Assembly (NCBI RefSeq): GCF_009765835.1
Contig: NZ_LMUS01000006.1
Coordinates: 1,012,438-1,076,437, forward strand
Direction: 5' to 3'
Origin: Granulicella sp. L56
GTDB taxonomy: Bacteria > Acidobacteriota > Terriglobia > Terriglobales > Acidobacteriaceae
Length of the DNA stretch: 64,000 nucleotides
The notes below the pieces were generated by a model, which made no database searches, was not told the DNA's origin, and saw nothing but the letters and a program-made list of their open reading frames with translations. Positions 1 to 64,000 of the stretch are shown in pieces; positions within the stretch are counted from its first letter, which is position 1; every line of letters begins with the position of its first letter. The translations under genes and the position numbers were made by a program.

Positions 1-89
1 GCCCACATCGAAGTGATCCCTCCATCAAGTCAAATACCGAATGGCACACAACTTTGAGTATCGTTTCGTGGGGGACGCAGGCAGTTTCT

Positions 90-557
90 TTACTTCGCCA
101 GCTCCGCCTTTACGATCTCGCTGACCAGCTTGCCGTCGGCACGCACGCCGCTGGCCTGAATCCGCTGCTGGACGACACGCATGGTGGTTCCCAGATCTTT
201 GAGGCTGGGCTTTTGGCCGTCCTGCGAGAGATGCTCGATCGCGCCTTGAACGACTGCGCGGATATCATCCTCGCTGGCGGCTTTGGGCAGGTAGCCTTCG
301 ATCATGCCGATCTCAAGCTGCTCTTTTTCGGCCAGTTGGGGGCGGTTGCCCTTGGTGAACTGCTCGACCGACTCTTTTCGCTGCTTGATGAGCGTGGTCA
401 GAATCTGGGTCTCTTCGGCATCGGTCAAGGGCTCGCGCTTGTCGATTTCCTTGTTTTTCAAAGCGCTTTTTACCATGCGCAGGGTGGTCAGGCGGTGCTC
501 GTCCCTTGCCTTCATCGCTGTGATGATGTCCGTCTGAATCTTTTCGCCGATACTCAT
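90..557 (-). CDS. GatB/YqeY domain protein
   Basis: Protein of 155 aa that matches the YqeY family, small cytosolic proteins related to the C-terminal helical tail domain of the GatB tRNA amidotransferase subunit. The recognisable features are the N-terminal MSIGEKIQTDIITAMKARD segment and the central IEGYLPKAASEDDI segment, typical of the family in length and order. I start it at 557 rather than at an in-frame codon at 590 because a GAGGAGAG Shine-Dalgarno sequence (plus-strand 565-572) lies 7 nt before this ATG. The exact cellular role of stand-alone YqeY proteins is not settled; a link to tRNA-dependent amidation is only inferred from homology. The gene is divergent from the aminotransferase gene at 635. 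Confidence 0.88.
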   Translation of the reverse strand: MSIGEKIQTDIITAMKARDEHRLTTLRMVKSALKNKEIDKREPLTDAEETQILTTLIKQRKESVEQFTKGNRPQLAEKEQLEIGMIEGYLPKAASEDDIRAVVQGAIEHLSQDGQKPSLKDLGTTMRVVQQRIQASGVRADGKLVSEIVKAELAK

Positions 558-634
558 TGCCGCACTCTCCTCAATCCCTAAACACTTCATTATAGAAAAC
601 CCGCAACCGGGCTGGCCGCCGCTACAATATAAGC

Positions 635-1822
635 ATGATCCGCAAAACTCGCCTTTTCACTCCTGGACCGACTCCTCTTCTTCCCGCCGCCCAGTTTGCC
701 ATGGCTGCCGCAGACATCCACCACCGCACCGCTGAGTTCCGCGCCCTCTTCACCCGCGTTCTCTCCCAGCTCAAGGAGTTCGTCGGTACCACCAACGATG
801 TTCTCATCCTCGCCAGCTCCGGCTCTGGAGCGATGGAAGCCTCCGTCTCGAACCTCACTTCGCCGGGAGATCGCGTTCTCGTGCTGACCGCCGGAAAGTT
901 CGGCGAGCGCTGGACCGGCATCACCAAGGCATTTGGCTGCCACGTTGATGTCGTTGAAGCTCCCTATGGCAGCACCTTTACGCTCGACCAGATCAAGGCC
1001 GCTCTGAAGCTTGAGACCCGCGTTGTCTTCGTTCAGGCCACTGAGTCCTCTACTGGCGTCAGCCACGATATCGAGGCCATCGGCAAGCTGCTGAAGGATG
1101 AGAAGTCCGAGGCGCTCTTTGTTGTTGACGGCATCACCGGCCTCGGCACCACCCACCTCGACATGGACGCCTGGGGCGTCGACGTTCTGATCGGCGGCTC
1201 GCAGAAGGCGCTGATGATTCCTCCCGGCCTCTCCTATCTCGCGGTCAGCCCGCGTGCCTGGGACCGCATGGAGTCGACCTACAACCCGCGCTACTACTTC
1301 GACCTGCGCAAGGAGCGCAAGAATGCAGCCAAGGGTGAGTCTGCCTATACGCCTTCTGTTGCTCTGATTGCGGCCATGGGCGCGGCGCTTGACTATATTG
1401 CTGGTCAGGCTGAAGGCAATCTTGTTGAAGGCCGCAAGAAGCTGGTCGACAACGCTCAGACCTGCGCTGCCATGACTCGCGCTGCTGCCACCGCGATGGG
1501 CTTTAAGCTCTTCGCGCCGAAGGGCCGCGAGGCTGGTGCTGCGACTGCCATCATGGCGCCTGAGGGCACTGACTCCGGCACCATCGTCAAGGGGCTCCGC
1601 TCCAAGTTCGCCATCATCGTCACCGACGGTCAGGGCGAGATGAAGGGATCGTTGTTCCGCATCGCTCACATCGGCTTCTTCGACTACATGGACACGATCG
1701 CCGTTATCGGCGCGCTCGAGCAGGTAGCGATTGCAGCCAAGCTGCCGCTTCCGAATCTTGCTTTCGGCACCGGCTTGATCGCCGCGCAAAAGACTTTTGC
1801 TGAAGACCCCACCGTAAAATAG
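635..1822 (+). CDS. Class V aminotransferase, alanine-glyoxylate / phosphoserine type
   Basis: Cytosolic PLP-dependent aminotransferase of fold type I, class V, 395 aa, full length for the family. The N-terminal FTPGPTPLLP substrate-binding segment, the SSGSGAMEAS phosphate-binding segment (about 61-70), the VVDGITGLGT aspartate motif (about 163-172) and the Schiff-base lysine K191 in GGSQKALMIPPG are all visible. The family includes alanine-glyoxylate, serine-pyruvate and archaeal-type phosphoserine aminotransferases. Because serA follows 109 bp downstream on the same strand, I infer that it supplies the transamination step of serine synthesis (3-phosphohydroxypyruvate to phosphoserine), but sequence alone does not separate this from glyoxylate transamination. 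Confidence 0.9.
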   Translation: MIRKTRLFTPGPTPLLPAAQFAMAAADIHHRTAEFRALFTRVLSQLKEFVGTTNDVLILASSGSGAMEASVSNLTSPGDRVLVLTAGKFGERWTGITKAFGCHVDVVEAPYGSTFTLDQIKAALKLETRVVFVQATESSTGVSHDIEAIGKLLKDEKSEALFVVDGITGLGTTHLDMDAWGVDVLIGGSQKALMIPPGLSYLAVSPRAWDRMESTYNPRYYFDLRKERKNAAKGESAYTPSVALIAAMGAALDYIAGQAEGNLVEGRKKLVDNAQTCAAMTRAAATAMGFKLFAPKGREAGAATAIMAPEGTDSGTIVKGLRSKFAIIVTDGQGEMKGSLFRIAHIGFFDYMDTIAVIGALEQVAIAAKLPLPNLAFGTGLIAAQKTFAEDPTVK

Positions 1823-1836
1823 TTCACCCCCGGAAA

Positions 1837-1860
1837 CCCACGTCCGAGTCCGGACGTGGG
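1837..1860 (+). terminator. Hairpin between aminotransferase and serA
   Basis: A perfect 10-bp stem (CCCACGTCCG, loop agtc, CGGACGTGGG) lies 14 bp after the aminotransferase stop and 70 bp before the serA start. No T-run follows directly; five Ts begin about 10 nt later. It could be a weak terminator or attenuator that sets the ratio of the two products, or a processing site. Confidence 0.4.
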
Positions 1861-1930
1861 GCACCCAAATTTTTCGCGAACCTGGAAATTGTCATACCCT
1901 CCCGTTTCTACTCGCACCATGAAAGGTCCC

Positions 1931-3547
1931 ATGAAGATCGTTCTCGCCGAAAAAGTCTCGCCTGCCACCCTCGCCGTCTTCCAGCAGGAGCCAGGCTGGA
2001 ACGTTGTCACCCCCGACCAGATTAAGAACGGCCTCGACGCCGAACTTGCCGATGCCGACGCGCTTGTCGTCCGCTCTGCTGTTCAGGTCGATGCCAAGCT
2101 GCTCGAGTCCGCGCCGAAGCTGCGCGTGATTGGCCGTGCCGGCGTAGGCGTCGACAACATCGACACCCCGGCCGCTACGCATCGCGGCATCGTGGTGATG
2201 AACACGCCGGGCGCCAACGCTGTCGCCGTCGCCGAGCTGACGCTTGGCCTGATGGTCTCGATGGCCCGCTCCATCTCTCGCGCCAACGCCACCATGCACA
2301 GCGGCAAGTGGGAGAAGAAGTCACTGCAAGGGCAGGAGCTTCGCGGCAAGACGCTCGGCATCGTCGGTTTGGGCCGCGTCGGCCTTGAGGTTGCACGCCG
2401 CGCCAAGGCCTTTGGCATGAATCTTATTGGCTACGATCCTTTCATCGCTCCGGTGATTGCACGTGAGAACGATGTGACGCTCGTCCCCATCGACGAGATC
2501 TTCAAGGAGTCGGATTACCTCACGCTGCACGTCGGCCTCACCACGCAGACCGAGGGGCTCATCAACGCGACCTCGCTGGCCATCATGAAGAAGGGCGTTC
2601 GCATCATCAACTGCGCTCGCGGTGAGCTGATCGTTGAGCAGGCGCTTGCCGATGCCATCAAGTCCGGCCACGTTGCTGGTGCTGCTCTCGACGTCTTCCA
2701 CCAGGAGCCGCTCAAAGAGTCAATCTTCCACAATCTCGACAACGTCATCCTCTCGCCGCACATCGCCGGTTCGACCGACGAGGCGCAGGAGGCCATCGGC
2801 ATCCAGCTCGCGCTACAGGTGCGTGACTACCTCAAGCTCGGCGTGGTGCAGAACGCGGTCAACCTGCCCAGCTTGTCGCACGAGGAGTATATCGAAGTTG
2901 CTCCTTATATCGAGATGGCGGAGCGCCTCGGTCACTTCCTCTCGCACGCTACGCCGGGTAATCTGGAGAACATTCAGATCACTTACACTGGCCGCATCGC
3001 GCAGGGTAAGACCGATCTGATCCGCAACGCTGCTATTGCCGGCATCTTCGCTGAAGAAGAGGGCGTCAACCGCATCAACGCGGCGGCCATTGTTGCCGAG
3101 CGCGGCATTCGCATTCAGGAAGATAAGAAGGAGTTCACCACCGGCGGCGCAGGCTCGGTGCTCAAACTTGTTCTGCACTCCTCTGACGGCGAAGCCAGTG
3201 CGTCTGCGACTGTGCTGCACGGAACCTCGCCACGTCTGTTGACCTACGATGGCATCGACATTGAGGCTCCGCTGAACGGAACGCTGGTTTCGATCCGCAA
3301 TCATGACGTTCCCGGCGTTGTGGGCCGCATTGGCAGCATTCTTGGCGAGCACCAGATCAACATCGCCAACTTCGCTCTGGGCCGCTCGAATGGCTCCAGC
3401 CGCTCCAAGAGCGTTCCGCAGGGGCAGGCGCTTGCCGTCGTGCAGATCGATGTTCCCAGCGCGGCTTCGGCCAATGCTGCGATCGAGGCTCTGCGCAAGG
3501 TAGAGGCGATTGCCAGTGTTCGCTTCGTTGAGCTCGGCAAGCTGTAG
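1931..3547 (+). CDS. serA: D-3-phosphoglycerate dehydrogenase
   Basis: Oxidises 3-phosphoglycerate to 3-phosphohydroxypyruvate with NAD+, the first step of serine synthesis. About 538 aa: the long SerA form with catalytic and NAD-binding domains (GLGRVG at about 146-151), a substrate-binding stretch VGRAGVGVDNID-like at 67-78, the catalytic His region LSPHIAGST, then an intervening domain and a C-terminal ACT domain (about 460-535, NHDVPGVVGRIGSILGEHQI) that usually gives serine feedback. In-frame codons exist upstream at 1856 and 1919; I prefer ATG 1931 (MKIVLAEKV) because homologues begin there. It is paired with the upstream aminotransferase. Confidence 0.95.
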   Translation: MKIVLAEKVSPATLAVFQQEPGWNVVTPDQIKNGLDAELADADALVVRSAVQVDAKLLESAPKLRVIGRAGVGVDNIDTPAATHRGIVVMNTPGANAVAVAELTLGLMVSMARSISRANATMHSGKWEKKSLQGQELRGKTLGIVGLGRVGLEVARRAKAFGMNLIGYDPFIAPVIARENDVTLVPIDEIFKESDYLTLHVGLTTQTEGLINATSLAIMKKGVRIINCARGELIVEQALADAIKSGHVAGAALDVFHQEPLKESIFHNLDNVILSPHIAGSTDEAQEAIGIQLALQVRDYLKLGVVQNAVNLPSLSHEEYIEVAPYIEMAERLGHFLSHATPGNLENIQITYTGRIAQGKTDLIRNAAIAGIFAEEEGVNRINAAAIVAERGIRIQEDKKEFTTGGAGSVLKLVLHSSDGEASASATVLHGTSPRLLTYDGIDIEAPLNGTLVSIRNHDVPGVVGRIGSILGEHQINIANFALGRSNGSSRSKSVPQGQALAVVQIDVPSAASANAAIEALRKVEAIASVRFVELGKL

Positions 3548-3569
3548 TTAGTCGTTATTCGCTGTAATG

Positions 3570-3602
3570 AAAGCCGTGGACTTACGAGTCCACGGCTTTT
3601 TT
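3570..3602 (+). terminator. Rho-independent terminator after serA
   Basis: AAAGCCGTGGACT, loop tacg, AGTCCACGGCTTTTTT: a 13-bp stem with a T-run, 22 bp after the serA stop. The left A-run makes it bidirectional, and it overlaps the last codons and stop of the convergent small membrane protein gene, so it probably serves both genes. Confidence 0.9.
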
Positions 3603-3878
3603 CGTCTCATCCGGTTCGGGACGATGGCCGACCATGCCAAACATAAGATAGCCGCCAGCGGTTGCCACGGCGGCAACGGCTCCCACGCCGATTCCGACGA
3701 CCATGGCCGAGGTAAGCGCACTCAATAGATTTTGCGTGTCAGCGGGGAACTGGCTGGCATAGTGCTGGTAGAAGAAGAAGCTGGCTACTGCAATCGTAAG
3801 AATGCCGACCGAGAGTCCTGCCAAAACAGAGATCGCTAAACACTTTGCCCATCGCGCCGTCTTTGCAGGTGGTTGCAT
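3582..3878 (-). CDS. Small two-helix membrane protein
   Basis: A 98-aa protein of unknown function. Two hydrophobic segments (about 14-36, ISVLAGLSVGILTIAVASFF, and 55-78, rich in A, V and G) predict an inner-membrane protein with both ends on the same side; the tail is charged (HRPEPDETKKAVDS). Its ATG lies 2 bp after the dusB stop, so it is translated from the dusB transcript. The 3' end doubles as the serA terminator stem. No family is recognised. Confidence 0.7.
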   Translation of the reverse strand: MQPPAKTARWAKCLAISVLAGLSVGILTIAVASFFFYQHYASQFPADTQNLLSALTSAMVVGIGVGAVAAVATAGGYLMFGMVGHRPEPDETKKAVDS

Positions 3879-3880
3879 TC

Positions 3881-5122
3881 TCAGGCAAGTATAGCTTCTG
3901 CTTCTGTTTCCTCTGTTGCTGCCTTTGTCTCGAAGAAGTGCTCGACCGCGCCCAGAACCGCCGCGCCATTTTTAGAATCGAAGATCTGTTTGCGCAGAGC
4001 GGAGCCGCCGGGGACGCCGTGCGTGAACCAACTGGCGAACTGCTTCATCTTGCCGACGCAGTCGCGGTGGCGCTGGTCGCGGGCGATCTGGCCGGAGGCG
4101 GTGATCGCAGCGGCACGCGCGGCTTCGGCGCGTTCTTCCATTGCCAGTTCGTCGACCATCATCTGGAAGTAAGTGCGAATCATGCGGTAGCGGTCTTCGT
4201 TGGTCGGCTTGTCGTAGGTGCCGACGCCAGTGATTTCTTTCGAGGCGGTGTACTGCGCGATCTGGCGGAAGATCCATGGATTCGATGGTGCGGTGCGGCC
4301 AATCATCACGGCATCGCAGCCGGTGGCATCGACCATGGCGGCTGCATCTTCAGGAGTGCGAATGTCGCCATTGCCGATGACGGGAATCTTCACGGCATCT
4401 TTTACCGCAGCGATGAACTCCCAACGAGCCTGTCCGGTGTAGCCGTCCTCGCGAGTGCGAGCGTGCAGCGCCGCGGCGTTGAGGCCGCAGTCTTCGGCCA
4501 TCTTCGCCAGCTCGACGCAGACGATGTTGGCGTCGTTCCAGCCGATGCGGAACTTGACCGTGAAGGGGATGGTGACAGCAGCGCGGACGGCCTTGAAGAT
4601 CGTCTCGATGAGCGGCAGATCGCGCAGCAGGCCCGAGCCGCCGTTGCAGGCGACGACGCGCTTGGCAGGGCAGCCGAGGTTCAGGTCGACGAGATCAAAT
4701 CCGGCATCCTGAACGATGCGCGCGGAGTCGGCCAGCGTTTCGGGATTTGAGCCGAAGAGCTGCGCTGAGATAGGGTGCTCGTCGTCGTAGTAGGTGAGGT
4801 AGCGCTTGCGCTTGGTCTCGCGCATCCGCGAGAGGCCGTCGGCCGAGGTGAACTCGGTCATGATGAGGCCGCAGCCGGATTGCTGGTTCGTTGTCGCCTG
4901 TTCCACGTTTGCACTGTTGGCGTCGGCGGTGAACTGGCTGGCGTTCTTGATGAAACGGCGGAAGACTGTGTCGGTCACTCCGGCCATGGGCGCAAGGACG
5001 GTCGCGGGGGCGATCTTGACATTGCCAATGGTGAGCGTGGCTGGGACGCGCGCGTGCTCGGGCATGGCGTGCTCGGCTGGGTCATCCCAGTGCTTCTGCT
5101 CGAGGGTGTAGCGCTTCTTCAT
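3881..5122 (-). CDS. dusB: tRNA-dihydrouridine synthase, DusB type
   Basis: FMN-dependent enzyme that reduces specific uridines in the tRNA D-loop. Of 413 aa, the TIM-barrel shows LAPMAGVTD (43-51), [11 protein letters not shown] with the catalytic Cys151, FTVKFRIGW, and the GNGDI and MIGR flavin-binding motifs near the end of the barrel. Compared with usual DusB (about 320-340 aa) it has a longer N-terminus and an insertion of roughly 20 residues (about 60-85, [15 protein letters not shown]-like) between the first strand and the VTE-type motif. The upstream 19 residues before MPEHARVP could be a start-site overcall, since neither start has a clear Shine-Dalgarno sequence. Confidence 0.92.
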
Positions 5123-5153
5123 AAGGGCTTAGGGATCAGGGCTTAGGAAAGCG

Positions 5154-5183
5154 AAAGGCCTCCACTTTTTGGCGGAGGCCTTT
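5154..5183 (-). terminator. Terminator hairpin after rpmE
   Basis: AAAGGCCTCC/GGAGGCCTTT, a 10-bp perfect stem with a 10-nt loop, in the gap between the bL31 gene stop (5202) and the dusB start (5122). Read on the minus strand it is followed by a short T-rich TTTCGCTTTCC stretch, consistent with a moderate terminator separating the two genes. Confidence 0.6.
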
Positions 5184-5201
5184 CGGGTGGTTGGGCTCCG
5201 C

Positions 5202-5471
5202 TTACTTGGCGGCGGTTTCTGCTGCCTTGCCGGTTTCTGCCTTGCCGGTTTCTGCCTTGCCGGCGTCCGACTTGGCGAACTTGCGGCGGAAGCGCTCGAC
5301 ACGGCCTGCGGTGTCGATCAGCTTCTGCTTGCCGGTGAAGAACGGGTGGCAGGCGGAGCAGATTTCGAGGACGATGTCGCCCTTGTGCGTGGAGCGGGTC
5401 TCAAAGTGGTTTCCGCAGGCGCACTTGACGGTGATGGTGTCGTACTTGGGGTGAATTCCTTCTTTTGGCAT
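5202..5471 (-). CDS. rpmE: 50S ribosomal protein bL31
   Basis: Large-subunit ribosomal protein of 89 aa. It is the zinc-binding (C+) form: [12 protein letters not shown] carries the first Cys pair and [23 protein letters not shown] the second, as in RpmE A-type. The C-terminus is longer than the usual 66-70 aa and ends in an alanine/lysine tail built on a GKAET repeat (three near-identical units, also visible as tandem DNA repeats at 5217-5270). The tail is probably disordered and RNA-binding. Confidence 0.95.
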
Positions 5472-5690
5472 GGTTCTATTTATCCTTTGGCTGATATTGG
5501 TGCTGATTGGCGCTTTCCGGGTCGCGGTTCGCTTGCGAACGGTATGGTCACGTCACATCGAATGCCTGTCGCGATTGCCGGGCAGATCCCTGTTCTGGAG
5601 GCTGCGGGCGCTATTTCCAGTTTACCTAATTATTCTAGATTCGCACAGGGGGCAATTCGATTCAGGTGCTGCCATACTAGGGCTACGGCC

Positions 5691-6446
5691 ATGATTGAGA
5701 TTTGTCCGATATGCGAGGGGTCCGGCCTGCAGGTCATCCAGCAAGACGGCAGGCAGTTTGTACGCGACTGCAAGTGCCGCGTCGAGCGGCGGGCGGCGCG
5801 GATGCTGGAGCGAGCGCGCATTCCCAAACGCTACGAGCACTGCTCGCTTGAGAGCTATGAGACCAACTTTCCCTCTTCGCACCGGACGCTGGGCGCGGCA
5901 CATCTGCGGGCGCGCAAGTTTGTGGAGAGCTATCCTGTTGAAACTGCGGGGACAGGGCTTCTGCTCACCGGTTCCATCGGCGTGGGCAAGACGCATCTTG
6001 CCGTCGGCATCCTGCAGGCGCTGGTGACGGAGCGCGGAGCGACCGGGCTCTTCTTCGACTATCGCGATCTGCTGAAGCAGGTGCAGAACAGCTACAACCG
6101 GCAGGTCTCGGCGACCGAGCTTGAGATTTTGGCTCCCGTCTTCGACGCGGAAGTTCTCGTGCTCGACGAGCTGGGGGCGTCGAAGCCCACCGATTGGGTA
6201 TGGGATACGGTCGCCCATATTCTGAATACACGCTACAACGACCGCCGCACCACCATCATCACCACCAACTACGCCAACGTAGGGCCGCTCGGCACCGAGC
6301 AGGGCACACGGGCCTCCATGCGCGAAGAGACTCTTGGCGACCGTATCGGGGAGCGCATGCGCTCGCGTCTGCAGGAGATGTGCGTGGTGGTCGAGATGCA
6401 GGGCGAGGACTTCAGGCAAAAAGTGAAGCGCGCGAGCTTCGCGTAA
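5691..6446 (+). CDS. DnaC/IstB-like ATP-binding protein
   Basis: AAA+ ATPase of 251 aa resembling DnaC/DnaI helicase loaders. It begins with a Cys cluster (CPICEGSG at 5-12 and CKC at 27-29) that probably binds zinc, then has Walker A GSIGVGKTH (94-102), Walker B VLVLDELG (155-162), a sensor-1 TTNY motif and a C-terminal arginine in the ERMRSRLQ segment. No transposase is adjacent, which argues against an IS21 IstB and for a replication helicase loader. I chose ATG 5691 because homology starts there; the frame is open upstream but the extra segment crosses the rpmE promoter region. Confidence 0.85.
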   Translation: MIEICPICEGSGLQVIQQDGRQFVRDCKCRVERRAARMLERARIPKRYEHCSLESYETNFPSSHRTLGAAHLRARKFVESYPVETAGTGLLLTGSIGVGKTHLAVGILQALVTERGATGLFFDYRDLLKQVQNSYNRQVSATELEILAPVFDAEVLVLDELGASKPTDWVWDTVAHILNTRYNDRRTTIITTNYANVGPLGTEQGTRASMREETLGDRIGERMRSRLQEMCVVVEMQGEDFRQKVKRASFA

Positions 6447-6531
6447 CCAACACAGCCACCCTGAGTAAGTTCGCGTCCCTGTTGGAAAACGCCTACCATG
6501 TTCGCAAGCATCAGAGGCTTCAGGGTATCCG

Positions 6532-9500
6532 ATGAAATCATTGCTCAACACTCCTGCCGATCACGCCCCGAATACTGAACTCATCATCGACGGCCTGCCT
6601 GTTCCTGTTCACTCCGGCGAATTACTCATCGAAGTCCTCAATCTCTATGCGATGACGCGCAATCGCAAGCCTGTGCCGCAGGTATGTTATCTCCCGCAGA
6701 TGGGGCCCATCGAAACCTGCGATACCTGCATGGTCAAGGTCAATGGAGAGCTTGTGCGTGCCTGCGGTACGCGCGCCGTCGCTGGCATGGTGGTCGAAAC
6801 CGCTGGCGAGGCCGTCGATATCGCCCAGCGCGAGGCCTTCGACCGCATCCTGCAAAATCACATGCTTTACTGCACGGTCTGCGATAACAACAATCAGAAC
6901 TGCACCGTGCACAACACCACGGCGCAGCTCGACGTAAAACACCAGTCGCGCCCCTTCACCCACAAGCCCTATCCGCAGGACCACTCCAACCCTTTCTATC
7001 GCTACGATCCTGATCAGTGCATTCTTTGTGGCCGCTGTGTCGAATCGTGTCAGAGCGTTCAGGTCAACGAGACGCTCTCGATCAACTGGGAGAGCGATCA
7101 TCCGCGCGTTCTCTGGGATGGCGGCGAAAAGATCGACGGCTCAAGCTGCGTCTCCTGCGGCCACTGCGTTACCGTCTGTCCCTGCAACGCGCTGATGGAG
7201 AAGTCCATACTCGGCCACGCGGGATATCTCACCAATCTGCCGGGCAAAGTCCTCGACGACATGATCGATGTGGTGAAGGCCATTGAACCGCCCATTGGTT
7301 ATGGCCCGATTCTTGCGCTCTCCGAGATCGAGTCTGAGATGCGTCATGCTCGCGTTAAACGCACGAAGACTGTTTGTACCTACTGCGCTGTCGGTTGTAG
7401 CTTCGAGGTCTGGACGCGCGACCGCCATATCCTCAAGATCGAGCCGAGTCATGGGCCGGCCAACGGCATCTCCACCTGCATCAAGGGCAAGTTTGCCTGG
7501 GGCCACATTAACTCCGACGACCGCCTGACTAAACCGCTGCTGCGCGATGGCGATACCTTTCGCGAGATTACGTGGGACGAGGCGCTCGACATTATCGAGA
7601 AAAAGTTCAAACAGGTAAAAGAAGATCATGGGCCTGACGCTCTTGCGTTCATTGCCTCCTCGAAGTGCACGAATGAGGAGAGCTATCTGATGCAGAAGCT
7701 CGCGCGTGCTGTCGTCGGCACGAACAACATCGACAACTGTGCTCGCTACTGCCAGAACCCCGCCACGATGGGCCTGCAGCGCACGGTTGGCTACGGAGGC
7801 GACTCTGGGTCGATTGCCGATATCGAAAAGGCTGGCCTCGTCGTCATCGTTGGAGCCAACCCGGCGGAGAACCATCCTGTTCTCGCCACTCGCATTAAGC
7901 GCAGCCACAAATTCCGCGGCCAGCGGCTGATCGTTGCCGATCTGCGCAAGCATGAGATGGCCGAGCGCGCCGACATCTTCATCCGTCCCATCCCTTCTAC
8001 CGACGCTGTCTGGATGAACGGCGTCGCCCGCTACATCCTCGACCACAAGCTGCACAAGCCCGAGTTCATCGACCAGTGGGTCAATCACTTTGACGAGTAC
8101 GCGAAATCACTGGAGCCCTACACGCTTGAATACACCGAGCGCATCACCGGCATTCCGCAAGCGACGCTCATTACTGTGGCCAATGAAATCGCTGCTGCCG
8201 ACGGTGTCTGCATTTTGTTTGCCATGGGCGTGACGCAGCACTGCGGCGGCTCCGATACGGCCACCACGCTCTCGAACCTTCTTCTGCTCACCGGCAACTA
8301 CATGCGTCCTGGTGCTGGAGCCTACCCTCTGCGGGGCCACAACAATGTGCAGGGCGCGAGCGATCTCGGCTCGATGCCGAATGTGTTTCCCGGCTATCAA
8401 AAAGTGGACGATGAAGAGGTCAGGGCCAAGTTCGCGGCCGACTGGGGAGTCACGCTGCCGACGACTACCGGCAAAGACAATCACCAGATGATCGACGCCA
8501 TTCTTGAAGGCAGCCTCAAGGTGCTCTACATCAAAGGCGAAGACACCATCACCTCGGACTCCAACGCCAATTACGTTGCCAGCGCTCTCAGCAAGCTGGA
8601 GTTCTTCGTCGTGCAGGACATTAATTTTTCGGAGACCTGCCGCTACGCCGACCTGGTGCTGCCCGCTGCCGCGTCGCTTGAAAAAGACGGCACCTTCACC
8701 AGCACCGAGCGCCGCATCCAGCGCATCTACAAGGCGCTCGATCCGCTTGGCGAATCCAAGCCCGATTGGGAGATCATTCAATTGATCGCTAATCGTCTGG
8801 GCGGCAAGTGGAAGTACAAGCATCCTTCCGATGTCATGGACGAGGTTGCGCGTCTTACACCCATGTTTGCCGGCGTCAGCTACGAGCGGCTCGAAGGTTT
8901 TAAGAGCCTGCAATGGCCTGTCGCCGCAGACGGCAAGGATTCGCCTCTCCTCTTCACAGAGAAGTTTCCCTTTCCCGACGGCAAGGCCCGCTTTTTTCCT
9001 GTGCAGTATATCGAGCCCTGCGAAGAGACCAGCAATGAGTTCGACCTTCACCTCAACAATGGCCGCCTGCTCGAACACTTCGAGCAGGGCAGCATGACCT
9101 ACCGCACCCCCGGCATCAAGGAGATCACGCCGAACAGCTTCGTCGAGGTCTCACCAGAACTCGCCGCCGAACGTGGCATCACCAGCGGCCGCTTCGTGCA
9201 GATTGCTTCGCCGCACGGCAAGGTGCGCGTGCAGGTTCTCGTCTCCAGCCGCGTCGAGGGCAAGCAGCTCTACATGTCGCTCAACTCCATCGAAGAGCCG
9301 GTCAACAAGCTCACCAGCAGCTTTACCGACCGGCAGACGCACACGCCCGCCTTCAAAGAGACCGCCGTCAGCATGACCGTCCTGCCGGAACAGGGCGAGA
9401 ATCCGCTGCCGCGGCGTAACTTCCGTTATGGCACTCGCACGCCGCAGAACGGCGTCGAGGTCGAACGCAAATGGGCGCGCGCAGACTATCGACTGCCTGG

Positions 9501-9549
9501 AACTTCGCCCTCCGACAAGCTGGTCCAGATAAAATCCACCACGGTATAA
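6532..9549 (+). CDS. FdhF-type molybdopterin oxidoreductase (formate dehydrogenase alpha-like)
   Basis: A 1005-aa cytosolic Mo/W-bis-MGD enzyme annotated by homology as formate dehydrogenase alpha. In order: an N-terminal [2Fe-2S] domain (Cys52, 63, 66, 78), a His-Cys [4Fe-4S] site (His110, Cys114, 117, 124), two ferredoxin-like [4Fe-4S] clusters (CILCGRCVESC 163-173 and CVSCGHCVTVC 206-216), the Mo-domain cluster CTYCAVGC (282-289 plus Cys316), and the catalytic domain to the C-terminus. The metal-ligand position is Cys407 (codon 7750-7752), not selenocysteine. The next residue, normally the proton-shuttling His in CH, is Gln408 (CARYCQNP). This variant is shared by a subgroup of FdhF-like proteins and leaves the formate activity uncertain. 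No NADH-binding beta subunit lies nearby; DUF1641 follows at 25 bp. Confidence 0.9.
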   Translation: MKSLLNTPADHAPNTELIIDGLPVPVHSGELLIEVLNLYAMTRNRKPVPQVCYLPQMGPIETCDTCMVKVNGELVRACGTRAVAGMVVETAGEAVDIAQREAFDRILQNHMLYCTVCDNNNQNCTVHNTTAQLDVKHQSRPFTHKPYPQDHSNPFYRYDPDQCILCGRCVESCQSVQVNETLSINWESDHPRVLWDGGEKIDGSSCVSCGHCVTVCPCNALMEKSILGHAGYLTNLPGKVLDDMIDVVKAIEPPIGYGPILALSEIESEMRHARVKRTKTVCTYCAVGCSFEVWTRDRHILKIEPSHGPANGISTCIKGKFAWGHINSDDRLTKPLLRDGDTFREITWDEALDIIEKKFKQVKEDHGPDALAFIASSKCTNEESYLMQKLARAVVGTNNIDNCARYCQNPATMGLQRTVGYGGDSGSIADIEKAGLVVIVGANPAENHPVLATRIKRSHKFRGQRLIVADLRKHEMAERADIFIRPIPSTDAVWMNGVARYILDHKLHKPEFIDQWVNHFDEYAKSLEPYTLEYTERITGIPQATLITVANEIAAADGVCILFAMGVTQHCGGSDTATTLSNLLLLTGNYMRPGAGAYPLRGHNNVQGASDLGSMPNVFPGYQKVDDEEVRAKFAADWGVTLPTTTGKDNHQMIDAILEGSLKVLYIKGEDTITSDSNANYVASALSKLEFFVVQDINFSETCRYADLVLPAAASLEKDGTFTSTERRIQRIYKALDPLGESKPDWEIIQLIANRLGGKWKYKHPSDVMDEVARLTPMFAGVSYERLEGFKSLQWPVAADGKDSPLLFTEKFPFPDGKARFFPVQYIEPCEETSNEFDLHLNNGRLLEHFEQGSMTYRTPGIKEITPNSFVEVSPELAAERGITSGRFVQIASPHGKVRVQVLVSSRVEGKQLYMSLNSIEEPVNKLTSSFTDRQTHTPAFKETAVSMTVLPEQGENPLPRRNFRYGTRTPQNGVEVERKWARADYRLPGTSPSDKLVQIKSTTV

Positions 9550-9573
9550 CGGCTCAAACCGAGGAGTCTCTTC

Positions 9574-10035
9574 ATGGCCAATCCGATCACCTTCAAGCCA
9601 CTTCCCGTCGATCCGCACCTCGAACTCGAGCGACGGCTCAACGCTGCTCCGCGTGAGCACGCCGAGGCCCTGCTGGTCGTCTACGACATTCTGCAAGCGG
9701 CTCATGACAATGGCTTGCTCGATACCGCTCACGGCCTCATCAGCGCTCGCGATACCATCTTCGGCAAGCTCGCCGAGTACGCTAAAACTCCCGAGGGTGA
9801 GACCGGCATTCGCAATCTGCTGGCTGCCGCTAAGGTGCTCGCCTCGCTCGATCCTGAAGTTCTCGACCAGTTATCAAGATCTGTGGTCGATGCATCGCAG
9901 CAGCATCAGCCGGAGCAAAAGCCGCCGAGCCTTTGGCAGCTCTTCAAACGCACCAACAGCGAAGATGGACGCCGCGGCCTGTCCTTTCTTACGCTTCTGC
10001 TATCGGGTCTCGGCAGATCGCTTAAGAGTCAATAG
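9574..10035 (+). CDS. DUF1641 protein, partner of FdhF
   Basis: A 153-aa protein with the DUF1641 pattern (AHDNGLLDTAHGLISARDTIFGKL-like helical core in two parts). DUF1641 proteins are regularly encoded next to FdhF-like enzymes, as in the Bacillus yrhD-yrhE pair. GAGGAG lies 8 nt before the ATG and the gene begins 25 bp after the oxidoreductase stop, so they are one operon. Its role in assembly or in membrane or electron-carrier docking is not known. Confidence 0.85.
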   Translation: MANPITFKPLPVDPHLELERRLNAAPREHAEALLVVYDILQAAHDNGLLDTAHGLISARDTIFGKLAEYAKTPEGETGIRNLLAAAKVLASLDPEVLDQLSRSVVDASQQHQPEQKPPSLWQLFKRTNSEDGRRGLSFLTLLLSGLGRSLKSQ

Positions 10036-10096
10036 CAAGCCTGAATCTTATGGATGCGAGTCATTTCTCCGTACCATTGTTCTGAAAGTTGGTTCG

Positions 10097-10540
10097 ATGT
10101 CTAAGCGTATTTTTCTATTGTGTTCGTGCGTTCTCTTGTTTATGCAATTGCCGGGAGCTGCGCAGACTTTAACCAAAGGCGTAACTGCGGAAGATCTTCC
10201 CCCCGTCATCCTCTCAGGCTTGCAGGCTTATAAGGATAAAGGTCCGGACGAAGCCGTTCGTCTTTGGATTAAGGACAGCCCCATCGACGGAAGCAAGGAA
10301 GCTCTTGGTCAGGCGAACAATTTGCGCCAGGTTCAGGATTTCTATGGTGCCTATCAATCCTTTGAAGTCATTAGCGCCTACGAAATCGGGCATCGAACGC
10401 GGATATTTTATTTAACTTTGAACTTCGAGAATGGCCCGCTCTTTGCCAAGTTTGTCGTCTATCAATCGAACCATCGCTGGATTTTGACGAGTTTTAACTT
10501 CAATACCAAAGAAGAGATGATTCTTCCTCCGCTTCTATAG
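10097..10540 (+). CDS. Secreted protein of unknown function
   Basis: A 147-aa protein with an N-terminal signal peptide (KRIFLLCSCVLLFMQLPGAAQ, cleavage probably after AAQ). The mature part resembles a small alpha+beta, cystatin/NTF2-like fold: it has the sequence FYGAYQSFEVISAYEIGHRTRI followed by alternating strands, but I cannot assign a family. The ATG at 10097 is the first in-frame methionine in front of the signal peptide; the open frame upstream runs through the DUF1641 gene and is not used. Confidence 0.6.
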   Translation: MSKRIFLLCSCVLLFMQLPGAAQTLTKGVTAEDLPPVILSGLQAYKDKGPDEAVRLWIKDSPIDGSKEALGQANNLRQVQDFYGAYQSFEVISAYEIGHRTRIFYLTLNFENGPLFAKFVVYQSNHRWILTSFNFNTKEEMILPPLL

Positions 10541-10597
10541 AGACTGCCACAGCGGCTGGATGGAATCGTTGGCGGAAGCGTCGTATCATAGAGGGGT

Positions 10598-10822
10598 ATG
10601 GCATTTCCGATTAAAGTTTGTGTCGTCTGCAAAGAAGAGTTCGAGCTCAAGCCCGATAAGCCCGGTTTCGCTAACCGCTGCCCAGAGTGCAGCGTTCCCG
10701 AAGAATCAACCGACGGCTCTACCAAGCAACGTATGGATGCGGACGAGCGCAAGTCTGCCTCCGAGGCGAATGAGGCCCGCAGGCAGGCGATGCGCAACCT
10801 TCTCTATCGCAAAGACAGCTAA
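10598..10822 (+). CDS. Small zinc-ribbon protein
   Basis: A 74-aa cytosolic protein with two Cys pairs, CVVC (8-11) and CPEC (28-31), which form a probable rubredoxin-like zinc ribbon, followed by a charged helix (ERKSASEANEARRQAMRNLL). Similar short proteins occur in Terriglobia but have no assigned function. It is separated from the secreted protein gene by 57 bp. Confidence 0.6.
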   Translation: MAFPIKVCVVCKEEFELKPDKPGFANRCPECSVPEESTDGSTKQRMDADERKSASEANEARRQAMRNLLYRKDS

Positions 10823-10964
10823 CAGATCCCTTCTCTGCTCAACAGGACGAAGCCAGCATCTCCCGCGTCTTCTTCGCCAGCGTCAGCAGAAAGGCCCGCG
10901 CACACTCAGCATCCATGGCAGAGAGTATGGCGCGTAGCTCCAGGCAACGCAAGCAGCGGTGGAT

Positions 10965-11204
10965 TTAGGGGTTCATTTTCAGCGAAGTCCGGGCACTTTT
11001 CTTTAGCCGGGCGACCTTCAGCAGGCACACGATAGAGATACCCAGGAGCACCCCGCATCCAAACCCCAGAACAGCATCACTATGCGTCCCTAAAGGCAGC
11101 TTCCGAACGATGGAAGGGAAGACGGCAATCAGGACAGCACAAACGGCTGGCACTACAGTAAGAATCCTCTCCTTGCGGCTGCGACTATCCCCATGATTTT
11201 CCAT
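10965..11204 (-). CDS. Small two-helix membrane protein
   Basis: A 79-aa protein with two hydrophobic stretches (about 14-33, LTVVPAVCAVLIAVFPSIV, and 42-63, DAVLGFGCGVLLGISIVCLL) and basic ends. No family is recognised and no strong ribosome-binding site is visible. It could be a real small inner-membrane protein; coding status is moderately supported by the clean hydrophobic pattern. Confidence 0.45.
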   Translation of the reverse strand: MENHGDSRSRKERILTVVPAVCAVLIAVFPSIVRKLPLGTHSDAVLGFGCGVLLGISIVCLLKVARLKKSARTSLKMNP

Positions 11205-11317
11205 GCACCGAGTCTAATTGCAGCAATCTCTCTTCACAATCGCAAAGTTATCGATAGGACGAAGCCAGCAACTTTCCTGTCCTTATGCGTGGGCGCAAGC
11301 GGCCCATTCTGGAGGAT

Positions 11318-11767
11318 TCACCGGTGCGCAACGAGAAGAAAGCAAACCATCGCGGCGACTAAAGCAGCAACGCGCAGGTGATGGAACGTGGTCCATCTTT
11401 GATGCTCGCGCTGTGCTTCTTCGGGAAAGGATTTGGCATCAAGCTGCATCATTCGGTTATTGATGGGCACAAGGAAGAGAATAGTAAGGACGATTACTGC
11501 AAACCAGATGACGCTGGCGGCGATCAACAAAGTGCTGCCGGGTTCGTGGCGTTCGGCGATGGTCTCTACGAGGAGAAGCAGCAGGCTGAGCCCATACCAG
11601 AAAGGCATTGCGTGGCCGAGCCTTGCTGCAAACAGGCTGACCGCTTTGGCGTGTGCGCGGTCCTCCAGCTTTTGCAGCACCGGGTTGATGAAGACGGATA
11701 CGGCAAACTCGGTGCCGATGAGTAAGCCTATGCAAATGGTGGTCGCGATATATAGAAAAGATGTCAT
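11318..11767 (-). CDS. DUF1772 (anthrone oxygenase-like) membrane protein
   Basis: A 149-aa inner-membrane protein with four hydrophobic segments and the features of DUF1772: an N-terminal GTEFAVSVFINPVLQ helix, a central WYGLSLLLLLVE helix and the loop VPINNRMMQ...WTTFHHLRVAALVAA. The family includes fungal anthrone oxygenases and many bacterial proteins of unknown function placed next to HxlR or TetR regulators. Here it is divergent from an HxlR gene, with an 18-bp palindrome between them, so it is probably repressed or induced by that regulator. Confidence 0.8.
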   Translation of the reverse strand: MTSFLYIATTICIGLLIGTEFAVSVFINPVLQKLEDRAHAKAVSLFAARLGHAMPFWYGLSLLLLLVETIAERHEPGSTLLIAASVIWFAVIVLTILFLVPINNRMMQLDAKSFPEEAQREHQRWTTFHHLRVAALVAAMVCFLLVAHR

Positions 11768-11823
11768 CCCTTAGCTCCTGAACTTCAGACGCCATCGGGA
11801 CGTACACTGACTCAAAGATCTGT

Positions 11824-11841
11824 ACTGACAAATTTGTCAGT
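11824..11841. promoter_or_regulatory. Palindromic operator between DUF1772 and hxlR genes
   Basis: ACTGACAAATTTGTCAGT is a perfect 18-bp palindrome in the 103-bp divergent intergenic region, 30 bp before the HxlR start and 57 bp before the DUF1772 start. Its symmetry and position fit the binding site of the dimeric HxlR regulator encoded alongside. Confidence 0.65.
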
Positions 11842-11870
11842 CGAATCGGAGTGAGCGGGGAGGTTGATCA

Positions 11871-12251
11871 GTGCCGGTTTCGAAGAAGGAGATCTCCGCG
11901 TGTCCCATCGATGCGATGCTGTCGGTCATCGACGGTCGCTGGAAGGGAACGATTTTGTGGCGGCTGTCGGAGGGGCCGATGCGGACCAGTGAGTTGCATC
12001 GCACTATCCCCGGGATTACGCAACGTATGTTGATCCGGCATCTGCAGGAGCTGGTGCAGAATGGAATTCTGGTGCGGCATCAGGAGCGAAGTATGCCGCC
12101 CTGTGTCCGTTACTCGATCTCAAAGTATGGCTTGACGCTTTTGCCTGTATTGGAAGAGATATGCAAGTGGGGAAGGAATCATCTCAGGATCTGTGCAAAG
12201 ACGGCCATTTCAATGAATCGATTAGACATAAATGTTGCACTTCAGACTTGA
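11871..12251 (+). CDS. HxlR family transcriptional regulator
   Basis: A 126-aa winged-helix regulator. The CPIDAMLSVIDGRWKGTILW opening, with the redox-sensitive Cys (residue 11) found in many HxlR members, and the recognition region RTSELHRTIPGITQRMLI followed by the wing (GILVRHQERSMPPCVRY) are diagnostic. GTG start at 11871 with GGAGG 8 nt upstream. It probably responds to an electrophile or oxidant and controls the divergent DUF1772 gene and itself. Confidence 0.92.
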   Translation: MPVSKKEISACPIDAMLSVIDGRWKGTILWRLSEGPMRTSELHRTIPGITQRMLIRHLQELVQNGILVRHQERSMPPCVRYSISKYGLTLLPVLEEICKWGRNHLRICAKTAISMNRLDINVALQT

Positions 12252-12255
12252 ATCC

Positions 12256-12345
12256 GCCGTCTCTCCGCTGCGCTCCGGTCGAGATGACGTTATTTTGGGT
12301 ATCAAGAAGACGTTGTTTGTGGGTGTCGAGATGACGTTGTTTTCG
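12256..12345 (+). repeat. Dispersed palindromic repeat, copy c (degenerate)
   Basis: The stretch CCGTCTCTCCGCTGCG followed by CTCCGGTCGAGATGACGT matches the ends of the elements at 24901 and 41663, without the central stem. Its tail GAGATGACGTT-TTTT is then repeated at 12329-12345, and a shorter AGACGTTGTTT lies between. It sits directly after the HxlR stop. Confidence 0.65.
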
Positions 12346-12372
12346 AATGTTAGGTCTTTTACTCCATGAAAT

Positions 12373-13725
12373 GTGAAAACATACGATATGTCCGAGGGTG
12401 GCAGTAAGGCAGCAGTGACAGAAGCGAGGGCAGGGAGTGCCTTTCACTCGCGCGATTTCCGTCTCTATCAGTCAGCGCGTCTCATGGTCATCGTGGGTGC
12501 CGAGGCGCAATCGGTTGCCGTAGCCTGGCAGGTCTACGCCATCACGCACTCTGCGCTCGACCTTGGCTTCACAGGGCTAGCTCTCTTTCTGCCGGGGCTG
12601 CTATTCGTGTTGGCTGCAGGCCACGTCGCCGACCGGTTCGACCGGCGAAAGATCATCATGGCCTGTTACAGTCTGCAGGCAATTTGTACGATCGTTCTGC
12701 TCTGGCTCTCCCTGACCAAAACCTATATCTCCAATGGCCGGGTGTGGCCTATCTACGCCGTTCTGCTGGGCATCGGGCTGGGAAGGGCATTCAGCGGTCC
12801 CGCCTCCAGTGCGATGCTGCCCAGCCTCGTTCCCAAAGACCACTTCGTTAATGCCGTCACCTGGGGTGGGACCATCAATCAGGCCGCCAACATGGCTGGC
12901 CCGACCGTAGGCGGCCTGCTCTTCACGCTGCAAATGACCGGCGTGATGACGCGCTGGAACGGGGCCGCCATCGTCTACGCCTTCACCCTCGTGATGCTCG
13001 TGAGCTTCCTCATCCTGGTGGGGATGATCCGAACCAAGATGGAGGGCGCAGTCAAAAAAGCGTTCAACGCCAAGACCGTGCTTGCGGGACTCGAATATGT
13101 ATGGAAGACCAAGCTGCTGCTCGGTTCGATCTCGCTGGACCTCTTCGCCGTACTGCTGGGAGGGGCGGTTGCCCTGCTCCCCATCTTCGCCACCGACATT
13201 CTCCACGCCGGTCCGCGCGGCCTTGGCCTGCTTCGCGCCATGCCTGCCGTCGGCGCGCTCGCCGTCTCGCTGGTGATGGTCATCAAGCCCATCAAGCGTA
13301 ACGCCGGATGGCTGATGCTGGGCTGTGTTGGACTCTTCGGCGCGGCCACCATCGTCTTTGGCCTCTCCAGAAATATCTGGATCAGCCTGATCGCCCTCGT
13401 CCTCGTCGGCGGCAGCGACATGGTCAGCGTCGTCATTCGCGGCAGCGTTCTGCAGTTGGCCACGCCACCCGAGATGCGCGGCCGCGTCAGCGCCGTCAAC
13501 TGGATCTTCATCGGCGCATCGAACGAGTTTGGCGAGTTCGAAAGCGGCCTCACCGCGCATTGGTGGGGAGCCGTTCGCGCCGTCGTCGTCGGTGGCATCG
13601 GCACCCTCGTTGTCATGGGTGCGGCAGCGGCATTCTTCCCTGCTCTTCGCCAGGCCGACGCTCTGACTGCGGAATCCTTGATGAACACTGAACTGGAATT
13701 GAGTGTGGCCGAACCGGTCGATTGA
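12373..13725 (+). CDS. MFS transporter (EntS-like exporter)
   Basis: A 450-aa inner-membrane protein with about 12 predicted helices. It belongs to the MFS_3 group (enterobactin/drug exporters): HSRDFRLYQSARL N-terminus, GHVADRFDRRKIIM between helices 2 and 3 (the MFS signature loop), and PSLVPKDHFVNAVTWGG. These proteins export siderophores or small toxic compounds; the substrate here is unknown. GTG 12373 is the longest start; ATG 12388 is equally possible, since neither has a good ribosome-binding site. Confidence 0.9.
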   Translation: MKTYDMSEGGSKAAVTEARAGSAFHSRDFRLYQSARLMVIVGAEAQSVAVAWQVYAITHSALDLGFTGLALFLPGLLFVLAAGHVADRFDRRKIIMACYSLQAICTIVLLWLSLTKTYISNGRVWPIYAVLLGIGLGRAFSGPASSAMLPSLVPKDHFVNAVTWGGTINQAANMAGPTVGGLLFTLQMTGVMTRWNGAAIVYAFTLVMLVSFLILVGMIRTKMEGAVKKAFNAKTVLAGLEYVWKTKLLLGSISLDLFAVLLGGAVALLPIFATDILHAGPRGLGLLRAMPAVGALAVSLVMVIKPIKRNAGWLMLGCVGLFGAATIVFGLSRNIWISLIALVLVGGSDMVSVVIRGSVLQLATPPEMRGRVSAVNWIFIGASNEFGEFESGLTAHWWGAVRAVVVGGIGTLVVMGAAAAFFPALRQADALTAESLMNTELELSVAEPVD

Positions 13726-13761
13726 ATGAGAGAGTAGAGAGTGGCATCAGGAGGGCAGCAA

Positions 13762-14505
13762 ATGCAGAGTGGCGCAAAGGCAGCGATTGCAGGGACCATC
13801 ATCTTGCTGGCAGCGGTCGGCGCACGCGTAGGCATGATCTACCACGAGCGTAACGCCCCCGCGAAACTCCCAGCCGCAACCGCAAGCGATAAGCTCTCCG
13901 ACGACGATCTCGTCTTCCTGAAGAAGAAGCGCCCCGACTCGATGGCCGACATCAAGACGCTCTACGGCACCACGGTCTGGGTCTCCGCTGGCGGGCAGAT
14001 GGACTACTACCCCTACGCCGGGCATCATGTCGACTACGGCAAGAGCGCCGGCATTCTGCAAGGCGCTGAGGCGTTGCTCATCAAAGATGCCGTCGAACAG
14101 GTCGCTCCGAAGAACGCCACCTTCCGCATCCCCGGCGGCGACCGCCAAGTCTCGCTGGTCTTCACATTGCCGCAATCGCCTGACCCGGCAAAGGAATATG
14201 CAACACCGGTAGGCTACCGGCAGGATGGCCAATACACCTTTTACACCGACGAGATCTTCTTCTACGACGACCCCCATCAGCTCTACCAACACTGGGGGCC
14301 TGAGATCTGGAAGGCCGTCGATACGCATCAGGTCATCCTGGGCATGAACGAGCGCCAGGTCGAGCTTTCGCTCGGTCAGGTCAGCAAGAGCCTCAGCCAG
14401 GACTACGGCAACCGCATGGTCGTCTTCGCCAACATGGGCCATCCCATGGCCGTCACCTTCGTCAAAAACAAGGTTACCGCCTTCCGCCCCGATCAGGGAT
14501 TCTGA
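13762..14505 (+). CDS. Membrane-anchored protein of unknown function
   Basis: A 247-aa protein with one N-terminal helix (about 5-25, AKAAIAGTIILLAAVGARVGM) as signal anchor and a soluble periplasmic part with DYYPYAGHHVDYGKSAG and a HQVILGMNERQVELSLGQ segment reminiscent of SmpA/OmlA-type 'GM...V...LG' domains. ATG 13762 is chosen over GTG 13741 because AGGAGGG lies 7 nt upstream of it. The gene starts 36 bp after the MFS gene and may be co-transcribed. Function unknown. Confidence 0.65.
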   Translation: MQSGAKAAIAGTIILLAAVGARVGMIYHERNAPAKLPAATASDKLSDDDLVFLKKKRPDSMADIKTLYGTTVWVSAGGQMDYYPYAGHHVDYGKSAGILQGAEALLIKDAVEQVAPKNATFRIPGGDRQVSLVFTLPQSPDPAKEYATPVGYRQDGQYTFYTDEIFFYDDPHQLYQHWGPEIWKAVDTHQVILGMNERQVELSLGQVSKSLSQDYGNRMVVFANMGHPMAVTFVKNKVTAFRPDQGF

Positions 14506-14558
14506 CCGCGTAGTCGGCCTCGACCATGCGCCTGGAGAGTTAAGCCGTACCCATAAGC

Positions 14559-14592
14559 CGAATGCCCGTCACCGCAAGGGGACGGGCATTCG
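14559..14592. terminator. Terminator-like hairpin between convergent genes
   Basis: CGAATGCCCGTC / GACGGGCATTCG, a perfect 12-bp stem with a 10-nt loop, lies between the convergent genes ending at 14505 and 14623. No T-run follows on either strand, but the stem is long enough to act as a shared 3'-end element. Confidence 0.55.
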
Positions 14593-14622
14593 CACTGTTC
14601 AATACCACTAAGACCGAAGGCT

Positions 14623-16104
14623 CTAGCTCTGCATCTTCTCGACGGCCAGCCCTACCCGCAGCATTGTGCCTTCGTCGAAGTGCTTGCCCATGATCTGCAC
14701 GCCAATCGGCAGGCCATCTTTCGTCTCTCCGCAAGGAACGCTCACCCCGCAGATACCGGCCAGGCTGGCCGCGACCGAGTAGATGTCGGCAAGGTACATC
14801 GCCACCGGGTCGTTCGTCTTCTCGCCCAGCTTGAACGCCGGAGTCGGCGTCATTGGCCCGACGATCACATCGACCTCGTTGAACGCCGTCAGGAAATCCC
14901 GTGTCAGCAGCGCTCGAACCTGCTGCGCTTTCTTGTAGTAAGCGTCGTAGTATCCCGCCGAAAGCGCATACGTTCCCAACAGAATGCGGCGCTTGACCTC
15001 AGGCCCAAATCCTTCGTCGCGCGTCTTGCGGTACATCTCCGAGAGCGTTTTGGCTTCGGCACTTCGCAGACCGAACCGTACGCCATCAAAGCGCGACAGG
15101 TTCGACGAAGCCTCCGCCGTCGCAATCACGTAGTAGGTCGGAATCGCATATTTCGTGTGCGGCAGACTTACCTGCTTGATCACGCACTTCTCCGCTTTGA
15201 GGCCATCGAGAACCTTCTCAATCGCCGCACGGATCTCCGGGTCTAACCCCTCGCCAAAATACTCGGCGGGAACGCCAATCCTCAGCCCCTCAACCGGCTT
15301 CTCCAGCGCGCCCACGTAGTCGCCCACTGGACGGTCGGACGAAGTAGCGTCCATCACATCCTGTCCGGCAAGCACCTGCAGAACGGTTGCGGCATCCTTC
15401 ACATTGTTCGTAAACGGCCCCACGCGGTCGAGCGAGGACGCAAACGCAATCAGCCCATAGCGCGACACGCGCCCGTAAGTCGGCAGCACACCAACCACGC
15501 CGCAAAAAGCTGCGGGCTGCCGAATCGAACCGCCCGTATCCGTGCCTAGCGTGGCCACGGCAAATCCAGCCGCCACCGCTGCCGCGCTGCCACCGCTCGA
15601 CCCGCCCGGAACGCGGTCTAAAGCCCGTGGATTCAGCACCGGCCCATAAGCCGAGTTCTCATTCGAGCTGCCCATCGCAAATTCATCGCAGTTCAGCTTG
15701 CCCAGCAAAACCGCGCCAGCCGACTCCAGCTTCGTCACCGCCGTAGCATCGTATGGAGGGCGATATCCTTTGAGAATCAGCGACCCAGCCGTTGCCGGCG
15801 AGCCCTTCATCGTCAGCACGTCCTTGATACCCACCGGAACGCCAGCCAGCGCAGGCAACTGCTCGCCCTTCGCTGCCAAGGTATCGATCTTCGCAGCCTG
15901 GGCCAAAGCGCGCTCCTTGCTCAAGGCAAGAAAGCTGTTGATCCCTTTGCCCTTGTCCCCATCATCGGCAGCAATCCGCGAGTAGTGCAGTTCCGCCATC
16001 TCCGTGGCCGTAGCCGACCCATTCGCTACACCAGCCCGCACTGTATCAATCGTAAAATCCATCGCTCTATCTTTCTCTTTTGCTATCTCGGAAGTCTTCG
16101 GCAT
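14623..16104 (-). CDS. gatA: Asp-tRNA(Asn)/Glu-tRNA(Gln) amidotransferase subunit A
   Basis: Amidase subunit that releases ammonia from glutamine for transamidation of misacylated tRNA. About 493 aa with the amidase-signature features: catalytic Lys in [14 protein letters not shown], the [14 protein letters not shown] serine loop and the [15 protein letters not shown] segment with the cis-Ser and nucleophile Ser. ATG 16104 overlaps the gatC stop by one base (TGATG), which suggests coupled translation; family alignments would also fit ATG 16062 ([11 protein letters not shown]). It is the last gene of the glycosyltransferase-gatCA operon. No gatB is present in the window. Confidence 0.95.
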
Positions 16105-16430
16105 CAACGCTCAATCACCTTAGGGACCTTGAAGAAGCGGCCATCCGTCTCGGGAGCCGCCGCCATCACCGCAGCGCGATCCAATGAAGGCCGCACCGCA
16201 TCTTCGCGCAGTGTCTCGCCGTGCTCGTGCCGCTCTCCGCCCAGCATCTCGCCCACCTGCGCCATCGGCAGAACGTCCTTCGTATCCAACTCATTCAATT
16301 GAGCTATATGGCCCAGAATGGCATTCAAGTCCCGCTGCATGCGCGGCTCTTCCTCTGCCGTCAGCTCCAGATTCGCCAGCTCCGCCACCCGCCGAACATC
16401 CTCAATCGTTACCTCAGCCTGCTCACTCAT
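16104..16430 (-). CDS. gatC: Asp-tRNA(Asn)/Glu-tRNA(Gln) amidotransferase subunit C
   Basis: A 108-aa helical subunit that stabilises the GatA-GatB complex. The family pattern [16 protein letters not shown] near the N-terminus (about 11-26) and the central [15 protein letters not shown] helix followed by DVLPMAQV are clear. The start overlaps the upstream DUF721 gene by 4 bp (ATGA) and the stop overlaps gatA. Confidence 0.95.
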
Positions 16431-16717
16431 CGCGCATTATTCCTCTTCACTTTAAAGTGTATCCTGCTCACCTTCACGCCCGCGATGCGCCCCATCTGCC
16501 CGGCAAGCTGTCCCTGCATACTCATCATCTGCTGCAGCCACGCCCCCTCCTGCACCTCGATCCAGACCTCGCCATCGGCATACCCCACCACCGTTCCCCG
16601 CTCGGCCATCGCCTTGCCGCAGGCCACCGGCCATGCCGCCGCCAGCTTGTCCTCGGGCCGCATCGCCTGCAAGCTCCGTCCCAGCGTCCCCCGCAACAGC
16701 GTTCTCATATCTTCCAT
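16427..16717 (-). CDS. DUF721 (DciA-like) protein
   Basis: A 96-aa protein of the DUF721/DciA family: GTLGRSLQAMRPEDKLAAAW, then a KH-like region with GEVWIEVQEGAWLQQM and LAGQMG. DciA proteins recruit the replicative helicase in bacteria without DnaC/DnaI; here the family seems to coexist with the DnaC-like ATPase at 5691. ATG 16717 overlaps the TAA stop of the glycosyltransferase by one base and the TGA stop overlaps the gatC ATG, so it is translated from the polysaccharide operon. Assigning the helicase-loading role is inference. Confidence 0.75.
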   Translation of the reverse strand: MEDMRTLLRGTLGRSLQAMRPEDKLAAAWPVACGKAMAERGTVVGYADGEVWIEVQEGAWLQQMMSMQGQLAGQMGRIAGVKVSRIHFKVKRNNAR

Positions 16718-17913
16718 TACTCTGCCTCCGGGGTGCTCGCCACCATCGCGCTGACGGCCTCGGGCATCTTTTCCAAAATAAACTCGCGCATGCTCCGCAG
16801 AAATACCGGGGTCGCAAACTCTCCAGCCCATCTCCGCGCCACTGCCGCATCGAACTTTCCGGCGGCATCCGCGGTCTCAAATCGCAAGATGCCATCCATC
16901 ACAGACTTCACCGTCTGCTCAGAAAAGTAAATTCCAGTGGCCTCGCCTTCAGTTGAACCCAATCCCCGAACCGTCTCCAGCGAGCCGCCAGCCCCGTAAG
17001 CAATCACCGGACGCCCACAGGCCTGCGCCTCTAGCGGCACCATGCCAAAGTCCTCATCCGCCGCAAACAAAAGCGCACGGCACACCGCATACTCCTGCCA
17101 GAGCGCCTCAGTCGTCATCTCGCCTAGAAAACTGACATCCGCCGTGCCGGCAAGCTTCCTCAACCGGCCCTCCTCCGGCCCTGTCCCGGCGATCCTCAGC
17201 GTTCGCCCCAGCCGCGCACAGGCCTCCACCATCAATTCGGTGCGCTTATATCCCACCAGCCGCCCGGCGCAAAGATAATGCTCTCCCGGTTCAGTCACCC
17301 GCGCCCGATTGAGATCGATGGGAGGATGAATCACCACGCTCTCCCGCCCGTAACAGCGTCGAATCCGGTCAGCCACATACTCGGAGTTCGCAATAAAGTA
17401 ACTGACCCTCTGCGCGGCCTGTTCATCCCACGCTCGCACCCGTCCTGCTGTAGCTGAAAATACCGCGCGCGTCACGCTCCCCATCTGCGCACGGTACGTC
17501 TCGTAACCGTCATAGAGATACCGCATCGGCGAGTGGCAATAGCAGAGATGCACGGCCCCGGCATCCACGCGCACGCCCTTCACCGGTCCCGAGTCTGACG
17601 AGATCACCAGGTCGAACCCCCGCAGATCCAGCCGTTCCGTCGCCATCGGATAGAGCGGCATCATATGCCGGTGATAGTTCCTGGCCAGCGGAATCCGTTG
17701 CAGAAATGAAGTATGAAACCGCCGTCCCTGTAACCCCTCCGGAATTCCCGGAGCCTCTGCCATTAGAGTGAAGATTTCAGCCTCAGGAAATAGCGAAGCA
17801 ATGCATTCTGCGACACGTTCCCCACCACCCCGCGTCACAAACCAATGATGAACAATGGCGACCCGCACCCGTCTTCCCAACTCTCTCTTATGTTCTTCTT
17901 CAGAACGCCCCAT
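16717..17913 (-). CDS. Glycosyltransferase family 4
   Basis: A 398-aa GT-B enzyme that transfers a sugar from a nucleotide donor, probably onto the lipid-linked glycan primed by the neighbouring sugar transferase. The N-terminal domain shows HHWFVTRGGGERVAE; the C-terminal GT1 domain has AGRLVGYKRTELMVEA and the donor-binding EDFGMVPLEAQACGRPVIAY motif (E-x7-E type). The overall pattern resembles WbaZ-like mannosyltransferases; the sugar is not certain. It starts 14 bp before the end of the sugar transferase gene. Confidence 0.9.
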   Translation of the reverse strand: MGRSEEEHKRELGRRVRVAIVHHWFVTRGGGERVAECIASLFPEAEIFTLMAEAPGIPEGLQGRRFHTSFLQRIPLARNYHRHMMPLYPMATERLDLRGFDLVISSDSGPVKGVRVDAGAVHLCYCHSPMRYLYDGYETYRAQMGSVTRAVFSATAGRVRAWDEQAAQRVSYFIANSEYVADRIRRCYGRESVVIHPPIDLNRARVTEPGEHYLCAGRLVGYKRTELMVEACARLGRTLRIAGTGPEEGRLRKLAGTADVSFLGEMTTEALWQEYAVCRALLFAADEDFGMVPLEAQACGRPVIAYGAGGSLETVRGLGSTEGEATGIYFSEQTVKSVMDGILRFETADAAGKFDAAVARRWAGEFATPVFLRSMREFILEKMPEAVSAMVASTPEAE

Positions 17914-18634
17914 CCTGGTTAATCACGGTCGAGAACGTCTTCAACAGGATCACGGTGTCCTTCGCCAGCGACCAATTCCCCACATACTCGCAGTCCAGCG
18001 CGACCCGCTCATCGTAAGTCAGCGAGCTGCGTCCCGAGACCTGCCATAGCCCTGTCAGCCCCGGTTTCACCTTGCAGTAGCAGCTAAAACAGTCGCCGTA
18101 CTTCTCCACCTCTGCCGCCACGATCGGCCTTGGCCCCACCAGGCTCATCTGTCCGGTCACCACGTTCCACAGTTGCGGCAGCTCGTCCAGGCTGTATCTC
18201 CTGAGAAAGAAGCCGATCTTCGTAATCCGCGGATCGATTCGCAGCTTGTGGGTCTTGTTCCACTCCATCCGGGCTTCCGGATGATCCGACAGATGCTTCT
18301 CCAGCACCTCAGCCGAGTTCACGCACATCGTCCGGAACTTCCACATCGAAAAGAAAGCGCCATGCCGCCGGATGCGACGGTGCGAGTAGAAGATCGGCCC
18401 CGGAGAGTTCCACGCGACCACCGTTGCCACAACTCCCAGCACCAGCAAGGCCACCGGCAGCGATACCGCCACCAGCAACAGATCAAGAGTCCGCTTGATC
18501 ACCCGGTAACGGAAGTACTCCGATGGCAGCTCTGTCTCCCACTGCACTCGCCGCAGAGGGTACCCCATCACTTCCGTATACGAATATGAATCTTCTATTA
18601 CCGCAACCGGCGATTCGGGAGATTCAGCCTGCAT
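17900..18634 (-). CDS. Undecaprenyl-phosphate sugar phosphotransferase (WcaJ/WbaP-like)
   Basis: A 244-aa initiating transferase that loads a sugar-1-phosphate onto undecaprenyl phosphate at the inner membrane. The bacterial sugar transferase domain begins with the basic KRTLDLLL stretch and a membrane hairpin ([20 protein letters not shown]), then shows the family hallmarks [29 protein letters not shown] and [14 protein letters not shown]. It lacks the long N-terminal four-helix domain of full WcaJ proteins. I use ATG 18634 because AGGA lies 5-6 nt upstream; an earlier in-frame codon at 18850 would add a basic, non-conserved extension. First gene of the operon that ends with gatA. Confidence 0.9.
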
Positions 18635-19013
18635 TGCAATCCTGTATCCGTGCGAACTACGCCCACGCATTTCTCTGCGGGACACAATTCGCACCGTTGC
18701 TCGTTCTCTATGTTTGGCGGATGTCTTATCTCTTGCCCTCCTGCATCTCAACCAGCCTGCAAGCGTCCGCACCTCTGCTTCGTTTTCTGTCTCGCCGATT
18801 CTTTGCTTGCGCCAGTCTCTTGTTTGAACTGGTCGCTGCTCTATCGTCAACCCGGAAAAGGAGTTCAGTCACTTTATTTCAACTCAGACAGTTTACTAGC
18901 CCGATGCCCCGAAGCGAACCAATTTTGCTGCCAGGTTCGTCTTTTGTTCGTTCCATTTCGGGCAACAGGTCGAATATTTCTCATCCCACGTCATCACTCG
19001 GTAAACTTGTAGG
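18635..19013. other. Divergent intergenic region without a gene
   Basis: The 379 bp between the divergent sugar transferase and rfbC genes hold no convincing coding sequence. The stretch is C/T-rich on the plus strand and should carry both promoters, but I see no clear -35/-10 pair or repeat. Confidence 0.4.
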
Positions 19014-19586
19014 ATGCTCATTCTCAACACCGCGCTCACCGATGTCAAACTGATTCAACCCAAACGTTTCGGTGATAGTCGCGGATGGTTTACAGAAATT
19101 TTCAACCAGAGCTCCTTCGCCGAAGCTGGCCTCCCTTCCGGCTTCGTTCAGGACAACCAGTCCTTCTCCGCCAAAGGCGTCCTTCGCGGCCTGCACTACC
19201 AACTGGGCAAGCCCCAGGGAAAGCTCGTCCGCGTCCTTTCCGGCCATATCTGGGACGTAGCCGTCGACCTTCGCCGCAGCTCCCCGGACTTCGGTAAATG
19301 GGCTGGCTTCCACCTTAAGCCGCTTACCGATGAGGGCGAGATCCACTCCCTCTGGATCCCCGAAGGCTTCGCCCATGGCTTCCTCGTCCTCTCCGATACG
19401 GCCGAAGTCCTCTATAAAACCACCAACCCCTACCACCCTCAGGGCGAGCGCTCCATCCTGTGGAACGACCCCACCCTCAATATCGCCTGGCCGCTTGAGG
19501 CCCTGGACGGCCTGTCTCCTTCCGTCAGCTCCAAAGATGCCCAGGGCAAATCCTTTTTAGAAGCCGATCTGCCCCTCGCATCGTAG
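19014..19586 (+). CDS. rfbC: dTDP-4-dehydrorhamnose 3,5-epimerase
   Basis: Cupin-fold epimerase of dTDP-L-rhamnose synthesis, 190 aa, full length. It shows PKRFGDSRGWFTEIFN at the N-terminus, FVQDNQSFSAKGVLRGLHYQ with the catalytic His (in RGLHYQ), the GHIWDVAVDLRRSSP strand and WIPEGFAHGFLVLSD with the second conserved His. Other rhamnose genes (rfbA, B, D) are not in the window; this lone copy lies between polysaccharide genes and probably supplies precursor for them. Confidence 0.95.
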   Translation: MLILNTALTDVKLIQPKRFGDSRGWFTEIFNQSSFAEAGLPSGFVQDNQSFSAKGVLRGLHYQLGKPQGKLVRVLSGHIWDVAVDLRRSSPDFGKWAGFHLKPLTDEGEIHSLWIPEGFAHGFLVLSDTAEVLYKTTNPYHPQGERSILWNDPTLNIAWPLEALDGLSPSVSSKDAQGKSFLEADLPLAS

Positions 19587-19719
19587 CCATCTGACCTCCC
19601 GAAGGCAGGATTACCTTCCTGCCATAGCGTCGATTGGAGCCTAAGCGAATACGGCAGGCACAAAGTCACAGCAACTTTGCAGACGATTGGGGGTTCAGGA
19701 GATAGGCATTAAATAATTG

Positions 19720-19747
19720 TTGACACCTTGCGGGCGCGCTATATATT
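19720..19747 (+). promoter_or_regulatory. Sigma70-type promoter of the GT39-like gene
   Basis: TTGACA (19720-19725), a 16-bp spacer and TATATT (19742-19747). The expected transcription start near 19754 leaves a leader of about 24 nt that contains GGAGAG (19766-19771) 6 nt before the proposed ATT start codon at 19778. Confidence 0.6.
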
Positions 19748-19777
19748 TGTCGGCGTATTCAAATCGGAGAGCCTCCT

Positions 19778-21106
19778 ATTCGGCGCATTGACTCTTACGC
19801 GCGATCCTTTCGGCGGCAGTCGGCAACCACCCAGCTCTCCATCATCGTCTTCGCTGCCCTCCTCCTCCGTCTCATCCTGGTAGCCTGCATCTTCCATCAG
19901 ACCATTTCACCGGTAGACCACTTCGCCGAATTCGGCTGGGAGGTAGGCTGGGTGGCCCGCTCCATCGCCCAAGGCCACGGCTTCAGTTCGCCCTTCTATC
20001 CCTCCACCGGCCCCACGGCCATTGTCCCTCCACTCTTCACCTATCTGCTTGCCGCGGTCTTTCGCACCTTCGGCCTCTACACTGCCGCATCGGCTGTCGT
20101 CATTCTTTCCATCAATAGCGTCCTCTCGGCCCTTACCTGCGTTCCGCTCTACTTCAGCACCAGGTACGCCCTGGGCCAAAGAGCCGCCATGCTCACCGCC
20201 TGGGGCTGGGCCCTCTATCCATTCGCTATCTATTTTTCCGCGACGCGAGTTTGGGAGTATGCCCTGACCGGCTTTCTCTTCACGACCTGCTTCTGCCTCG
20301 CGCAGCGGCTTCACCGCCGGCGCCGCAACCTCGGCTGGATAGGCTTCGGCATCCTCTACGGCATCACCGGCCTGTCCAATCCATCCGTTCTCCCGATGTT
20401 CCCTGTCTTCCTTATCCTCACGGCCATCGTCCTTCATCGCCGCAAGGAAAAATGGCTAGTCCACAGCCTCATCGCCGCCATCAGCCTGCTCGTCGTCCTT
20501 GCTCCGTGGACCATCCGCAACTATCGCGCTGTCCACCTCATTGCCCCGGTCCGCGACAACTTCTGGCTCGAATTTTGGCCGGGAAACAACGGCAACACCT
20601 TCGAGTCCAACGATCACACGGACCGCCCGCCCACCGAGGCCGTCGAGCTACAGAAATTTGTAGCGCTGGGAGAGACTGCTTACCTCGCCCAGAACCGTGT
20701 TCTGGCAATGAGCTTCGTCCGTCAGCATCCGTTTCTCTTCATCAAATTCACTCTCCACCGCGTCCTCAGCTATTGGACTGGCTATTGGAGCTTCAACCCC
20801 GCCTATCTCCGCGACCAACCGACAGAGCTCCCAAATATGTTCTTCACCGTGGGCCTGACTTTTTTCATGCTGCTCGGAGCCCGCAGCCTCTGGCGCAGGG
20901 ACAAGACAACGGCTCTTCCCTACCTTCTGCTTCTGGCGATCTTTCCCATCGCCTACTACCTGACCCATGTCATACCCGACTATCGACAGCCCATCGAACC
21001 CGAGATCATCGCGCTGGTCAGCGCGGGAGTGCTCTCCGTCAAGCGCTTCAACCGCCCACTCCCACAGCCAGAGCCAGAGCTGGTTGCACTCGAACTTCCA
21101 GCTTGA
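19778..21106 (+). CDS. GT39/ArnT-like membrane glycosyltransferase with ATT start
   Basis: A multi-spanning inner-membrane transferase of about 442 aa that would use a polyprenyl-phosphate sugar donor. The first helix (SIIVFAALLLRLILVACIF) is followed by the loop FAEFGWEVGWVARSIAQGHG, the place of the catalytic Asp/Glu pair in GT39-type enzymes, then some ten further helices. The frame has no ATG, GTG or TTG between the stop at 19721 and codon 19952 (GTG), yet the upstream codons encode the conserved first helix and loop. I therefore propose initiation at ATT 19778, which has GGAGAG at 6 nt and a good promoter. A start at 19952 would lose helix 1. Confidence 0.75.
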   Translation: MRRIDSYARSFRRQSATTQLSIIVFAALLLRLILVACIFHQTISPVDHFAEFGWEVGWVARSIAQGHGFSSPFYPSTGPTAIVPPLFTYLLAAVFRTFGLYTAASAVVILSINSVLSALTCVPLYFSTRYALGQRAAMLTAWGWALYPFAIYFSATRVWEYALTGFLFTTCFCLAQRLHRRRRNLGWIGFGILYGITGLSNPSVLPMFPVFLILTAIVLHRRKEKWLVHSLIAAISLLVVLAPWTIRNYRAVHLIAPVRDNFWLEFWPGNNGNTFESNDHTDRPPTEAVELQKFVALGETAYLAQNRVLAMSFVRQHPFLFIKFTLHRVLSYWTGYWSFNPAYLRDQPTELPNMFFTVGLTFFMLLGARSLWRRDKTTALPYLLLLAIFPIAYYLTHVIPDYRQPIEPEIIALVSAGVLSVKRFNRPLPQPEPELVALELPA

Positions 21107-21110
21107 TTCG

Positions 21111-22310
21111 TCAAGCGTTCCACGATGGAACTACGCGGACCATGTCCCACATCATCTGGTCGATGGCGGTGTCGATTTCGTTGGATGGTTGCGTGCGGGT
21201 GTTGCATAGAGCCGCCCAGCAAAAGCCGGTTGGGGTGCGCACCATGATGGAGGTGGTGCCGGGAAGGCTGCCGTTGTGCCACCAGTTCCCCGCGCCGCCG
21301 TTGCGGACCATCCAGCCGCGGGCATAGCGGGCATCGCCGGGCGGATAGGCGGGGGCAGGGGTGGTCATCATTTTGATGGTGGCAGGCTTGAGTAGCGCAG
21401 GGATACCGGGCGCTCCGGCGACGTGGTTGAGGAACTGGACGAGTTCGGTCGAGGAGGCGATCCAGCCGCCGTGCGAGTCCATACGCGCGATGTTGAGCTT
21501 GTACGGGTCTTCGGAGTACTGGCCAATGTAGACAACCTCGTTGGGAGCGCGCTGGCGCTCTTTATTTCTGGCGATCTGCATGGTGGTAATGCCGCAGGGC
21601 GCGAGGATATTGGCCTGAACATAGCCTTCGTAGGGCTGGCCGGTGACCTGCTCGATGACGCGGCCGAGCACGCAGTAGCCGAAGTTGGAGTAGGCCCAGT
21701 GGGTACCGGGCGGGTTGGTGATGGGAACGTTGGCGATGGTCTCGGTGATGAGCTTGGTCTGGTCCCAGCCGTCGTTGTGCATCATGGGATCGGTATTGTC
21801 GTTGGGCCAGCCGCCGGAGGTGTGGGTGAGCAGATGGTCGACGGTGATATCGGTGATGTAGGGCTTGTAGAGAGGCTTGCCGTACTTGGTCCCGAGGATG
21901 CCGGAAGGGCCGAAGACCTTGTCGGTGAGGTTGAGCTTGCCTTGTTCGATGAGAGAGAAGATGGTGACCGACGTGATGGGCTTGGTGACCGAGGCGATGC
22001 GAAAGAGAGAATCCTGCTGCGTCAGGACGAGGTGCTGACGGTCGGCCATCCCGGCGGCCTCGTCGTAGGCGAACTGGCCATTGCGGGAGATGGCGATGGA
22101 GGTGGCGGGAACGCGAAACTGGCGGCGGAATTCTCCGGCAATGCGGCCCATCTCGCCACGCTGCCGGCCGGTCGAACCACCGTACTGCCGTTGAGCAAAG
22201 ACCTGGGGAATCGGCACGGCCGCCGCCACCGCGGTACCAGCCAGAGTGCGGAGGAGGGTTCGACGGGTGAGGGCCCGGCGGAAGAGGCTTTGAGCGGATG
22301 GCATCAACAT
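21111..22310 (-). CDS. Serine hydrolase, beta-lactamase/class C family, Tat-exported
   Basis: A roughly 399-aa exported protein of the beta-lactamase-related (PF00144) family, which covers esterases, D-aminopeptidases and class C-like enzymes. A twin-arginine signal (LTRRTLLRTLAG followed by a hydrophobic stretch and VFAQ) opens it. The catalytic SxxK is SVTK in FRIASVTKPITS and the YxN motif is YSN in HWAYSNFGYCVLG. The C-terminal HNGSLPGT has the HxG-type third motif. The physiological substrate is unknown; true beta-lactamase activity is unlikely to be inferable. The gene converges with the GT39-like gene, 4 bp apart. Confidence 0.88.
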   Translation of the reverse strand: MLMPSAQSLFRRALTRRTLLRTLAGTAVAAAVPIPQVFAQRQYGGSTGRQRGEMGRIAGEFRRQFRVPATSIAISRNGQFAYDEAAGMADRQHLVLTQQDSLFRIASVTKPITSVTIFSLIEQGKLNLTDKVFGPSGILGTKYGKPLYKPYITDITVDHLLTHTSGGWPNDNTDPMMHNDGWDQTKLITETIANVPITNPPGTHWAYSNFGYCVLGRVIEQVTGQPYEGYVQANILAPCGITTMQIARNKERQRAPNEVVYIGQYSEDPYKLNIARMDSHGGWIASSTELVQFLNHVAGAPGIPALLKPATIKMMTTPAPAYPPGDARYARGWMVRNGGAGNWWHNGSLPGTTSIMVRTPTGFCWAALCNTRTQPSNEIDTAIDQMMWDMVRVVPSWNA

Positions 22311-22464
22311 AGGAGATGACCTTTCGATCTTCAAATCTTTGGAGTTCGATGAGGATTCTATCCCGCTCTCCTCTTGCTGTCGTTACCATTCTCCTTTTCA
22401 TAATGAAAGAGTTCCGCAATTCCTGTAGATTGTGCTGTACACCAACATTGACCTGGAGGGATGG

Positions 22465-22881
22465 ATGAAGAGATCTGGCCTGAGTATCTTCGTGTTTTGT
22501 TTTGCTTTGGCGTTCTTCGCCGGCAACTTTGCACGGGCGCAGCAACCACCACCGGCGGAGAAGCCCCCGGCCAGCGTCGCAGGAAAGTGGACCTTGTACA
22601 GCAATGACCCCAACGGATCGACCTCCTCCAAGTTCCTTGATCTTCGGCAGAACGGGAGCGTGATTACCGGCCATTTCAAAGGGCCGAACCAGTCAGGCGG
22701 CGTCGAAGGCACGATCCAGAACCAGCATCTCGTGGTCCGGACCAAGACGCGCGATGCCTTGACCTTTCGCGGGCGGGTCGACGGGCCGCGGGTTGATGGC
22801 ATCGTTCAGGGCAAGACCTTCAATGGCACCTTCCACGCCCGGAGAGGGACAGGATCGTTCCAGGGGGTTCGTTCGAATTAA
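22465..22881 (+). CDS. Secreted small protein, beta-rich
   Basis: A 138-aa protein with a signal peptide (KRSGLSIFVFCFALAFFAGNFARAQ). The mature part is short beta strands with glycine turns (SVAGKWTLYSND, DLRQNGSVITGHFKG, GGVEGTIQNQHLVV), a pattern seen in small secreted barrel proteins of Terriglobia. ATG 22465 is chosen because GGAGGG ends 4 nt before it. Function unknown. Confidence 0.6.
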   Translation: MKRSGLSIFVFCFALAFFAGNFARAQQPPPAEKPPASVAGKWTLYSNDPNGSTSSKFLDLRQNGSVITGHFKGPNQSGGVEGTIQNQHLVVRTKTRDALTFRGRVDGPRVDGIVQGKTFNGTFHARRGTGSFQGVRSN

Positions 22882-23046
22882 GGCCCGGCTCCGAATTCCG
22901 GGACGTGCTCAAGGCACCTCGGTGCAGACGGAAAATGGTACCGTTCCGTTGTGATAAACCTGTTGCGGGCACCGAATCGCCAACTCGGCCGATTCGTAAA
23001 ACTGCTCGCCGGCCAAAAAATAGATATCGCGTCAGGAACTTGCCTC

Positions 23047-24861
23047 ATGTCCGGTCACCATCGCTCTCTCCCAGGCTTCGCTGCCTCCATCCTTGCTCTC
23101 AGCCTTCTCTTCACCGAAGCAGCCATCGCGCAGGCTCCAGCGCCTGCGCAGGATGGCCAGCCCGCGGGCATGAGCGTCAATACGGGCGGGGCACACGCAG
23201 CCGTCCTCGACGACGAGCACCGCCCCATCACGGCTGGCGGCTTCGTGAAAACCGGCCCCATCATCTTTGAGGACATCGCCCAGAAGGCCGGTCTCACCTC
23301 GTGGACCCACATCATGGGAACGCCCGAGAAAAACTTCATCATCGAGACCAACGGCTCCGGCGTCGGCCTCTTCGACTACGACAATGACGGCTGGCTCGAC
23401 ATCTATCTGGTCAATGGCTCCACCTACGACGCGCTCTCCGGCAAGACGACGCCGCCGCACGCCGCTCTCTTCCACAATAACCATGATGGAACCTTCACCG
23501 ACGTTGCCGCCAAGGCCGGAGTCACCAACGACCGCTGGGGCGTCGGCGTCGCCATCGGCGACTACGATAACGACGGCTGGCCCGACATCTACGTCTCGAA
23601 CTTCGGCAAGAACCGCCTTTACCACAACAACCACGATGGGACCTTTACCGATGTCGCTGAAAAAGCCGGTGTTACGCTGGGAAACTGGTCTGCCGGAGCG
23701 ACCTGGGGCGACTACGACGGTGACGGCAGACTCGACCTGTTCGTTCCCGGCTATATCCACTACGACATGGCCAACCAGCCCTCGTACGGCTGCCAGTTTC
23801 GCGGGGTGAAGGTGATGTGCGGCCCTCGCGGCCTCAAGGGCGAGCCTGACCATCTCTTCCACAACAACGGGGACGGCACCTTTACCGACGTGAGCGAAAA
23901 AGCCGGTGTTTCGGACAAGAACGGCTACTACGGCCTCGCGTCGGCTTTCATTGATGTGAACGACGACGGCAAGCTCGACCTCGTCGTCGCCGACGACTCC
24001 ACCCCCAACTACCTCTATATCAATAAGGGCGACGGTACTTTCGATGACGACAGCTATGCCTCTGGCTACGCTCTTAATGAAAATGGCCGCGAGACCGCAT
24101 CGATGGGTATCGCCATCGGCGATTACCGCAATAATGGGCTGCTTGACCTCTACAACACCACCTTCTCCGACGACTACAACCCGCTCTACCGCAACGACGG
24201 CGAGGGCAACTTCACCGACGTCAGCTACCAGATGGGCATCGCCGAACCAACCATTCCCTTCCTCGGCTGGGGCGACGCCTTTCTCGACTTCGACAACGAC
24301 GGCTGGAAAGACATCTTCGTCGCCAATGGCCACGTCTATCCCCAGGTTGACCAAACCACCTGGGGAACCACATGGAAGCAGCGCCCTCTGCTCTTCCACA
24401 ATATTGACGGCAAAAAGTTCGAGGTCGAACCCGCCGTCGAAGGCACCGGGCTGGCTCAACTTTATGTAAGCCGTGGCATGGCCGAAGGCGATCTGTTCAA
24501 CGACGGCAAGCTCGACGTGGTCATCAACGTTCTCGACGGCCATCCCGCTCTGCTGCGTAACGTCTCCGCCGATCACCACCACTGGACCGAGTTCAAGCTG
24601 ATTGGTGGCCCCAAGGGCCCGCGCGATGCTATCGGCGCCAAGATTTTTGTGACGGCGAATGGGATGCGCCAGCGTGACGATATCTTCTCGGGCGGCAGCT
24701 TCGCCTCGACCCACGATCCGCGCCCGCACTTCGGCCTTGGCGATGCCACCAAGATCGATGTTGTGGAAGTACACTGGCCCGACGGAGCCAAAGAAAAATT
24801 TGTCGTCTCCAAGGTCGATCAGATTGTTACTCTCACTGAAGGCAAAGGAACGAAGATGTAA
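23047..24861 (+). CDS. CRTAC1/ASPIC-UnbV family FG-GAP repeat protein
   Basis: A 604-aa exported protein. After a signal peptide (FAASILALSLLFTEAAIAQA) it has at least six VCBS/FG-GAP repeats, each with a calcium-binding loop such as DYDNDGWLDIY, DYDNDGWPDIY, DYDGDGRLDLF, DVNDDGKLDLV and DFDNDGWKDIF, forming a beta-propeller, and a C-terminal ASPIC/UnbV domain (about 520-600, GAKIFVTANGMRQRDD ... HFGLGDATKIDVVEVHWPDG). These proteins are abundant in Acidobacteriota; extracellular ligand binding is inferred, the ligand is not known. ATG 23047 is preferred over an in-frame GTG at 22951 because the signal peptide follows it directly. Confidence 0.9.
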   Translation: MSGHHRSLPGFAASILALSLLFTEAAIAQAPAPAQDGQPAGMSVNTGGAHAAVLDDEHRPITAGGFVKTGPIIFEDIAQKAGLTSWTHIMGTPEKNFIIETNGSGVGLFDYDNDGWLDIYLVNGSTYDALSGKTTPPHAALFHNNHDGTFTDVAAKAGVTNDRWGVGVAIGDYDNDGWPDIYVSNFGKNRLYHNNHDGTFTDVAEKAGVTLGNWSAGATWGDYDGDGRLDLFVPGYIHYDMANQPSYGCQFRGVKVMCGPRGLKGEPDHLFHNNGDGTFTDVSEKAGVSDKNGYYGLASAFIDVNDDGKLDLVVADDSTPNYLYINKGDGTFDDDSYASGYALNENGRETASMGIAIGDYRNNGLLDLYNTTFSDDYNPLYRNDGEGNFTDVSYQMGIAEPTIPFLGWGDAFLDFDNDGWKDIFVANGHVYPQVDQTTWGTTWKQRPLLFHNIDGKKFEVEPAVEGTGLAQLYVSRGMAEGDLFNDGKLDVVINVLDGHPALLRNVSADHHHWTEFKLIGGPKGPRDAIGAKIFVTANGMRQRDDIFSGGSFASTHDPRPHFGLGDATKIDVVEVHWPDGAKEKFVVSKVDQIVTLTEGKGTKM

Positions 24862-24900
24862 GAGTGCAGTCAGGAACTGCCGTGGCAGGTTACGCTTTTG

Positions 24901-24994
24901 GATAGAACAGGCAACGACAAGAACAACGGCGAAATACAGGGGTCTCTCCGCTCCGGCGGCAAAAACGCCGTCTCCGGTCGAGGTGACGTTTTTA
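24901..24994 (+). repeat. Dispersed palindromic repeat, copy a
   Basis: It shares AAATACAGGGGTCTCTCC and the end GGTCGAGRTGACGT with copy b at 41663. The core is a GC-rich stem (GGCGGCAAAAACGCCGTC). It follows the UnbV gene and its 3' end lies directly upstream of the sensor kinase start, where its GAGGTGA (24980-24986) can act as the ribosome-binding site. Confidence 0.75.
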
Positions 24995-24996
24995 TA

Positions 24997-27939
24997 GTGT
25001 TCCATCCTGTCGTGCGCTTCCTGTTCTTCTGGATGCTCTGCGGAATCGTCACGCTCACAGTCCGCGCGCAGGACGTCAATAATCTGGGACATCAATCCTG
25101 GTCGACTGAGAACGGGCTTCCACAGAACAGCGTCCACCAGGTCTATCAGTCGAGTGACGGCTACATCTGGATCGCTACCGAAGACGGCATCGCCCGCTTC
25201 GACGGCATCGACTTCAAAGTCTTCAACCACGAGAACACCGCCGCCTTCACCAGCAGCGACACCTGCTGCATCGCCGAGGACGCCGCTGGAGCGCTCTGGA
25301 TCGGGACCTCCGATGGCCTCGTCCAGTATGCAAAAGGCAACTTCCGACACTATTCACTTCCCGATGTCGTCCTCTCTCTCTCAACAGACGACAACGGAGG
25401 TCTCGTCGCCCTTACCGGCAACAGCCTGTTGCGCTTCGACGGAAAAGACTTCTTACCTATTTCACTTCCCTCCTCGGCAACGCCAACCGCAGTCGCCAGA
25501 GCAGCCGATGGAAGCCTCTGGGTTGCGGCAACCGCAGGAATCTTCCAGTATCAGCACGGTCACTTTCGCCCGGTGCCGCTCAATCCCGGCGTTGCGGCAG
25601 AGAGCATCGAAGCCATTGGTTCGCTGCCCGGCAATGGCCTATGGATACGGACCACGAGCGGCATCACCCTGATTCAGAACGGTCATCAACGCACTCTCCA
25701 GACCGGTCATGATTTGCCGGTGACTCGCATCCAGTCGGCGCTGGCAGACTCTCGCGGAGACCTCTGGATCGGCACCAATCAGGGTCTCTTCGTCCTGAAC
25801 CTGCGGAATAGCAACAGCCAGCCGCAGCGGCAGTCGGCCCTGGGCACAAGCAGCATCCTCTCGACCTTCGAGGACCGCGAGGGCAATCTCTGGGTCGGCA
25901 CCGAAACCAGCGGACTCGACATTCTGCGGCAGCAGAACTTTCGCACCGTCCCCGAACTCTCCGATCGCGTCATTACCGCTATCGTGCAGGCTTCGGATGG
26001 AGCGATGTGGGCAGGCACCAACGGCGATGGGCTCGACCGCTGGCAGGCCGGAAAGCTCGAACACTACTCTGTCCGCAACGGCCTGCTTAGCGAGATCATC
26101 CTCGCTCTCGCCCCCGGGGCCAGCGGCGGCATCTGGGTCGGAACTCCCGATGGACTGAACCACATCGAAGGCGGCAAAGTCACGTCCTACACCTCGGCCG
26201 ATGGCTTGCCCGACGACCTCATCCGTTCTCTGTTGGTCGATGGCGACGGCTCGCTCTGGATCGGCACACGCCGCGGTCTTGCACATTGGCAGAACAACCG
26301 GTTCACCATCTTCACCCAAGCTAATGGATTGAAGAGCAACCTGATCGGCGCTCTCCTTGAGCCCCAGGCTTCTGGCTCTCAACACGATTTGTGGATCAGC
26401 ACGCTCAATGGCTTGTCACGACTTCGCGACGGCAGGATATCGACCTATACCACCAAAGAAGGCCTCTCCGGCGACGTCATCACGTCGCTCGCCGAAGGGC
26501 AGCATGGCCTTCTCTGGATCGGCACCAAAGGGGAAGGCCTCAGTGCCTATTGGAATGGCATCTCCGCCTCTTTTCGTCGATCCGATCTTCCACAGACGGT
26601 CGACTCTATCCTGAAGGACGATCACGATAATCTTTGGCTAAGCTCCACCCACGGCATCACGCGTGTCTCCGCATCCCGACTTATGTCCTGTGGATCCTCT
26701 TCAGAGTGCAATCCTCGGCCTATCTCCTATGGCCGCTCGGACGGCATGCCTACGGAAGAGGCCTCCGCAATCGGTCACCCGTCAGCGTGGAAGACGATGC
26801 AAGGCCAGCTCTGGTTCGCCACGCGCAAGGGCGTAGCCATCGCCGATCCCGATCACCTCTCCGAGAACCACATTCCTCCGCCCGTCGTCATCGAGCGCTT
26901 CACCCTCGACGACATGGAGCTTCCTCTCTCGGCGTCGGAGCAGAGCATCCCTCCCGGCCACAACAGCTTCGCCTTTCAGTATGCGGGACTCAGCTACGCT
27001 GCTCCATCGAAGGTCCGCTACCGCTACATTCTGGAGGGCTTCGACAAGCAGTGGACGCAGGCCGGTTCGCGCCGCATCGCTTATTACACCAACCTGCCTG
27101 CGCGCCACTACCGTTTCCGCGTGCAGGCTGCCAATAACGATGGCGTATGGAACGAAGCCGGAGCCTCGTTGAGCTTCTATGTGAAGCCGCCCTTCTATCG
27201 CAGACCCTGGTTCCTTCTGCTTGCCCTTCTTTGCATCGCTGGGATCGTCGTCCTTCTTTATCGTCTCCGCCTGCGCCGCCTTCACTCGCAATTTCAGGCA
27301 GTCCTGGCCGAACGCAATCGCGTGGCCCGCGAGATTCACGACACGCTCGCGCAAAGCTTCGTCGGCGTCTCCGTCCAGCTTGAACTCACCGCACAACTGC
27401 TCGCCCATTCGCAGATTGACGCGGCTGGCCAGCAGATCGACCGCACCCGCGAATACGTGCGCGATGGCCTCGCCGAAGCGCGCCGCAGCATATGGGACCT
27501 TCGCGCCGCTACCGCTCAACACACGCTGCCCACCCGTCTTACACGGCTCGCCGAGCAATCGAGCACCGAGAAGCTTCCGATTCAGCTCAAGATCGGCGGC
27601 ACGTACCGGCCACTCGCCGCGGCCTTCGAAGACGAGGTCCTGCGCATCGCACAGGAGACGCTCAGCAACGTATCCCGCCACGCCAACGCAACCCACGTCT
27701 CCATCGATCTGCGTTATCATTCAAGCCGGTTGACATTATCCATCACTGACAATGGTCGCGGCTTCGAAGCATCCGACAAGACTCTTCCTGCCAGGGGCCA
27801 CTTTGGCCTCCAGGGGATGCGCGAGCGGGCAGCACAGATTCATGCTCAACTAATTTTAGAAAGCGCGCCGGGCCAAGGCACAACAGTTAAGCTGGAAGCT
27901 CCCATCGCGACACAGAAAGGCACTGCAACCAATGTCTGA
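24997..27939 (+). CDS. Two-component sensor histidine kinase with beta-propeller sensor
   Basis: An inner-membrane kinase of about 980 aa. A signal-like segment (VRFLFFWMLCGIVTLTVRAQ) exports the sensor: repeated two-component-propeller units (SSDGYIWIATEDGIARFDG, EDAAGALWIGTSDGLVQY and many more, to about residue 590) forming two periplasmic propellers, then a Y_Y_Y domain (about 640-750, YRYILEGFDKQW), one transmembrane helix (WFLLLALLCIAGIVVLLYRL), a HisKA_3 domain with phosphoacceptor His in REIHDTLAQS, and HATPase_c (AQETLSNVSRHANA N-box, DNGRGFE). GTG 24997 is chosen because GAGGTGA lies 10 nt upstream; the longer frame to TTG 24898 only translates the repeat. It overlaps its regulator gene by 8 bp. 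Confidence 0.9.
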   Translation: MFHPVVRFLFFWMLCGIVTLTVRAQDVNNLGHQSWSTENGLPQNSVHQVYQSSDGYIWIATEDGIARFDGIDFKVFNHENTAAFTSSDTCCIAEDAAGALWIGTSDGLVQYAKGNFRHYSLPDVVLSLSTDDNGGLVALTGNSLLRFDGKDFLPISLPSSATPTAVARAADGSLWVAATAGIFQYQHGHFRPVPLNPGVAAESIEAIGSLPGNGLWIRTTSGITLIQNGHQRTLQTGHDLPVTRIQSALADSRGDLWIGTNQGLFVLNLRNSNSQPQRQSALGTSSILSTFEDREGNLWVGTETSGLDILRQQNFRTVPELSDRVITAIVQASDGAMWAGTNGDGLDRWQAGKLEHYSVRNGLLSEIILALAPGASGGIWVGTPDGLNHIEGGKVTSYTSADGLPDDLIRSLLVDGDGSLWIGTRRGLAHWQNNRFTIFTQANGLKSNLIGALLEPQASGSQHDLWISTLNGLSRLRDGRISTYTTKEGLSGDVITSLAEGQHGLLWIGTKGEGLSAYWNGISASFRRSDLPQTVDSILKDDHDNLWLSSTHGITRVSASRLMSCGSSSECNPRPISYGRSDGMPTEEASAIGHPSAWKTMQGQLWFATRKGVAIADPDHLSENHIPPPVVIERFTLDDMELPLSASEQSIPPGHNSFAFQYAGLSYAAPSKVRYRYILEGFDKQWTQAGSRRIAYYTNLPARHYRFRVQAANNDGVWNEAGASLSFYVKPPFYRRPWFLLLALLCIAGIVVLLYRLRLRRLHSQFQAVLAERNRVAREIHDTLAQSFVGVSVQLELTAQLLAHSQIDAAGQQIDRTREYVRDGLAEARRSIWDLRAATAQHTLPTRLTRLAEQSSTEKLPIQLKIGGTYRPLAAAFEDEVLRIAQETLSNVSRHANATHVSIDLRYHSSRLTLSITDNGRGFEASDKTLPARGHFGLQGMRERAAQIHAQLILESAPGQGTTVKLEAPIATQKGTATNV

Positions 27940-28558
27940 ACCGATTCGCATCCTTGTAGTCGATGATCATCACGTCGTCCGGCAGGGCCTTGTGGCATTG
28001 CTCAACATCATGCCCGAGATCAAAGTCGTTGGAGAAGCCAGCGATGGACTTCAGGCCATCGAACTTTATCGCAGCCTGCGCCCCGACATTACCCTGATGG
28101 ACCTGCAGCTTCCTAAACTCACCGGAGTTGAGGCCATCCAGAAGATTCGTGCCGACGATCCCAACGCGCGATTTGTCGTTCTCACCACGTTCGATGGAGA
28201 CGAAGATATTTTTCGCGCACTTCAGGCCGGAGCCAAGGCCTATCTGCTGAAAGGCATGACCATCGAAGAGCTGCTCTCGACCATTCAGGCAGTACACAGC
28301 GGTAAAACGCGCATCTCGCCTGCCATTGCGGAGAAGCTGGCCGAAAGAATGAGCAGCCACGCGCTCACCGCCCGCGAATTGGGCGTGCTGGAACGTATCG
28401 TCGCCGGACGGGCCAACAAGGAGATCGCCTCCGACCTCGATATCAGCGAAGCGACCGTCAAATCACACATCAACAATCTATTGAGTAAGCTCGGCGTCAG
28501 CGACCGCACCCACGCGGCGACCGTCGCCCTGCAACGCGGTATAGTACATCTCAAATGA
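27932..28558 (+). CDS. NarL/LuxR-type response regulator
   Basis: A 208-aa cytosolic DNA-binding regulator. The receiver domain (about 5-120) has the acidic pair D11/D12, the phosphoacceptor D57 in TLMDLQLP and the KGMT-type lysine; the C-terminal LuxR helix-turn-helix is LTARELGVLERIVAGRANKE plus SEATVKSHINNLLSKLGV. It is surely the partner of the overlapping kinase. The start is within the last codons of the kinase gene and the stop overlaps the next ATG (ATGA). Confidence 0.95.
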   Translation: MSEPIRILVVDDHHVVRQGLVALLNIMPEIKVVGEASDGLQAIELYRSLRPDITLMDLQLPKLTGVEAIQKIRADDPNARFVVLTTFDGDEDIFRALQAGAKAYLLKGMTIEELLSTIQAVHSGKTRISPAIAEKLAERMSSHALTARELGVLERIVAGRANKEIASDLDISEATVKSHINNLLSKLGVSDRTHAATVALQRGIVHLK

Positions 28559-29076
28559 AACGGCCCCTGATGAAATTCTTTGCCCTTGCCCTGCTGCTGC
28601 CCATGCTGACGCCTCTGTTCGCGCAACCCAAGTCCACCTGGCGTTCGGCGACATCCGCAGAGTTGCAGGGCGTGCTGCCGGCCCGCGCGCAGGTTGAAAA
28701 AGAGCGCATCGAAACCGAGATGCGCACCGCCTCCGGCATCATCAACTCGCAGGGGAAGATCATCGCGGGCGTCGTTCTCATCACTGCCGGCTACTCGGCC
28801 GATGGAAAGTACTCGCACTACTTCCTTGTACAGGCCCCGATCACCATTGGGGACGTCGCCCTGCCCACCGGTAATTATGTTTTAGGATGGCAGCGTGAGG
28901 AGGACACGCTTGACGTCAAATTCTATGACGCCGCAACCGGCGAAGAGCGCGGCACCGCAACCGCCCATCGCCTGCCCACAGGGTCGCGTGTCGAATCCTT
29001 TCGCATCTGGCCTCCCTCCGATCACCCGATGATTCAGATTGGCCGCTTCGCGCTTCCGTACACCCCAGGCGCATAG
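28555..29076 (+). CDS. Secreted protein of unknown function, third gene of the sensor operon
   Basis: A 173-aa protein with a signal peptide (MKFFALALLLPMLTPLFAQP). The mature part contains TASGIINSQGKIIAGVVLITAGYSADGKYSHY-type strands and a LPTGNYVLGWQREEDTLDVKFYDAATGE stretch that looks like an immunoglobulin/jelly-roll sandwich. Its ATG overlaps the response regulator stop by 4 bp, so it is co-translated with the signalling pair. It may be an accessory ligand-binding or envelope protein; there is no recognised family. Confidence 0.65.
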   Translation: MKRPLMKFFALALLLPMLTPLFAQPKSTWRSATSAELQGVLPARAQVEKERIETEMRTASGIINSQGKIIAGVVLITAGYSADGKYSHYFLVQAPITIGDVALPTGNYVLGWQREEDTLDVKFYDAATGEERGTATAHRLPTGSRVESFRIWPPSDHPMIQIGRFALPYTPGA

Positions 29077-29180
29077 AGGCAGTGCCAGTGGAGATGGAGC
29101 TCTGGCGAATATTCGACACGCCCGGTAGAACATTTGTTACCTTGGGGTGACACTTCAATCCCCTACTTCTGAGTATCTTC

Positions 29181-30014
29181 ATGGCTAAAGTTAAATCCGC
29201 GGTAAAGCGATACTATCCAACTCCGGCTTTGGAAAAAGGTCTGGATATTCTGGAGCTCTTCGCGAGCACGCCCTCCGGGCTTACGGTAAGCGAGGTCGCG
29301 CGCAGGCTGAACCGCACCGTCTCCGAGATCTTCCGCATGTTGCTCTGCCTGGAGCAGCGCGGATACCTGGCACAATCCGCGAACAAGGAACGCTATCAGC
29401 TCACGCTGCGGCTCTTCCGTCTAGGGCAGGAGCATCCTCCAACCAAGCGGCTTGTCACCGAGGCGCTGCCCACCATGCATCAGGTGGCGCACGAGTTGCG
29501 TCAGTCATGCCATCTCGGGGTGCTCGACGGCGGTCATGTTGTTATTCTTGCCCAAGTCGATTCACCGGAGTCCACCGGTTTCTATGTCAAGGTCGGCTCC
29601 AAGGTTGACCTGATGCACGCGGCAACCGGCCACGTCATTCTCGCGCATCAGGACGAAGATTCTTGCGAGCGGGCCATCGACGAGTGGACACTTGAGACGA
29701 AGAAGAAAAAGCCAGCCGACCTCGAAGAGCACCTCGCGAAGATCCGCGTCCGCGGATACGAACGCCGCGCCAGCTACGAGGTGACCGGCGTGGTCAACAT
29801 CGGCTTCCCCATCCTCAACGCCCAGGGAAATGCAGTGGCGGGCCTCACCGTTCCCTACGTCAAGCGTATCGAGGACACCATCGGCATCCAGGAGATTATC
29901 GCCTCCCTGCGAAAGGCCAGCCGACAGATATCGGAGGCGATTGGCGCCCTGTCGCCCGCCGAAGAGGAAGAGCAAAAGACACACCAGAAACGCGCGGCAA
30001 AGCCCAAACAATAA
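29181..30014 (+). CDS. IclR family transcriptional regulator
   Basis: A 277-aa regulator: N-terminal winged helix (ALEKGLDILELFASTPSGLT, then SEVARRLNRTVSEIFRML as helix-turn-helix) and a GAF-like effector domain (from about 90, CHLGVLDGGHVVILAQVDSP to the IGFPILNAQGNAVAGLTVPY core). IclR members usually control catabolic genes. The neighbour is the convergent alpha-L-fucosidase, so a role in sugar use is plausible but not shown by the sequence. The lysine-rich tail (EEEEQKTHQKRAAKPKQ) is unusual. Confidence 0.93.
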   Translation: MAKVKSAVKRYYPTPALEKGLDILELFASTPSGLTVSEVARRLNRTVSEIFRMLLCLEQRGYLAQSANKERYQLTLRLFRLGQEHPPTKRLVTEALPTMHQVAHELRQSCHLGVLDGGHVVILAQVDSPESTGFYVKVGSKVDLMHAATGHVILAHQDEDSCERAIDEWTLETKKKKPADLEEHLAKIRVRGYERRASYEVTGVVNIGFPILNAQGNAVAGLTVPYVKRIEDTIGIQEIIASLRKASRQISEAIGALSPAEEEEQKTHQKRAAKPKQ

Positions 30015-30046
30015 GGCCCTGCCAGAGTGATGCTTCGGCAGGGCCT
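30014..30046. terminator. Hairpin between IclR and fucosidase genes
   Basis: AGGCCCTGCC / GGCAGGGCCT, a perfect 10-bp stem with a 13-nt loop, lies between the two convergent genes and begins at the IclR stop codon. There is no T-run, so it may be a weak bidirectional terminator. Confidence 0.5.
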
Positions 30047-30063
30047 GGAGGTTACAGTGAAAG

Positions 30064-31422
30064 CTAGATCCCGACTCCGGCGCGTGGCTTCTCCCTGCGC
30101 ACGAAGTCTGTATCCTGGGTGGGCTCGGCCTCGCATTCGAGCACAAGGGTCGTGACCGGTGAATCCGGCGCTTCCATTGGCAGACCAACCAGATGAACGC
30201 GATACGGGTCCTGCGTGAACTTCACGTTCTTCTTGCTTTTCAGGAAGTGCGCAGACTTCACCTTCGTCTTCAGCCCCGAGATTGCAACATCTTCGCCCGG
30301 CCAGAAATGGACGTGCATGAACAGCGTATTTCCTGTTCGCGTAAAGCTCGCATACGATGACCGGTGCGGCTGGCAGATATCGGATTTGTAGATAGTTTCT
30401 CCGTTCGTGTCCATCCACTTTCCGACCTCATTCAGGACCTGAACCGACTCTTCCGGCACCGATCCATCCGGCTTCGGCCCGATATTCAGCAGATAATTTC
30501 CGCCTCCGCTGGCGCATTTAATCAGGTTTTGGACAATCGTCTTCGACGACTTCCAATCGTCATCGGCGCGCTGATATCCCCAGCTATCGTTGAGCGTCAT
30601 GCAGCTCTCCCACGCGCGGCCATTGGTCTCGGCGACGATCTTCTGCTCCGGGGTGGAAAAGTCTCCCGTCAGCTTGTTCCGGTTGTTCACGATGATGTCC
30701 GGTTGCAGTTCGAACATCATCGTGTTCATGCGCTCGGACTCCCACCCCTTTGCATCCAGAGGCCATGCAACGTCATACCACAGCACATCGATCTTGCCGT
30801 AGTTCGTCAGCAACTCGCGAATCAGCCCATGCGTGTACTCGACGAAACGCTTTCTCGCCGCCTCATCGGTAGCGCACCGCGCACCGTCGGGATGGTGCCA
30901 ATCCATCAGCGAGTAATAGAAGCCGACGTGCATCCCTTCGGCCCTCGCAGCCTCCACATACTCCCGCACCAGATCGCGCTTTGGCCCTTGTTTGGTCGCG
31001 CAGTAGTTCGTAAGTTTTGTGTCGAAGTTGCAGAAGCCCTCATGGTGCTTGGTCGTCATCACCATATACTTCATGCCTGCGGCCTTGGCCAGCTTCGCCC
31101 ATTCGCGCGCAAAGCCCGGTTTGGGATTGAATCGATGCGCCAGGTCCTGATACTCGTCGATTGGAATCGCCTCATTCTCCATGGCCCATTCGTGCCGCTC
31201 ATGCACGCTGTACAGGCCGAAGTGGATGAACATGCCGAACTTCGCGGCATGCCACCATTTCATGCGTCGAATCTGGTCGGGCGTCGATGCCTGTGGAGCA
31301 GCATCCCCTTCTCCTGCCACGGGCTTCGCAGCCACCTGTGCCGCTCCACTTACCGCCATCGAGGCAAGCGATGCCCCCGTACCGAGCAGCATATTTCGTC
31401 GGCTTACTTTGAAAGGCTCCAT
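30064..31422 (-). CDS. Alpha-L-fucosidase, GH29, Tat-exported
   Basis: A 452-aa periplasmic glycoside hydrolase that removes terminal L-fucose. The N-terminus SRRNMLLGTGASLASMAVSG is a twin-arginine signal. The catalytic TIM barrel shows KWWHAAKFGMFIHFGLYS (about 55-72), TTKHHEGFCNFDTKLT (123-138), GFYYSLMDWHHPD (168-179) and the nucleophile Asp217 in VLWYDVAWP; a C-terminal beta domain follows. ATG 31422 is chosen because GGGAG lies 5 nt upstream; a GTG two codons earlier is unlikely. No other fucose genes (fucK, fucA) are seen nearby; a FucI-type isomerase is in the locus at 54 kb. Confidence 0.93.
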   Translation of the reverse strand: MEPFKVSRRNMLLGTGASLASMAVSGAAQVAAKPVAGEGDAAPQASTPDQIRRMKWWHAAKFGMFIHFGLYSVHERHEWAMENEAIPIDEYQDLAHRFNPKPGFAREWAKLAKAAGMKYMVMTTKHHEGFCNFDTKLTNYCATKQGPKRDLVREYVEAARAEGMHVGFYYSLMDWHHPDGARCATDEAARKRFVEYTHGLIRELLTNYGKIDVLWYDVAWPLDAKGWESERMNTMMFELQPDIIVNNRNKLTGDFSTPEQKIVAETNGRAWESCMTLNDSWGYQRADDDWKSSKTIVQNLIKCASGGGNYLLNIGPKPDGSVPEESVQVLNEVGKWMDTNGETIYKSDICQPHRSSYASFTRTGNTLFMHVHFWPGEDVAISGLKTKVKSAHFLKSKKNVKFTQDPYRVHLVGLPMEAPDSPVTTLVLECEAEPTQDTDFVRREKPRAGVGI

Positions 31423-31578
31423 CCACACTCCCGTTCTGTCGCGAAATAAAATCTCTTCCCTGAAATTGTTCGCACTTGTTGCAATAAGGGTTTTATCGAT
31501 CAGCAGAAACGATTGTCAAGGATAAAATGATTTTTTTATATAAAAAAGTAATTCGTAGGCTGGCGCTGGAAAGGGCCG

Positions 31579-31686
31579 TCCTTAGCAAGGTCTGATTAAG
31601 TCCCCAATGATTCCCTCAAAGGCTAAAGCCTATTTTCATAGGATTGACTTACGACACGGCTGAAGCCGCGTCCCTTCAAAACCATG
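31579..31686. repeat. Partial copy of the 129-bp inverted-repeat element
   Basis: CTTAGCAAGGTCTGATTAAG matches the left terminal repeat of the element at 36031, followed by GGCTAAAGCC and GGCTGAAGCCGCG and CCCTTCAAAAC in the same order. The right terminal repeat is missing. The rest of the gap from 31423 to 31745 is AT-rich and contains no gene; it should hold the fucosidase promoter. Confidence 0.7.
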
Positions 31687-31745
31687 ATCGGAAGATACAA
31701 ATTTACGTCGAACATCAAACAAAATAGGCAACAAAAAAAAGACTC

Positions 31746-32081
31746 CTACTTCAGCAACGCCCTATAGTCCTCGCGCACCGGTGTAAACACATCCAGCACC
31801 TCGGAGGCCTCCAGCGCGGAAGCCTGGTGTTCTACGCCTCCGTTAACGGTAAAGCTGTCCCCCGCAAGTACGTCGAATGCCTCTTCCCCTACCTCTACTC
31901 GCAACGCACCACTGATGACGTAGACCAGTTGGTGATGCAGATGGCTATGCCGTTCTCCTACCCAATCCTGCTCAAAATAATGCCGAACCAGCATCAGCTC
32001 CTCGCTATGCGCCAACACCTGCCGCATCATTCCCGGCTCTGGCGTAAAGCTTCGTGCGTCCTGCGATCTCATCAAACTCAT
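31746..32081 (-). CDS. Cupin domain protein
   Basis: A 111-aa single-domain cupin. The metal-binding motif 1 is visible as RHSHLHHQLVYVISGALRVEVG, followed by motif 2 around DSFTVNGGVEHQASALE with its His. Proteins of this size act as small isomerases or dioxygenases or as ligand-binding modules; the substrate here is unknown. It precedes the fucosidase on the same strand but is separated by 320 bp containing a repeat, so it is probably a separate unit. Confidence 0.82.
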   Translation of the reverse strand: MSLMRSQDARSFTPEPGMMRQVLAHSEELMLVRHYFEQDWVGERHSHLHHQLVYVISGALRVEVGEEAFDVLAGDSFTVNGGVEHQASALEASEVLDVFTPVREDYRALLK

Positions 32082-32146
32082 CGATGCCTCATCTTCAAGA
32101 AAATGCGATACAAGTTCATCTATAGAGAGTATCCTTCAGCGCAGCT

Positions 32147-34189
32147 ATGGTTGCCGCCCACCCAACCGACCTACGCAAGGCCCTTGACGCGGACGAAATT
32201 GTCCCTTACTTCCAGCCTATCGTAGAACTGCGCACCGGCGTCCTCACCGGCTTCGAAGCTCTCGCGCGCTGGCGGCATCCGGTTCAAGGCCCCGTATCGC
32301 CGGACGTATTCATTCCTCTCGCCGAAGAGAACGGCCTTATCGGCATCCTGACGCGAAATCTATTGCGCCGGGTCTTTACTGTGGCGGCCACTCTTCCTGA
32401 CAAGCTTTCCATCTCATTCAACATCTCTCCACTCCAGTTTAGCGACCGCTCCCTGTCCGGGCAGATTAGCTCGGCGGCTAAACTTGCAGGATTTTCGCTT
32501 GAGCGTCTGATCCTTGAGATCACGGAGAGCGCGCTCATCGGCAACATCGATCAGGCACAAACCATCGCACAGGAGCTGAAGGCCCTCGGCGTATCCCTTG
32601 CGCTCGACGACTTCGGCACCGGCTATTCCAGTCTTCGCCATCTTCAGGCGCTGCCCTTCGACGAGTTGAAGATCGATGCCAGCTTTGTCCGCGAGATGTC
32701 GGACACAAAAGAGAGCAGAAAGATTGTCGCGGCCATCATCGGCCTCGGCCATAGCCTTAGCCTCACCACGGTTGCTGAGGGGGTCGAGACGACAGAACAG
32801 GCGGAGATGCTTCTGCGCCTGGGCTGCGACATCGGGCAGGGATGGCTCTACGGTCCTCCTGTTCCGCCGGACGATCTCGCCAGCTTCCTCTCTTCGCAGT
32901 CCTTGTCCCCTTCGCCACCTTCCCCCAGCACCTCCGCAAAGCTGTCCGAGGGCGATACCCTGCCCAGCCTTGAGGCGCTGCCCGCGCAACGCCTCGCGCA
33001 ACTGCAGACCATCTACGAAGGCGCTCCCGTGGGCCTCTGCTTCCTCGATCGCAGTCTGCGTTATGTCAGCATCAACAGGCAGCTCGCGGAGATGAACGGG
33101 GTGCCCCTCGCCGACCATCTCGGACGAACCGTGCAGGATGTCATTCCCGGTCTCTTCCCTGAAATCGAGTCCTACCTTCGGCGCGTTCTCCAGGGCGAGA
33201 CCTTCACCGACCTTGAATTTACCACTCAGCAAAAAGACGCCGAAGGCCACAATCGCACCCTGCTCGTCGCGTATCTGCCGGTTCGCGATGAAGCCAATGA
33301 GGTCGTCGGCATCTCGGCTGCCATCATCGACATCACCAGCCGCAAGCTTATGGAGAAGGCCCTTCGTGAAAGCGAAGAACACTATCGCAACTTCGTGGAG
33401 CTCAATCCCCAGATTCCCTGGACCAGCGATGCGCAGGGAATGATTATCGAAGCAGGCCCACGCTGGGAAGGCTCCACGGGATGGACCCCGGAACAGGCGC
33501 TCAATCAAGGTTGGATCAAGGGGCTGCACCCCGCCGATGTCATCCCGACCCTTCGCGTATGGGCAGAATGCCGTCGGTCTGGCCGCCCCGTCGATATCGA
33601 GTTTCGCATCGGCCGCGGCGACGGCATCTGGCGCTGGATGCGATCACGCGCCGCCCCGCGAAGGGACTCCGCCGGAGACATTATCCGCTGGTACGGCACC
33701 CTTGAAGACATTGACGACCGTAAAAAGGCCGAGCATGCACTCCGCGAAAATGAAGCTCTTCTGCGTGCGGTCTTCAATGCCGTCCCCATGGGGCTGATCA
33801 TCTCGGAGTCACCCAGCAACCGCATCCTCATGTGCAACCCGCGCGCGGAAGCGATCCTCCGGAGCCCCATTCCAACCGGCGCGAACATCGATACCTATCG
33901 CAAATCAAACCTCTTCCATACCGATGGGCGCCCCTTCGGACCCGAGGAATATCCCATGGAGCGCGCCATCCGCACGGACAAGACAACCGAATCTGAGGAT
34001 GTCCTCTACCGGTACGACGATGGCACTCATGCCTGGATGAGGATCACTGCCGCGCCCATCCGCGGGAAAAAAGGAGGCATCGCAGGTGCTGTGCTGGCCA
34101 TTCAGCTCATCAATCAGGCGACGCAGGAGAGGCAAAAGCTGCTCGACCGCATCGCCGAGCTGGAGCAGAAGCTTAAATCTCGCTCCTGA
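32147..34189 (+). CDS. EAL-domain c-di-GMP phosphodiesterase with C-terminal PAS domains
   Basis: A 680-aa cytosolic protein. The EAL domain comes first (about 6-250): FEALARWRHP carries the EAL motif, followed by TESALIG, LALDDFGTGYSSL and AEGVETTEQAEML, so the metal- and substrate-binding residues are present and it should hydrolyse c-di-GMP. Three PAS domains follow (about 285-410, 415-540 and 545-660), each with the end motif GxxxDITxRK-like, then a short coiled coil (QKLLDRIAELEQKLKS). There is no GGDEF or kinase domain and no membrane helix. The order EAL then PAS is the reverse of the usual one. ATG 32147 has no strong ribosome-binding site. Confidence 0.88.
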   Translation: MVAAHPTDLRKALDADEIVPYFQPIVELRTGVLTGFEALARWRHPVQGPVSPDVFIPLAEENGLIGILTRNLLRRVFTVAATLPDKLSISFNISPLQFSDRSLSGQISSAAKLAGFSLERLILEITESALIGNIDQAQTIAQELKALGVSLALDDFGTGYSSLRHLQALPFDELKIDASFVREMSDTKESRKIVAAIIGLGHSLSLTTVAEGVETTEQAEMLLRLGCDIGQGWLYGPPVPPDDLASFLSSQSLSPSPPSPSTSAKLSEGDTLPSLEALPAQRLAQLQTIYEGAPVGLCFLDRSLRYVSINRQLAEMNGVPLADHLGRTVQDVIPGLFPEIESYLRRVLQGETFTDLEFTTQQKDAEGHNRTLLVAYLPVRDEANEVVGISAAIIDITSRKLMEKALRESEEHYRNFVELNPQIPWTSDAQGMIIEAGPRWEGSTGWTPEQALNQGWIKGLHPADVIPTLRVWAECRRSGRPVDIEFRIGRGDGIWRWMRSRAAPRRDSAGDIIRWYGTLEDIDDRKKAEHALRENEALLRAVFNAVPMGLIISESPSNRILMCNPRAEAILRSPIPTGANIDTYRKSNLFHTDGRPFGPEEYPMERAIRTDKTTESEDVLYRYDDGTHAWMRITAAPIRGKKGGIAGAVLAIQLINQATQERQKLLDRIAELEQKLKSRS

Positions 34190-34223
34190 CCGACACGATC
34201 GCTGTACTACGCCATGCTCGTCC

Positions 34224-34394
34224 CTAGTGTTTGACCAGCCACATCAACCAACTGGCAGCCACTGTCCCCAGCACAAACAGCCCGAAGCAGAACGCGCCAA
34301 ACCGGATCATCCTCCGAGGTTCGGCCCGTTGCGTAATCCCGAAGACGATCGAGGTGAAGAGCGAGAACAGCAGCACCGCGTCAAAATGCGTCAT
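34224..34394 (-). CDS. Small membrane protein (56 aa)
   Basis: A small reading frame of 56 codons starting MTHFDAVLLFSLFTSIVFG and ending SWLMWLVKH. Two hydrophobic helices (about 5-20 and 31-54) are separated by a basic loop (TQRAEPRRMIR). Its ATG lies 2 bp after the stop of the 142-aa membrane protein gene, giving strong evidence of coupled translation. The positive-inside pattern fits an inner-membrane hairpin. Function unknown. Confidence 0.65.
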   Translation of the reverse strand: MTHFDAVLLFSLFTSIVFGITQRAEPRRMIRFGAFCFGLFVLGTVAASWLMWLVKH

Positions 34395-34396
34395 GG

Positions 34397-34825
34397 TCAC
34401 GAAGCCTTCCTTCCGGTCGCCAGCGAATGCGCATCGACCGCCGCAATCACGTTCAGCAACCCGGCCACCACCATGAACTTCGTGCCATAGTCAGCCGACA
34501 CCGTGACCACGGCTGTCGCGCCAAGATCGAAGATCTTCGCCACGACATATAGCAAGCCGGTTCCCAGGTCGCCCGCGAAGTTCAGAATGTCCAGCAGGTC
34601 GCCCGTATTCGGCGAGTAGATCTTGCCCTGCAATGCCACTCCGATGCTGAACATCAGCACCAGCGTCACAAAAAGCAGCAATCCCCGCACCCACTTGCCC
34701 AGCAGAAAGTGTCCTGCGCCCGGAACCAGCCATCCGGCAATCAACACCAGAAGCGCCATCGAAGAAGACCTGCCAGCGGCGCGCGCTGGGACCTGTACAG
34801 TGTTCGCCATTTCAGTTGTCATCAT
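34397..34825 (-). CDS. Membrane protein of unknown function
   Basis: A 142-aa inner-membrane protein. It opens with LLVLIAGWLVPGAGHFLLGKWVRGLLLFVTL, a 'GWL.PGAGH...G...RG' signature seen in TM2-like and DUF6677-type proteins, followed by two to three more helices. It is 5 bp downstream of the M24 peptidase gene and 2 bp upstream of the 56-aa gene, so the three form an operon. The family assignment is a recollection, not a search result. Confidence 0.65.
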   Translation of the reverse strand: MMTTEMANTVQVPARAAGRSSSMALLVLIAGWLVPGAGHFLLGKWVRGLLLFVTLVLMFSIGVALQGKIYSPNTGDLLDILNFAGDLGTGLLYVVAKIFDLGATAVVTVSADYGTKFMVVAGLLNVIAAVDAHSLATGRKAS

Positions 34826-34830
34826 AGCAG

Positions 34831-36000
34831 TTACACCCGAACCAGTTCCGTCTGTATTCTGCCCGTCACCTCAGCTTTGCCTGCCCGCGCCATCATATCC
34901 ACCTCGCTGCGCACGCCGAACTCACCGGGAAAATAGATCCCCGGCTCCACTGAAAAGCACGTATTTGGCAGGATCAGCCGCTCGTCGTGCGTCTCAAGAT
35001 TGTCCAGATTTGCGCCGTTCCCATGCAGTACCGAGCCGATATTGTGCCCCGTCCGGTGCGTAAACTCCTCCCCGAATCCAGCCCGCCGAATCACCTCGCG
35101 CGCCGCATCGTCCGCCTCCCATCCGGCAATGGCCCGGCCTGCGACAAACGCCTCCTGCACCTTCGTTATTGCGGCGTCACGTGCATCGCGGACCGTCGCA
35201 AACACTATCTGCTCCCGCTCTGTCGGTTCCCGGTCCACCACCCCGGTCCATGTGATGTCGTAAAAACAGGCACCCGCCCGCTCCAGCTTTGCCCATATAT
35301 CGATCAGCACAAAATCGCCGCGGCGAATCGGCTTCGAACTCGCCGCAGTCGGATCGTAGTGCGAATCGGCGGAGTTGGCCCCGATGCTCACATTCGGGCC
35401 ATGGTCCCAGAGCAGCCCCTCCCGCCCCATCGCCTCGCAAAAATACTGCACCATGGCGAATTCGTCGGTGCCGCCCGAGCGCACCCGGCTGCCGATCTCC
35501 TTCCACCCGGCGTCCAGAATCGCGTCAATTTTTTGCTGCGCTACAAAATGGGTGGCAATCTGCTGCTCGGAGAGCACCGCCTCAAACTGGCTGACGAGAT
35601 TGGCCGAGCTGACAATCTCCTTGCCCATTCCCCGAATCAGCTCCACCGTTCCCGCATCCACCAGCGAGATGTACATGATGGCGTTTCGAGGCGAGTACTG
35701 CATGGCGATCCGCGTCTGGCCGGCCAGCATCGCTTCTAGCTGCGCCTCCAGCTCCTGCCACGACGAGTACACCGCCTTCGTCCCCGGCAACGCATCCAGC
35801 CGTCCCGCTTCAATGCGATGAACCAGCTTCTTCGGCTCACCCTCCGCCGGGATCAGGTAAAACCATCGCCGCGAGACCAGCGCCGCCTCGCCTAAACCCA
35901 GAATCCGGTACGCTAACGGGTCACGATAGTGATGGTCATAGAAGAGCCATCCATCTAGTTTTTGATCACAAAGTGCGGTTTGAATCGCATCAATATCCAT
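34831..36000 (-). CDS. M24 family (Xaa-Pro dipeptidase-like) metallopeptidase
   Basis: A 389-aa 'pita-bread' enzyme: N-terminal creatinase-like domain (DIDAIQTALCDQKLDGWLFYD) and C-terminal catalytic domain with the five-ligand metal site: DIWAK (first Asp region), DITWTGV (second Asp), HRTGHNIG (His), VEPGIY (Glu) and RSEVDMM (Glu). It resembles aminopeptidase P or prolidase; the natural peptide is unknown. ATG 36000 is preferred because AGGA lies 8 nt before it; the frame stays open upstream only because it reads through the inverted-repeat element at 36031. Confidence 0.88.
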   Translation of the reverse strand: MDIDAIQTALCDQKLDGWLFYDHHYRDPLAYRILGLGEAALVSRRWFYLIPAEGEPKKLVHRIEAGRLDALPGTKAVYSSWQELEAQLEAMLAGQTRIAMQYSPRNAIMYISLVDAGTVELIRGMGKEIVSSANLVSQFEAVLSEQQIATHFVAQQKIDAILDAGWKEIGSRVRSGGTDEFAMVQYFCEAMGREGLLWDHGPNVSIGANSADSHYDPTAASSKPIRRGDFVLIDIWAKLERAGACFYDITWTGVVDREPTEREQIVFATVRDARDAAITKVQEAFVAGRAIAGWEADDAAREVIRRAGFGEEFTHRTGHNIGSVLHGNGANLDNLETHDERLILPNTCFSVEPGIYFPGEFGVRSEVDMMARAGKAEVTGRIQTELVRV

Positions 36001-36030
36001 GTTTGCCATCCTAAACCCGGGCCATATCGA

Positions 36031-36159
36031 CTTAAGGAAGGTCTGATTAAGTTCCTGAACAATTGCTCGGGGGCTAAAGCCCCATGACAGATGAGCGATT
36101 TGCGGCGTGGCTGAAGCCACGCCCTTTCAAAACGAAGACTTAATCAGAGGTTCCTTAAG
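36031..36159. repeat. MITE-like element with 22-bp terminal inverted repeats
   Basis: A 129-bp unit bounded by 22-bp inverted repeats that match at 20 positions (left end CTTAAGGAAGGTCTGATTAA, 36031-36050 onward; right end 36138-36159). Inside are GGGGGCTAAAGCCCC and GGCGTGGCTGAAGCCACGCC, both hairpins. A second, partial copy lies at 31579-31686. There is no transposase within, so it would be non-autonomous. It lies 31 bp upstream of the M24 gene start. Confidence 0.8.
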
Positions 36160-36191
36160 TGAGCTTTGCCGTGGGAAGAGCCCTCTCCGGC

Positions 36192-36216
36192 AAACTATTG
36201 AATGACTCAATAGTTT
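36192..36216. promoter_or_regulatory. Inverted repeat, operator-like
   Basis: AAACTATTGA-atgac-TCAATAGTTT, a perfect 10-bp inverted repeat with 5-bp spacer; a third half-site AACTATT lies at 36224-36230. It is in the gap between the ABC permease end and the M24 gene start, so it could be an operator for the latter or a hairpin. The bound protein is unknown. Confidence 0.4.
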
Positions 36217-36398
36217 AGTATCGAACTATTTTTTGCAGAGGTGTCGTCTTTATCTTTAGAGGTGTTCTCCTCCAGATGTAGTTTTGATGATTCGAGCAAA
36301 ACGCAGATTCCCTTCGGGAATGACAAATAAGAGAAGCTACACCTGAGAGGAAGTAGCCATAAATGAACCAGGCGAGAAGGCCTCCGTGCCGGGAGACA

Positions 36399-36462
36399 AC
36401 CGCAGGTCCTTTGACTCCGCCTCGCGCGATAAAACTGCGCGAGGCTCCGCTCAGGATGACAA
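36399..36462 (-). repeat. Dispersed palindromic repeat, copy d (divergent)
   Basis: CTCGCGCGATAAAACTGCGCGAG is a stem with a GATAAAA loop like that in copy b (GCGCACGATAAAACCGTGCGC), followed by CTCCGCTCAGGATGAC instead of CTTCGGTCGAGATGAC. A shorter relative, ATTCCCTTCGGGAATGACA, lies at 36307-36325. The element fills the space after the ABC permease gene. Confidence 0.55.
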
Positions 36463-36510
36463 CTTTTATATCGATCCGATGCTTTCAATCCATCTCTATG
36501 TCGATACTGC

Positions 36511-37749
36511 CTAGCTGTACTTGAGCCAGCGCAGGATCTCGGGCAGCGTGGGCTTCTTGCCATACATCAGGATGCCGACGCGGTAGATGCGGCTGGCGAC
36601 CCAGAGAATGCCGTAGATGGTGACCAGCATCAGCCCAATCGAGAGCGCGATCTGCCACACCGGAACCGCCGTCAGCGAGAGGCGCAGATACATGATCAGC
36701 GGAGTCATAAAAGGAATGAGCGAAAGGACCGTCGACAGAACCGAGTTCGGGTTCGAGATGATGATGCCCATGGCAAAGAAACAGCAGGCCAGCGGCATCA
36801 CCAGGAACATGTTGAGCTGCTGCAGCTCCTGCTCCGAGTTGGTCATCGCACCAAGCGCGGCGGCGATGCTGGCATAGAGCATGAAGCCCAGCACAAAAAA
36901 GACGACGAAGAAGATGATCTGCATAGCGCTGAGCGAGACATGGACATTGCCACCCGCGATCGAGGAGACCAGCGAAGTGCTGGTAAGCAGGATGGCAGCA
37001 ATCAGCCAGATAAATACCTGGGTCAGCCCGACGGAGCCCACACCAAGCATCTTGCCTGCCATCATCTCTTCTGGCCGGATGGTGGCGAGCAGCACCTCGA
37101 AGACGCGCGAGGTCTTCTCTTCAATAATCGACCGCGCAACGTTCATGCCATAGAGCATGATGACGAAGTACATCAGGAAAAACAGTACATAGATGGCGAT
37201 GAAAGTAGAAGTTGTATCTGCATTCTTGCCGGCCTGCGTCGTATCCACTTCAACCGGCTGCATCAGCGAGTTGACGTCTGAAGCTACCATTCCCTGATGC
37301 GCCAGCCGCTCGCGTACCAGAACCGTACGCAGCGCGGAGCTGACAGCTTCCTTGGTCGCGATATCACCCGCCGAGCGTGGCGTGTAGGAAAACGAAGGCC
37401 GTGCGTTCTCCTGCGTCGCTGGAGTGATCCAGAGATAGCCGTCGAGGTTTTTATTTGCCAGCTCGCCATCAAGAACGCCGCGCGTATCGCTAGCCGGAGG
37501 CGAGATGACGTCGACCGTCATTTTGCTGTCCTTGCCATTCTCCAGTTCAGCTTGCAAATCGGTGGCGAGTTGCTGGTCATGGGAGACGACGGCGATATGC
37601 GAAGTCGATCTCGCATGAGCGCTGGTGATGGCTTCGACGACGATGCCGCCGCCCATCAGCAGCGGAAAGATGATGGTGAAGAAGAGAAAGGCCTTGGTGC
37701 GGATGCGTTCAAGATACTCACGCTTTGCGATCAGCCAGACGTTATGCAT
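36511..37749 (-). CDS. ABC-2 type transporter permease (NatB-like)
   Basis: A 412-aa inner-membrane permease. One N-terminal helix (FLFFTIIFPLLMGGGIVVE), a large extracytoplasmic domain (about 40-190) and a five- to six-helix C-terminal core (from about 195) follow the NatB/ABC2_membrane_3 layout. NARSIIEEKTSRVFEVLLATIRPEEMMAGK is the typical cytoplasmic coupling segment. NatB-like systems export Na+ or other ions or peptides; the substrate is not defined. ATG 37749 overlaps the ATPase gene by 8 bp. Confidence 0.9.
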   Translation of the reverse strand: MHNVWLIAKREYLERIRTKAFLFFTIIFPLLMGGGIVVEAITSAHARSTSHIAVVSHDQQLATDLQAELENGKDSKMTVDVISPPASDTRGVLDGELANKNLDGYLWITPATQENARPSFSYTPRSAGDIATKEAVSSALRTVLVRERLAHQGMVASDVNSLMQPVEVDTTQAGKNADTTSTFIAIYVLFFLMYFVIMLYGMNVARSIIEEKTSRVFEVLLATIRPEEMMAGKMLGVGSVGLTQVFIWLIAAILLTSTSLVSSIAGGNVHVSLSAMQIIFFVVFFVLGFMLYASIAAALGAMTNSEQELQQLNMFLVMPLACCFFAMGIIISNPNSVLSTVLSLIPFMTPLIMYLRLSLTAVPVWQIALSIGLMLVTIYGILWVASRIYRVGILMYGKKPTLPEILRWLKYS

Positions 37750-38659
37750 CGACCTTGCCTCCAACTTTTTCTATGAATATCTCTTCGAGCGTAGGTTCCT
37801 TCACCTCGAAGCGGTTGATGCGCGTACCGCGCTGGATGGCATCGGCAAGCAGCGGCTGCGCATCGGGAGCGATACCGTCGACACTGCGCAGCTTGATCTC
37901 GGCACGGCCGCTGTAGGTCTTAGCTTCTTCGATGGAAGGATGCTGAAGGAAGCCGGTGTCTCCTTCGAAGAGCATCTCGACCCGGTTGCGCGGGTAGTGC
38001 GCCTTGATCTCGCGCATCGTTCCAGACAAAACAAGGTTGCCGTTATGGATGAGCGAGATGGAGTCACAGAGCTTTTCGATCTGGTCCATGCGATGCGTCG
38101 AAAACAGGATCGTACGGCCCTGGCTGCGGAGGTCGACGAGTGTGTCCTGCAAGATCGTCGCATTGACGGGATCGAGGCCGCTGAAGGGCTCGTCCATGAT
38201 GATGAGTTCGGGTTCGTGGAGCAGCGTCGAGATGAACTGGATCTTCTGCTGCATTCCCTTGGACAACTCTTCGGTCTTTTTGCCGATGGAACCGGAGATG
38301 CCAAGCCGGTCGCACCACTCATGAGCGCGCTTGCTGGCAGTGGCCGCGTTGAGACCGTGAAGCTGCCCCAGAAAGATGAGCTGGTCCATCACCTTCATCT
38401 TCTTGTAGAGGCCACGCTCTTCGGGCAGGTAGCCGACACGATGAAGGTTCTTGCGCGTAAACGGCTGTCCGAAGAGGTTGATCGAGCCGGAATCGGGCAC
38501 GGTGATGCCGATCATCATGCGGATGCTGGAGGTTTTTCCGGAGCCGTTGGGGCCGAGAAGACCGAACATGGTGCCGGGTTCGATGTTGAAGCTGATGTCG
38601 TTTACGGCGACTTTCGTGTCGTAGACCTTGCGGACTTTCTGGAGCTCGACGATGGGCAT
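37742..38659 (-). CDS. ABC transporter ATP-binding protein (NatA-like)
   Basis: A 305-aa ATPase that powers the ABC-2 permease encoded next. It has Walker A GPNGSGKTSS, the Q-loop region YLPEERGLY, signature LSKGMQQKIQ, Walker B LIIMDEPFSGLDP and the H-loop STHRMDQIE; the C-terminal domain (about 220-305) is the DUF4162 type found in NatA-like exporters. ATG 38659 (MPIVELQKVRKVYD) matches the family start. No regulator gene lies next to the pair. Confidence 0.93.
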   Translation of the reverse strand: MPIVELQKVRKVYDTKVAVNDISFNIEPGTMFGLLGPNGSGKTSSIRMMIGITVPDSGSINLFGQPFTRKNLHRVGYLPEERGLYKKMKVMDQLIFLGQLHGLNAATASKRAHEWCDRLGISGSIGKKTEELSKGMQQKIQFISTLLHEPELIIMDEPFSGLDPVNATILQDTLVDLRSQGRTILFSTHRMDQIEKLCDSISLIHNGNLVLSGTMREIKAHYPRNRVEMLFEGDTGFLQHPSIEEAKTYSGRAEIKLRSVDGIAPDAQPLLADAIQRGTRINRFEVKEPTLEEIFIEKVGGKVDA

Positions 38660-38701
38660 GGGTTCTCTTGATGTCAGTCTAGCAGGGAGTGTTGACAGCA
38701 A

Positions 38702-38717
38702 TTCGTTTATAGACGAA
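38702..38717. promoter_or_regulatory. Imperfect palindrome upstream of the toxin-antitoxin pair
   Basis: TTCGTTTATAGACGAA, a 16-bp palindrome with one mismatched pair, lies 11 bp before the toxin start and includes a possible -10 (TATAGA). It is a likely operator for the antitoxin, which has a helix-turn-helix fold. Confidence 0.5.
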
Positions 38718-38727
38718 CATAATTAAT

Positions 38728-39057
38728 GTGTACGAAATTCGGCATTATGTGACCCGTGGTGGCAAGGATATCTATGCCGGGTGGCACGACAGGCTGCGAG
38801 ACGGAAAGGCAAGAGTCGCAGTGGATCGCCGCCTCAGCCGGATTGAGAGCGGCAACTTCGGGGACCATAAATTTTGCATGGATGGAGTTTGGGAGTTAAG
38901 GATCGATGTCGGGCCTGGATACCGGGTCTATTACGGGATCGATGGTGGCCAGATCGTTTTGCTACTCAGCGGCGGCGATAAGGGTTCGCAGACTCTTGAC
39001 ATTCAAAATGCCGCGGAATATTGGCGTGACTGGAAGGAGCGGACCAATGAGAGATAG
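38728..39057 (+). CDS. RelE/HigB-like toxin of a type II toxin-antitoxin system
   Basis: A 109-aa protein of the phage-derived Gp49/HigB-like addiction-module killer family: YVTRGGKDIYAGWHDRL, KARVAVDRRLSRIESGNFGD, then WELRIDVGPGYRVYYGIDG and the LLLSGGDKGSQTLDIQNA end. These are ribosome-dependent mRNA interferases. GTG start at 38728; the downstream antitoxin overlaps by 11 bp, so toxin precedes antitoxin, as in higBA. Confidence 0.88.
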   Translation: MYEIRHYVTRGGKDIYAGWHDRLRDGKARVAVDRRLSRIESGNFGDHKFCMDGVWELRIDVGPGYRVYYGIDGGQIVLLLSGGDKGSQTLDIQNAAEYWRDWKERTNER

Positions 39058-39346
39058 AAGTCATGACGACGCAATGGCAGAATATTACCGGGAGCATCCG
39101 GAGTATGCGGTAGAGATATTGAACAGCATTCTTGAGGATGGTGAGCCGGGGGAGCTGTTGATCGCGTTGCGGCAGATGACAAAAGCGTTTGGCGGAGTGC
39201 AGAGCGTTGCGGAGAAGGCGCACCTGAACCCGACGCAACTCTATCGAACGCTATCGGCGGACGGAAATCCCGCGTTGAGTAGCCTGACCGCTATTCTGAA
39301 GGCAATGGGTCTGCGCCTTGCAGTCGAGCCTGTCAAAGCTGCTTAG
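39047..39346 (+). CDS. HigA-like antitoxin
   Basis: A 99-aa helix-turn-helix protein of the addiction-module antitoxin (HigA/XRE-like) group. The C-terminal HTH is LLIALRQMTKAFGGVQSVAE followed by HLNPTQLYRTLSADGNPALS. AAGGAG lies 8 nt before the ATG, within the last codons of the toxin. It should neutralise the toxin and autorepress through the palindrome at 38702. Confidence 0.85.
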   Translation: MRDRSHDDAMAEYYREHPEYAVEILNSILEDGEPGELLIALRQMTKAFGGVQSVAEKAHLNPTQLYRTLSADGNPALSSLTAILKAMGLRLAVEPVKAA

Positions 39347-39370
39347 GCCGGATATTGGTAGCATCGGTTT

Positions 39371-41662
39371 GTGCTGGAACTCTCGACTCCAATTAAATAT
39401 GTGAAGCGCGTGGGAGAGCGCGTCGCCGATGCGCTGGCGAAACGAGGGGTGGATACCGTCGAGGACCTGCTGTATCACCTGCCCTTTCGCTACGAGGACA
39501 GGCTGAATCCGCTGCCCATCGGCAGCCTGACGGCGGGCGCGATGGCGAGCGTGATTGGGGAGGTGCGTGGCACCGTGCTGCTGCGAACGCGCAACATGCC
39601 GCTCTTCGAGATGACCGTTGGCCAGGGCCTGAGCACGGTGAAGTGCATGTGGTTTCACGGAGAGTATCTGCGGGACAAGTTTCGTGTTGGCCAGATGGTG
39701 GCGCTCTACGGACGGGTCGAGGCGTCGCGGTCGAGCGCGGGGCGGTTCAAGATGATTCAGCCGCAGTTTGAGATTCTGCCGACAAAGGATGGGCCGGAGG
39801 CGGAGTTTGTAAGGCTGGAGATGGGGCGGATCGTTCCGGTGTATGAGTTTCTGGGCGGCACGACCGCTTGGGGCGCGAAGCTGACCTCGCGGTGGCTGCG
39901 GCGGGTGCTTTGGGGAATCTTTGAGGAACTGGAAGAGAAGACGGGCGCGGTTTCGGAGACATTGCCGACGGCGCTGCTCGAGCGGTTGAAGCTGCCGGGA
40001 AGGATGGAGGCGCTGCGTTCGATTCACTTTCCTGAAGCGGGAACGCCGATGGTGGAGTTGATGTCGGCGGCGACTCCGGGGCATCGTCGCCTGATCTTCG
40101 AGGAGCTGTTTTATCTGGAGCTGGGACTGGAGCTGAAGCGACGCAGAATGCGCGAGCGCGAAGGTACAGCGTTTGTGACCAATGTAAAGGTCCGCGAGGC
40201 GATCAAGCAGGTGTTGCCTTTTCATCCGACGGCTGCGCAAAAGCGGGTGCTGGGAGAGATCGCCAGCGACATGCGCAAGCCGCAGCCGATGCGGCGGCTG
40301 TTGCAGGGCGATGTCGGTTCGGGCAAGACGATTGTCGCAATGCAGGCGGCGCTGGTAGCGATTGAGAATGGCTATCAGACTGCGCTGATGGCTCCGACGG
40401 AGATTTTGGCTACGCAGCATTATCTGTCAGCGCGGAAGCTGCTGGGGAATGTGCTTTCGCCGAGGACGGGCAAGCCTTATCGCGTGACGCTGCTAACGGG
40501 GTCGCTCGATGAGGCGACGAAGCGAGAGGCGCGGGGGAAGATCTTTCGCGGAGAGACAGACCTCGCGATTGGGACCCATGCCCTGATTGAGGACAAGGTC
40601 GACTTTGAGAACCTTGGGCTCGTGATCGTCGATGAGCAGCACCGTTTCGGTGTGCAGCAGCGGTTTCGGCTGATGAAGAAAGACACGGCGCTTGATCCCG
40701 ATGTATTGGTGATGACGGCTACGCCGATTCCTCGGACGCTGGCGCTGACGTTGTACGGCGATCTGGATGCCAGCGTGATCGATGAGCTGCCGCCGGGGCG
40801 TACTCCGATTGTTACGCGGAGGACGACGGAGGAGCGGGCGGAGGATGTCTGGGGGTTTGTACGCAAGCAGGTTGCGGCGGGGAGGCAGGCTTATATTGTC
40901 TATCCAGTGATCGAGGGGGCGAAGGACGATCAGCCGGAATTGGATTTTGCGCAAGATCCAGTCGCGGAAGCTGTGCAGAATGAAAAGCCTTCAAAGGGAA
41001 AGAAAAAAGTAAAGGCAGCGACGACGGAAAAGCTGTTTGAGCCGAAGAAAGCTCTTCGCGCGGCCAACGATATGTATGAGGAGTTACGCAATGGTGCTCT
41101 GGCTGGACTGCGGTTAGGGCTGTTGCATGGACGTTTAAGCGCGGACGACAAAGAGGTCGCCATGCGGCGGTTTCAGCGCGGCGATACCGATGTGTTGATC
41201 GCTACGACCGTGATTGAAGTTGGCGTGGATGTGCCGAATGCATCGGTCATGGTGATTGAACATGCGGAGCGGTTCGGCCTGGCGCAGATGCATCAGTTGC
41301 GCGGGCGCGTGGGACGCGGCGCGGCGAAGAGCTACTGCATCCTGATGACGGGAGGCAGAGTGAGCGAGCAGGCCGAGGCAAGGCTGGATGCGATGGTGCG
41401 CACACAGAATGGCTTTGAGCTGGCCGAACTTGATCTGCAGCAGCGTGGGCCAGGCGAGTTCTTCGGTACGCGGCAGGCTGGACTGCCGGAGTTTCGTGTA
41501 GCGAATCTCATGCGCGACCGCGTGTTGCTGGAGTTGGCTAAGAAAGAAGCGGCGCGGTTTGCAGAACAGCCCGATCCAAAGGTTTCACGCGAAGAGACAG
41601 AGGCGGTGTGGGCAAGGCTGAAGCAGCAGTGGCAGCGGCGATATGGGCTGGTCGAGGCTTGA
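39371..41662 (+). CDS. recG: ATP-dependent DNA helicase RecG
   Basis: Branch-migration helicase that acts at stalled forks and recombination junctions. About 763 aa: N-terminal wedge OB domain (about 1-200, LLYHLPFRYEDRLNPLPIG), helicase motifs I (LLQGDVGSGKTIVAMQAAL), Ia (APTEILATQHY), II (DEQHRFGVQQR), III (MTATPIPRTLALT), then motifs IV-VI (LLHGRLSADDKEVAMRRF, VIEVGVDVPNASVMVIEHAERFGLAQMHQLRGRVGRG in part). It carries an insertion of about 45 residues, rich in Lys and Glu (PEL...NEKPSKGKKKVKAATTEK, about 525-560), between motifs III and IV. The start is GTG; the antitoxin gene ends 24 bp upstream. Confidence 0.96.
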   Translation: MLELSTPIKYVKRVGERVADALAKRGVDTVEDLLYHLPFRYEDRLNPLPIGSLTAGAMASVIGEVRGTVLLRTRNMPLFEMTVGQGLSTVKCMWFHGEYLRDKFRVGQMVALYGRVEASRSSAGRFKMIQPQFEILPTKDGPEAEFVRLEMGRIVPVYEFLGGTTAWGAKLTSRWLRRVLWGIFEELEEKTGAVSETLPTALLERLKLPGRMEALRSIHFPEAGTPMVELMSAATPGHRRLIFEELFYLELGLELKRRRMREREGTAFVTNVKVREAIKQVLPFHPTAAQKRVLGEIASDMRKPQPMRRLLQGDVGSGKTIVAMQAALVAIENGYQTALMAPTEILATQHYLSARKLLGNVLSPRTGKPYRVTLLTGSLDEATKREARGKIFRGETDLAIGTHALIEDKVDFENLGLVIVDEQHRFGVQQRFRLMKKDTALDPDVLVMTATPIPRTLALTLYGDLDASVIDELPPGRTPIVTRRTTEERAEDVWGFVRKQVAAGRQAYIVYPVIEGAKDDQPELDFAQDPVAEAVQNEKPSKGKKKVKAATTEKLFEPKKALRAANDMYEELRNGALAGLRLGLLHGRLSADDKEVAMRRFQRGDTDVLIATTVIEVGVDVPNASVMVIEHAERFGLAQMHQLRGRVGRGAAKSYCILMTGGRVSEQAEARLDAMVRTQNGFELAELDLQQRGPGEFFGTRQAGLPEFRVANLMRDRVLLELAKKEAARFAEQPDPKVSREETEAVWARLKQQWQRRYGLVEA

Positions 41663-41758
41663 GGAACAGACAACTACAAGAGCAACGGCAAAATACAGGG
41701 GTCTCTCCACTACGCAGCGCACGATAAAACCGTGCGCCGCTTCGGTCGAGATGACGTG
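41663..41758 (+). repeat. Dispersed palindromic repeat, copy b
   Basis: It begins at the recG stop. ACGGCAAAATACAGGGGTC is shared with copy a at 24901, then the stem GCGCACGATAAAACCGTGCGC and CGGTCGAGATGACGT. The central stem differs from copy a, so the flanks are conserved and the stems vary, as in REP-type elements. Confidence 0.8.
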
Positions 41759-41831
41759 AGTTTGTGCTGGGTGGATGAGAGAGGCAGTAGCAGAAGCCGT
41801 TAGCTTTCAGATGAAAGCTAACGGCAGAACT

Positions 41832-42278
41832 TTAGCTGGCGATGGCCGGGGCGTACGCGGGGGCTTGCGTGAGTTGCGGATTTACAGAGAAGGCCTTCTT
41901 GGGGCCGCGCTTGCGGGCTACGAGAACGCGGATGCGCTCGATCATCTCGGCGGCAGAGCAGGCACCCTTGGGCAGAAAGACGTCGGCGGAGCAGGCGCGG
42001 TCGAAGGCGTTGACGGTGCCGGAGACGATCATGGCGGGCAGGCTCGGGTGAAGCTGCTTGGCGCGACGGACGAGCTCGTTGCCGTCCATCTGAGGCATAA
42101 GAAGGTCACAGAGAAGAAGATCGAGCGCGCCGGGAGCCGACTGTTGAACGATATCGAGCGCTTGTTGCGCGCTGTTGACAGAGATGACGCGGTAGCCACG
42201 GGTCTCAAGTAGAAATGTGCGGACAGAGAGTACTTGTTCGTTGTCGTCGACACAGAGGATCGTCTTCTTAGGGCGCAT
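41832..42278 (-). CDS. Single-domain response regulator
   Basis: A 148-aa CheY-like protein: acidic pair in CVDDNEQ (D11/D12), phosphoacceptor D58 in LLLCDLLMPQMDG, Thr/Ser in VSGT and the lysine in FLPKGA. No output domain; the C-terminal 25 residues (FSVNPQLTQAPAYAPAIAS) are non-conserved. Its kinase is not adjacent. It may act through protein contacts or receive phosphate from an orphan kinase. Confidence 0.85.
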   Translation of the reverse strand: MRPKKTILCVDDNEQVLSVRTFLLETRGYRVISVNSAQQALDIVQQSAPGALDLLLCDLLMPQMDGNELVRRAKQLHPSLPAMIVSGTVNAFDRACSADVFLPKGACSAAEMIERIRVLVARKRGPKKAFSVNPQLTQAPAYAPAIAS

Positions 42279-42360
42279 GCGGTCTCACATTCTGCCGGAC
42301 GCCACGGGTAGGGTGGGTCGCAGCCGATAGGCCAGAAACGGGGCGCCTGTTGGTTTACAG

Positions 42361-42692
42361 GCACTCCGGTCTGGAGTGTTGAACGTTCCCCGTGGTCCGG
42401 CACATCGTCCGGAGCATAGTGGAGCCGGCTGCTCCAGAGGAGCGGCAGGCGCGAGCACAAAGCCCTCCTGTCCGCTCCATGAAGGAACAGTGCCACTAGT
42501 CTGGCAAACGATGCCGCCGGACCGCGGGGTGCGAGAGAGGGCGTATGCGGCGCAGGTTGCCACGCGGCTCCGCGGGCGCAGGGGATCGGTCTGCTGCGGA
42601 TGCAGTGAAATCGAAGCCGGATAAACCGGATCGACCTCACTGCGTTGCAGGCAGCGAAGGTGCGCGGGGGGAGGCGCGACTGCGAGCAGTCG
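42361..42692 (+). ncRNA. Candidate structured RNA or hairpin-rich region
   Basis: The 658-bp gap between the response regulator (42278) and PhzF (42938) contains no convincing gene, but its GC-rich left half can fold strongly. Stems: CACTCC/GGAGTG (42362-42378); a 12-position helix with one mismatch at 42424-42450 (GCCGGCTGCTCC with GGAGCGGCAGGC); a long helix at 42602-42643 with GCAGTGA/TCACTGC, TCGA/TCGA and CCGG/CCGG separated by internal loops; and CGACTG-cgag-CAGTCG (42677-42692). I have not identified a known RNA family. The strand is a guess. Confidence 0.3.
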
Positions 42693-42937
42693 AAGCCTTC
42701 TCTCAACTCAAATTGTCAGAAAACCAGGCGAAAGCAATTTCGTTTCGTTAAGGCCGCTCCGCACGTTGCGTGTGAAGACGTCGTTAACGCTTGCCAAGAG
42801 TAGGAAGGATTGGCGATCAATGCAACGGCGAATTTTGAGCGAAAACGGAACCGATTTGCGCTTGCGCATCCACCGCCCGCTGCAAACCTGCATGAACACT
42901 GGAGATTCATGTTACAGTCCTGTTGAAATCTGGTGCA

Positions 42938-43891
42938 TCACGGCAGGAAAAGACGTCCCATTGCAACGGGAATGGTGCGCCCGCCGACGAACACTTCGGA
43001 CACAACCTCTCCGGCAATTGTTGCGCTGACATGAATACGGCTCGGACGAAGCATCTCGATTCCCTGCTCGATGACGACCTGCTGCCCGGTCGTGGCGAGG
43101 CCGTGACGCACGAGGTAGGCAATCGTGCAGCCGGACGCAGATCCGGTGGCAGGGTCTTCTCCATTGTAGAACTGCATGCGAGCGTGCCAGTCAGCGCCGG
43201 AGCCTGCATCCGCACGGGTGATGCAGTGAAAGAACTTTGCGTCGCTGCGCTCGAGATAGGCGCTCGCCTTCTGACCTGGAATTGCTAATCTCTTTGCAAC
43301 CTCCAGGGACTTCAAGGGCACGATGCAAAAAGCCATGCCGGTGGAGACTGTCTGAACCGGAAGATCTGAATCAAGATCATCGACGGAGAGACCGAGCGTA
43401 TCGGCAATCATTACGCGATCGTGAATATCGCCGAACGTTGGATCGTTCTGCTTCATCGTGGCGTAGAGACCAAGCTCTCCCACTGCCGGAGCACGAAAAC
43501 GTACGGGGATAAGACCTACGCGAAGGTCGAGCGTAATCTGCTCGGCACCGCGAAGGATGGCGTGGTTTTGATAGAGCCAGCTTGCGGTGCCAAGGGTAGG
43601 ATGCCCGGCGAACTGCAGTTCTTCTGCAACGGTAAAGATGCGAACCTGAACGCCATACTCTCGCTCGACCTCCGGCTCACGCGGGAGGATGAAAGTGGTT
43701 TCGGAGAGATTTGTCTCACGCGCAAGCGCCTGCATCTCTTCGTCGGAGAGGCCGCGAGCATCTGTAACGATGGCAAGTTGGTTCCCCTGAAGGGGACGTT
43801 CGGCAAAAACATCCACCAGCGCGTAGTCAAACTCGCGCGTCGCTGCGATGGCGGATATAGATATTTGCGACGTAACTGGCTGATTTGACAT
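42938..43891 (-). CDS. PhzF family isomerase/epimerase-like protein
   Basis: A 317-aa protein of the PhzF family (diaminopimelate-epimerase fold, two similar halves). The N-terminus FDYALVDVFAERPLQGNQLAIV, the catalytic Glu in RETNLSETTFILP and the GHPTLGTASWL and GEDPATGSASGCTIAYLV motifs are all present. Family members include PhzF and many enzymes with unknown substrates, so phenazine synthesis should not be inferred. ATG 43891 is chosen because GAGGAG is 6 nt upstream; an earlier codon at 43936 is less likely. Confidence 0.92.
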   Translation of the reverse strand: MSNQPVTSQISISAIAATREFDYALVDVFAERPLQGNQLAIVTDARGLSDEEMQALARETNLSETTFILPREPEVEREYGVQVRIFTVAEELQFAGHPTLGTASWLYQNHAILRGAEQITLDLRVGLIPVRFRAPAVGELGLYATMKQNDPTFGDIHDRVMIADTLGLSVDDLDSDLPVQTVSTGMAFCIVPLKSLEVAKRLAIPGQKASAYLERSDAKFFHCITRADAGSGADWHARMQFYNGEDPATGSASGCTIAYLVRHGLATTGQQVVIEQGIEMLRPSRIHVSATIAGEVVSEVFVGGRTIPVAMGRLFLP

Positions 43892-44095
43892 CGAAGCTCC
43901 TCGGACGTATGTTTTTGAGAGACCGCAAATGGGCACAACAGCTCCATGCTAGCTCGGCTGGCAGCGGTACAAAAGATTAGTTATGACGAGTATGCCTAAC
44001 ACGAACTCCACACTTGGCTGCTGTTGCTGTCGGCCGGGGTGGGGTGTGCGCATAAGCGGATCGTAGCTGGCAACTTTCAGATTCGAGCGGCACAG

Positions 44096-44131
44096 AACCC
44101 ACCCAGAGCCAACGAGCCGGGCGGGTTTTTT
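44096..44131 (+). terminator. Terminator-like hairpin upstream of the peroxiredoxin promoter
   Basis: AACCCACCC and GGGCGGGTT form an 8-bp stem with one A-C mismatch and a 14-nt loop, followed by six Ts on the plus strand. No plus-strand protein gene lies upstream in the 360-bp gap (43892-44251), so it ends either an unseen small transcript or a leader. The rest of the gap has no supported gene. Confidence 0.5.
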
Positions 44132-44200
44132 ACTGGATGGAAGAGTTGCAAAGCCGCATCCAGGCAGCGTTCGGATAGCTGTAGCTCGTGCAGTCATTCG

Positions 44201-44229
44201 TTGGACAAAAATTCTGGGAAGAATATCTG
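44201..44229 (+). promoter_or_regulatory. Promoter of the first peroxiredoxin gene
   Basis: TTGGAC (44201-44206), 17-bp spacer, TATCTG (44224-44229). The expected start near 44236 leaves a 16-nt leader with GAGGAAAG before the ATG at 44252. Confidence 0.45.
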
Positions 44230-44251
44230 AAGAAGAAAGAGGAAAGAAACC

Positions 44252-44911
44252 ATGTCACTTCGTATTAATGATGAAGCTCCGAATTTCACTGCTGAGACCA
44301 CACAAGGCACAATCAATTTTCACGAATGGATCGGCGACGGTTGGGCCGTTTTGTTCTCACACCCCAAGGACTTCACTCCTGTCTGCACCACTGAACTGGG
44401 CAGCATGGCGGGCCTCGAAGGCGAGTTCCAGAAGCGCGGCGTCAAGATCCTCGGCCTGAGCGTGGACCCCGTGGAGAACCATGCGAAGTGGGCTATCGAC
44501 ATCGAAGAGACCCAGGGCCACAAGGTGAACTACCCGATGATCGGCGACCCTGAACTGAAGGTGGCAAAGCTTTACAACATGCTTCCGGCTGATGCCGGCA
44601 ACACCTCAGAAGGCCGCACCCCTGCCAACAATGCAGCCGTGCGCACAGTCTTTGTGATTGGGCCCGACAAGAAGATCAAGCTGCAGCTCATCTATCCGAT
44701 GAGCACGGGCCGCAACTTCTACGAGATCCTCCGCGTTATCGATTCGATCCAGTTGACCACGAACCACAAGGTCTCCACGCCTGCCAACTGGAAAGTCGGC
44801 GAAGACGTGATTCTTGCCGGTACGGTATCGGACGAAGAAGGCAAGAAGCTGTATCCCGATAGCTTCAAGAAGATCAACTCGTACATTCGCACTGTTGCCC
44901 AGCCTAAATAA
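44252..44911 (+). CDS. Peroxiredoxin, 1-Cys (Prx6) type
   Basis: A 219-aa thiol peroxidase that reduces H2O2, peroxynitrite or organic peroxides in the cytosol. The peroxidatic Cys is in FSHPKDFTPVCTTELG (about residue 45); the C-terminal extension with the STPANWKVGEDVI motif places it in the Prx6/1-Cys group, which has no resolving Cys in this position. A strong GAGGAAAG ribosome-binding site is present. The electron donor is unknown. A second peroxiredoxin follows 89 bp downstream. Confidence 0.94.
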   Translation: MSLRINDEAPNFTAETTQGTINFHEWIGDGWAVLFSHPKDFTPVCTTELGSMAGLEGEFQKRGVKILGLSVDPVENHAKWAIDIEETQGHKVNYPMIGDPELKVAKLYNMLPADAGNTSEGRTPANNAAVRTVFVIGPDKKIKLQLIYPMSTGRNFYEILRVIDSIQLTTNHKVSTPANWKVGEDVILAGTVSDEEGKKLYPDSFKKINSYIRTVAQPK

Positions 44912-44944
44912 GCTGAGTGCGGTTTTAGTTTGTAAACTGAAAAA

Positions 44945-44973
44945 GCCGCCACGTAATCAGATTGCGTGGCGGC
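44945..44973. terminator. Hairpin between the two peroxiredoxin genes
   Basis: GCCGCCACG / CGTGGCGGC, a 9-bp GC-rich stem with an 11-nt loop, 34 bp after the first peroxiredoxin stop. It is preceded by AAAAA and followed by AAGCGG, so it looks like a terminator for the minus strand or a weak intercistronic stem on the plus strand. Confidence 0.45.
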
Positions 44974-45000
44974 AAGCGGTATGAGTGAAAGTGAGCAACG

Positions 45001-45663
45001 ATGGCCGAATCACGCATCCCGCGCATTATGGAGCCGGCACCGGACTTTGAAGCCAAGAGCACGCATGGGCTCATCCGCCTGAGTGATTACACATCTCGGG
45101 GTAAGTGGGTGCTATTGTTCTCTCACCCCGCGGACTTCACGCCGGTTTGCTCGACAGAGTTTATCGAGTTCGCACGCAGCTACGACGACTTCGAGAAGAT
45201 CAATGTGCAACTGATCGGCGTCTCAATCGATTCCGTGTTTTCACACATCGCCTGGGTGCGCGATCTCGAGCAGATTGGCGGCATTCAGGTAAAGTTTCCC
45301 GTCATCGCAGACCTCGACCAGAAGGTCTCGTCGGCCTATGGCCTGGTGCACGAGGCCGCGGCAGACACTGCAACGGTTCGCGGAGTATTTGCCATCGACC
45401 CTAAGGGCACCGTTCGCGCGCTGATCTATTACCCCATGCAGCTTGGACGAAACATCGACGAACTCTTCCGCGTATTTCAGGCGCTACAAACCGCCGATGC
45501 GAATGGGGTATCGTGTCCGGCGAACTGGCGTCCCGGTCAGCCGGTGATCGTCGCGGCTCCTGCAACGGTAGAGGACGCCGCCAAACGGACCAGCGGCGCT
45601 GGCACCGGGCTGAATGTACAAAGCTGGTATCTTTCAAAGAAAGATCTGCCCATCGCAAAGTGA
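45001..45663 (+). CDS. Peroxiredoxin, 1-Cys (Prx6) type, second copy
   Basis: A 220-aa relative of the protein at 44252, clearly diverged (FSHPADFTPVCSTEFIEF with the peroxidatic Cys at about 50; SCPANWRPGQPVIV near the end). It lacks the insertion around GNTSEGRTPANNAA of the first copy. The extra Cys in CPANWRPG could serve as a resolving residue. Tandem, non-identical peroxiredoxins suggest separate substrates or conditions. There is no strong own promoter, so it may be read through from the first gene. Confidence 0.93.
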   Translation: MAESRIPRIMEPAPDFEAKSTHGLIRLSDYTSRGKWVLLFSHPADFTPVCSTEFIEFARSYDDFEKINVQLIGVSIDSVFSHIAWVRDLEQIGGIQVKFPVIADLDQKVSSAYGLVHEAAADTATVRGVFAIDPKGTVRALIYYPMQLGRNIDELFRVFQALQTADANGVSCPANWRPGQPVIVAAPATVEDAAKRTSGAGTGLNVQSWYLSKKDLPIAK

Positions 45664-45771
45664 TTAAAATGGGTAAGATGAAGACAGGAATTCCGGCCCA
45701 CTCTTTATTAGAGTCCTAAAAGAGAAAACTGGATCTCGTGTCGAGCCTGATGTCGAGGCTGGCAACGATGA

Positions 45772-45847
45772 GCACCGATGGCGAAGTGGTTAACGCGCTG
45801 GTCTGCAAAACCAGTACTCATGGGTTCAAATCCCATTCGGTGCTCCA
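45772..45847 (+). tRNA. tRNA-Cys (GCA)
   Basis: A complete 76-nt cloverleaf: acceptor stem GCACCGA/TCGGTGC, discriminator U as in other tRNA-Cys and encoded CCA (45845-45847); D-arm GCGAAGTGGTTAACGC; anticodon stem CTGGT-CTGCAAA-ACCAG with anticodon GCA; T-arm ATGGGTTCAAATCCCAT. All elements match the consensus. Confidence 0.97.
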
Positions 45848-45863
45848 CAAAAATCAAGAATTC

Positions 45864-45886
45864 ATCCGCCCGAAGCTGGGGCGGAT
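45864..45886 (+). terminator. Hairpin downstream of tRNA-Cys
   Basis: ATCCGCCC-gaagctg-GGGCGGAT, an 8-bp perfect stem 17 bp after the tRNA. No U-run follows, but its position suggests a 3'-end structure for the tRNA transcript. Confidence 0.4.
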
Positions 45887-46203
45887 TCGCTATCTATGAG
45901 GGTGTTGCTATTTGGCGATACAGGCGAAGCCCCGCTAAGAACAGCCGATATTGAGGGTGGGGATCAACGAGTGGAACCATAACTGAGGCATATTCCATCA
46001 GGTCAAAGGAATTGATCTTTGATTTTATTGACAAATAATATTTTTCTTAGGTAGAATTCGCCAAAAGTTCATGACAAGCTCCAACCTCGATTTCAATCTC
46101 ACATGCTTTGAGTTCGGCACTTTAGCCGTAACGTTTCCATAACAATGAGCGGTTCGAGCGGATGTCGTCGGAGAGATTCGAGAATGCCTTCGTATACCCG
46201 GAA
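45887..46203. other. Intergenic region without a gene
   Basis: About 317 bp, AT-rich in the right half (TTTATTGACAAATAATATTTTT at 46023 onward, whose TTGACA followed by AT-rich sequence could be a promoter for the acyltransferase). I see no gene, RNA or repeat here. Confidence 0.4.
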
Positions 46204-47352
46204 ATGAAAATGAACCTGACAAATATTGGCCGCTACTACCGGCCCGAGCTGGACGTTCTGCGTTTTCTCGCCTTTCTCAGCGTTTTCATTGTGCATCGCA
46301 TGGACCACTTGCCCATTAATCCAGCGCAGCACTTCTGGCTATACAACATCTGCCTTCTTGGCAACTTTGGCGTACCCGTCTTCTTCCTGCTCAGTGCATT
46401 CCTCATCACCGAGTTGCTCATGCGCGAGGACGATCGTCTTGGAACGATCCATATCGGATCGTTTTACATGCGTCGCATCCTCAGAATATGGCCCTTATAT
46501 TTCGGAGTATTCTACGGCCTTGTTTTACTCTCGCATTTCATCCCCCACATCGGCCCCAAGGACCCTCTCTCGTGGTTGGCATTCACTCTGTTTGCGGGAA
46601 ACTGGTACATCTGCAGCCATGGCTGGATCAATGCCTTCCCCGTCAATCCTCTCTGGAGCGTCTCCGTGGAAGAGCAGTTTTACATCGTAATCCCGCTTAT
46701 TGCTCTCTGTGGCCGCCGGTTTGGTCTGAAGATCGTCTCGTACATCCTCATAGCTATCTCCTATGCGGTAGTCACCTGGTATGCCTCGAAGGGCTGGCAC
46801 GGCTTCAGCAGTCAATGGACGAACAGCTTTGTTCAATTCCAGTTCTTCTCTGCGGGAACGCTGCTTTCTCTCTTCCTTAAAGGCCGTTCCCCTCGATGGA
46901 GTGTGCCCGTACGTTTGCTCAATATTTTGATAGGAATCGCCTGCCTCCTCATCGCGTCCTTATACTTCGGCGTACAGGCCGACATACCCAGTTCTACCGT
47001 GCTGCAAGCGCCTATCGGATGGGCGCTGGTGCTTGTTGGAACCATCTTATTTTTCCTCAGCCTGCTCGGAACGCCCGGCCGATATCTTCCAAAGCCAATC
47101 ATCTATCTCGGGCGCATTTCTTATGGCCTGTATCTTTTTCACGAACTCGTTTATACCCTTATCTTTCATACATGGAACGCACAGCTCACTCGCCTGAGCG
47201 AATTTCTGCACCTTGGCCAGTGGCGAGGAGGAGTGGGAACTGCCATTGCCTTCGGCGCGGTCGTTCTTATAGCTCACCTCTCGTATCAACTCTATGAGCG
47301 TCCATTTCTGCGGCTCAAAAAGCGCTTCACGTTTGTGCCTTCACGAGATTGA
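46204..47352 (+). CDS. Acyltransferase family 3 (OafA/YrhL-like)
   Basis: A 382-aa inner-membrane acyltransferase with about ten helices that O-acetylates (or otherwise acylates) extracytoplasmic sugars. YYRPELDVLRFLAFLSVFIVHR carries the conserved RxLD/RFLA start and the catalytic His in VHR; the GVPVFFLLSAFLITELL and RILRIWPLY motifs follow; ISYGLYLFHELVY is the conserved end of the domain. It has no C-terminal SGNH domain. ATG 46204 is used, but an in-frame ATG at 46162 or 46210 cannot be excluded. It may decorate the surface glycan whose transferases lie at 17-21 kb. Confidence 0.88.
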   Translation: MKMNLTNIGRYYRPELDVLRFLAFLSVFIVHRMDHLPINPAQHFWLYNICLLGNFGVPVFFLLSAFLITELLMREDDRLGTIHIGSFYMRRILRIWPLYFGVFYGLVLLSHFIPHIGPKDPLSWLAFTLFAGNWYICSHGWINAFPVNPLWSVSVEEQFYIVIPLIALCGRRFGLKIVSYILIAISYAVVTWYASKGWHGFSSQWTNSFVQFQFFSAGTLLSLFLKGRSPRWSVPVRLLNILIGIACLLIASLYFGVQADIPSSTVLQAPIGWALVLVGTILFFLSLLGTPGRYLPKPIIYLGRISYGLYLFHELVYTLIFHTWNAQLTRLSEFLHLGQWRGGVGTAIAFGAVVLIAHLSYQLYERPFLRLKKRFTFVPSRD

Positions 47353-47466
47353 GTGTGCCGTACTCAGAACTCAATGTTGTGAATGTGGAACTGTCCTAAG
47401 CGAACAGGAAGATCCACGTTCAAAATCGGCTTGACGATGAAACTTCAGAATGCTTCAATTGCTTTG

Positions 47467-47482
47467 ATTTAAATGTTTAAAT
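47467..47482. promoter_or_regulatory. Putative LacI-family operator (perfect copy)
   Basis: ATTTAAA-TG-TTTAAAT, a perfect 7+2+7 inverted repeat 72 bp upstream of the 776-aa secreted protein start. It has the same half-sites and spacing as the site at 61012 in front of the TonB operon. Confidence 0.7.
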
Positions 47483-47553
47483 TAATCAGCCCGCTTGTGA
47501 GCTAACCATCAAAACCTTTTTTGATCAGTAGCGCTTCGGAGAAAGCTAACCAA

Positions 47554-49884
47554 ATGCAATCAAGCATGCGAACTGCAATCGTCCTGTCTTCTCTGGCCCT
47601 TTCGACGCTTCAACTTCGCGCCGGGAATCGGCTCGAAGCGACTGGTGGCGCGATACGATTTGAAGTCGATACAACGAATTCCGCTCAGAATGAGGCTGTC
47701 TCCATCAAGGAGGATGGAGCCTGGGTGCCTGCGCTGTCATCGACCGCATCGCCAACCCGAGTCATATCGGAAGGAACCCCGGATGTCGTTCATTCCTGCA
47801 CAATCGAAGCGGTATCCTCCATCCCTGAAGGATTGGCTCTACAAGAAGACTGTTCCGTTGGCGTCCTGGAAGAGAGGGTGTTTCTTACCTCTGAACCTGA
47901 TGTTCTCACGGTAGAGGCAAGGTTCGCCCCCAAAGCGGGCATAAAGATCCGTTCCGTTGAAGATCGCTACAACTTCGCGCCAGGCAGGCGTGCATCGAGC
48001 TCACCGACCTCTGGCCCGGTCGACTTCGTCTGGAGCCAGAACATTAAGAATGAGGCGGATGACATCGTTCCGAACTGGGCGTTCAAATCTCCCGTAGTCA
48101 TGCTTCAACAAGGAAAGATCTTCGCCGCTCTCATGCCTGAATTGAGTGACAGGCGGAGCGATCCGCTCGCTCTTGACCTCGATGTGACCTCAGAGAAGCT
48201 CCCCTGGCTCTCCTATGGAGCCGTGGCTTCTCAGCCATATGGGCATAGCTACTTCCGGCGTGCCCCCGATGCTGGACCTCGAGTTGTCGCAGGCCTGATT
48301 GAATATCGGTACTCCATCGTCGCGTCTGAGCAGCCCTACAAGCTTGGCTATCGCAGAGTTGTACGTCGCCTCTGGTCCCACGAAGGGCACAAAGAACTTC
48401 TGCAATCGAACGACCTACAGCAGAACGTCACGCGCCCTGAACTGGTGACCTTCGATGACTGGCGAACGGATACGTGGGTGCGCTATGCAAATGCAATGTA
48501 TCGCGGATTCGATTGCGGCAATCAACGCTGCGGCACATTGGTCAGCAATAGAAATCCAGAGGGGGAATGGGACAAACCGGCTCCGGATGCCTGGTTCAAT
48601 GCATGGTTTCAGACCCTGCGGAGTGCATACGGATGGTATCTCTATGGCCAACGCACGAATAATAAAGATATCGAAGGCAAAGCTGAGAGCATTCTCAATC
48701 TTGCGCTAAAAAGTCCGCAGAATCATGGTGCCTTTCCAACCGTCTACATACTGAGCGAGAAGCGTTGGATTCGCGATGATGGATGGGCTGGCTATGCCGA
48801 TAATTACCATACCTTTTGCATGTCGTGGACTGCTTATTGGATGCTGGAATGGGGCAAGAATCTAACTCCAGATCGAGAAAAAGAGATCCTCGCATTTGTA
48901 CGCCCCTATGGCGATTTCCTCGTCAAGCAGCAACTCGCCAGCGGTGTCATTCCTTCCTGGTACGACAAGGACCTTACTCCAAGAAGCGAGTTTCGCGACT
49001 TCAATGCGGAGACGGCCGCATCGGCGCTACTCCTTGCCTCGCTCGGTCAGGCAACGGGAGACCGTACCTATATCAATGCAGCGGAACGGGCAATGAACTT
49101 TATTACAAAAGAAGTGCTGCCCCGAGAGCGCTGGTTCGATTTCGAGACGTTCAAATCCTGCGCTCGTAAGCCATTCGACTTCTACGACGCGTGGACTGCA
49201 CAGTATCCGCAAAATAATCTTGCGACCATTCAGGCAGCGAAGGCCTATCTTGAACTGTATAAGGTGACGAAGAACCGCGAGTATCTCGAACAAGGAACGC
49301 AGGTACTGGACTACCTCTTGCTGACGCAGCAGGTATGGAATAATCCAGCATTCTCGCCTAAGGTGGTTGGCGGATTTACCACGCAAAACACCGACGCGGA
49401 GTGGAGCGACGCCCGTCAGGGTTATGCCGCTGTGTTGCTATGGGATTATTACAAGGCGACAGACCACCAGGAATATCTGGAGCGCGCTGTAGCCGCAGCC
49501 CGTTCTACCTTTGCAGTCGCGCCATGGGAGAATTGGGCACACACCGGCTACCTCGATGAGGAGGGCTCGCTTACAGGATTTCACTGGGGACCTGGAAGCG
49601 CCCTGACCTCCGTGGAGATCATGTCACCCACTTTGGGAGACGCGTTCATCAATTTAGCAGAGAAGGAAGGTGTTGGCTTCAACGCTTGCTCGTTGCGCAA
49701 TGTAACTGTGAACGGCCATTCGATATCCTTTGATCTGGAGACCTTTCCGTCCTCACGCTCGATCAGGGTCCGATTTTCTGGAGTTGACCCGCACGTCAGA
49801 TATCAAATTACCTGGAACGGGAATCACTCGAGCATGGTCGATGGCGAAACCTTAGCTCGGGATGGCTACGTCGTACGTCAATAG
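47554..49884 (+). CDS. Secreted protein with (alpha/alpha)-toroid, candidate glycoside hydrolase or lyase
   Basis: A 776-aa exported protein. After a signal peptide (SSMRTAIVLSSLALSTLQLRA) comes a beta-sandwich-like region (about 25-290), then helical repeats (about 300-690) with aromatic/acidic patterns typical of six-hairpin sugar-active enzymes: YADNYHTFCMSWTAYWMLEW, RDFNAETAASALLLASLGQA, FYDAWTAQYPQNNLATIQAA. A short beta C-terminal domain follows. I cannot assign a CAZy family; the sequence is not a plain GH127, GH88 or PL pattern to my eye. GGAGAAAG is 8 nt before ATG 47554. The gene converges with the DUF2961 gene and shares the LacI operator with the operon, so it probably acts on the same glycan. 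Confidence 0.8.
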   Translation: MQSSMRTAIVLSSLALSTLQLRAGNRLEATGGAIRFEVDTTNSAQNEAVSIKEDGAWVPALSSTASPTRVISEGTPDVVHSCTIEAVSSIPEGLALQEDCSVGVLEERVFLTSEPDVLTVEARFAPKAGIKIRSVEDRYNFAPGRRASSSPTSGPVDFVWSQNIKNEADDIVPNWAFKSPVVMLQQGKIFAALMPELSDRRSDPLALDLDVTSEKLPWLSYGAVASQPYGHSYFRRAPDAGPRVVAGLIEYRYSIVASEQPYKLGYRRVVRRLWSHEGHKELLQSNDLQQNVTRPELVTFDDWRTDTWVRYANAMYRGFDCGNQRCGTLVSNRNPEGEWDKPAPDAWFNAWFQTLRSAYGWYLYGQRTNNKDIEGKAESILNLALKSPQNHGAFPTVYILSEKRWIRDDGWAGYADNYHTFCMSWTAYWMLEWGKNLTPDREKEILAFVRPYGDFLVKQQLASGVIPSWYDKDLTPRSEFRDFNAETAASALLLASLGQATGDRTYINAAERAMNFITKEVLPRERWFDFETFKSCARKPFDFYDAWTAQYPQNNLATIQAAKAYLELYKVTKNREYLEQGTQVLDYLLLTQQVWNNPAFSPKVVGGFTTQNTDAEWSDARQGYAAVLLWDYYKATDHQEYLERAVAAARSTFAVAPWENWAHTGYLDEEGSLTGFHWGPGSALTSVEIMSPTLGDAFINLAEKEGVGFNACSLRNVTVNGHSISFDLETFPSSRSIRVRFSGVDPHVRYQITWNGNHSSMVDGETLARDGYVVRQ

Positions 49885-49956
49885 TCTCCAGCAGCGACCC
49901 ATGCGACTGCCTCTTTCGATACATCCAGTGAAAGAAGCCCGCATGAGTAATTACTT

Positions 49957-51078
49957 CTAGCGAGAGCCGCTCCCATTACCAGGGCCACCCACCATCTGTA
50001 ATGCCGGGATTCGCTGATCTATAGGAGGCAATGCAGGAAAGGGCGCATGCGGCTCCGCCTGATACCAATAGGCAACCGAGTAGTAATTATCAGAACGATG
50101 GTTGGCATGACCATGCTCAATCGTTGCCTTGATCGATTCACTGAAAGGGATGGGAGCATCAAAATGAAAACGATAGACGCTCGATCTTCCACCCGCCAAT
50201 TCGTCACCTACAACAGGTGCACCATATAGAGAATAGGAGAAGGATTGCCCGCCAAAATCCCACGCGCCCAAAAAATAATCCTCACTGCCAGTGCCACTAA
50301 TTGAAGAAAGCTTTGCTCCATCTATAAAGAACATGTCATCGCCCTCGCCCCACCATCCGTCCTGATTCTGTAGTACGGACATGGTGACGCCGACATACTG
50401 GCCATGGCCCTTTGCGTCGAGCCAGACATAATTATCTTTTCCGTCTAAATTAGTCTTGTTGTTCGTGAGCGGCACATAATTATTCGGCCAATCATTTGTC
50501 CACCCATGATTGGGTTGGGCTTGCCGATACTGCGCGTGAAAATATAGAGTTCCCTCGGAGAGTGGATGTGATTCCGTACGATAGTCGACGTTGTAATAAA
50601 GGCTATCGATCGGCTCCTTCCCTTCATTGGTAACTGTAATCCGTGCGTGATGTCGATACGGCATCGGAAAGTAACTGTTCAAGGCCTTGATACTACCAAC
50701 GGAGAGCATCTCGGATTGCCAGTTGTGGTAAGTGCCCAATCCAAGGCCGAAGAAATCCCCGATGGGGGCTTCCACGCTGGGCGTCGCTTCTCCATCCCAA
50801 TAGATACGCAAGACGATGCGCTTGAGATGGTACGCTTCCCGATCGTTAATCGTGAACCAGATGTGCGAGATCGTCCCCGGCCCATCCGTATCCAGGACAG
50901 TGTAGGTAGCGCCTGGAGCAACGGTACGAAAATCAGCATTCCCGCCAGTGGGATCAGCACTGGAAGTGCGATGCAAGATATAGGTCTGCTGTTGAGTTAT
51001 ATCTGGCTGCCAGTTCTGCGACTGCGCCATCGCCATGGAGCTGGCAGCCAATAGAAAAAGAGCAGCAATTTTCATCAT
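49957..51078 (-). CDS. DUF2961 (GH172) family secreted glycoside hydrolase
   Basis: A 373-aa exported protein with signal peptide MMKIAALFLLAASSMAMAQ and a double jelly-roll DUF2961 domain. The hallmark regions are DTDGPGTISHIWFTIND, IGDFFGLGLGTYHNWQSEM and GTGSEDYFLGAWDFGG, where the family's catalytic Glu is expected. GH172 members have been described as difructose-anhydride synthases/fructofuranosidases and as exo-alpha-D-arabinofuranosidases. In this sugar locus I infer release of D-arabinofuranose or a related pentofuranose in the periplasm. GAGG lies before ATG 51078. Last gene of the operon. Confidence 0.88.
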   Translation of the reverse strand: MMKIAALFLLAASSMAMAQSQNWQPDITQQQTYILHRTSSADPTGGNADFRTVAPGATYTVLDTDGPGTISHIWFTINDREAYHLKRIVLRIYWDGEATPSVEAPIGDFFGLGLGTYHNWQSEMLSVGSIKALNSYFPMPYRHHARITVTNEGKEPIDSLYYNVDYRTESHPLSEGTLYFHAQYRQAQPNHGWTNDWPNNYVPLTNNKTNLDGKDNYVWLDAKGHGQYVGVTMSVLQNQDGWWGEGDDMFFIDGAKLSSISGTGSEDYFLGAWDFGGQSFSYSLYGAPVVGDELAGGRSSVYRFHFDAPIPFSESIKATIEHGHANHRSDNYYSVAYWYQAEPHAPFPALPPIDQRIPALQMVGGPGNGSGSR

Positions 51079-51106
51079 TATTACCTCATCAAATTTGAAA
51101 TGAATT

Positions 51107-52435
51107 TTAGTCAATACCTAAACTGGTCTGCAGATGCTCGAGAGATATATTGCTGGTCTCTGGGTAATAGAACAGGACGAGGAAGAAGTCGAGCACCATC
51201 ATCGCTGCGAAGAATATGAACGGATAAGCGCCGGAAGACACAGCCATCAGAGGAAATACCAGCGAGATGGCGGCATTGGTTACCCAGTGCGACGAACTGC
51301 CAAGGCTCTGGCCTTTCGATCGGACCCGAGTCGGAAATACCTCGCTGATATAGACCCAGACAACGGCACCTTGAGACACCGCGAAGAAGGCGATGTAGAT
51401 CATGAGGAGCCATACAAGCCAGTCGAGGTGTTTATGGGTGAGAAAGACATAAGAGACTGCGGACAGACATAGCGCAAGCCCAGCAGTGCCAAATAGCAAC
51501 AGCTTCTTGCGGCCAATTTTGTCAATCACCGACATGGCAAGCAAGGTGGCGACGAGATTGGCGGCGCCAACAGCTACAGCCTGCAAATCGCCAGATACCT
51601 TGGAAGCTCCGGCCAGAGCAAAAATATCGTTCAAATAATAGAGGATGGCATTGATCCCCGATAGCTGGCAGAACATGCCTACTGTAATGGCAAGAAACAC
51701 CGGGAGCCGATACCGTTTGGAGAATAAGGGATCGGCCGAAACAGATCGCTCCAAATGGATCGAGGCAACGATCTCATCAAGATCCTCCTTCGGGTTTGGG
51801 ATGCCGGTGAGACGAAGCACATTGAGCGCCTCTTCCAGTTTCATCTGCATAGCAAGCCAGCGCGGGCTGCGCGGAATGCCAAACAGTGCAACCAGAAAAA
51901 GAACCGCGGGCAACCCCGAGATCCCCAATTGCCAGCGCCACTCATGCGCCCCCAGATGCATCATGCCAATCAAGAAATTAGAGACATAGGCAAGCAAAAT
52001 TCCGACAACTATATTGACCTGGAAAAATCCGACCAGTCGCCCCCTCCATTCGGTTGGAGCAATCTCGGCGATATACATTGGTCCTAATACAGATGATCCA
52101 CCGATGCCGACGCCTCCAATGAAGCGAAAGAAGATCAATGCCGGCCAACTCCAGGCAAACGCGCATCCCAGTGCGGAGATAATGTAAAAGACAGCCATCG
52201 CGCGAAGGCTATCTCGGCGGCCAAATCGCTGCCCGGGTATGCCTGCTGCCATTGCGCCAATAACCGTACCCACTAGCGCGCTTGATACGGTGACTCCAAG
52301 CAGCGCGGGGGAAAGATGGTAGACCTGCGTTAAAGCATGCGTGGTGCCGGAAATAACCGCTGTATCGAATCCAAACAACAGGCCGCCAAGTGCGCCTACC
52401 ATAGTGCTTTTGATTACATGAGAATTGATCGTCAT
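51107..52435 (-). CDS. MFS sugar porter
   Basis: A 442-aa inner-membrane proton-linked sugar transporter of the XylE/AraE type. The 12 helices carry the family signatures: GGLLFGFDTAVISG in helix 1, GQRFGRRDSLRAMAV, RFIGGVGIGGSSVLGPMYIAE between helices 4 and 5, PRSPRWLAM at the end of helix 6, SGINAILYYLND in helix 7 and VYISEVFPTRVRSKGQS. It should import the monosaccharide released by the hydrolases. Its ATG overlaps the kinase stop by 4 bp. Confidence 0.93.
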   Translation of the reverse strand: MTINSHVIKSTMVGALGGLLFGFDTAVISGTTHALTQVYHLSPALLGVTVSSALVGTVIGAMAAGIPGQRFGRRDSLRAMAVFYIISALGCAFAWSWPALIFFRFIGGVGIGGSSVLGPMYIAEIAPTEWRGRLVGFFQVNIVVGILLAYVSNFLIGMMHLGAHEWRWQLGISGLPAVLFLVALFGIPRSPRWLAMQMKLEEALNVLRLTGIPNPKEDLDEIVASIHLERSVSADPLFSKRYRLPVFLAITVGMFCQLSGINAILYYLNDIFALAGASKVSGDLQAVAVGAANLVATLLAMSVIDKIGRKKLLLFGTAGLALCLSAVSYVFLTHKHLDWLVWLLMIYIAFFAVSQGAVVWVYISEVFPTRVRSKGQSLGSSSHWVTNAAISLVFPLMAVSSGAYPFIFFAAMMVLDFFLVLFYYPETSNISLEHLQTSLGID

Positions 52436-54015
52436 TTAAGCTCCGGTACTTCGCTTGCAATCTTACGCAATGTGGGCAAGACATGCCCAATGCATGCAGC
52501 AGGCGCGTCCTGCGTTCCAAGCGAAAAATAAAGTTCGCGATAAAGAGAATAAAGTTCGTCATATACCGAGGCTTCGTGCTCATCGGGAAGAAATATGTTG
52601 TGAGACGGGCAGAGTGCATCCTGGGCCTCTTCGATTGAGGCATAGTCACCGCTGGCCACAAAAGCAAAGATTGCCGAACCCAAGCTAGTGACGTCTCCAG
52701 AGGGCACAAGAACAGGCTTGTTCAACACATTCGCGTAAATTTGGTTCAGTACATTATTTTTTCGAGGAATACCGCCGCCATTAATAATGCGCTTCACCGG
52801 CGCACCTCCCTCTTCCATTCGTTCCAGGATGATGCGCGTGTGGAACGCAGTTCCCTCAATCGCGGCGAAGAGCTCGTCCTTTGCAGTGCTCATCAAATTC
52901 CACCCAAAAGTGACACCGCCAAGATTTGGGTTTACCAGAACCGTGCGGTCGCCGTTGTCCCACGTCATCCGTAGAAGTCCTGTCTGCCCGGCACGGTAGC
53001 TGTTGAGCCCCTCCATGAGAGTGTGGACATCCATACCTGCCCGACCAGCAATGCTGTCGAAGATGTCGCCCACCGCGGACAAGCCTGCTTCAATACCAAC
53101 GTATCCAGGTAGTACCGAGCCCGGCACAACTCCGCACACCCCTGGCACAAGTGTCTGCTGTTCGCTTACTCCGATGATGCAGGTCGAGGTGCCGATGACA
53201 TTCACCACATCGCCAAGTCGAATGTTAGCGGCAATCGCATCCCAGTGCGCGTCCAGCGCTCCAACCGGAATCGGAATGCCAGCACGTAGGCCAAGCCGCT
53301 CGGCCCATGCACCGCTCAGGTGTCCGGCAATTCGATCTGAAGTTTCATAGCGTCCTTCAAGCTTCTCCCTTATTCCTGAAAAAAGCGGGTCAATAGAGCT
53401 AAGAAATTCTGCTGAGGGCAACCCACCCCATTTGGCATTCCACATCCACTTGTGCCCCATCGCACACACGCTGCGTGGCAAATTGATGACGGAGGTGGAT
53501 CCGCATAGCGTCGCAACCACCATGTCACAGTTTTCAAGAGCAGTGGCGAAGCGTTCGCGCTTTTCAGGATTGTTTCGCAGCCAATGCAACAGCTTGGAGA
53601 ATCCCCACTCCGACGAATAGGTTCCACCGCACCAATCGATGGCTTCAAGTCCCCGCGCGTGGGCGGCAGCCGTAATCTCCTGCGCTTCACGCCATGCCCG
53701 GTGATCGCACCACAGATAGTAATCATCGAGCGGCTGCAGGTCTTCTCCGACAGGAATGACGCTGGATCCTGTAGTGTCGATTGCGAGCGCTTTCACCGTG
53801 TCGCCACTTACATTCCCTGCATCGAGCGCCTTTCGCATCGCACTTTCGAGTGCATTCATCTGCGCCGCATGGCTCTGCGTGGCAAAATTAGGATCATGAG
53901 CTACACGGTTCAGCGGATACTCCGCGACTCCGGATGCCAGTCTTCCCACCTTCTTGTCAAAGAGCGATACGCGAACGCTCAAAGTTCCAAAATCAACACC
54001 CGCAACAATACTCAC
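52432..54015 (-). CDS. FGGY family ribulokinase (AraB-like)
   Basis: A 527-aa cytosolic sugar kinase. GVDFGTLSVRVSLFD at the N-terminus, CAMGHKWMWNAKWGGLPS, VGALDAHWDAIAAN with the catalytic Asp, VIGTSTCIIGV and the adenosine-binding GGGIPRKNNVLNQIYANVLN all match ribulokinases rather than other FGGY kinases. AraB enzymes accept L- and D-ribulose, so it fits either arabinose enantiomer after isomerisation. GTG start with AGGAG 7 nt upstream. No araD or araA is in the window. It lies between the isomerase and porter genes. Confidence 0.9.
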   Translation of the reverse strand: MSIVAGVDFGTLSVRVSLFDKKVGRLASGVAEYPLNRVAHDPNFATQSHAAQMNALESAMRKALDAGNVSGDTVKALAIDTTGSSVIPVGEDLQPLDDYYLWCDHRAWREAQEITAAAHARGLEAIDWCGGTYSSEWGFSKLLHWLRNNPEKRERFATALENCDMVVATLCGSTSVINLPRSVCAMGHKWMWNAKWGGLPSAEFLSSIDPLFSGIREKLEGRYETSDRIAGHLSGAWAERLGLRAGIPIPVGALDAHWDAIAANIRLGDVVNVIGTSTCIIGVSEQQTLVPGVCGVVPGSVLPGYVGIEAGLSAVGDIFDSIAGRAGMDVHTLMEGLNSYRAGQTGLLRMTWDNGDRTVLVNPNLGGVTFGWNLMSTAKDELFAAIEGTAFHTRIILERMEEGGAPVKRIINGGGIPRKNNVLNQIYANVLNKPVLVPSGDVTSLGSAIFAFVASGDYASIEEAQDALCPSHNIFLPDEHEASVYDELYSLYRELYFSLGTQDAPAACIGHVLPTLRKIASEVPELK

Positions 54016-54048
54016 AAACCTGCTCCTGATTGGTAGATCAATGCTTGC

Positions 54049-55689
54049 TCATTCCTGGCCGAAGCTGACGGCACCGCATAAATGGACCTTCACACCCAGT
54101 TCCTGGAACATGGCAGATTTGACGGCAAGCGCTTCAGAAGCGGCCTTCGCGTCGGGAGCATACGCAATACTGACGTGATTTGCTCTGTGTCTCGCCATAA
54201 ACGAATCGCGTGAAATTCCATCGAACGTCGCACTCACCATGGGCCATTGAATCGTCGTCTGCTGCCAACGGCGCATCGTCTCCTCATCGGGCAATTTGAC
54301 TACCTCACCGAGACCAATATCCACATGCAACGCATTGCCCTCAACAAACACACGGCTCCAGACAATCTTTCCCGGTTTGCCAACGCCCTTCAATGTTCCT
54401 CCGCCCAAAGGGAAATACATTGGAGGCTGCCGCTCGCTGGACGCTCCACGATAGCCATCTACAAAGTGGTTCGCGGGAGCGGCCCCTGAGATTTGTAATA
54501 CCCAAACGAAATTGTCGATACCAGCACCTTGATAGTGCTCGCCCCAACGCAGATCATGGAGCGTAGTCGAAGGATCCAGCTTCAGGGCCGTCCAGCAGCG
54601 ATTCGTCACCAGGGCATCCAACCCAGCGCACTCATCCACTTCATTGAAGTGAGGAAGCGGGGCGCCTGCATATAGCTCCTTATCGGACTGCGCGCCGTGT
54701 ACAGGCGGCCGGTCAGCATTATTGAGCAAGCCTTCCACGAGATCCGATGCAGGAACCATGTCTTTCAAACCCTGCTGATACTGAATACCAATTGCATCGC
54801 AACCAAATTCATCTGCCATACGAACCGCTGCAATGTACATCTTGCACTGTTCATGAATCTGCGCGTCGGTAAGCTCGGTCTTTTCGTCCTTGCCGGTAAC
54901 GAAACGTACCCCCTTCGCATCCAGCCATTGCCTTACACCTTTGGCATCGTCATCTGAAATAGTACGCATCCGCGCCACGAGTGCAGATTGGCTAAGTCGC
55001 TCTTTAAACACTCCTGATGCATTGAGTAATTCGTCATCAATAATTGCGTTGTACATTCCCATGCACCCCTCATCGAAGACACCGAGAATGGCTTTTCGCT
55101 TCTGAAGGGCCTGTGCAAGTTTTCTGCCTCGATTCGCTGCATCGATAGGCAATGCACCGACATCCAGATCGCGCACATGCGAAAGATCGTGTGTTACCTT
55201 TCCCTTTTTAATCCACTCTCTAACGCCGAGTAGGAAGTACTCGTCTGTAAAATCTTCGCTCCAGAGTGAATTGAATTTCACACCTGCCTTGATAAGTGAT
55301 CCGTTCAAATTCAATAGCCCAACGAGACCTGGCCACTGTCCTGACCAGTTCGCAACGGTCAGTATCGAACCTCGATGACTGCGCATACCAGGCAAAACAT
55401 GATGACTATACTGCCATGCCGCTGTTGCAAATACGAGATTGGCATCGGGATCGATGCTGCTAAAAATATCCATCCCCATTCGCTGGCTCGAGATGAAACC
55501 ATGGCCTGCCCGTGCGTCAACCGGGAAAGCTCGCTTCACTACCACCCCTTCATTAGCAAAACATTTTGTCAGCTTGCGTTCTAATTCTTCCTGGGCTGGC
55601 CAACACACTTGGTTTGCCGACAGCCGCAAATCTCCGCTTGTAATAAGAACGACCTCTTTAACTGGCATATCTACCCGTGAAGCTGACAT
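54049..55689 (-). CDS. L-fucose/D-arabinose isomerase-family protein
   Basis: A 546-aa aldose-ketose isomerase-like protein. It has the FucI/AraA three-part layout: an N-terminal Rossmann part (KEVVLITSGDLRLSANQVCW), a middle part (KAILGVFDEGCMGMYNAI, LAVR-like EFGCDAIGIQYQQGL) and a C-terminal barrel ending HRANHVSIAYAPD, where FucI has its metal-binding His. FucI enzymes convert L-fucose to L-fuculose and D-arabinose to D-ribulose. Next to a ribulokinase, with no fuculokinase or fuculose aldolase, D-arabinose (or an AraA-like L-arabinose role) is more likely than L-fucose. ATG 55689 has AAAGGA 7 nt upstream. Confidence 0.82.
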   Translation of the reverse strand: MSASRVDMPVKEVVLITSGDLRLSANQVCWPAQEELERKLTKCFANEGVVVKRAFPVDARAGHGFISSQRMGMDIFSSIDPDANLVFATAAWQYSHHVLPGMRSHRGSILTVANWSGQWPGLVGLLNLNGSLIKAGVKFNSLWSEDFTDEYFLLGVREWIKKGKVTHDLSHVRDLDVGALPIDAANRGRKLAQALQKRKAILGVFDEGCMGMYNAIIDDELLNASGVFKERLSQSALVARMRTISDDDAKGVRQWLDAKGVRFVTGKDEKTELTDAQIHEQCKMYIAAVRMADEFGCDAIGIQYQQGLKDMVPASDLVEGLLNNADRPPVHGAQSDKELYAGAPLPHFNEVDECAGLDALVTNRCWTALKLDPSTTLHDLRWGEHYQGAGIDNFVWVLQISGAAPANHFVDGYRGASSERQPPMYFPLGGGTLKGVGKPGKIVWSRVFVEGNALHVDIGLGEVVKLPDEETMRRWQQTTIQWPMVSATFDGISRDSFMARHRANHVSIAYAPDAKAASEALAVKSAMFQELGVKVHLCGAVSFGQE

Positions 55690-55768
55690 CGGCAAATCCT
55701 TTCATCATTCTGCATTCCGTTTATTGTCAAATCGAGACCATGGAAGACGTCCCATGCCCTTGCGCATG

Positions 55769-57238
55769 TTAGCGGTTATCGTCTATTTGTGTTGCTCCAT
55801 CTTTTAGTTCAGCCGAGTTCTCCGCGATCTGGTTTCTGCCACTAAGATGGTCAAGCTCTTTCTGCGCAATATTTCGCTCCTGAACATCTTGCGAAGTAGT
55901 CTTATAAAGCTCTAGCGCATGATTCATCTTCTCTTTATCTCCATCTTCCCGATACGCTTTTGCAAGCAGGTAATAGGCATTTGAGTTGTCTTTAACGATG
56001 GATACATAATGCGTGAGCACATTGATGGCAGCACGATAATCATTACGCCTCAGATCAAGTTTTCCAAGAAGGCTGTAAGTTTCCAATGGAGGCCTATCCA
56101 TCTGAAGAGCGCTATTCAGTAACTTTCCTGCACCTGCATCGTCTCCCATCATCAGCAAGGCGCGGCCAGCATTCATATGTGCTGATGCCGAGTGGGGTTG
56201 AATCTCTATCTCTGCATTAAATTCTTCCAGCGCCTCTGGTAGCTTTCCAATCCGCACCAAATTTCGTCCAATCGCCTCGTGCACTCCGGGAAGATCCGGT
56301 TTCATTCTCAATACTGTTCGGTATTCCTGAATAGCTCTGTCAGGCTGATGCGCCGCGTCGAAGGCATCCGCTTGTATCTGATGAGCTCGATAGGAGTCCG
56401 GCGCGATTTGCATAACTTTCTCGAAGGCCTCGCGCGATTTCTGCTCTGCATTGTGTGCGCGCCAGTAAAGAGCGTCTTCCTCATCCGTATTGCCTTGTGA
56501 ACTATCAGTCGTGCCCGTTGCCTTGCCACCCAATTCGATCACAAGCGCTCGCAGTTCCGCGATGTCTGGACGACGAGCAAGGGCTCCTTCATAAACATCG
56601 AGCGCCTTCTCGTGATCTCCGCGCAATTGCAATTGCTCTCCCGCAAGTTGCTGCGCACGGCCCCCGTTTGGTGCGACCTGAAGCAACTGAAGAGTCATAT
56701 CTTTCCCGATCTGTAGATAAGACTGGCCAAGGGCATACCAGGAATCGACATCGCCAGGTGCAAACTGGCAAGCTCGTTCAAATTCTTTCGCCGCAGCATC
56801 ATATCGAAATTGTGCAACGTAGGCATATCCCAACCATGTGTGCGCAACTGTATCGGAAGGATTGATATGAACGGCTCTTTCCAGCTCTGACACCGCAGAA
56901 TCAGGATTCGAGAGCCGATACCAAGCCAGTCCAGAGAAGAGGTGCGGAGTAAATAAGTTGGGGCTAAGCATTATCGCCCGACAGAATACTGTAATCGAAC
57001 GCGCAAGGTCATGATCAAAATATAAGGCCACTCCTAAATTGCTCTGAACTTCGGCATTCTGAGGTAACAGTTTTGCCACCCGCTCGTATTCAGCTACCGC
57101 TGTGTGAAAGTCATTCCGTTGTTCTGCCTGTTGTGCTGCGCGAGCATGGATGGCAATCTGTTCGGGGATAATTTGTGCCGAGATAGGCGCAACCATGCCT
57201 GCAAAAATAACTAATTTTGCAAGCATGGTCATGGCCAT
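55769..57238 (-). CDS. TPR-repeat protein, probably periplasmic
   Basis: A 489-aa protein with a signal peptide (LAKLVIFAGMVAPISAQ) and about ten tetratricopeptide repeats across most of the length (for example AEVQSNLGVALYFDHDLARS, DTVAHTWLGYAYVAQFRYDA, SASAHMNAGRALLMMGDDAG). It starts 3 bp after the TonB receptor stop, so it is translated with the receptor. TPR proteins beside acidobacterial TonB receptors may be scaffolds or glycan-binding partners comparable in role to SusD, but this is inference. Confidence 0.85.
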   Translation of the reverse strand: MAMTMLAKLVIFAGMVAPISAQIIPEQIAIHARAAQQAEQRNDFHTAVAEYERVAKLLPQNAEVQSNLGVALYFDHDLARSITVFCRAIMLSPNLFTPHLFSGLAWYRLSNPDSAVSELERAVHINPSDTVAHTWLGYAYVAQFRYDAAAKEFERACQFAPGDVDSWYALGQSYLQIGKDMTLQLLQVAPNGGRAQQLAGEQLQLRGDHEKALDVYEGALARRPDIAELRALVIELGGKATGTTDSSQGNTDEEDALYWRAHNAEQKSREAFEKVMQIAPDSYRAHQIQADAFDAAHQPDRAIQEYRTVLRMKPDLPGVHEAIGRNLVRIGKLPEALEEFNAEIEIQPHSASAHMNAGRALLMMGDDAGAGKLLNSALQMDRPPLETYSLLGKLDLRRNDYRAAINVLTHYVSIVKDNSNAYYLLAKAYREDGDKEKMNHALELYKTTSQDVQERNIAQKELDHLSGRNQIAENSAELKDGATQIDDNR

Positions 57239-57241
57239 CGT

Positions 57242-60200
57242 TTAGAACTCCAGTCTCATGCCGAATTGTATGATTCTCGGGGCATTCTGCTGAGCGGTCA
57301 TCAGTCCGAAGACCGTGTTTGAGTTTTGCAGACTATTGGTACTTAAGTCTGCTGGAGCGCCGTTGATGATGAACGTCTGGGCATTACCGCCAGATGAAAA
57401 TATCGTACGGTTGAGCGCGTTGAAGAAATTAGCCTGGAACAGGAGGTTCGTTCTGCCATAAATAGTCGTTCGTTTTGTAATCGACAAATCTTCATTGATG
57501 TAGGCCGGCATCCGCAAGGACGAGAACAGATTTGGCGCGTTACCAAACTTCCCGGGTGCCGGAATCGCAAATGCCGCTGGATTGATAAGGAACTGGCAGG
57601 GCTGACGTCCTGAGGTCGCCAGGATCGGGCCCGAACACTTCTTACTGTAAGAAGGATTCTTCAGCGGCACTCCTGGAACGACGTCAGGGCGGAAGCTAAA
57701 ACCATCACTGGAATAGTAGGGGTTATTCGCTCCAAACGCATCGTATTCAAGGTGGATTGGGCGACCGCTCTGATAGTGATGGATCGCCGATACAGACCAT
57801 CCTCCCACAGCTCTGCCAACTGCGCCTTTATGGTTGAGGAAGCGCTTGCCCGGTCCAACAGGAAGTTCATAGGTATAGCTGAGCGAAAGAACATGGGGGA
57901 TATCTGAGCTCGTGACAGAACGCTGCGATTGTGGATTGTAGTAGTCCTGATAGAAAGAACCTGCATAGATTGCATTCTCAGCTCCGGACGTGGCACCGTT
58001 GTTGGAATCAACATCACCAATCGTCTTAGAGAACGTATAAGAAAGCAGAAGGGTCAATCCATCGGAAAAGCGCTTTTGCAAACTGGTCTGAAGGCCGTTG
58101 TACGACACGCTGCCGATTGGGTTCAAAGGATTGTCCACATCTCCATATTGCGGAAAAGGCCGCAACGATTGCCCTACCGTTGCCCCCGCACCGAAGATCG
58201 GAATAAAGTTTGAAAAGGGCACTTTAACGCCTGCCGCTATTGCTTTCGGGTCGTTGACAGGCAAAACCAGAAATTGATTAAGTGGCATGCCCGCGGCTGC
58301 GGCAGCATCGCTATACTTCGCCGCAACTGTTGGGTCTACCTGGTTCGGTTTTGACCATACACCGAGATGATAGGTGTGCATGCCCACATAACCGATGCTA
58401 GCAACCATCCCACCTGGCATCTCCTGTTGCACCTGTGTTGACCAATATATTTGAGTTGGCGGAGTGCCGGAGCTCGGACGAATCATCGGCGGATTATCGT
58501 TGCCCACAAGTGCCCCCGGATCAAGGTCCGGACCGTTGCTGATCGACGCCGCCGGATAGGGATTATCCCAGTAGTAGGCAGGCGAGCCTACATAGTCCTG
58601 AGGTCTGTTGACCGTGGCCAGTCCGGCAAAACCCGTATTGTAGAGACCGCCACCGATTCCGTTTTCGGCATTGTCATTGCCGATAGGGCGAGTAATCGCG
58701 AACCCTCCGCGAATCGCAGTCTTGTGCGCCGCGTCTGGAGAGTACGCGAAGCCAACCCGAGGCTGAAATCCGAGATAGTCAATATTGCCGATGCGGGTTT
58801 TTCCATTGCGGCCAGCACCGTGACCGTAATAAGCAAATGCGCCGGGAAGTCCGTCTGCCGCTGGGTTAGCCAATGTCGGATCCATGGTGGAGACTTTTCC
58901 ATTGATGTCTGTCCGAGGAATCTGGAGATCGTAGCGCAAGCCGAGATTCAGTGTCAGGTTCGATGTAGCTTTCCAGTCATCCTGAGCATAGATCCCTCCC
59001 TGCCACCATCGATATGCCGCTTCCACCGGATAATCGAACCGCGAAAAATCCAGCCCCCCAAAGAGGAAGCTTGCAGCCGGTGCCCCCGTCCCGGCAGGAA
59101 TAGAAACTGCCTGGTTCCCATTCACAAATCCTGTTCCATTGAGTCCCGACTCGGTCGGCTCAAAAGTGAAACTGCCACCAGGTAAGCCGCCTTCATCCCT
59201 TCTCAAACGCCGCAACTCTCCACCAATCGTCAGAGTATGCTCACCGCGAACCAGCGTCACGTTGTCACTGACAATGAAGCGATTTTCGGAGTCGGTCGAT
59301 GCACTCGCAGAGCCGATGCTGTTCTGCACTGTTCCAATTCCAATGATCGGAAATGGGCTGTCGCTCGCAAGGGGAGGCAATCCTTGAATGCCTAACGCGG
59401 CTAGACCCGGCCCCGCCTGCAGAGGACCAGTAAAGCCTGTATCCCGGATGAAACCAAAATTGAGGTTATTCACCAGGGTCGGAGAGTGGGTGTAGTTATA
59501 GGTGAACCGTATTTGAGTAGTCGGCGAATTAGTCGTCGACGAGTCGAGCAGATTCAAGCCGCCATTATTGCTGTTGGAATAGCCGCCTACAAAGACACTT
59601 CCAGCGATAGAGTGCTTCTCTGAAATATGTTCGTCTATCTTCACAACTAAGCGGTGCTCGTCAATTTTCGAACTCTGAAGACGGTGAAAATTATTATTGA
59701 TGGCATCGTTGTCCGCCATAGGGAAGCTCTTCAGGATAGTCTGCGAAACTGTGCTCAGCCCAGGCTGTCCGCTCGGAATAATGTTGCCGGGGAACGGGTC
59801 GCGCACCTGATAGGTCTTGTGATCATAGGGACTAACAACGGGGTGGGCCGAGTTGGGATCATAAATCGCTCCCTGATATACCGGGCGCCCGGCAGGATCG
59901 AAGACAGGCTGGCCCGAGGCGGAATCCACTAGCTGCGGCCCCAGCGCCTGTGAGAAGTCTCCTGTACGAAATGCATTTGGGATTGTCGTGAGCGTGCCAT
60001 TGTTGGAGCTGGGGCGATATTTGAAACCCGTGTAGTCGACAAAGAAAAATGTCTTATCGCGACCACTGTAGAGCTTGGGAATCCAGACCGGGCCGCCAAA
60101 CGTTCCACCGAACTCATTTTGCTTAAGAGGCGCCTTCTTCAGACCCAGAGCGTTGGTTACAAACCCAGCGGCATTGAGAGCATCGTTCTGGAGATAATCG

Positions 60201-60976
60201 AACAGGCTTCCATGATAGACATTCGTCCCTGAATTGAACGCAAACGAGACGATGCCGCTGGCCAGTCCGTATTCGGCGCTCTGATTATTATTGATGATTT
60301 TGAACTGACCAATTGCGTCGATGGGTGGGTGATTAGCGCCGATGTCGCCGCCAAGGTTCGTATTCATCACCGGAACGCCGTCGATATACACCTCGTTCGC
60401 GTAGCTATTAGAACCACTGATGTGCAAGCGATAATCCGGCGAGGCCCCAGGTGTCGAACCGCTCACACCCGGCGTCAGCGTAACAAAGTTCAGGGGATTG
60501 CGCATATCTCCGTTCAGGGAGACCGGCAAGTCCTTGATCTCCTGCGGGGTAATAACGGTTCCAATATCGGAGGTCTGCGTCTCTACCGTGGCAGCATTCC
60601 CCGAGACGGTTACCGTCTGTTCGACTTGTCCTGGCTGCAGCGTCACCGTAATTCCAAACGTGCTTCCAACGCCGATCGTGACGTGCTGCTGCACCGAGGT
60701 ATTGAATCCCTTCGCCATCGAGGTCAAGGTGTAGACGCCTGCGGACAGGTTGAGGAAATTGAATTGACCCGAGGAACCGGAGGTCGTGGTCACGATCACG
60801 CCAGTCGCTTCGTTTTTCAGCGTGATTTGAGCATCGGGGATGTTTGCATGCTGCGTGTCCTGAGTCTCCCCCTTGATGGCGCCGCGATCTGCCTGCGCCC
60901 ATGCGTTGCTCGTCAGACTCAGAATGGTCGTCAAAACCATGAAAAAAACAACTGGCAGTACTCTCAACGTCTTCAT
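57242..60976 (-). CDS. TonB-dependent receptor with carboxypeptidase-regulatory domain (Oar-like)
   Basis: A 1244-aa outer-membrane transporter. Signal peptide (KTLRVLPVVFFMVLTTILSLTSNAWAQ in part), then an N-terminal carboxypeptidase-regulatory/CNA-B-like domain (about 32-115, GETQDTQHANIPDAQITLKN), a plug domain (about 135-240, with TVITPQEIKDLPVSLN) and a 22-strand barrel ending in the aromatic RIIQFGMRLEF. This architecture is the common acidobacterial replacement for SusC in glycan uptake. It heads the operon with TPR, isomerase, kinase, porter and DUF2961 genes. AGGAG lies 6-7 nt before the ATG and a LacI-type operator at 61012-61027. Confidence 0.93.
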   Translation of the reverse strand: MKTLRVLPVVFFMVLTTILSLTSNAWAQADRGAIKGETQDTQHANIPDAQITLKNEATGVIVTTTSGSSGQFNFLNLSAGVYTLTSMAKGFNTSVQQHVTIGVGSTFGITVTLQPGQVEQTVTVSGNAATVETQTSDIGTVITPQEIKDLPVSLNGDMRNPLNFVTLTPGVSGSTPGASPDYRLHISGSNSYANEVYIDGVPVMNTNLGGDIGANHPPIDAIGQFKIINNNQSAEYGLASGIVSFAFNSGTNVYHGSLFDYLQNDALNAAGFVTNALGLKKAPLKQNEFGGTFGGPVWIPKLYSGRDKTFFFVDYTGFKYRPSSNNGTLTTIPNAFRTGDFSQALGPQLVDSASGQPVFDPAGRPVYQGAIYDPNSAHPVVSPYDHKTYQVRDPFPGNIIPSGQPGLSTVSQTILKSFPMADNDAINNNFHRLQSSKIDEHRLVVKIDEHISEKHSIAGSVFVGGYSNSNNGGLNLLDSSTTNSPTTQIRFTYNYTHSPTLVNNLNFGFIRDTGFTGPLQAGPGLAALGIQGLPPLASDSPFPIIGIGTVQNSIGSASASTDSENRFIVSDNVTLVRGEHTLTIGGELRRLRRDEGGLPGGSFTFEPTESGLNGTGFVNGNQAVSIPAGTGAPAASFLFGGLDFSRFDYPVEAAYRWWQGGIYAQDDWKATSNLTLNLGLRYDLQIPRTDINGKVSTMDPTLANPAADGLPGAFAYYGHGAGRNGKTRIGNIDYLGFQPRVGFAYSPDAAHKTAIRGGFAITRPIGNDNAENGIGGGLYNTGFAGLATVNRPQDYVGSPAYYWDNPYPAASISNGPDLDPGALVGNDNPPMIRPSSGTPPTQIYWSTQVQQEMPGGMVASIGYVGMHTYHLGVWSKPNQVDPTVAAKYSDAAAAAGMPLNQFLVLPVNDPKAIAAGVKVPFSNFIPIFGAGATVGQSLRPFPQYGDVDNPLNPIGSVSYNGLQTSLQKRFSDGLTLLLSYTFSKTIGDVDSNNGATSGAENAIYAGSFYQDYYNPQSQRSVTSSDIPHVLSLSYTYELPVGPGKRFLNHKGAVGRAVGGWSVSAIHHYQSGRPIHLEYDAFGANNPYYSSDGFSFRPDVVPGVPLKNPSYSKKCSGPILATSGRQPCQFLINPAAFAIPAPGKFGNAPNLFSSLRMPAYINEDLSITKRTTIYGRTNLLFQANFFNALNRTIFSSGGNAQTFIINGAPADLSTNSLQNSNTVFGLMTAQQNAPRIIQFGMRLEF

Positions 60977-61011
60977 TGGTGCGCTCCTAAAAAGTCGATC
61001 CGAAAAGAATT

Positions 61012-61027
61012 ATTTAAACCTTTAAAT
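61012..61027. promoter_or_regulatory. Putative LacI-family operator (perfect copy)
   Basis: ATTTAAA-CC-TTTAAAT, a perfect 7+2+7 inverted repeat 36 bp upstream of the TonB receptor start and between it and the LacI regulator gene. The half-sites equal those at 47467. Binding here would block transcription of the whole operon. Confidence 0.75.
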
Positions 61028-61102
61028 TTCGGAGCCATTTCAGCACGCAATGAAAACACCTGTCAAGATATTTTATTTAGACGAACCCCAATCGGTCGAA
61101 GT

Positions 61103-62146
61103 CTAGCGAATGGAGCTACTTCCACGAAGCGACGTCTGTGGCTTCTGCGTCCGTGTCGACTCGCGAACCACAAGGGTCGGCACAATTCGGACGACAAACG
61201 GCTCGTTCGTCAACTTGCCCTCAACTCGATCCATCAGGATCGTTGCCGCGCGCGCGCCCATCTCATAACCAGGCTGTACCACCGCGGTCAAATGAGGATG
61301 AAAAGAACGGTCCACAGCGAGATCGTCAAAAGTTGCCAGCGAAATATCCTCCGGGCACCGTACTCCCAACTCCTCAAATGCCTTCAATACTCCGACTGTC
61401 ATAACCCCGTTGCATACAAAGATCGCGGTGGGCTTCACGCGCCGCTTCAGTAATTCCTTCCCCAACCGATAGCCTGATTCGTATCGAAAATCTCCTTCGA
61501 GCACGAGGTTTCGATCTACTTCGATGTCCGATTCGCGCAGGGCTTCCTCATAGCCTTTCAGCCGCTCAAGCCCTGTCTGCAACGACAAAGACCCTGTAAT
61601 AATTGCGATCTTCGAATGGCCCCCCTGGATCAGATGCCGTACGCATTCTCGACCGCCGCGTACATTATCCAAAAGAACGGCGTCGGTATGGATGCCAGCG
61701 ACGGTCCGGTCCAGGCATACGACCGAGATGCCTCCCTGCATGATGCTGCGAATGTGACCTGAGTCCTTGCCGGGTGCAGAGGCCAGCAGAATTCCATCGA
61801 CGCGATAAGACCGCAGCGCCGCAATGATCCTCCGTTCGCGGCCGATCTGCTCATCCGTATTCGCCGTCATCAGGAAATAGCCGCGATCGAAAGCAGTATC
61901 TTCTGCTCCGCGAATGATCTCGGGGAAGAAAGGATTCGTGATATCCGGCAGCACGAGTGCGAGCATGCGGGTCTGCTTCACCTTCAGACTTCGCGCAATC
62001 TCGTTCGGCGAATAGTCCAACTCGCGAATGGCCTTCTGGACGCGCTCCTGCAAAGTAGGGCTTACGCGTCTTGTGCCTCTGATTACATTGGATACCGTCG
62101 CGATCGATACTCGGGCATGCTTCGCTACTTCCACTATGGTGGGCAT
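61103..62146 (-). CDS. LacI family transcriptional regulator
   Basis: A 347-aa repressor/activator. The N-terminal HTH is PTIVEVAKHARVSIATVSNV followed by the hinge helix NEIARSLKVKQ; the periplasmic-binding-like effector domain begins LALVLPDITNPFFPEIIRG and ends with DDLAVDRSFHPHLTAVVQPG. The gene lies directly upstream of the TonB operon in the same orientation and probably controls it through the ATTTAAA-NN-TTTAAAT sites. The inducer should be a product of the pathway. Confidence 0.94.
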   Translation of the reverse strand: MPTIVEVAKHARVSIATVSNVIRGTRRVSPTLQERVQKAIRELDYSPNEIARSLKVKQTRMLALVLPDITNPFFPEIIRGAEDTAFDRGYFLMTANTDEQIGRERRIIAALRSYRVDGILLASAPGKDSGHIRSIMQGGISVVCLDRTVAGIHTDAVLLDNVRGGRECVRHLIQGGHSKIAIITGSLSLQTGLERLKGYEEALRESDIEVDRNLVLEGDFRYESGYRLGKELLKRRVKPTAIFVCNGVMTVGVLKAFEELGVRCPEDISLATFDDLAVDRSFHPHLTAVVQPGYEMGARAATILMDRVEGKLTNEPFVVRIVPTLVVRESTRTQKPQTSLRGSSSIR

Positions 62147-62348
62147 AAAATGTGAGTCCAGCCTTAATGACCAGTTGGCGCTGTGGCCAATGCGTATCTG
62201 ATTCTTCTATAGCTTTTTATACATCTTCATCCTATTCCGATTTCCTCCAAAACCGCGCATACAATCGTCGAGCAAATAGCGTCCCCACATTTTGGTGGAG
62301 ACGCAAATTACTTGCCTGCAATATCACTCTCTTTTCTCGCAATAAATA

Positions 62349-62364
62349 TTTTAAAGGATTAAAT
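62349..62364. promoter_or_regulatory. Putative LacI-family operator (12/14 match) overlapping the RBS
   Basis: TTTTAAA-GG-ATTAAAT matches the consensus ATTTAAA-NN-TTTAAAT at 12 of 14 half-site positions. The AAAGGA inside it is also the Shine-Dalgarno sequence of the 393-aa protein (ATG 62367), so bound repressor would cover the region just upstream of the start codon. Confidence 0.5.
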
Positions 62365-62366
62365 TA

Positions 62367-63548
62367 ATGGCAAAATTATCCGCAGCCATTGCGGCTCCTT
62401 TCCAACTCATGAAAAATCTCCTTCACTTCCCTCAAATGACATCTGTGCCCCCACTCCGAATCCTGCTGAAGATCATGATCACGGTTGTTACCGCTCTGGC
62501 GCTGTCTCCAACCGCTATCGCCCTGCAGCTTCCCTCGGTGCAAACCCCAGTTACAAATTCACAATGGATTCGCCCTCAGAATCCAGGTGATCCGCTCATC
62601 TGGGGCCGAAAAGACGGCATCGTCTTTGGCCTGCCTTCCACCGGCGGCCTGCTCGGGCCTCGCGGGCTGATCCGTGTCGGCGTCATCTCCGCGACGACAG
62701 GAAAGCCCGAGCTGCTCAATTACATCGCAATTGAACCGGTCGTACTTGGGCCCGGCACTCGATCCAGCCGTATGGCCTTCAGCGAGCTGGAGCCCAGCCG
62801 CATGGATCCTGGCTCCCGCGGCAAACGATTATGGGTTGATCCCGGCGCATCTCCTTCGAGTGATTCATACCGAGGCGAGCTACGCATCTTCCCCAATCAA
62901 GACAGTCCTATCGAACGGCTCTCCGTGCAAATCGATGTGGAGCAGTTCACCGCAAATAATGCGCATGTCTATCTCATCGCATCGATCGACAGCGACCACC
63001 CCAACGAGCTCCGGCTGGCCGTCCATCAATACAGTGACAGCCCAGCGTTGGAGGAGCTGACCGTCACCGCAACCATGGGCAACTACGAACGCCTGCGCCA
63101 GCTATGGCTCAAAGACCGCGTCGTGAATAGCCACGATCTATACGGCACCTATACCGCCGACGCGTTCGTTGAGCGCGAAAATTATCCACTCGACGAGATG
63201 CTGCGAACCTCCGATGGCGATGCGATCGCACTCGGAACCTCTAACGAGCCCGACCCTTCGGAAGTTCCCGTCACCGGCGCCGAGCACTGGCGTTATCGCC
63301 TTCCAAAGCTGACCCAGTACTGGAGAGTCCCCGCACACGACATCGAGCCTGATCTCCGGGTGCGGGTAAACGGCCGTCGCGTCTATTGGGCATCGCACAA
63401 CCCGCTTCCAGGCGGCGCGGCCTTCGAGAACTTCGAGGTTCGGCAGCGATATTTGCCAGGCCAGGTCTTCATCTTCGGCGTGACCAGTAAAACGCCATCG
63501 CAATTCGACTCTCCGCTTCCCCACCTCAATCGTCCGCCGGCTCCGTAG
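62367..63548 (+). CDS. Secreted protein of unknown function in the sugar locus
   Basis: A 393-aa protein. A hydrophobic segment (about 33-52, LLKIMITVVTALALSPTAIA) after a long basic N-terminal stretch suggests export; an internal start at the ATG for MITVVTALALS is also possible. The mature part is mainly beta (QWIRPQNPGDPLIWGRKDGIVFGLPSTGG; LRIFPNQDSPIERLSVQIDVEQF). I recognise no family or catalytic motif. It is upstream of and divergent from the LacI gene and carries an operator-like site at its RBS, so it is probably part of the same regulon, perhaps a glycan-binding or hydrolase protein. Confidence 0.7.
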   Translation: MAKLSAAIAAPFQLMKNLLHFPQMTSVPPLRILLKIMITVVTALALSPTAIALQLPSVQTPVTNSQWIRPQNPGDPLIWGRKDGIVFGLPSTGGLLGPRGLIRVGVISATTGKPELLNYIAIEPVVLGPGTRSSRMAFSELEPSRMDPGSRGKRLWVDPGASPSSDSYRGELRIFPNQDSPIERLSVQIDVEQFTANNAHVYLIASIDSDHPNELRLAVHQYSDSPALEELTVTATMGNYERLRQLWLKDRVVNSHDLYGTYTADAFVERENYPLDEMLRTSDGDAIALGTSNEPDPSEVPVTGAEHWRYRLPKLTQYWRVPAHDIEPDLRVRVNGRRVYWASHNPLPGGAAFENFEVRQRYLPGQVFIFGVTSKTPSQFDSPLPHLNRPPAP

Positions 63549-63551
63549 CGT

Positions 63552-64000
63552 TCACATCATCATCTGCAAATCAGAGGAGACGATGAGCTTCGCCTCTGTT
63601 CGTGCCTGAACGGCCGCAGCATCGAAGCCTTCAGCTACTTCCGTCAGCAGCAACCCTTCTCTTGTGACGCGAATCCAGCAGAGTTCCGTCACGATATCGT
63701 GGACAACGCTCTTGCCTGTCAGCGGCAGCGTACACGCCTTCAGAATCTTCGATGCGCCATCCTTCGTCTGGTGTTCCATCGCCACCACCACGCGTCGCGC
63801 GCCTGCAACCAGGTCCATCGCACCGCCCATTCCCTTCACCATCTTGCCTGGAATCGTCCAGTTCGCCAGATCGCCCTGCTCATCCACCTGCATCGCGCCA
63901 AGAACGCTCATGTCCATATGGCCGCCACGAATCATCGCGAACGATTGTTCACTCCCGAAGAACGAGCATCCCGCCAACTCAGTCACAGGTTGTTTGCCTG
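63552..64000 (-). CDS. 3-oxoacid CoA-transferase subunit B, partial
   Basis: The 3' part (about 148 codons) of a CoA-transferase beta-subunit gene; the frame is open to the window edge and the true start lies beyond 64000, so the GTG at 63986 is not the start. [32 protein letters not shown] and [19 protein letters not shown] are typical of ScoB/AtoA/PcaJ subunits. The catalytic Glu, which lies near the N-terminus, is outside the window. The substrate cannot be decided (succinyl-CoA:3-ketoacid or similar). It converges with the 393-aa gene, 3 bp apart. Confidence 0.9.

Follow-up and report, generated by a model that had tools for sequence, protein, structure and literature searches.

The gene at positions 47554-49884 (+) of the window (the 64,000-nucleotide stretch of the Granulicella sp. 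L56 genome that was analysed; genome G000) appears to encode an exported, catalytic (α/α)6-barrel glycoside hydrolase that would act on D-arabinofuranan (D-arabinan-type glycans) together with a GH172 enzyme, a reading in which we place reasonable confidence. It probably represents an enzyme of D-arabinan breakdown that has so far escaped characterisation. The gene itself is real: its open reading frame of 776 codons runs from the ATG at 47554 to the stop codon at 49882-49884, with a Shine-Dalgarno-like GGAG upstream of the ATG (47538-47541), and orthologues with open frames share 89, 80, 66, 58 and 57% identity with it. The mechanically delimited reading frame begins before this ATG, at TTG 47521. 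By inspection, the N-terminus carries hydrophobic residues at approximately 7-22 and no visible lipobox, and residues 1-22 have a pLDDT below 50 in the structural model. Export is therefore suggested by a putative Sec signal peptide covering approximately residues 1-23 (47554-47622, +).

Searches of the protein against Pfam, NCBIfam and PDB sequences returned short or edge matches only and nothing full-length, PHROGs gave no match, and the single-sequence search of the PDB yielded one chance antibody match (E 0.22). The preliminary description, made from the letters alone, had recognised no known family, and this was borne out within Pfam, NCBIfam, PHROGs and PDB sequences, where the protein was not confidently matched over its full length by any characterised family, including one with an unrelated substrate. 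Judged by these sequence comparisons, the family may be new in the sense of being absent from the four collections.

The AlphaFold2 model based on a 35-sequence alignment (pLDDT 89, pTM 0.91) contained strands at residues 26-259, barrel helices at approximately 300-694 and C-terminal strands at 697-774; a first model, built from six acidobacterial sequences of 57-100% identity, was poor (pLDDT 54.5). An N-terminal β-sandwich (residues ~26-260; 47629-48333, +), in which H231 is identical in 33/33 members, precedes an (α/α)6 barrel (residues ~284-697; 48403-49644, +) delimited by the model and by fold comparison. The succession of a β-sandwich and an (α/α)-toroid proposed beforehand matches this model, and the suggested check by structure prediction and comparison with six-hairpin glycosidases confirmed a fold of six-hairpin type. 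The model also possesses a C-terminal β domain (residues ~697-776; 49642-49881, +), absent from the earlier fold description.

The 33 members aligned in A4 all agree at thirteen positions, namely D529, E531, C536, W595, N612, D614, W617, D619, R621, E659, N660, H663 and W678, and E616 is kept in 32/33 members; the conserved aromatic and acidic patches noted earlier thus reappear as invariant Asp, Glu and Trp residues. The invariant Asp, Glu, His, Cys and Trp residues group in loops on one face of the barrel. Among 44 conserved barrel positions (kept in all 32 leading rows of alignment A2 or in all but one), 31 sit in six loops of one face, with a hypergeometric P of 2.8e-4 for loop borders picked by the author from the secondary structure of the model. 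Candidate active-site residues are found in barrel loop 4 (D529, E531, C536, K539, D545; 49138-49188, +), loop 5 (G606, G607, N612, D614, E616, W617, D619, R621; 49369-49416, +) and loop 6 (E659, N660, H663; 49528-49542, +).

The neighbouring genes on the opposite strand combine the features of a D-arabinan utilisation locus, namely a GH172 protein, an isomerase-like protein, a kinase, a porter and an outer-membrane receptor, although the isomerase is identified by a match short of the Pfam cut-off and the receptor by inspection. The GH172 (DUF2961) protein (49957-51114, -; PF11175, E 1.5e-82), presumed partner of the 776-residue protein, has PDB homologues 7v1v, 4kq7, 8ah3 and 8ic8. It is followed by an MFS sugar porter (51107-52435, -; PF00083, E 1.2e-106; TIGR00879), an FGGY ribulokinase-type kinase (52432-54015, -; NF003154, 532 bits against a cut-off of 428), a divergent L-fucose/D-arabinose isomerase-like protein (54049-55695, -) with sub-threshold Pfam matches to Fucose_iso_C and N1 and no PDB match at E ≤ 0.01, a TPR protein (55769-57238, -) and, at the operon head, a TonB-dependent receptor-like outer-membrane protein (57242-60976, -), recognised by inspection and by homologues in related loci. 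The isomerase falls below the cut-off and the top PDB score of the GH172 protein is the α-fructofuranosidase 7v1v, so that D-arabinose is to be taken as the presumptive sugar of the operon. Beyond it lie a LacI-family regulator (61103-62146, -; PF00356, PF13377) and a 393-residue protein (62367-63548, +) with nothing in Pfam or NCBIfam at E ≤ 1 and with homologues in loci L016 and L017 (cluster C24). Neither GH116 nor GH183 is present at the locus. The genome search found no GH116 match in G000 and one GH183 protein, approximately 1.1 Mb from the operon. The earlier suggestion that an endo-acting enzyme is missing consequently stands for the operon, but not with certainty for the cell.

A shared operator links the gene to this operon. 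With at most one mismatch, the 16-base operator palindrome occurs twice in the whole 4.7 Mb genome of G000, twice in each of the related genomes G001 and G045 and not at all in G026, whereas the same palindrome read backwards as a control gave 0, 1, 0 and 0 sites in G000, G001, G045 and G026. One of the two G000 sites (47467-47482) lies 71 bp upstream of the ATG of the gene studied here, and the other (61012-61027) lies 35 bp before the TonB-receptor-like gene. Both are in the same places in G001 and G045, where the second site precedes the receptor-like gene by approximately 36 and 14 bp, respectively. The gene does bear the regulon operator, as previously claimed, and in these three genomes the operator is common only to this gene and the D-arabinose operon. 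It is kept only among the closest relatives, as an operator within 300 bp of the family gene was found in 3/12 acidobacterial loci. A looser form gave seven overlapping matches within the window against 0.49 expected, and a weaker operator-like site (62349-62364) lies upstream of the reading frame at 62367. The LacI-family regulator presumably binds the operator.

The association with D-arabinan enzymes recurs in other genomes. Of the 15 genomes that profile searching yielded, 14 have a GH172 gene fused to the family gene or no more than 12 kb from it, a count that takes in the two search centres (G157, G158) and a genome with fragments of the family only (G146), and that does not represent 15 independent events, six genomes being from one genus or family. 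DUF2961 was present in 7/7 genomes bearing the family compared with 63/143 other relatives (Fisher P 0.004, kinship ignored), and, within the order of G157, in 38/298 genomes and 3/3 of those bearing the family (P 0.002, kinship ignored). In L040, both are joined in one reading frame of 1141 residues, with the family at the N-terminus and DUF2961 at residues 910-1140 (E 1.7e-46). Two Bacteroidota loci unite the family with GH172, ExoMA2-like GH116 and GH183: L063 encodes, on one strand, DUF2961, LacI, DUF2961, DUF6786, FucI (TIGR01089, 1049 bits), a FucP-like protein, the family member, GH116 and GH183, while L074 encodes, also on one strand, GH183, an unknown protein, GH116, two DUF2961 proteins, the family member, DUF6786, an MFS (FucP-like) protein and a kinase. 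All five co-located GH116 proteins compared with the PDB were of the ExoMA2 type, scoring 444 (L034), 477 (L053), 396 (L054), 371 (L063) and 368 (L074) bits to 8ic6 against 48, 97, 65, 40 and 45 bits, respectively, to the next GH116 in the PDB. This recurrent neighbourhood, together with the L040 fusion and the operator, supports the initial view of a sugar-degrading enzyme in a D-arabinan context.

An anti-correlation with GH183 was sought and not found among the genomes bearing the family and their relatives. GH183 occurred in 2/6 genomes with the family, in 4/12 further genomes and in 18/150 relatives at E ≤ 0.001, of which 14 were above the family cut-off. With G146 included, it occurred in 2/7 genomes bearing the family against 16/143 others (P 0.20), a direction that is, if anything, opposite to anti-correlation.

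Other members have different surroundings. Among 31 genome_contigs loci, several of them short contigs, DUF2961 was not seen in 25 and GH116 not seen in 29. The neighbours in L024 are a heparinase-like protein, Gfo/Idh, GH38, PfkB and a GH15/GH78-like protein that scores below threshold. Most of these gene clusters recur in L026, L032 and L043, so that part of the family probably has other glycans as substrates. A biosynthetic role, the first reading of the Ignavibacteriota clusters, was dropped, as Pfam gave catabolic-looking genes in L024. No DUF2961, GH116 or isomerase was found among the neighbours in L033 (G158) and L021. In L019 (Granulicella rosea), GH31 is the gene directly ahead of the family gene, with a GH28-like gene next, and in L012 a GH127 gene adjoins the orthologue. 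With distant relatives in such other contexts, the family looks polyspecific; its tree, rooted at the midpoint and with long-branch warnings, leaves the deep branches unsure.

In the mechanism that we favour for the window, the LacI-type regulator would repress the gene and the D-arabinose operon through both copies of the operator. In the presence of D-arabinan fragments, oligosaccharides would be imported by the TonB-dependent receptor, the 776-residue protein would open or debranch the chains outside the inner membrane, and GH172 would then peel off α-D-arabinofuranose. The MFS porter would carry D-arabinose to the cytosol, where isomerase and kinase would convert it to D-ribulose-5-phosphate. 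Catalysis by the protein is presumed, as is the linkage that it would cleave, and endo or debranching action is a first guess that we regard as rather doubtful.

Published activities bear on this guess from both sides. G001 and G046 possess GH172 and the family, with no GH116 or GH183 detected, and the GH172 enzyme ExoMA1 by itself is described as inactive on lipoarabinomannan (LAM) of M. smegmatis in an excerpt of PMC10509167; this would suit a protein that opens chains or removes caps. Conversely, every GH172 tested, from D. gadei and others, freed arabinose from the same LAM alone (excerpt of PMC10115798), so that degradation by GH172 only is possible, the case made from G001 and G046 is a weak one, and our estimate for endo or debranching action was lowered slightly. 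Moreover, GH172, GH116 and GH183 together are reported to degrade mycobacterial D-arabinan fully (excerpt of PMC10509167), so that the protein, encoded beside this full set in L063 and L074, may have a different task in those loci.

It is accordingly conceivable, if somewhat unlikely, that the protein strips a decoration or cap other than D-arabinofuranose (e.g. hexose, hexosamine or uronic-acid-containing), as a glycosidase or a lyase. Its coexistence with the complete GH172/GH116/GH183 set would suit such a role, as would the ability of GH172 on LAM, which leaves less need for another D-arabinofuranose hydrolase (excerpt of PMC10115798). The PL27 enzyme 5no8, with the same layout (excerpt of PMC8377490), was the only one of 50 listed VIA matches to span the N-terminal domain too (residues 31-693; Z 24.1, 497 aligned residues, rmsd 8.0). 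However, the sequence profile reached 5no8 at only E 0.05, and in G001 and G046 no other D-arabinan opener was detected. A lyase requires a uronic acid in its substrate and D-arabinan has none, so that lyase action on D-arabinan itself is unlikely.

We also consider it unlikely that the protein is an exo-acting β-D-arabinofuranosidase, or another remover of terminal D-arabinofuranose, substituting for GH116. The shared β-sandwich and (α/α)6 layout, the presence of TxGH116 in the Foldseek list (including 5o0s and 7w2v, for an architecture common to many families) and the lack of a GH116 match in G000, G001 and G046 would agree with substitution. Yet ExoMA2-type GH116 and the family occur together in L034, L063 and L074, as well as in L053, where the family gene is in fragments; they lie 33 kb apart in G045, the N-terminal part of a GH116 is found near the family gene in L022, and hhalign gave a probability of 0.4 with a single GH116 sequence serving as a weak template.

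The family may instead already exist in CAZy, for example as GH182 or as one created after 2023, which is compatible with the other readings and which we hold to be improbable. The comparisons covered Pfam, NCBIfam and PDB families; GH182, founded on an exo-galactofuranosidase, entered by name only (excerpt of PMC10115798), and the D-arabinan locus of D. gadei includes several induced proteins without annotation. Against this, the protein is matched along its length by no family of Pfam, NCBIfam or the PDB, and no such family appeared among the listed literature matches (titles and beginnings of abstracts) on D-arabinan GH172/GH116/GH183, D-arabinofuranosidase and GH182. A protein non-catalytic on polymers, serving for binding or belonging with the sugar epimerases/isomerases of the AGE-like barrel type, is very improbable: the barrel resembles AGE/cellobiose 2-epimerases (VIA Z ~23) and there is a C5-epim_C edge match of 36 residues, but the listed VIA matches all have the barrel and none is decisive, and the apparent signal peptide, the extra β domains as in polysaccharide enzymes and the many invariant carboxylates on one barrel face argue against this reading.

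Beyond the favoured reading of a D-arabinan hydrolase acting together with GH172, we tentatively propose, short of preferring it, that the protein founds a new polyspecific GH family. In Acidobacteriota and Bacteroidota, its branches would add an overlooked fourth standard component of D-arabinan breakdown to GH172, GH116 and GH183, opening native D-arabinan with GH172 alone in species without GH116 and GH183. D-arabinan is one of the main mycobacterial cell-wall polymers, and families for its cleaving enzymes date only from recent years. GH172 was reportedly assigned as a family in 2021. The GH183 family and the GH116 activity were assigned in 2023 (excerpts of PMC10115798 and PMC10509167). 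A further family recurring in D-arabinan loci across phyla would provide a new tool with which to dissect arabinogalactan and lipoarabinomannan, aid the annotation of unannotated proteins in known D-arabinan loci and point to D-arabinofuranose-containing glycans as a food source of soil Acidobacteriota.

Several known systems resemble the protein in part. GH127 β-L-arabinofuranosidases are barrel enzymes acting on arabinofuranosides, with a zinc site of three Cys and one Glu including a nucleophilic Cys. Membership is doubtful, as C536 is the only Cys invariant in 33 members, which does not match the three-Cys site, and hhalign against one GH127 sequence gave a probability of 1.9; the GH127 Pfam model did not match the protein and matched 4/35 members weakly at E ≤ 0.01 (best 2.8e-6). 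Proteins of the GH76, GH88 and AGE types share the barrel fold (VIA Z 22-27 over ~299-347 residues), whereas their weak Pfam edge matches span one or two helix pairs, none being full-length; a low rank in the VIA list, or absence from it, does not count against any family. GH76 scored 17.5 bits, below its gathering score of 25.9, with 7/35 members matching weakly; GH88 scored 22.0 against 26.6 (28.2 over ~100 residues for the relative in L074); and C5-epim_C scored 24.5 against 23.3 bits, but over 36 of 188 positions, with weak matches in 11/35 members. As these are short edge matches, C5-epimerase and GH88 identities are doubtful. The PL27 rhamnose-glucuronate lyase BACCELL_00875 (5no8) has the same domain order, its substrate being uronic-acid glycans of gum arabic. 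GH116 ExoMA2 (8ic6/8ic7) likewise combines an N-terminal β-sandwich with an (α/α)6 barrel in similar gene clusters and co-occurs with the family in several loci, but it shows no detectable sequence relation to the protein, and GH116 membership was rejected on finding no PF04685, PF12215 or PDB GH116 match. Membership in GH183 or GH172 was likewise rejected, with no match to DUF4185 (PF13810) or DUF2961 (PF11175) and with the DUF2961 of L040 being a separate domain. The GH172 exo-α-D-arabinofuranosidases and GH183 endo-D-arabinanases nevertheless share loci, and apparently the polymer, with the protein; being unrelated families by Pfam, they would be its partners rather than its homologues.

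Searches with the 776-aa protein encoded by the open reading frame at 47554-49884 on the forward strand (hereafter the target) returned only short, edge or sub-threshold matches. In Pfam these lay at profile edges and spanned one or two helix pairs: C5-epim_C reached 24.5 bits (cut-off 23.3) but over 36 residues only, and the GH88 and GH76 profiles stayed below their cut-offs (22.0 bits against 26.6 and 17.5 against 25.9, respectively). Both NCBIfam matches were far under cut-off, and PHROGs and the PDB sequences gave no match of appreciable length with the target as query. A profile built from 35 members of the target family had the pectate lyase 1gxo as its best PDB match (E 5.8e-4, about 70 positions), followed by GH76 mannanases and 5no8; the same weak Pfam families recurred across these members, with GH127 matched in 4 of the 35. 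Within the limits of these four resources, the family appears unmatched to any characterised one, as the preliminary description had proposed, and no earlier account of it was found among the matches listed in the open-licence PubMed Central literature.

The structure model built from 35 sequences was confident (mean pLDDT 89.1, pTM 0.91), the one built from 6 sequences being unusable. It reproduced the anticipated beta-sandwich followed by an (alpha/alpha)6 barrel, and added a C-terminal beta domain. The top Foldseek rows were cellobiose phosphorylase and related GH94 proteins, PL27, GH116 and sugar epimerases. The VIA rows mostly covered the barrel alone (286-697); among the best 50, only PL27 5no8 also spanned the N-terminal domain, with a poor rmsd of 8.0. 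Invariant residues in the 33-member alignment included H231, W351, D529, E531, C536, W595, N612, D614, W617, D619, R621, R644, R650, E659, N660, H663 and W678, and E616 was present in 32 of the 33. When alignment A2 was limited to its first 32 rows, 44 barrel positions were conserved in 31 or all 32 of them, and 31 of these positions fell in the six loops on one face, where a cluster of invariant Asp, Glu, His, Cys and Trp residues matches the aromatic and acidic patches described previously. In the model, this arrangement looks like an active site of this fold, with the carboxylates as candidate catalytic residues.

The target gene has a GGAG box (47538-47541, +) and, by inspection, an apparent Sec signal peptide. 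The 16-base operator palindrome lies 71 bp ahead of its ATG (47467-47482), and a second copy lies 35 bp ahead of a TonB-receptor-like gene (61012-61027). Allowing up to one mismatch, whole-genome searches found 2, 2, 2 and 0 sites in the window's own genome (G000) and genomes G001, G045 and G026, respectively, compared to 0, 1, 0 and 0 for the operator read backwards. In the first three, about 13.5 kb separated a site by the target from a site preceding the gene for the TonB-receptor-like protein; the regulon operator initially assigned to the target has a conserved placement in G001 and G045. The exact operator occurred in 3 of 12 acidobacterial loci, and more distant ones were without it. 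The LacI-type product encoded at 61103-62146 (-) is the likely regulator acting on it. A 393-aa protein (62367-63548, +), with a weak operator-like site ahead of its gene and no Pfam or NCBIfam match, may be another regulon partner; its homologues were found at L016:8912-9994, directly adjoining the target homologue, and at L017:13695-14867.

Operon neighbours of the target encode GH172 (DUF2961), MFS porter, ribulokinase-type kinase (532 bits against an NCBIfam cut-off of 428), fucose-isomerase-like, TPR and TonB-receptor-like proteins. The GH172 protein had 7v1v, 4kq7, 8ah3 and 8ic8 as PDB homologues, the highest-scoring being the alpha-fructofuranosidase 7v1v, a point against the D-arabinan reading. 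The isomerase-like protein (54049-55695, -) had sub-threshold fucose-isomerase Pfam matches and no PDB sequence match at E <= 0.01, profile search included, and was 59-91% identical across the acidobacterial loci L010, L011, L013-L020 and L022. It may represent a separate pentose isomerase family, unlike the true FucI of loci L062 and L063. From pathway knowledge, an isomerase and a ribulokinase without an epimerase fit conversion of D-arabinose to D-ribulose-5-phosphate.

The target is single-copy in its genome and patchily distributed, like accessory catabolic genes, since few of 150 relatives (own genome included) matched: 8 in the single-sequence search (E <= 0.001) and 7 in the profile search (E <= 1e-10). 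The match in G018 was confined to residues 4-158 (31% identity), and that in G146 consisted of two fragments. These lie in two frames (L053:6073-6499), beside DUF2961 and an ExoMA2-type GH116, and are apparently a remnant. A contig scan, which included loci from genomes found before, gave 31 target-family loci, the records being assigned to Acidobacteriota, Bacteroidota/Ignavibacteriota, KSB1, Planctomycetota, Chloroflexota and Actinomycetota. In a 32-member tree with unsure deep branches, the window protein fell inside a supported 12-row acidobacterial clade, in which the locus DNA examined held isomerase homologues in 10 loci and DUF2961 in 9.

Profile searches yielded 15 target-family genomes (7/150, 3/298 and 5/393). 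DUF2961 was within 12 kb of the target family, or fused to it, in 14 of these (exception: locus L033 of G158), including G146 with fragments only and G046 at about 11 kb; the 15 are not independent, as six belong to one genus or family and G157 and G158 were previously known search centres. Control frequencies for DUF2961 were 70 of 150 among the relatives and 38 of 298 among genomes of G157's order. At L040:9863-13285 (Sphingobacteriales bacterium 44-15; SusD and GH2 nearby), a natural fusion in one frame of about 1141-1142 aa carries the target family first and DUF2961 at 910-1140. Beside another homologue, a diverged DUF2961 protein of 761 aa (L020:10005-12287; HMM E 6e-32) is about twice as long as the window GH172.

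Across its full range of loci, the target family has no fixed link to D-arabinan, because L024 and related loci carry other catabolic-looking gene sets. In the locus DNA examined, several loci being short, 25 of the 31 contig-scan loci were without DUF2961 and 29 without GH116. In L024, heparinase-like, Gfo/Idh, aminotransferase, amidohydrolase, PfkB and GH38 proteins accompany the target family, as do proteins of about 600 aa (cluster C3) lacking a Pfam match. The cluster, which looks catabolic, is conserved in L026, L032 and L043 (Ignavibacteriota/Bacteroidetes, as L024), Pfam having been run on L024 only, and includes BNR-repeat proteins (C1). Other homologues had GH31 and GH28-like (L019, Granulicella rosea) or GH101-like (L011) neighbours, and in G026 a GH127 protein (L012:6362-8401) follows the target orthologue, which suggests varied arabinofuranoside loci.

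Taken from sequence and gene context, the target is probably a D-arabinofuranan-cleaving hydrolase acting together with GH172. According to the excerpted text of PMC10509167, the Microbacterium GH172 ExoMA1 alone was inactive on M. smegmatis lipoarabinomannan (LAM), and ExoMA1, GH183 and GH116 together degraded D-arabinan to monomers. Genome searches detected no GH183 or GH116 in G001 and G046, though GH172 and the target are present; if their operons serve D-arabinan and if their GH172 is ExoMA1-like, the target must open or uncap this polymer. Endo or debranching action is a tentative first guess. The endo enzyme regarded as missing in the preliminary description is indeed absent from the operon but not strictly from the cell, because one GH183 protein is encoded about 1.1 Mb away in the window's own genome; GH183 was not found to be rarer in target-bearing genomes, among relatives and further genomes. 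Removal of a decoration, ranked behind endo or debranching action, is rather unlikely; it gains weight, and both that action and the D-arabinofuranan reading lose some, because in one published study (PMC10115798, as excerpted) GH172 enzymes set arabinose free from LAM unaided. Exo-beta action likewise ranks behind endo or debranching action and is unlikely.

Besides the L040 fusion, a few loci associate the target family most strongly with known D-arabinan enzymes. L063, presumably from Bacteroidota as is L074, encodes on one strand DUF2961, LacI, DUF2961, DUF6786, FucI (1049 bits), FucP-like, target-family, GH116 and GH183 (E 1e-92) proteins; L074 encodes, also on one strand, GH183, an unknown protein, GH116, two DUF2961, target-family, DUF6786, MFS (FucP-like) and kinase proteins. 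L076 holds two target-family genes, DUF6786, GH116 and DUF2961 pieces, and in L053 DUF2961 and GH116 adjoin the target-family fragments (residues 400-470 and 498-552). DUF6786, of which no mention was found in the open-licence PubMed Central literature searched, recurs beside the target family in loci of the D-arabinan type (L063:3777-5033, L073:7637-8881, L074:7629-8873, L076:14062-15327). In L034 (Anaerolineae record), GH116 lies between two target copies; a GH78-type protein and parts of an ABC transporter are encoded close by. Where all three known families (GH172, GH116, GH183) are present, the target should contribute something more, acting on another linkage, branch or decoration. The GH116 proteins were closest to the exo-beta-D-arabinofuranosidase 8ic6/8ic7, with bit scores far above those to the next GH116 (L034, 444 vs 48; L053, 477 vs 97; L054, 396 vs 65; L063, 371 vs 40; L074, 368 vs 45). 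If the chain numbering offset is four, as obtained by counting, the L034 protein keeps the residues aligned to ExoMA2 His446 and Arg483, which the excerpted text of PMC10509167 ties to D-Araf recognition.
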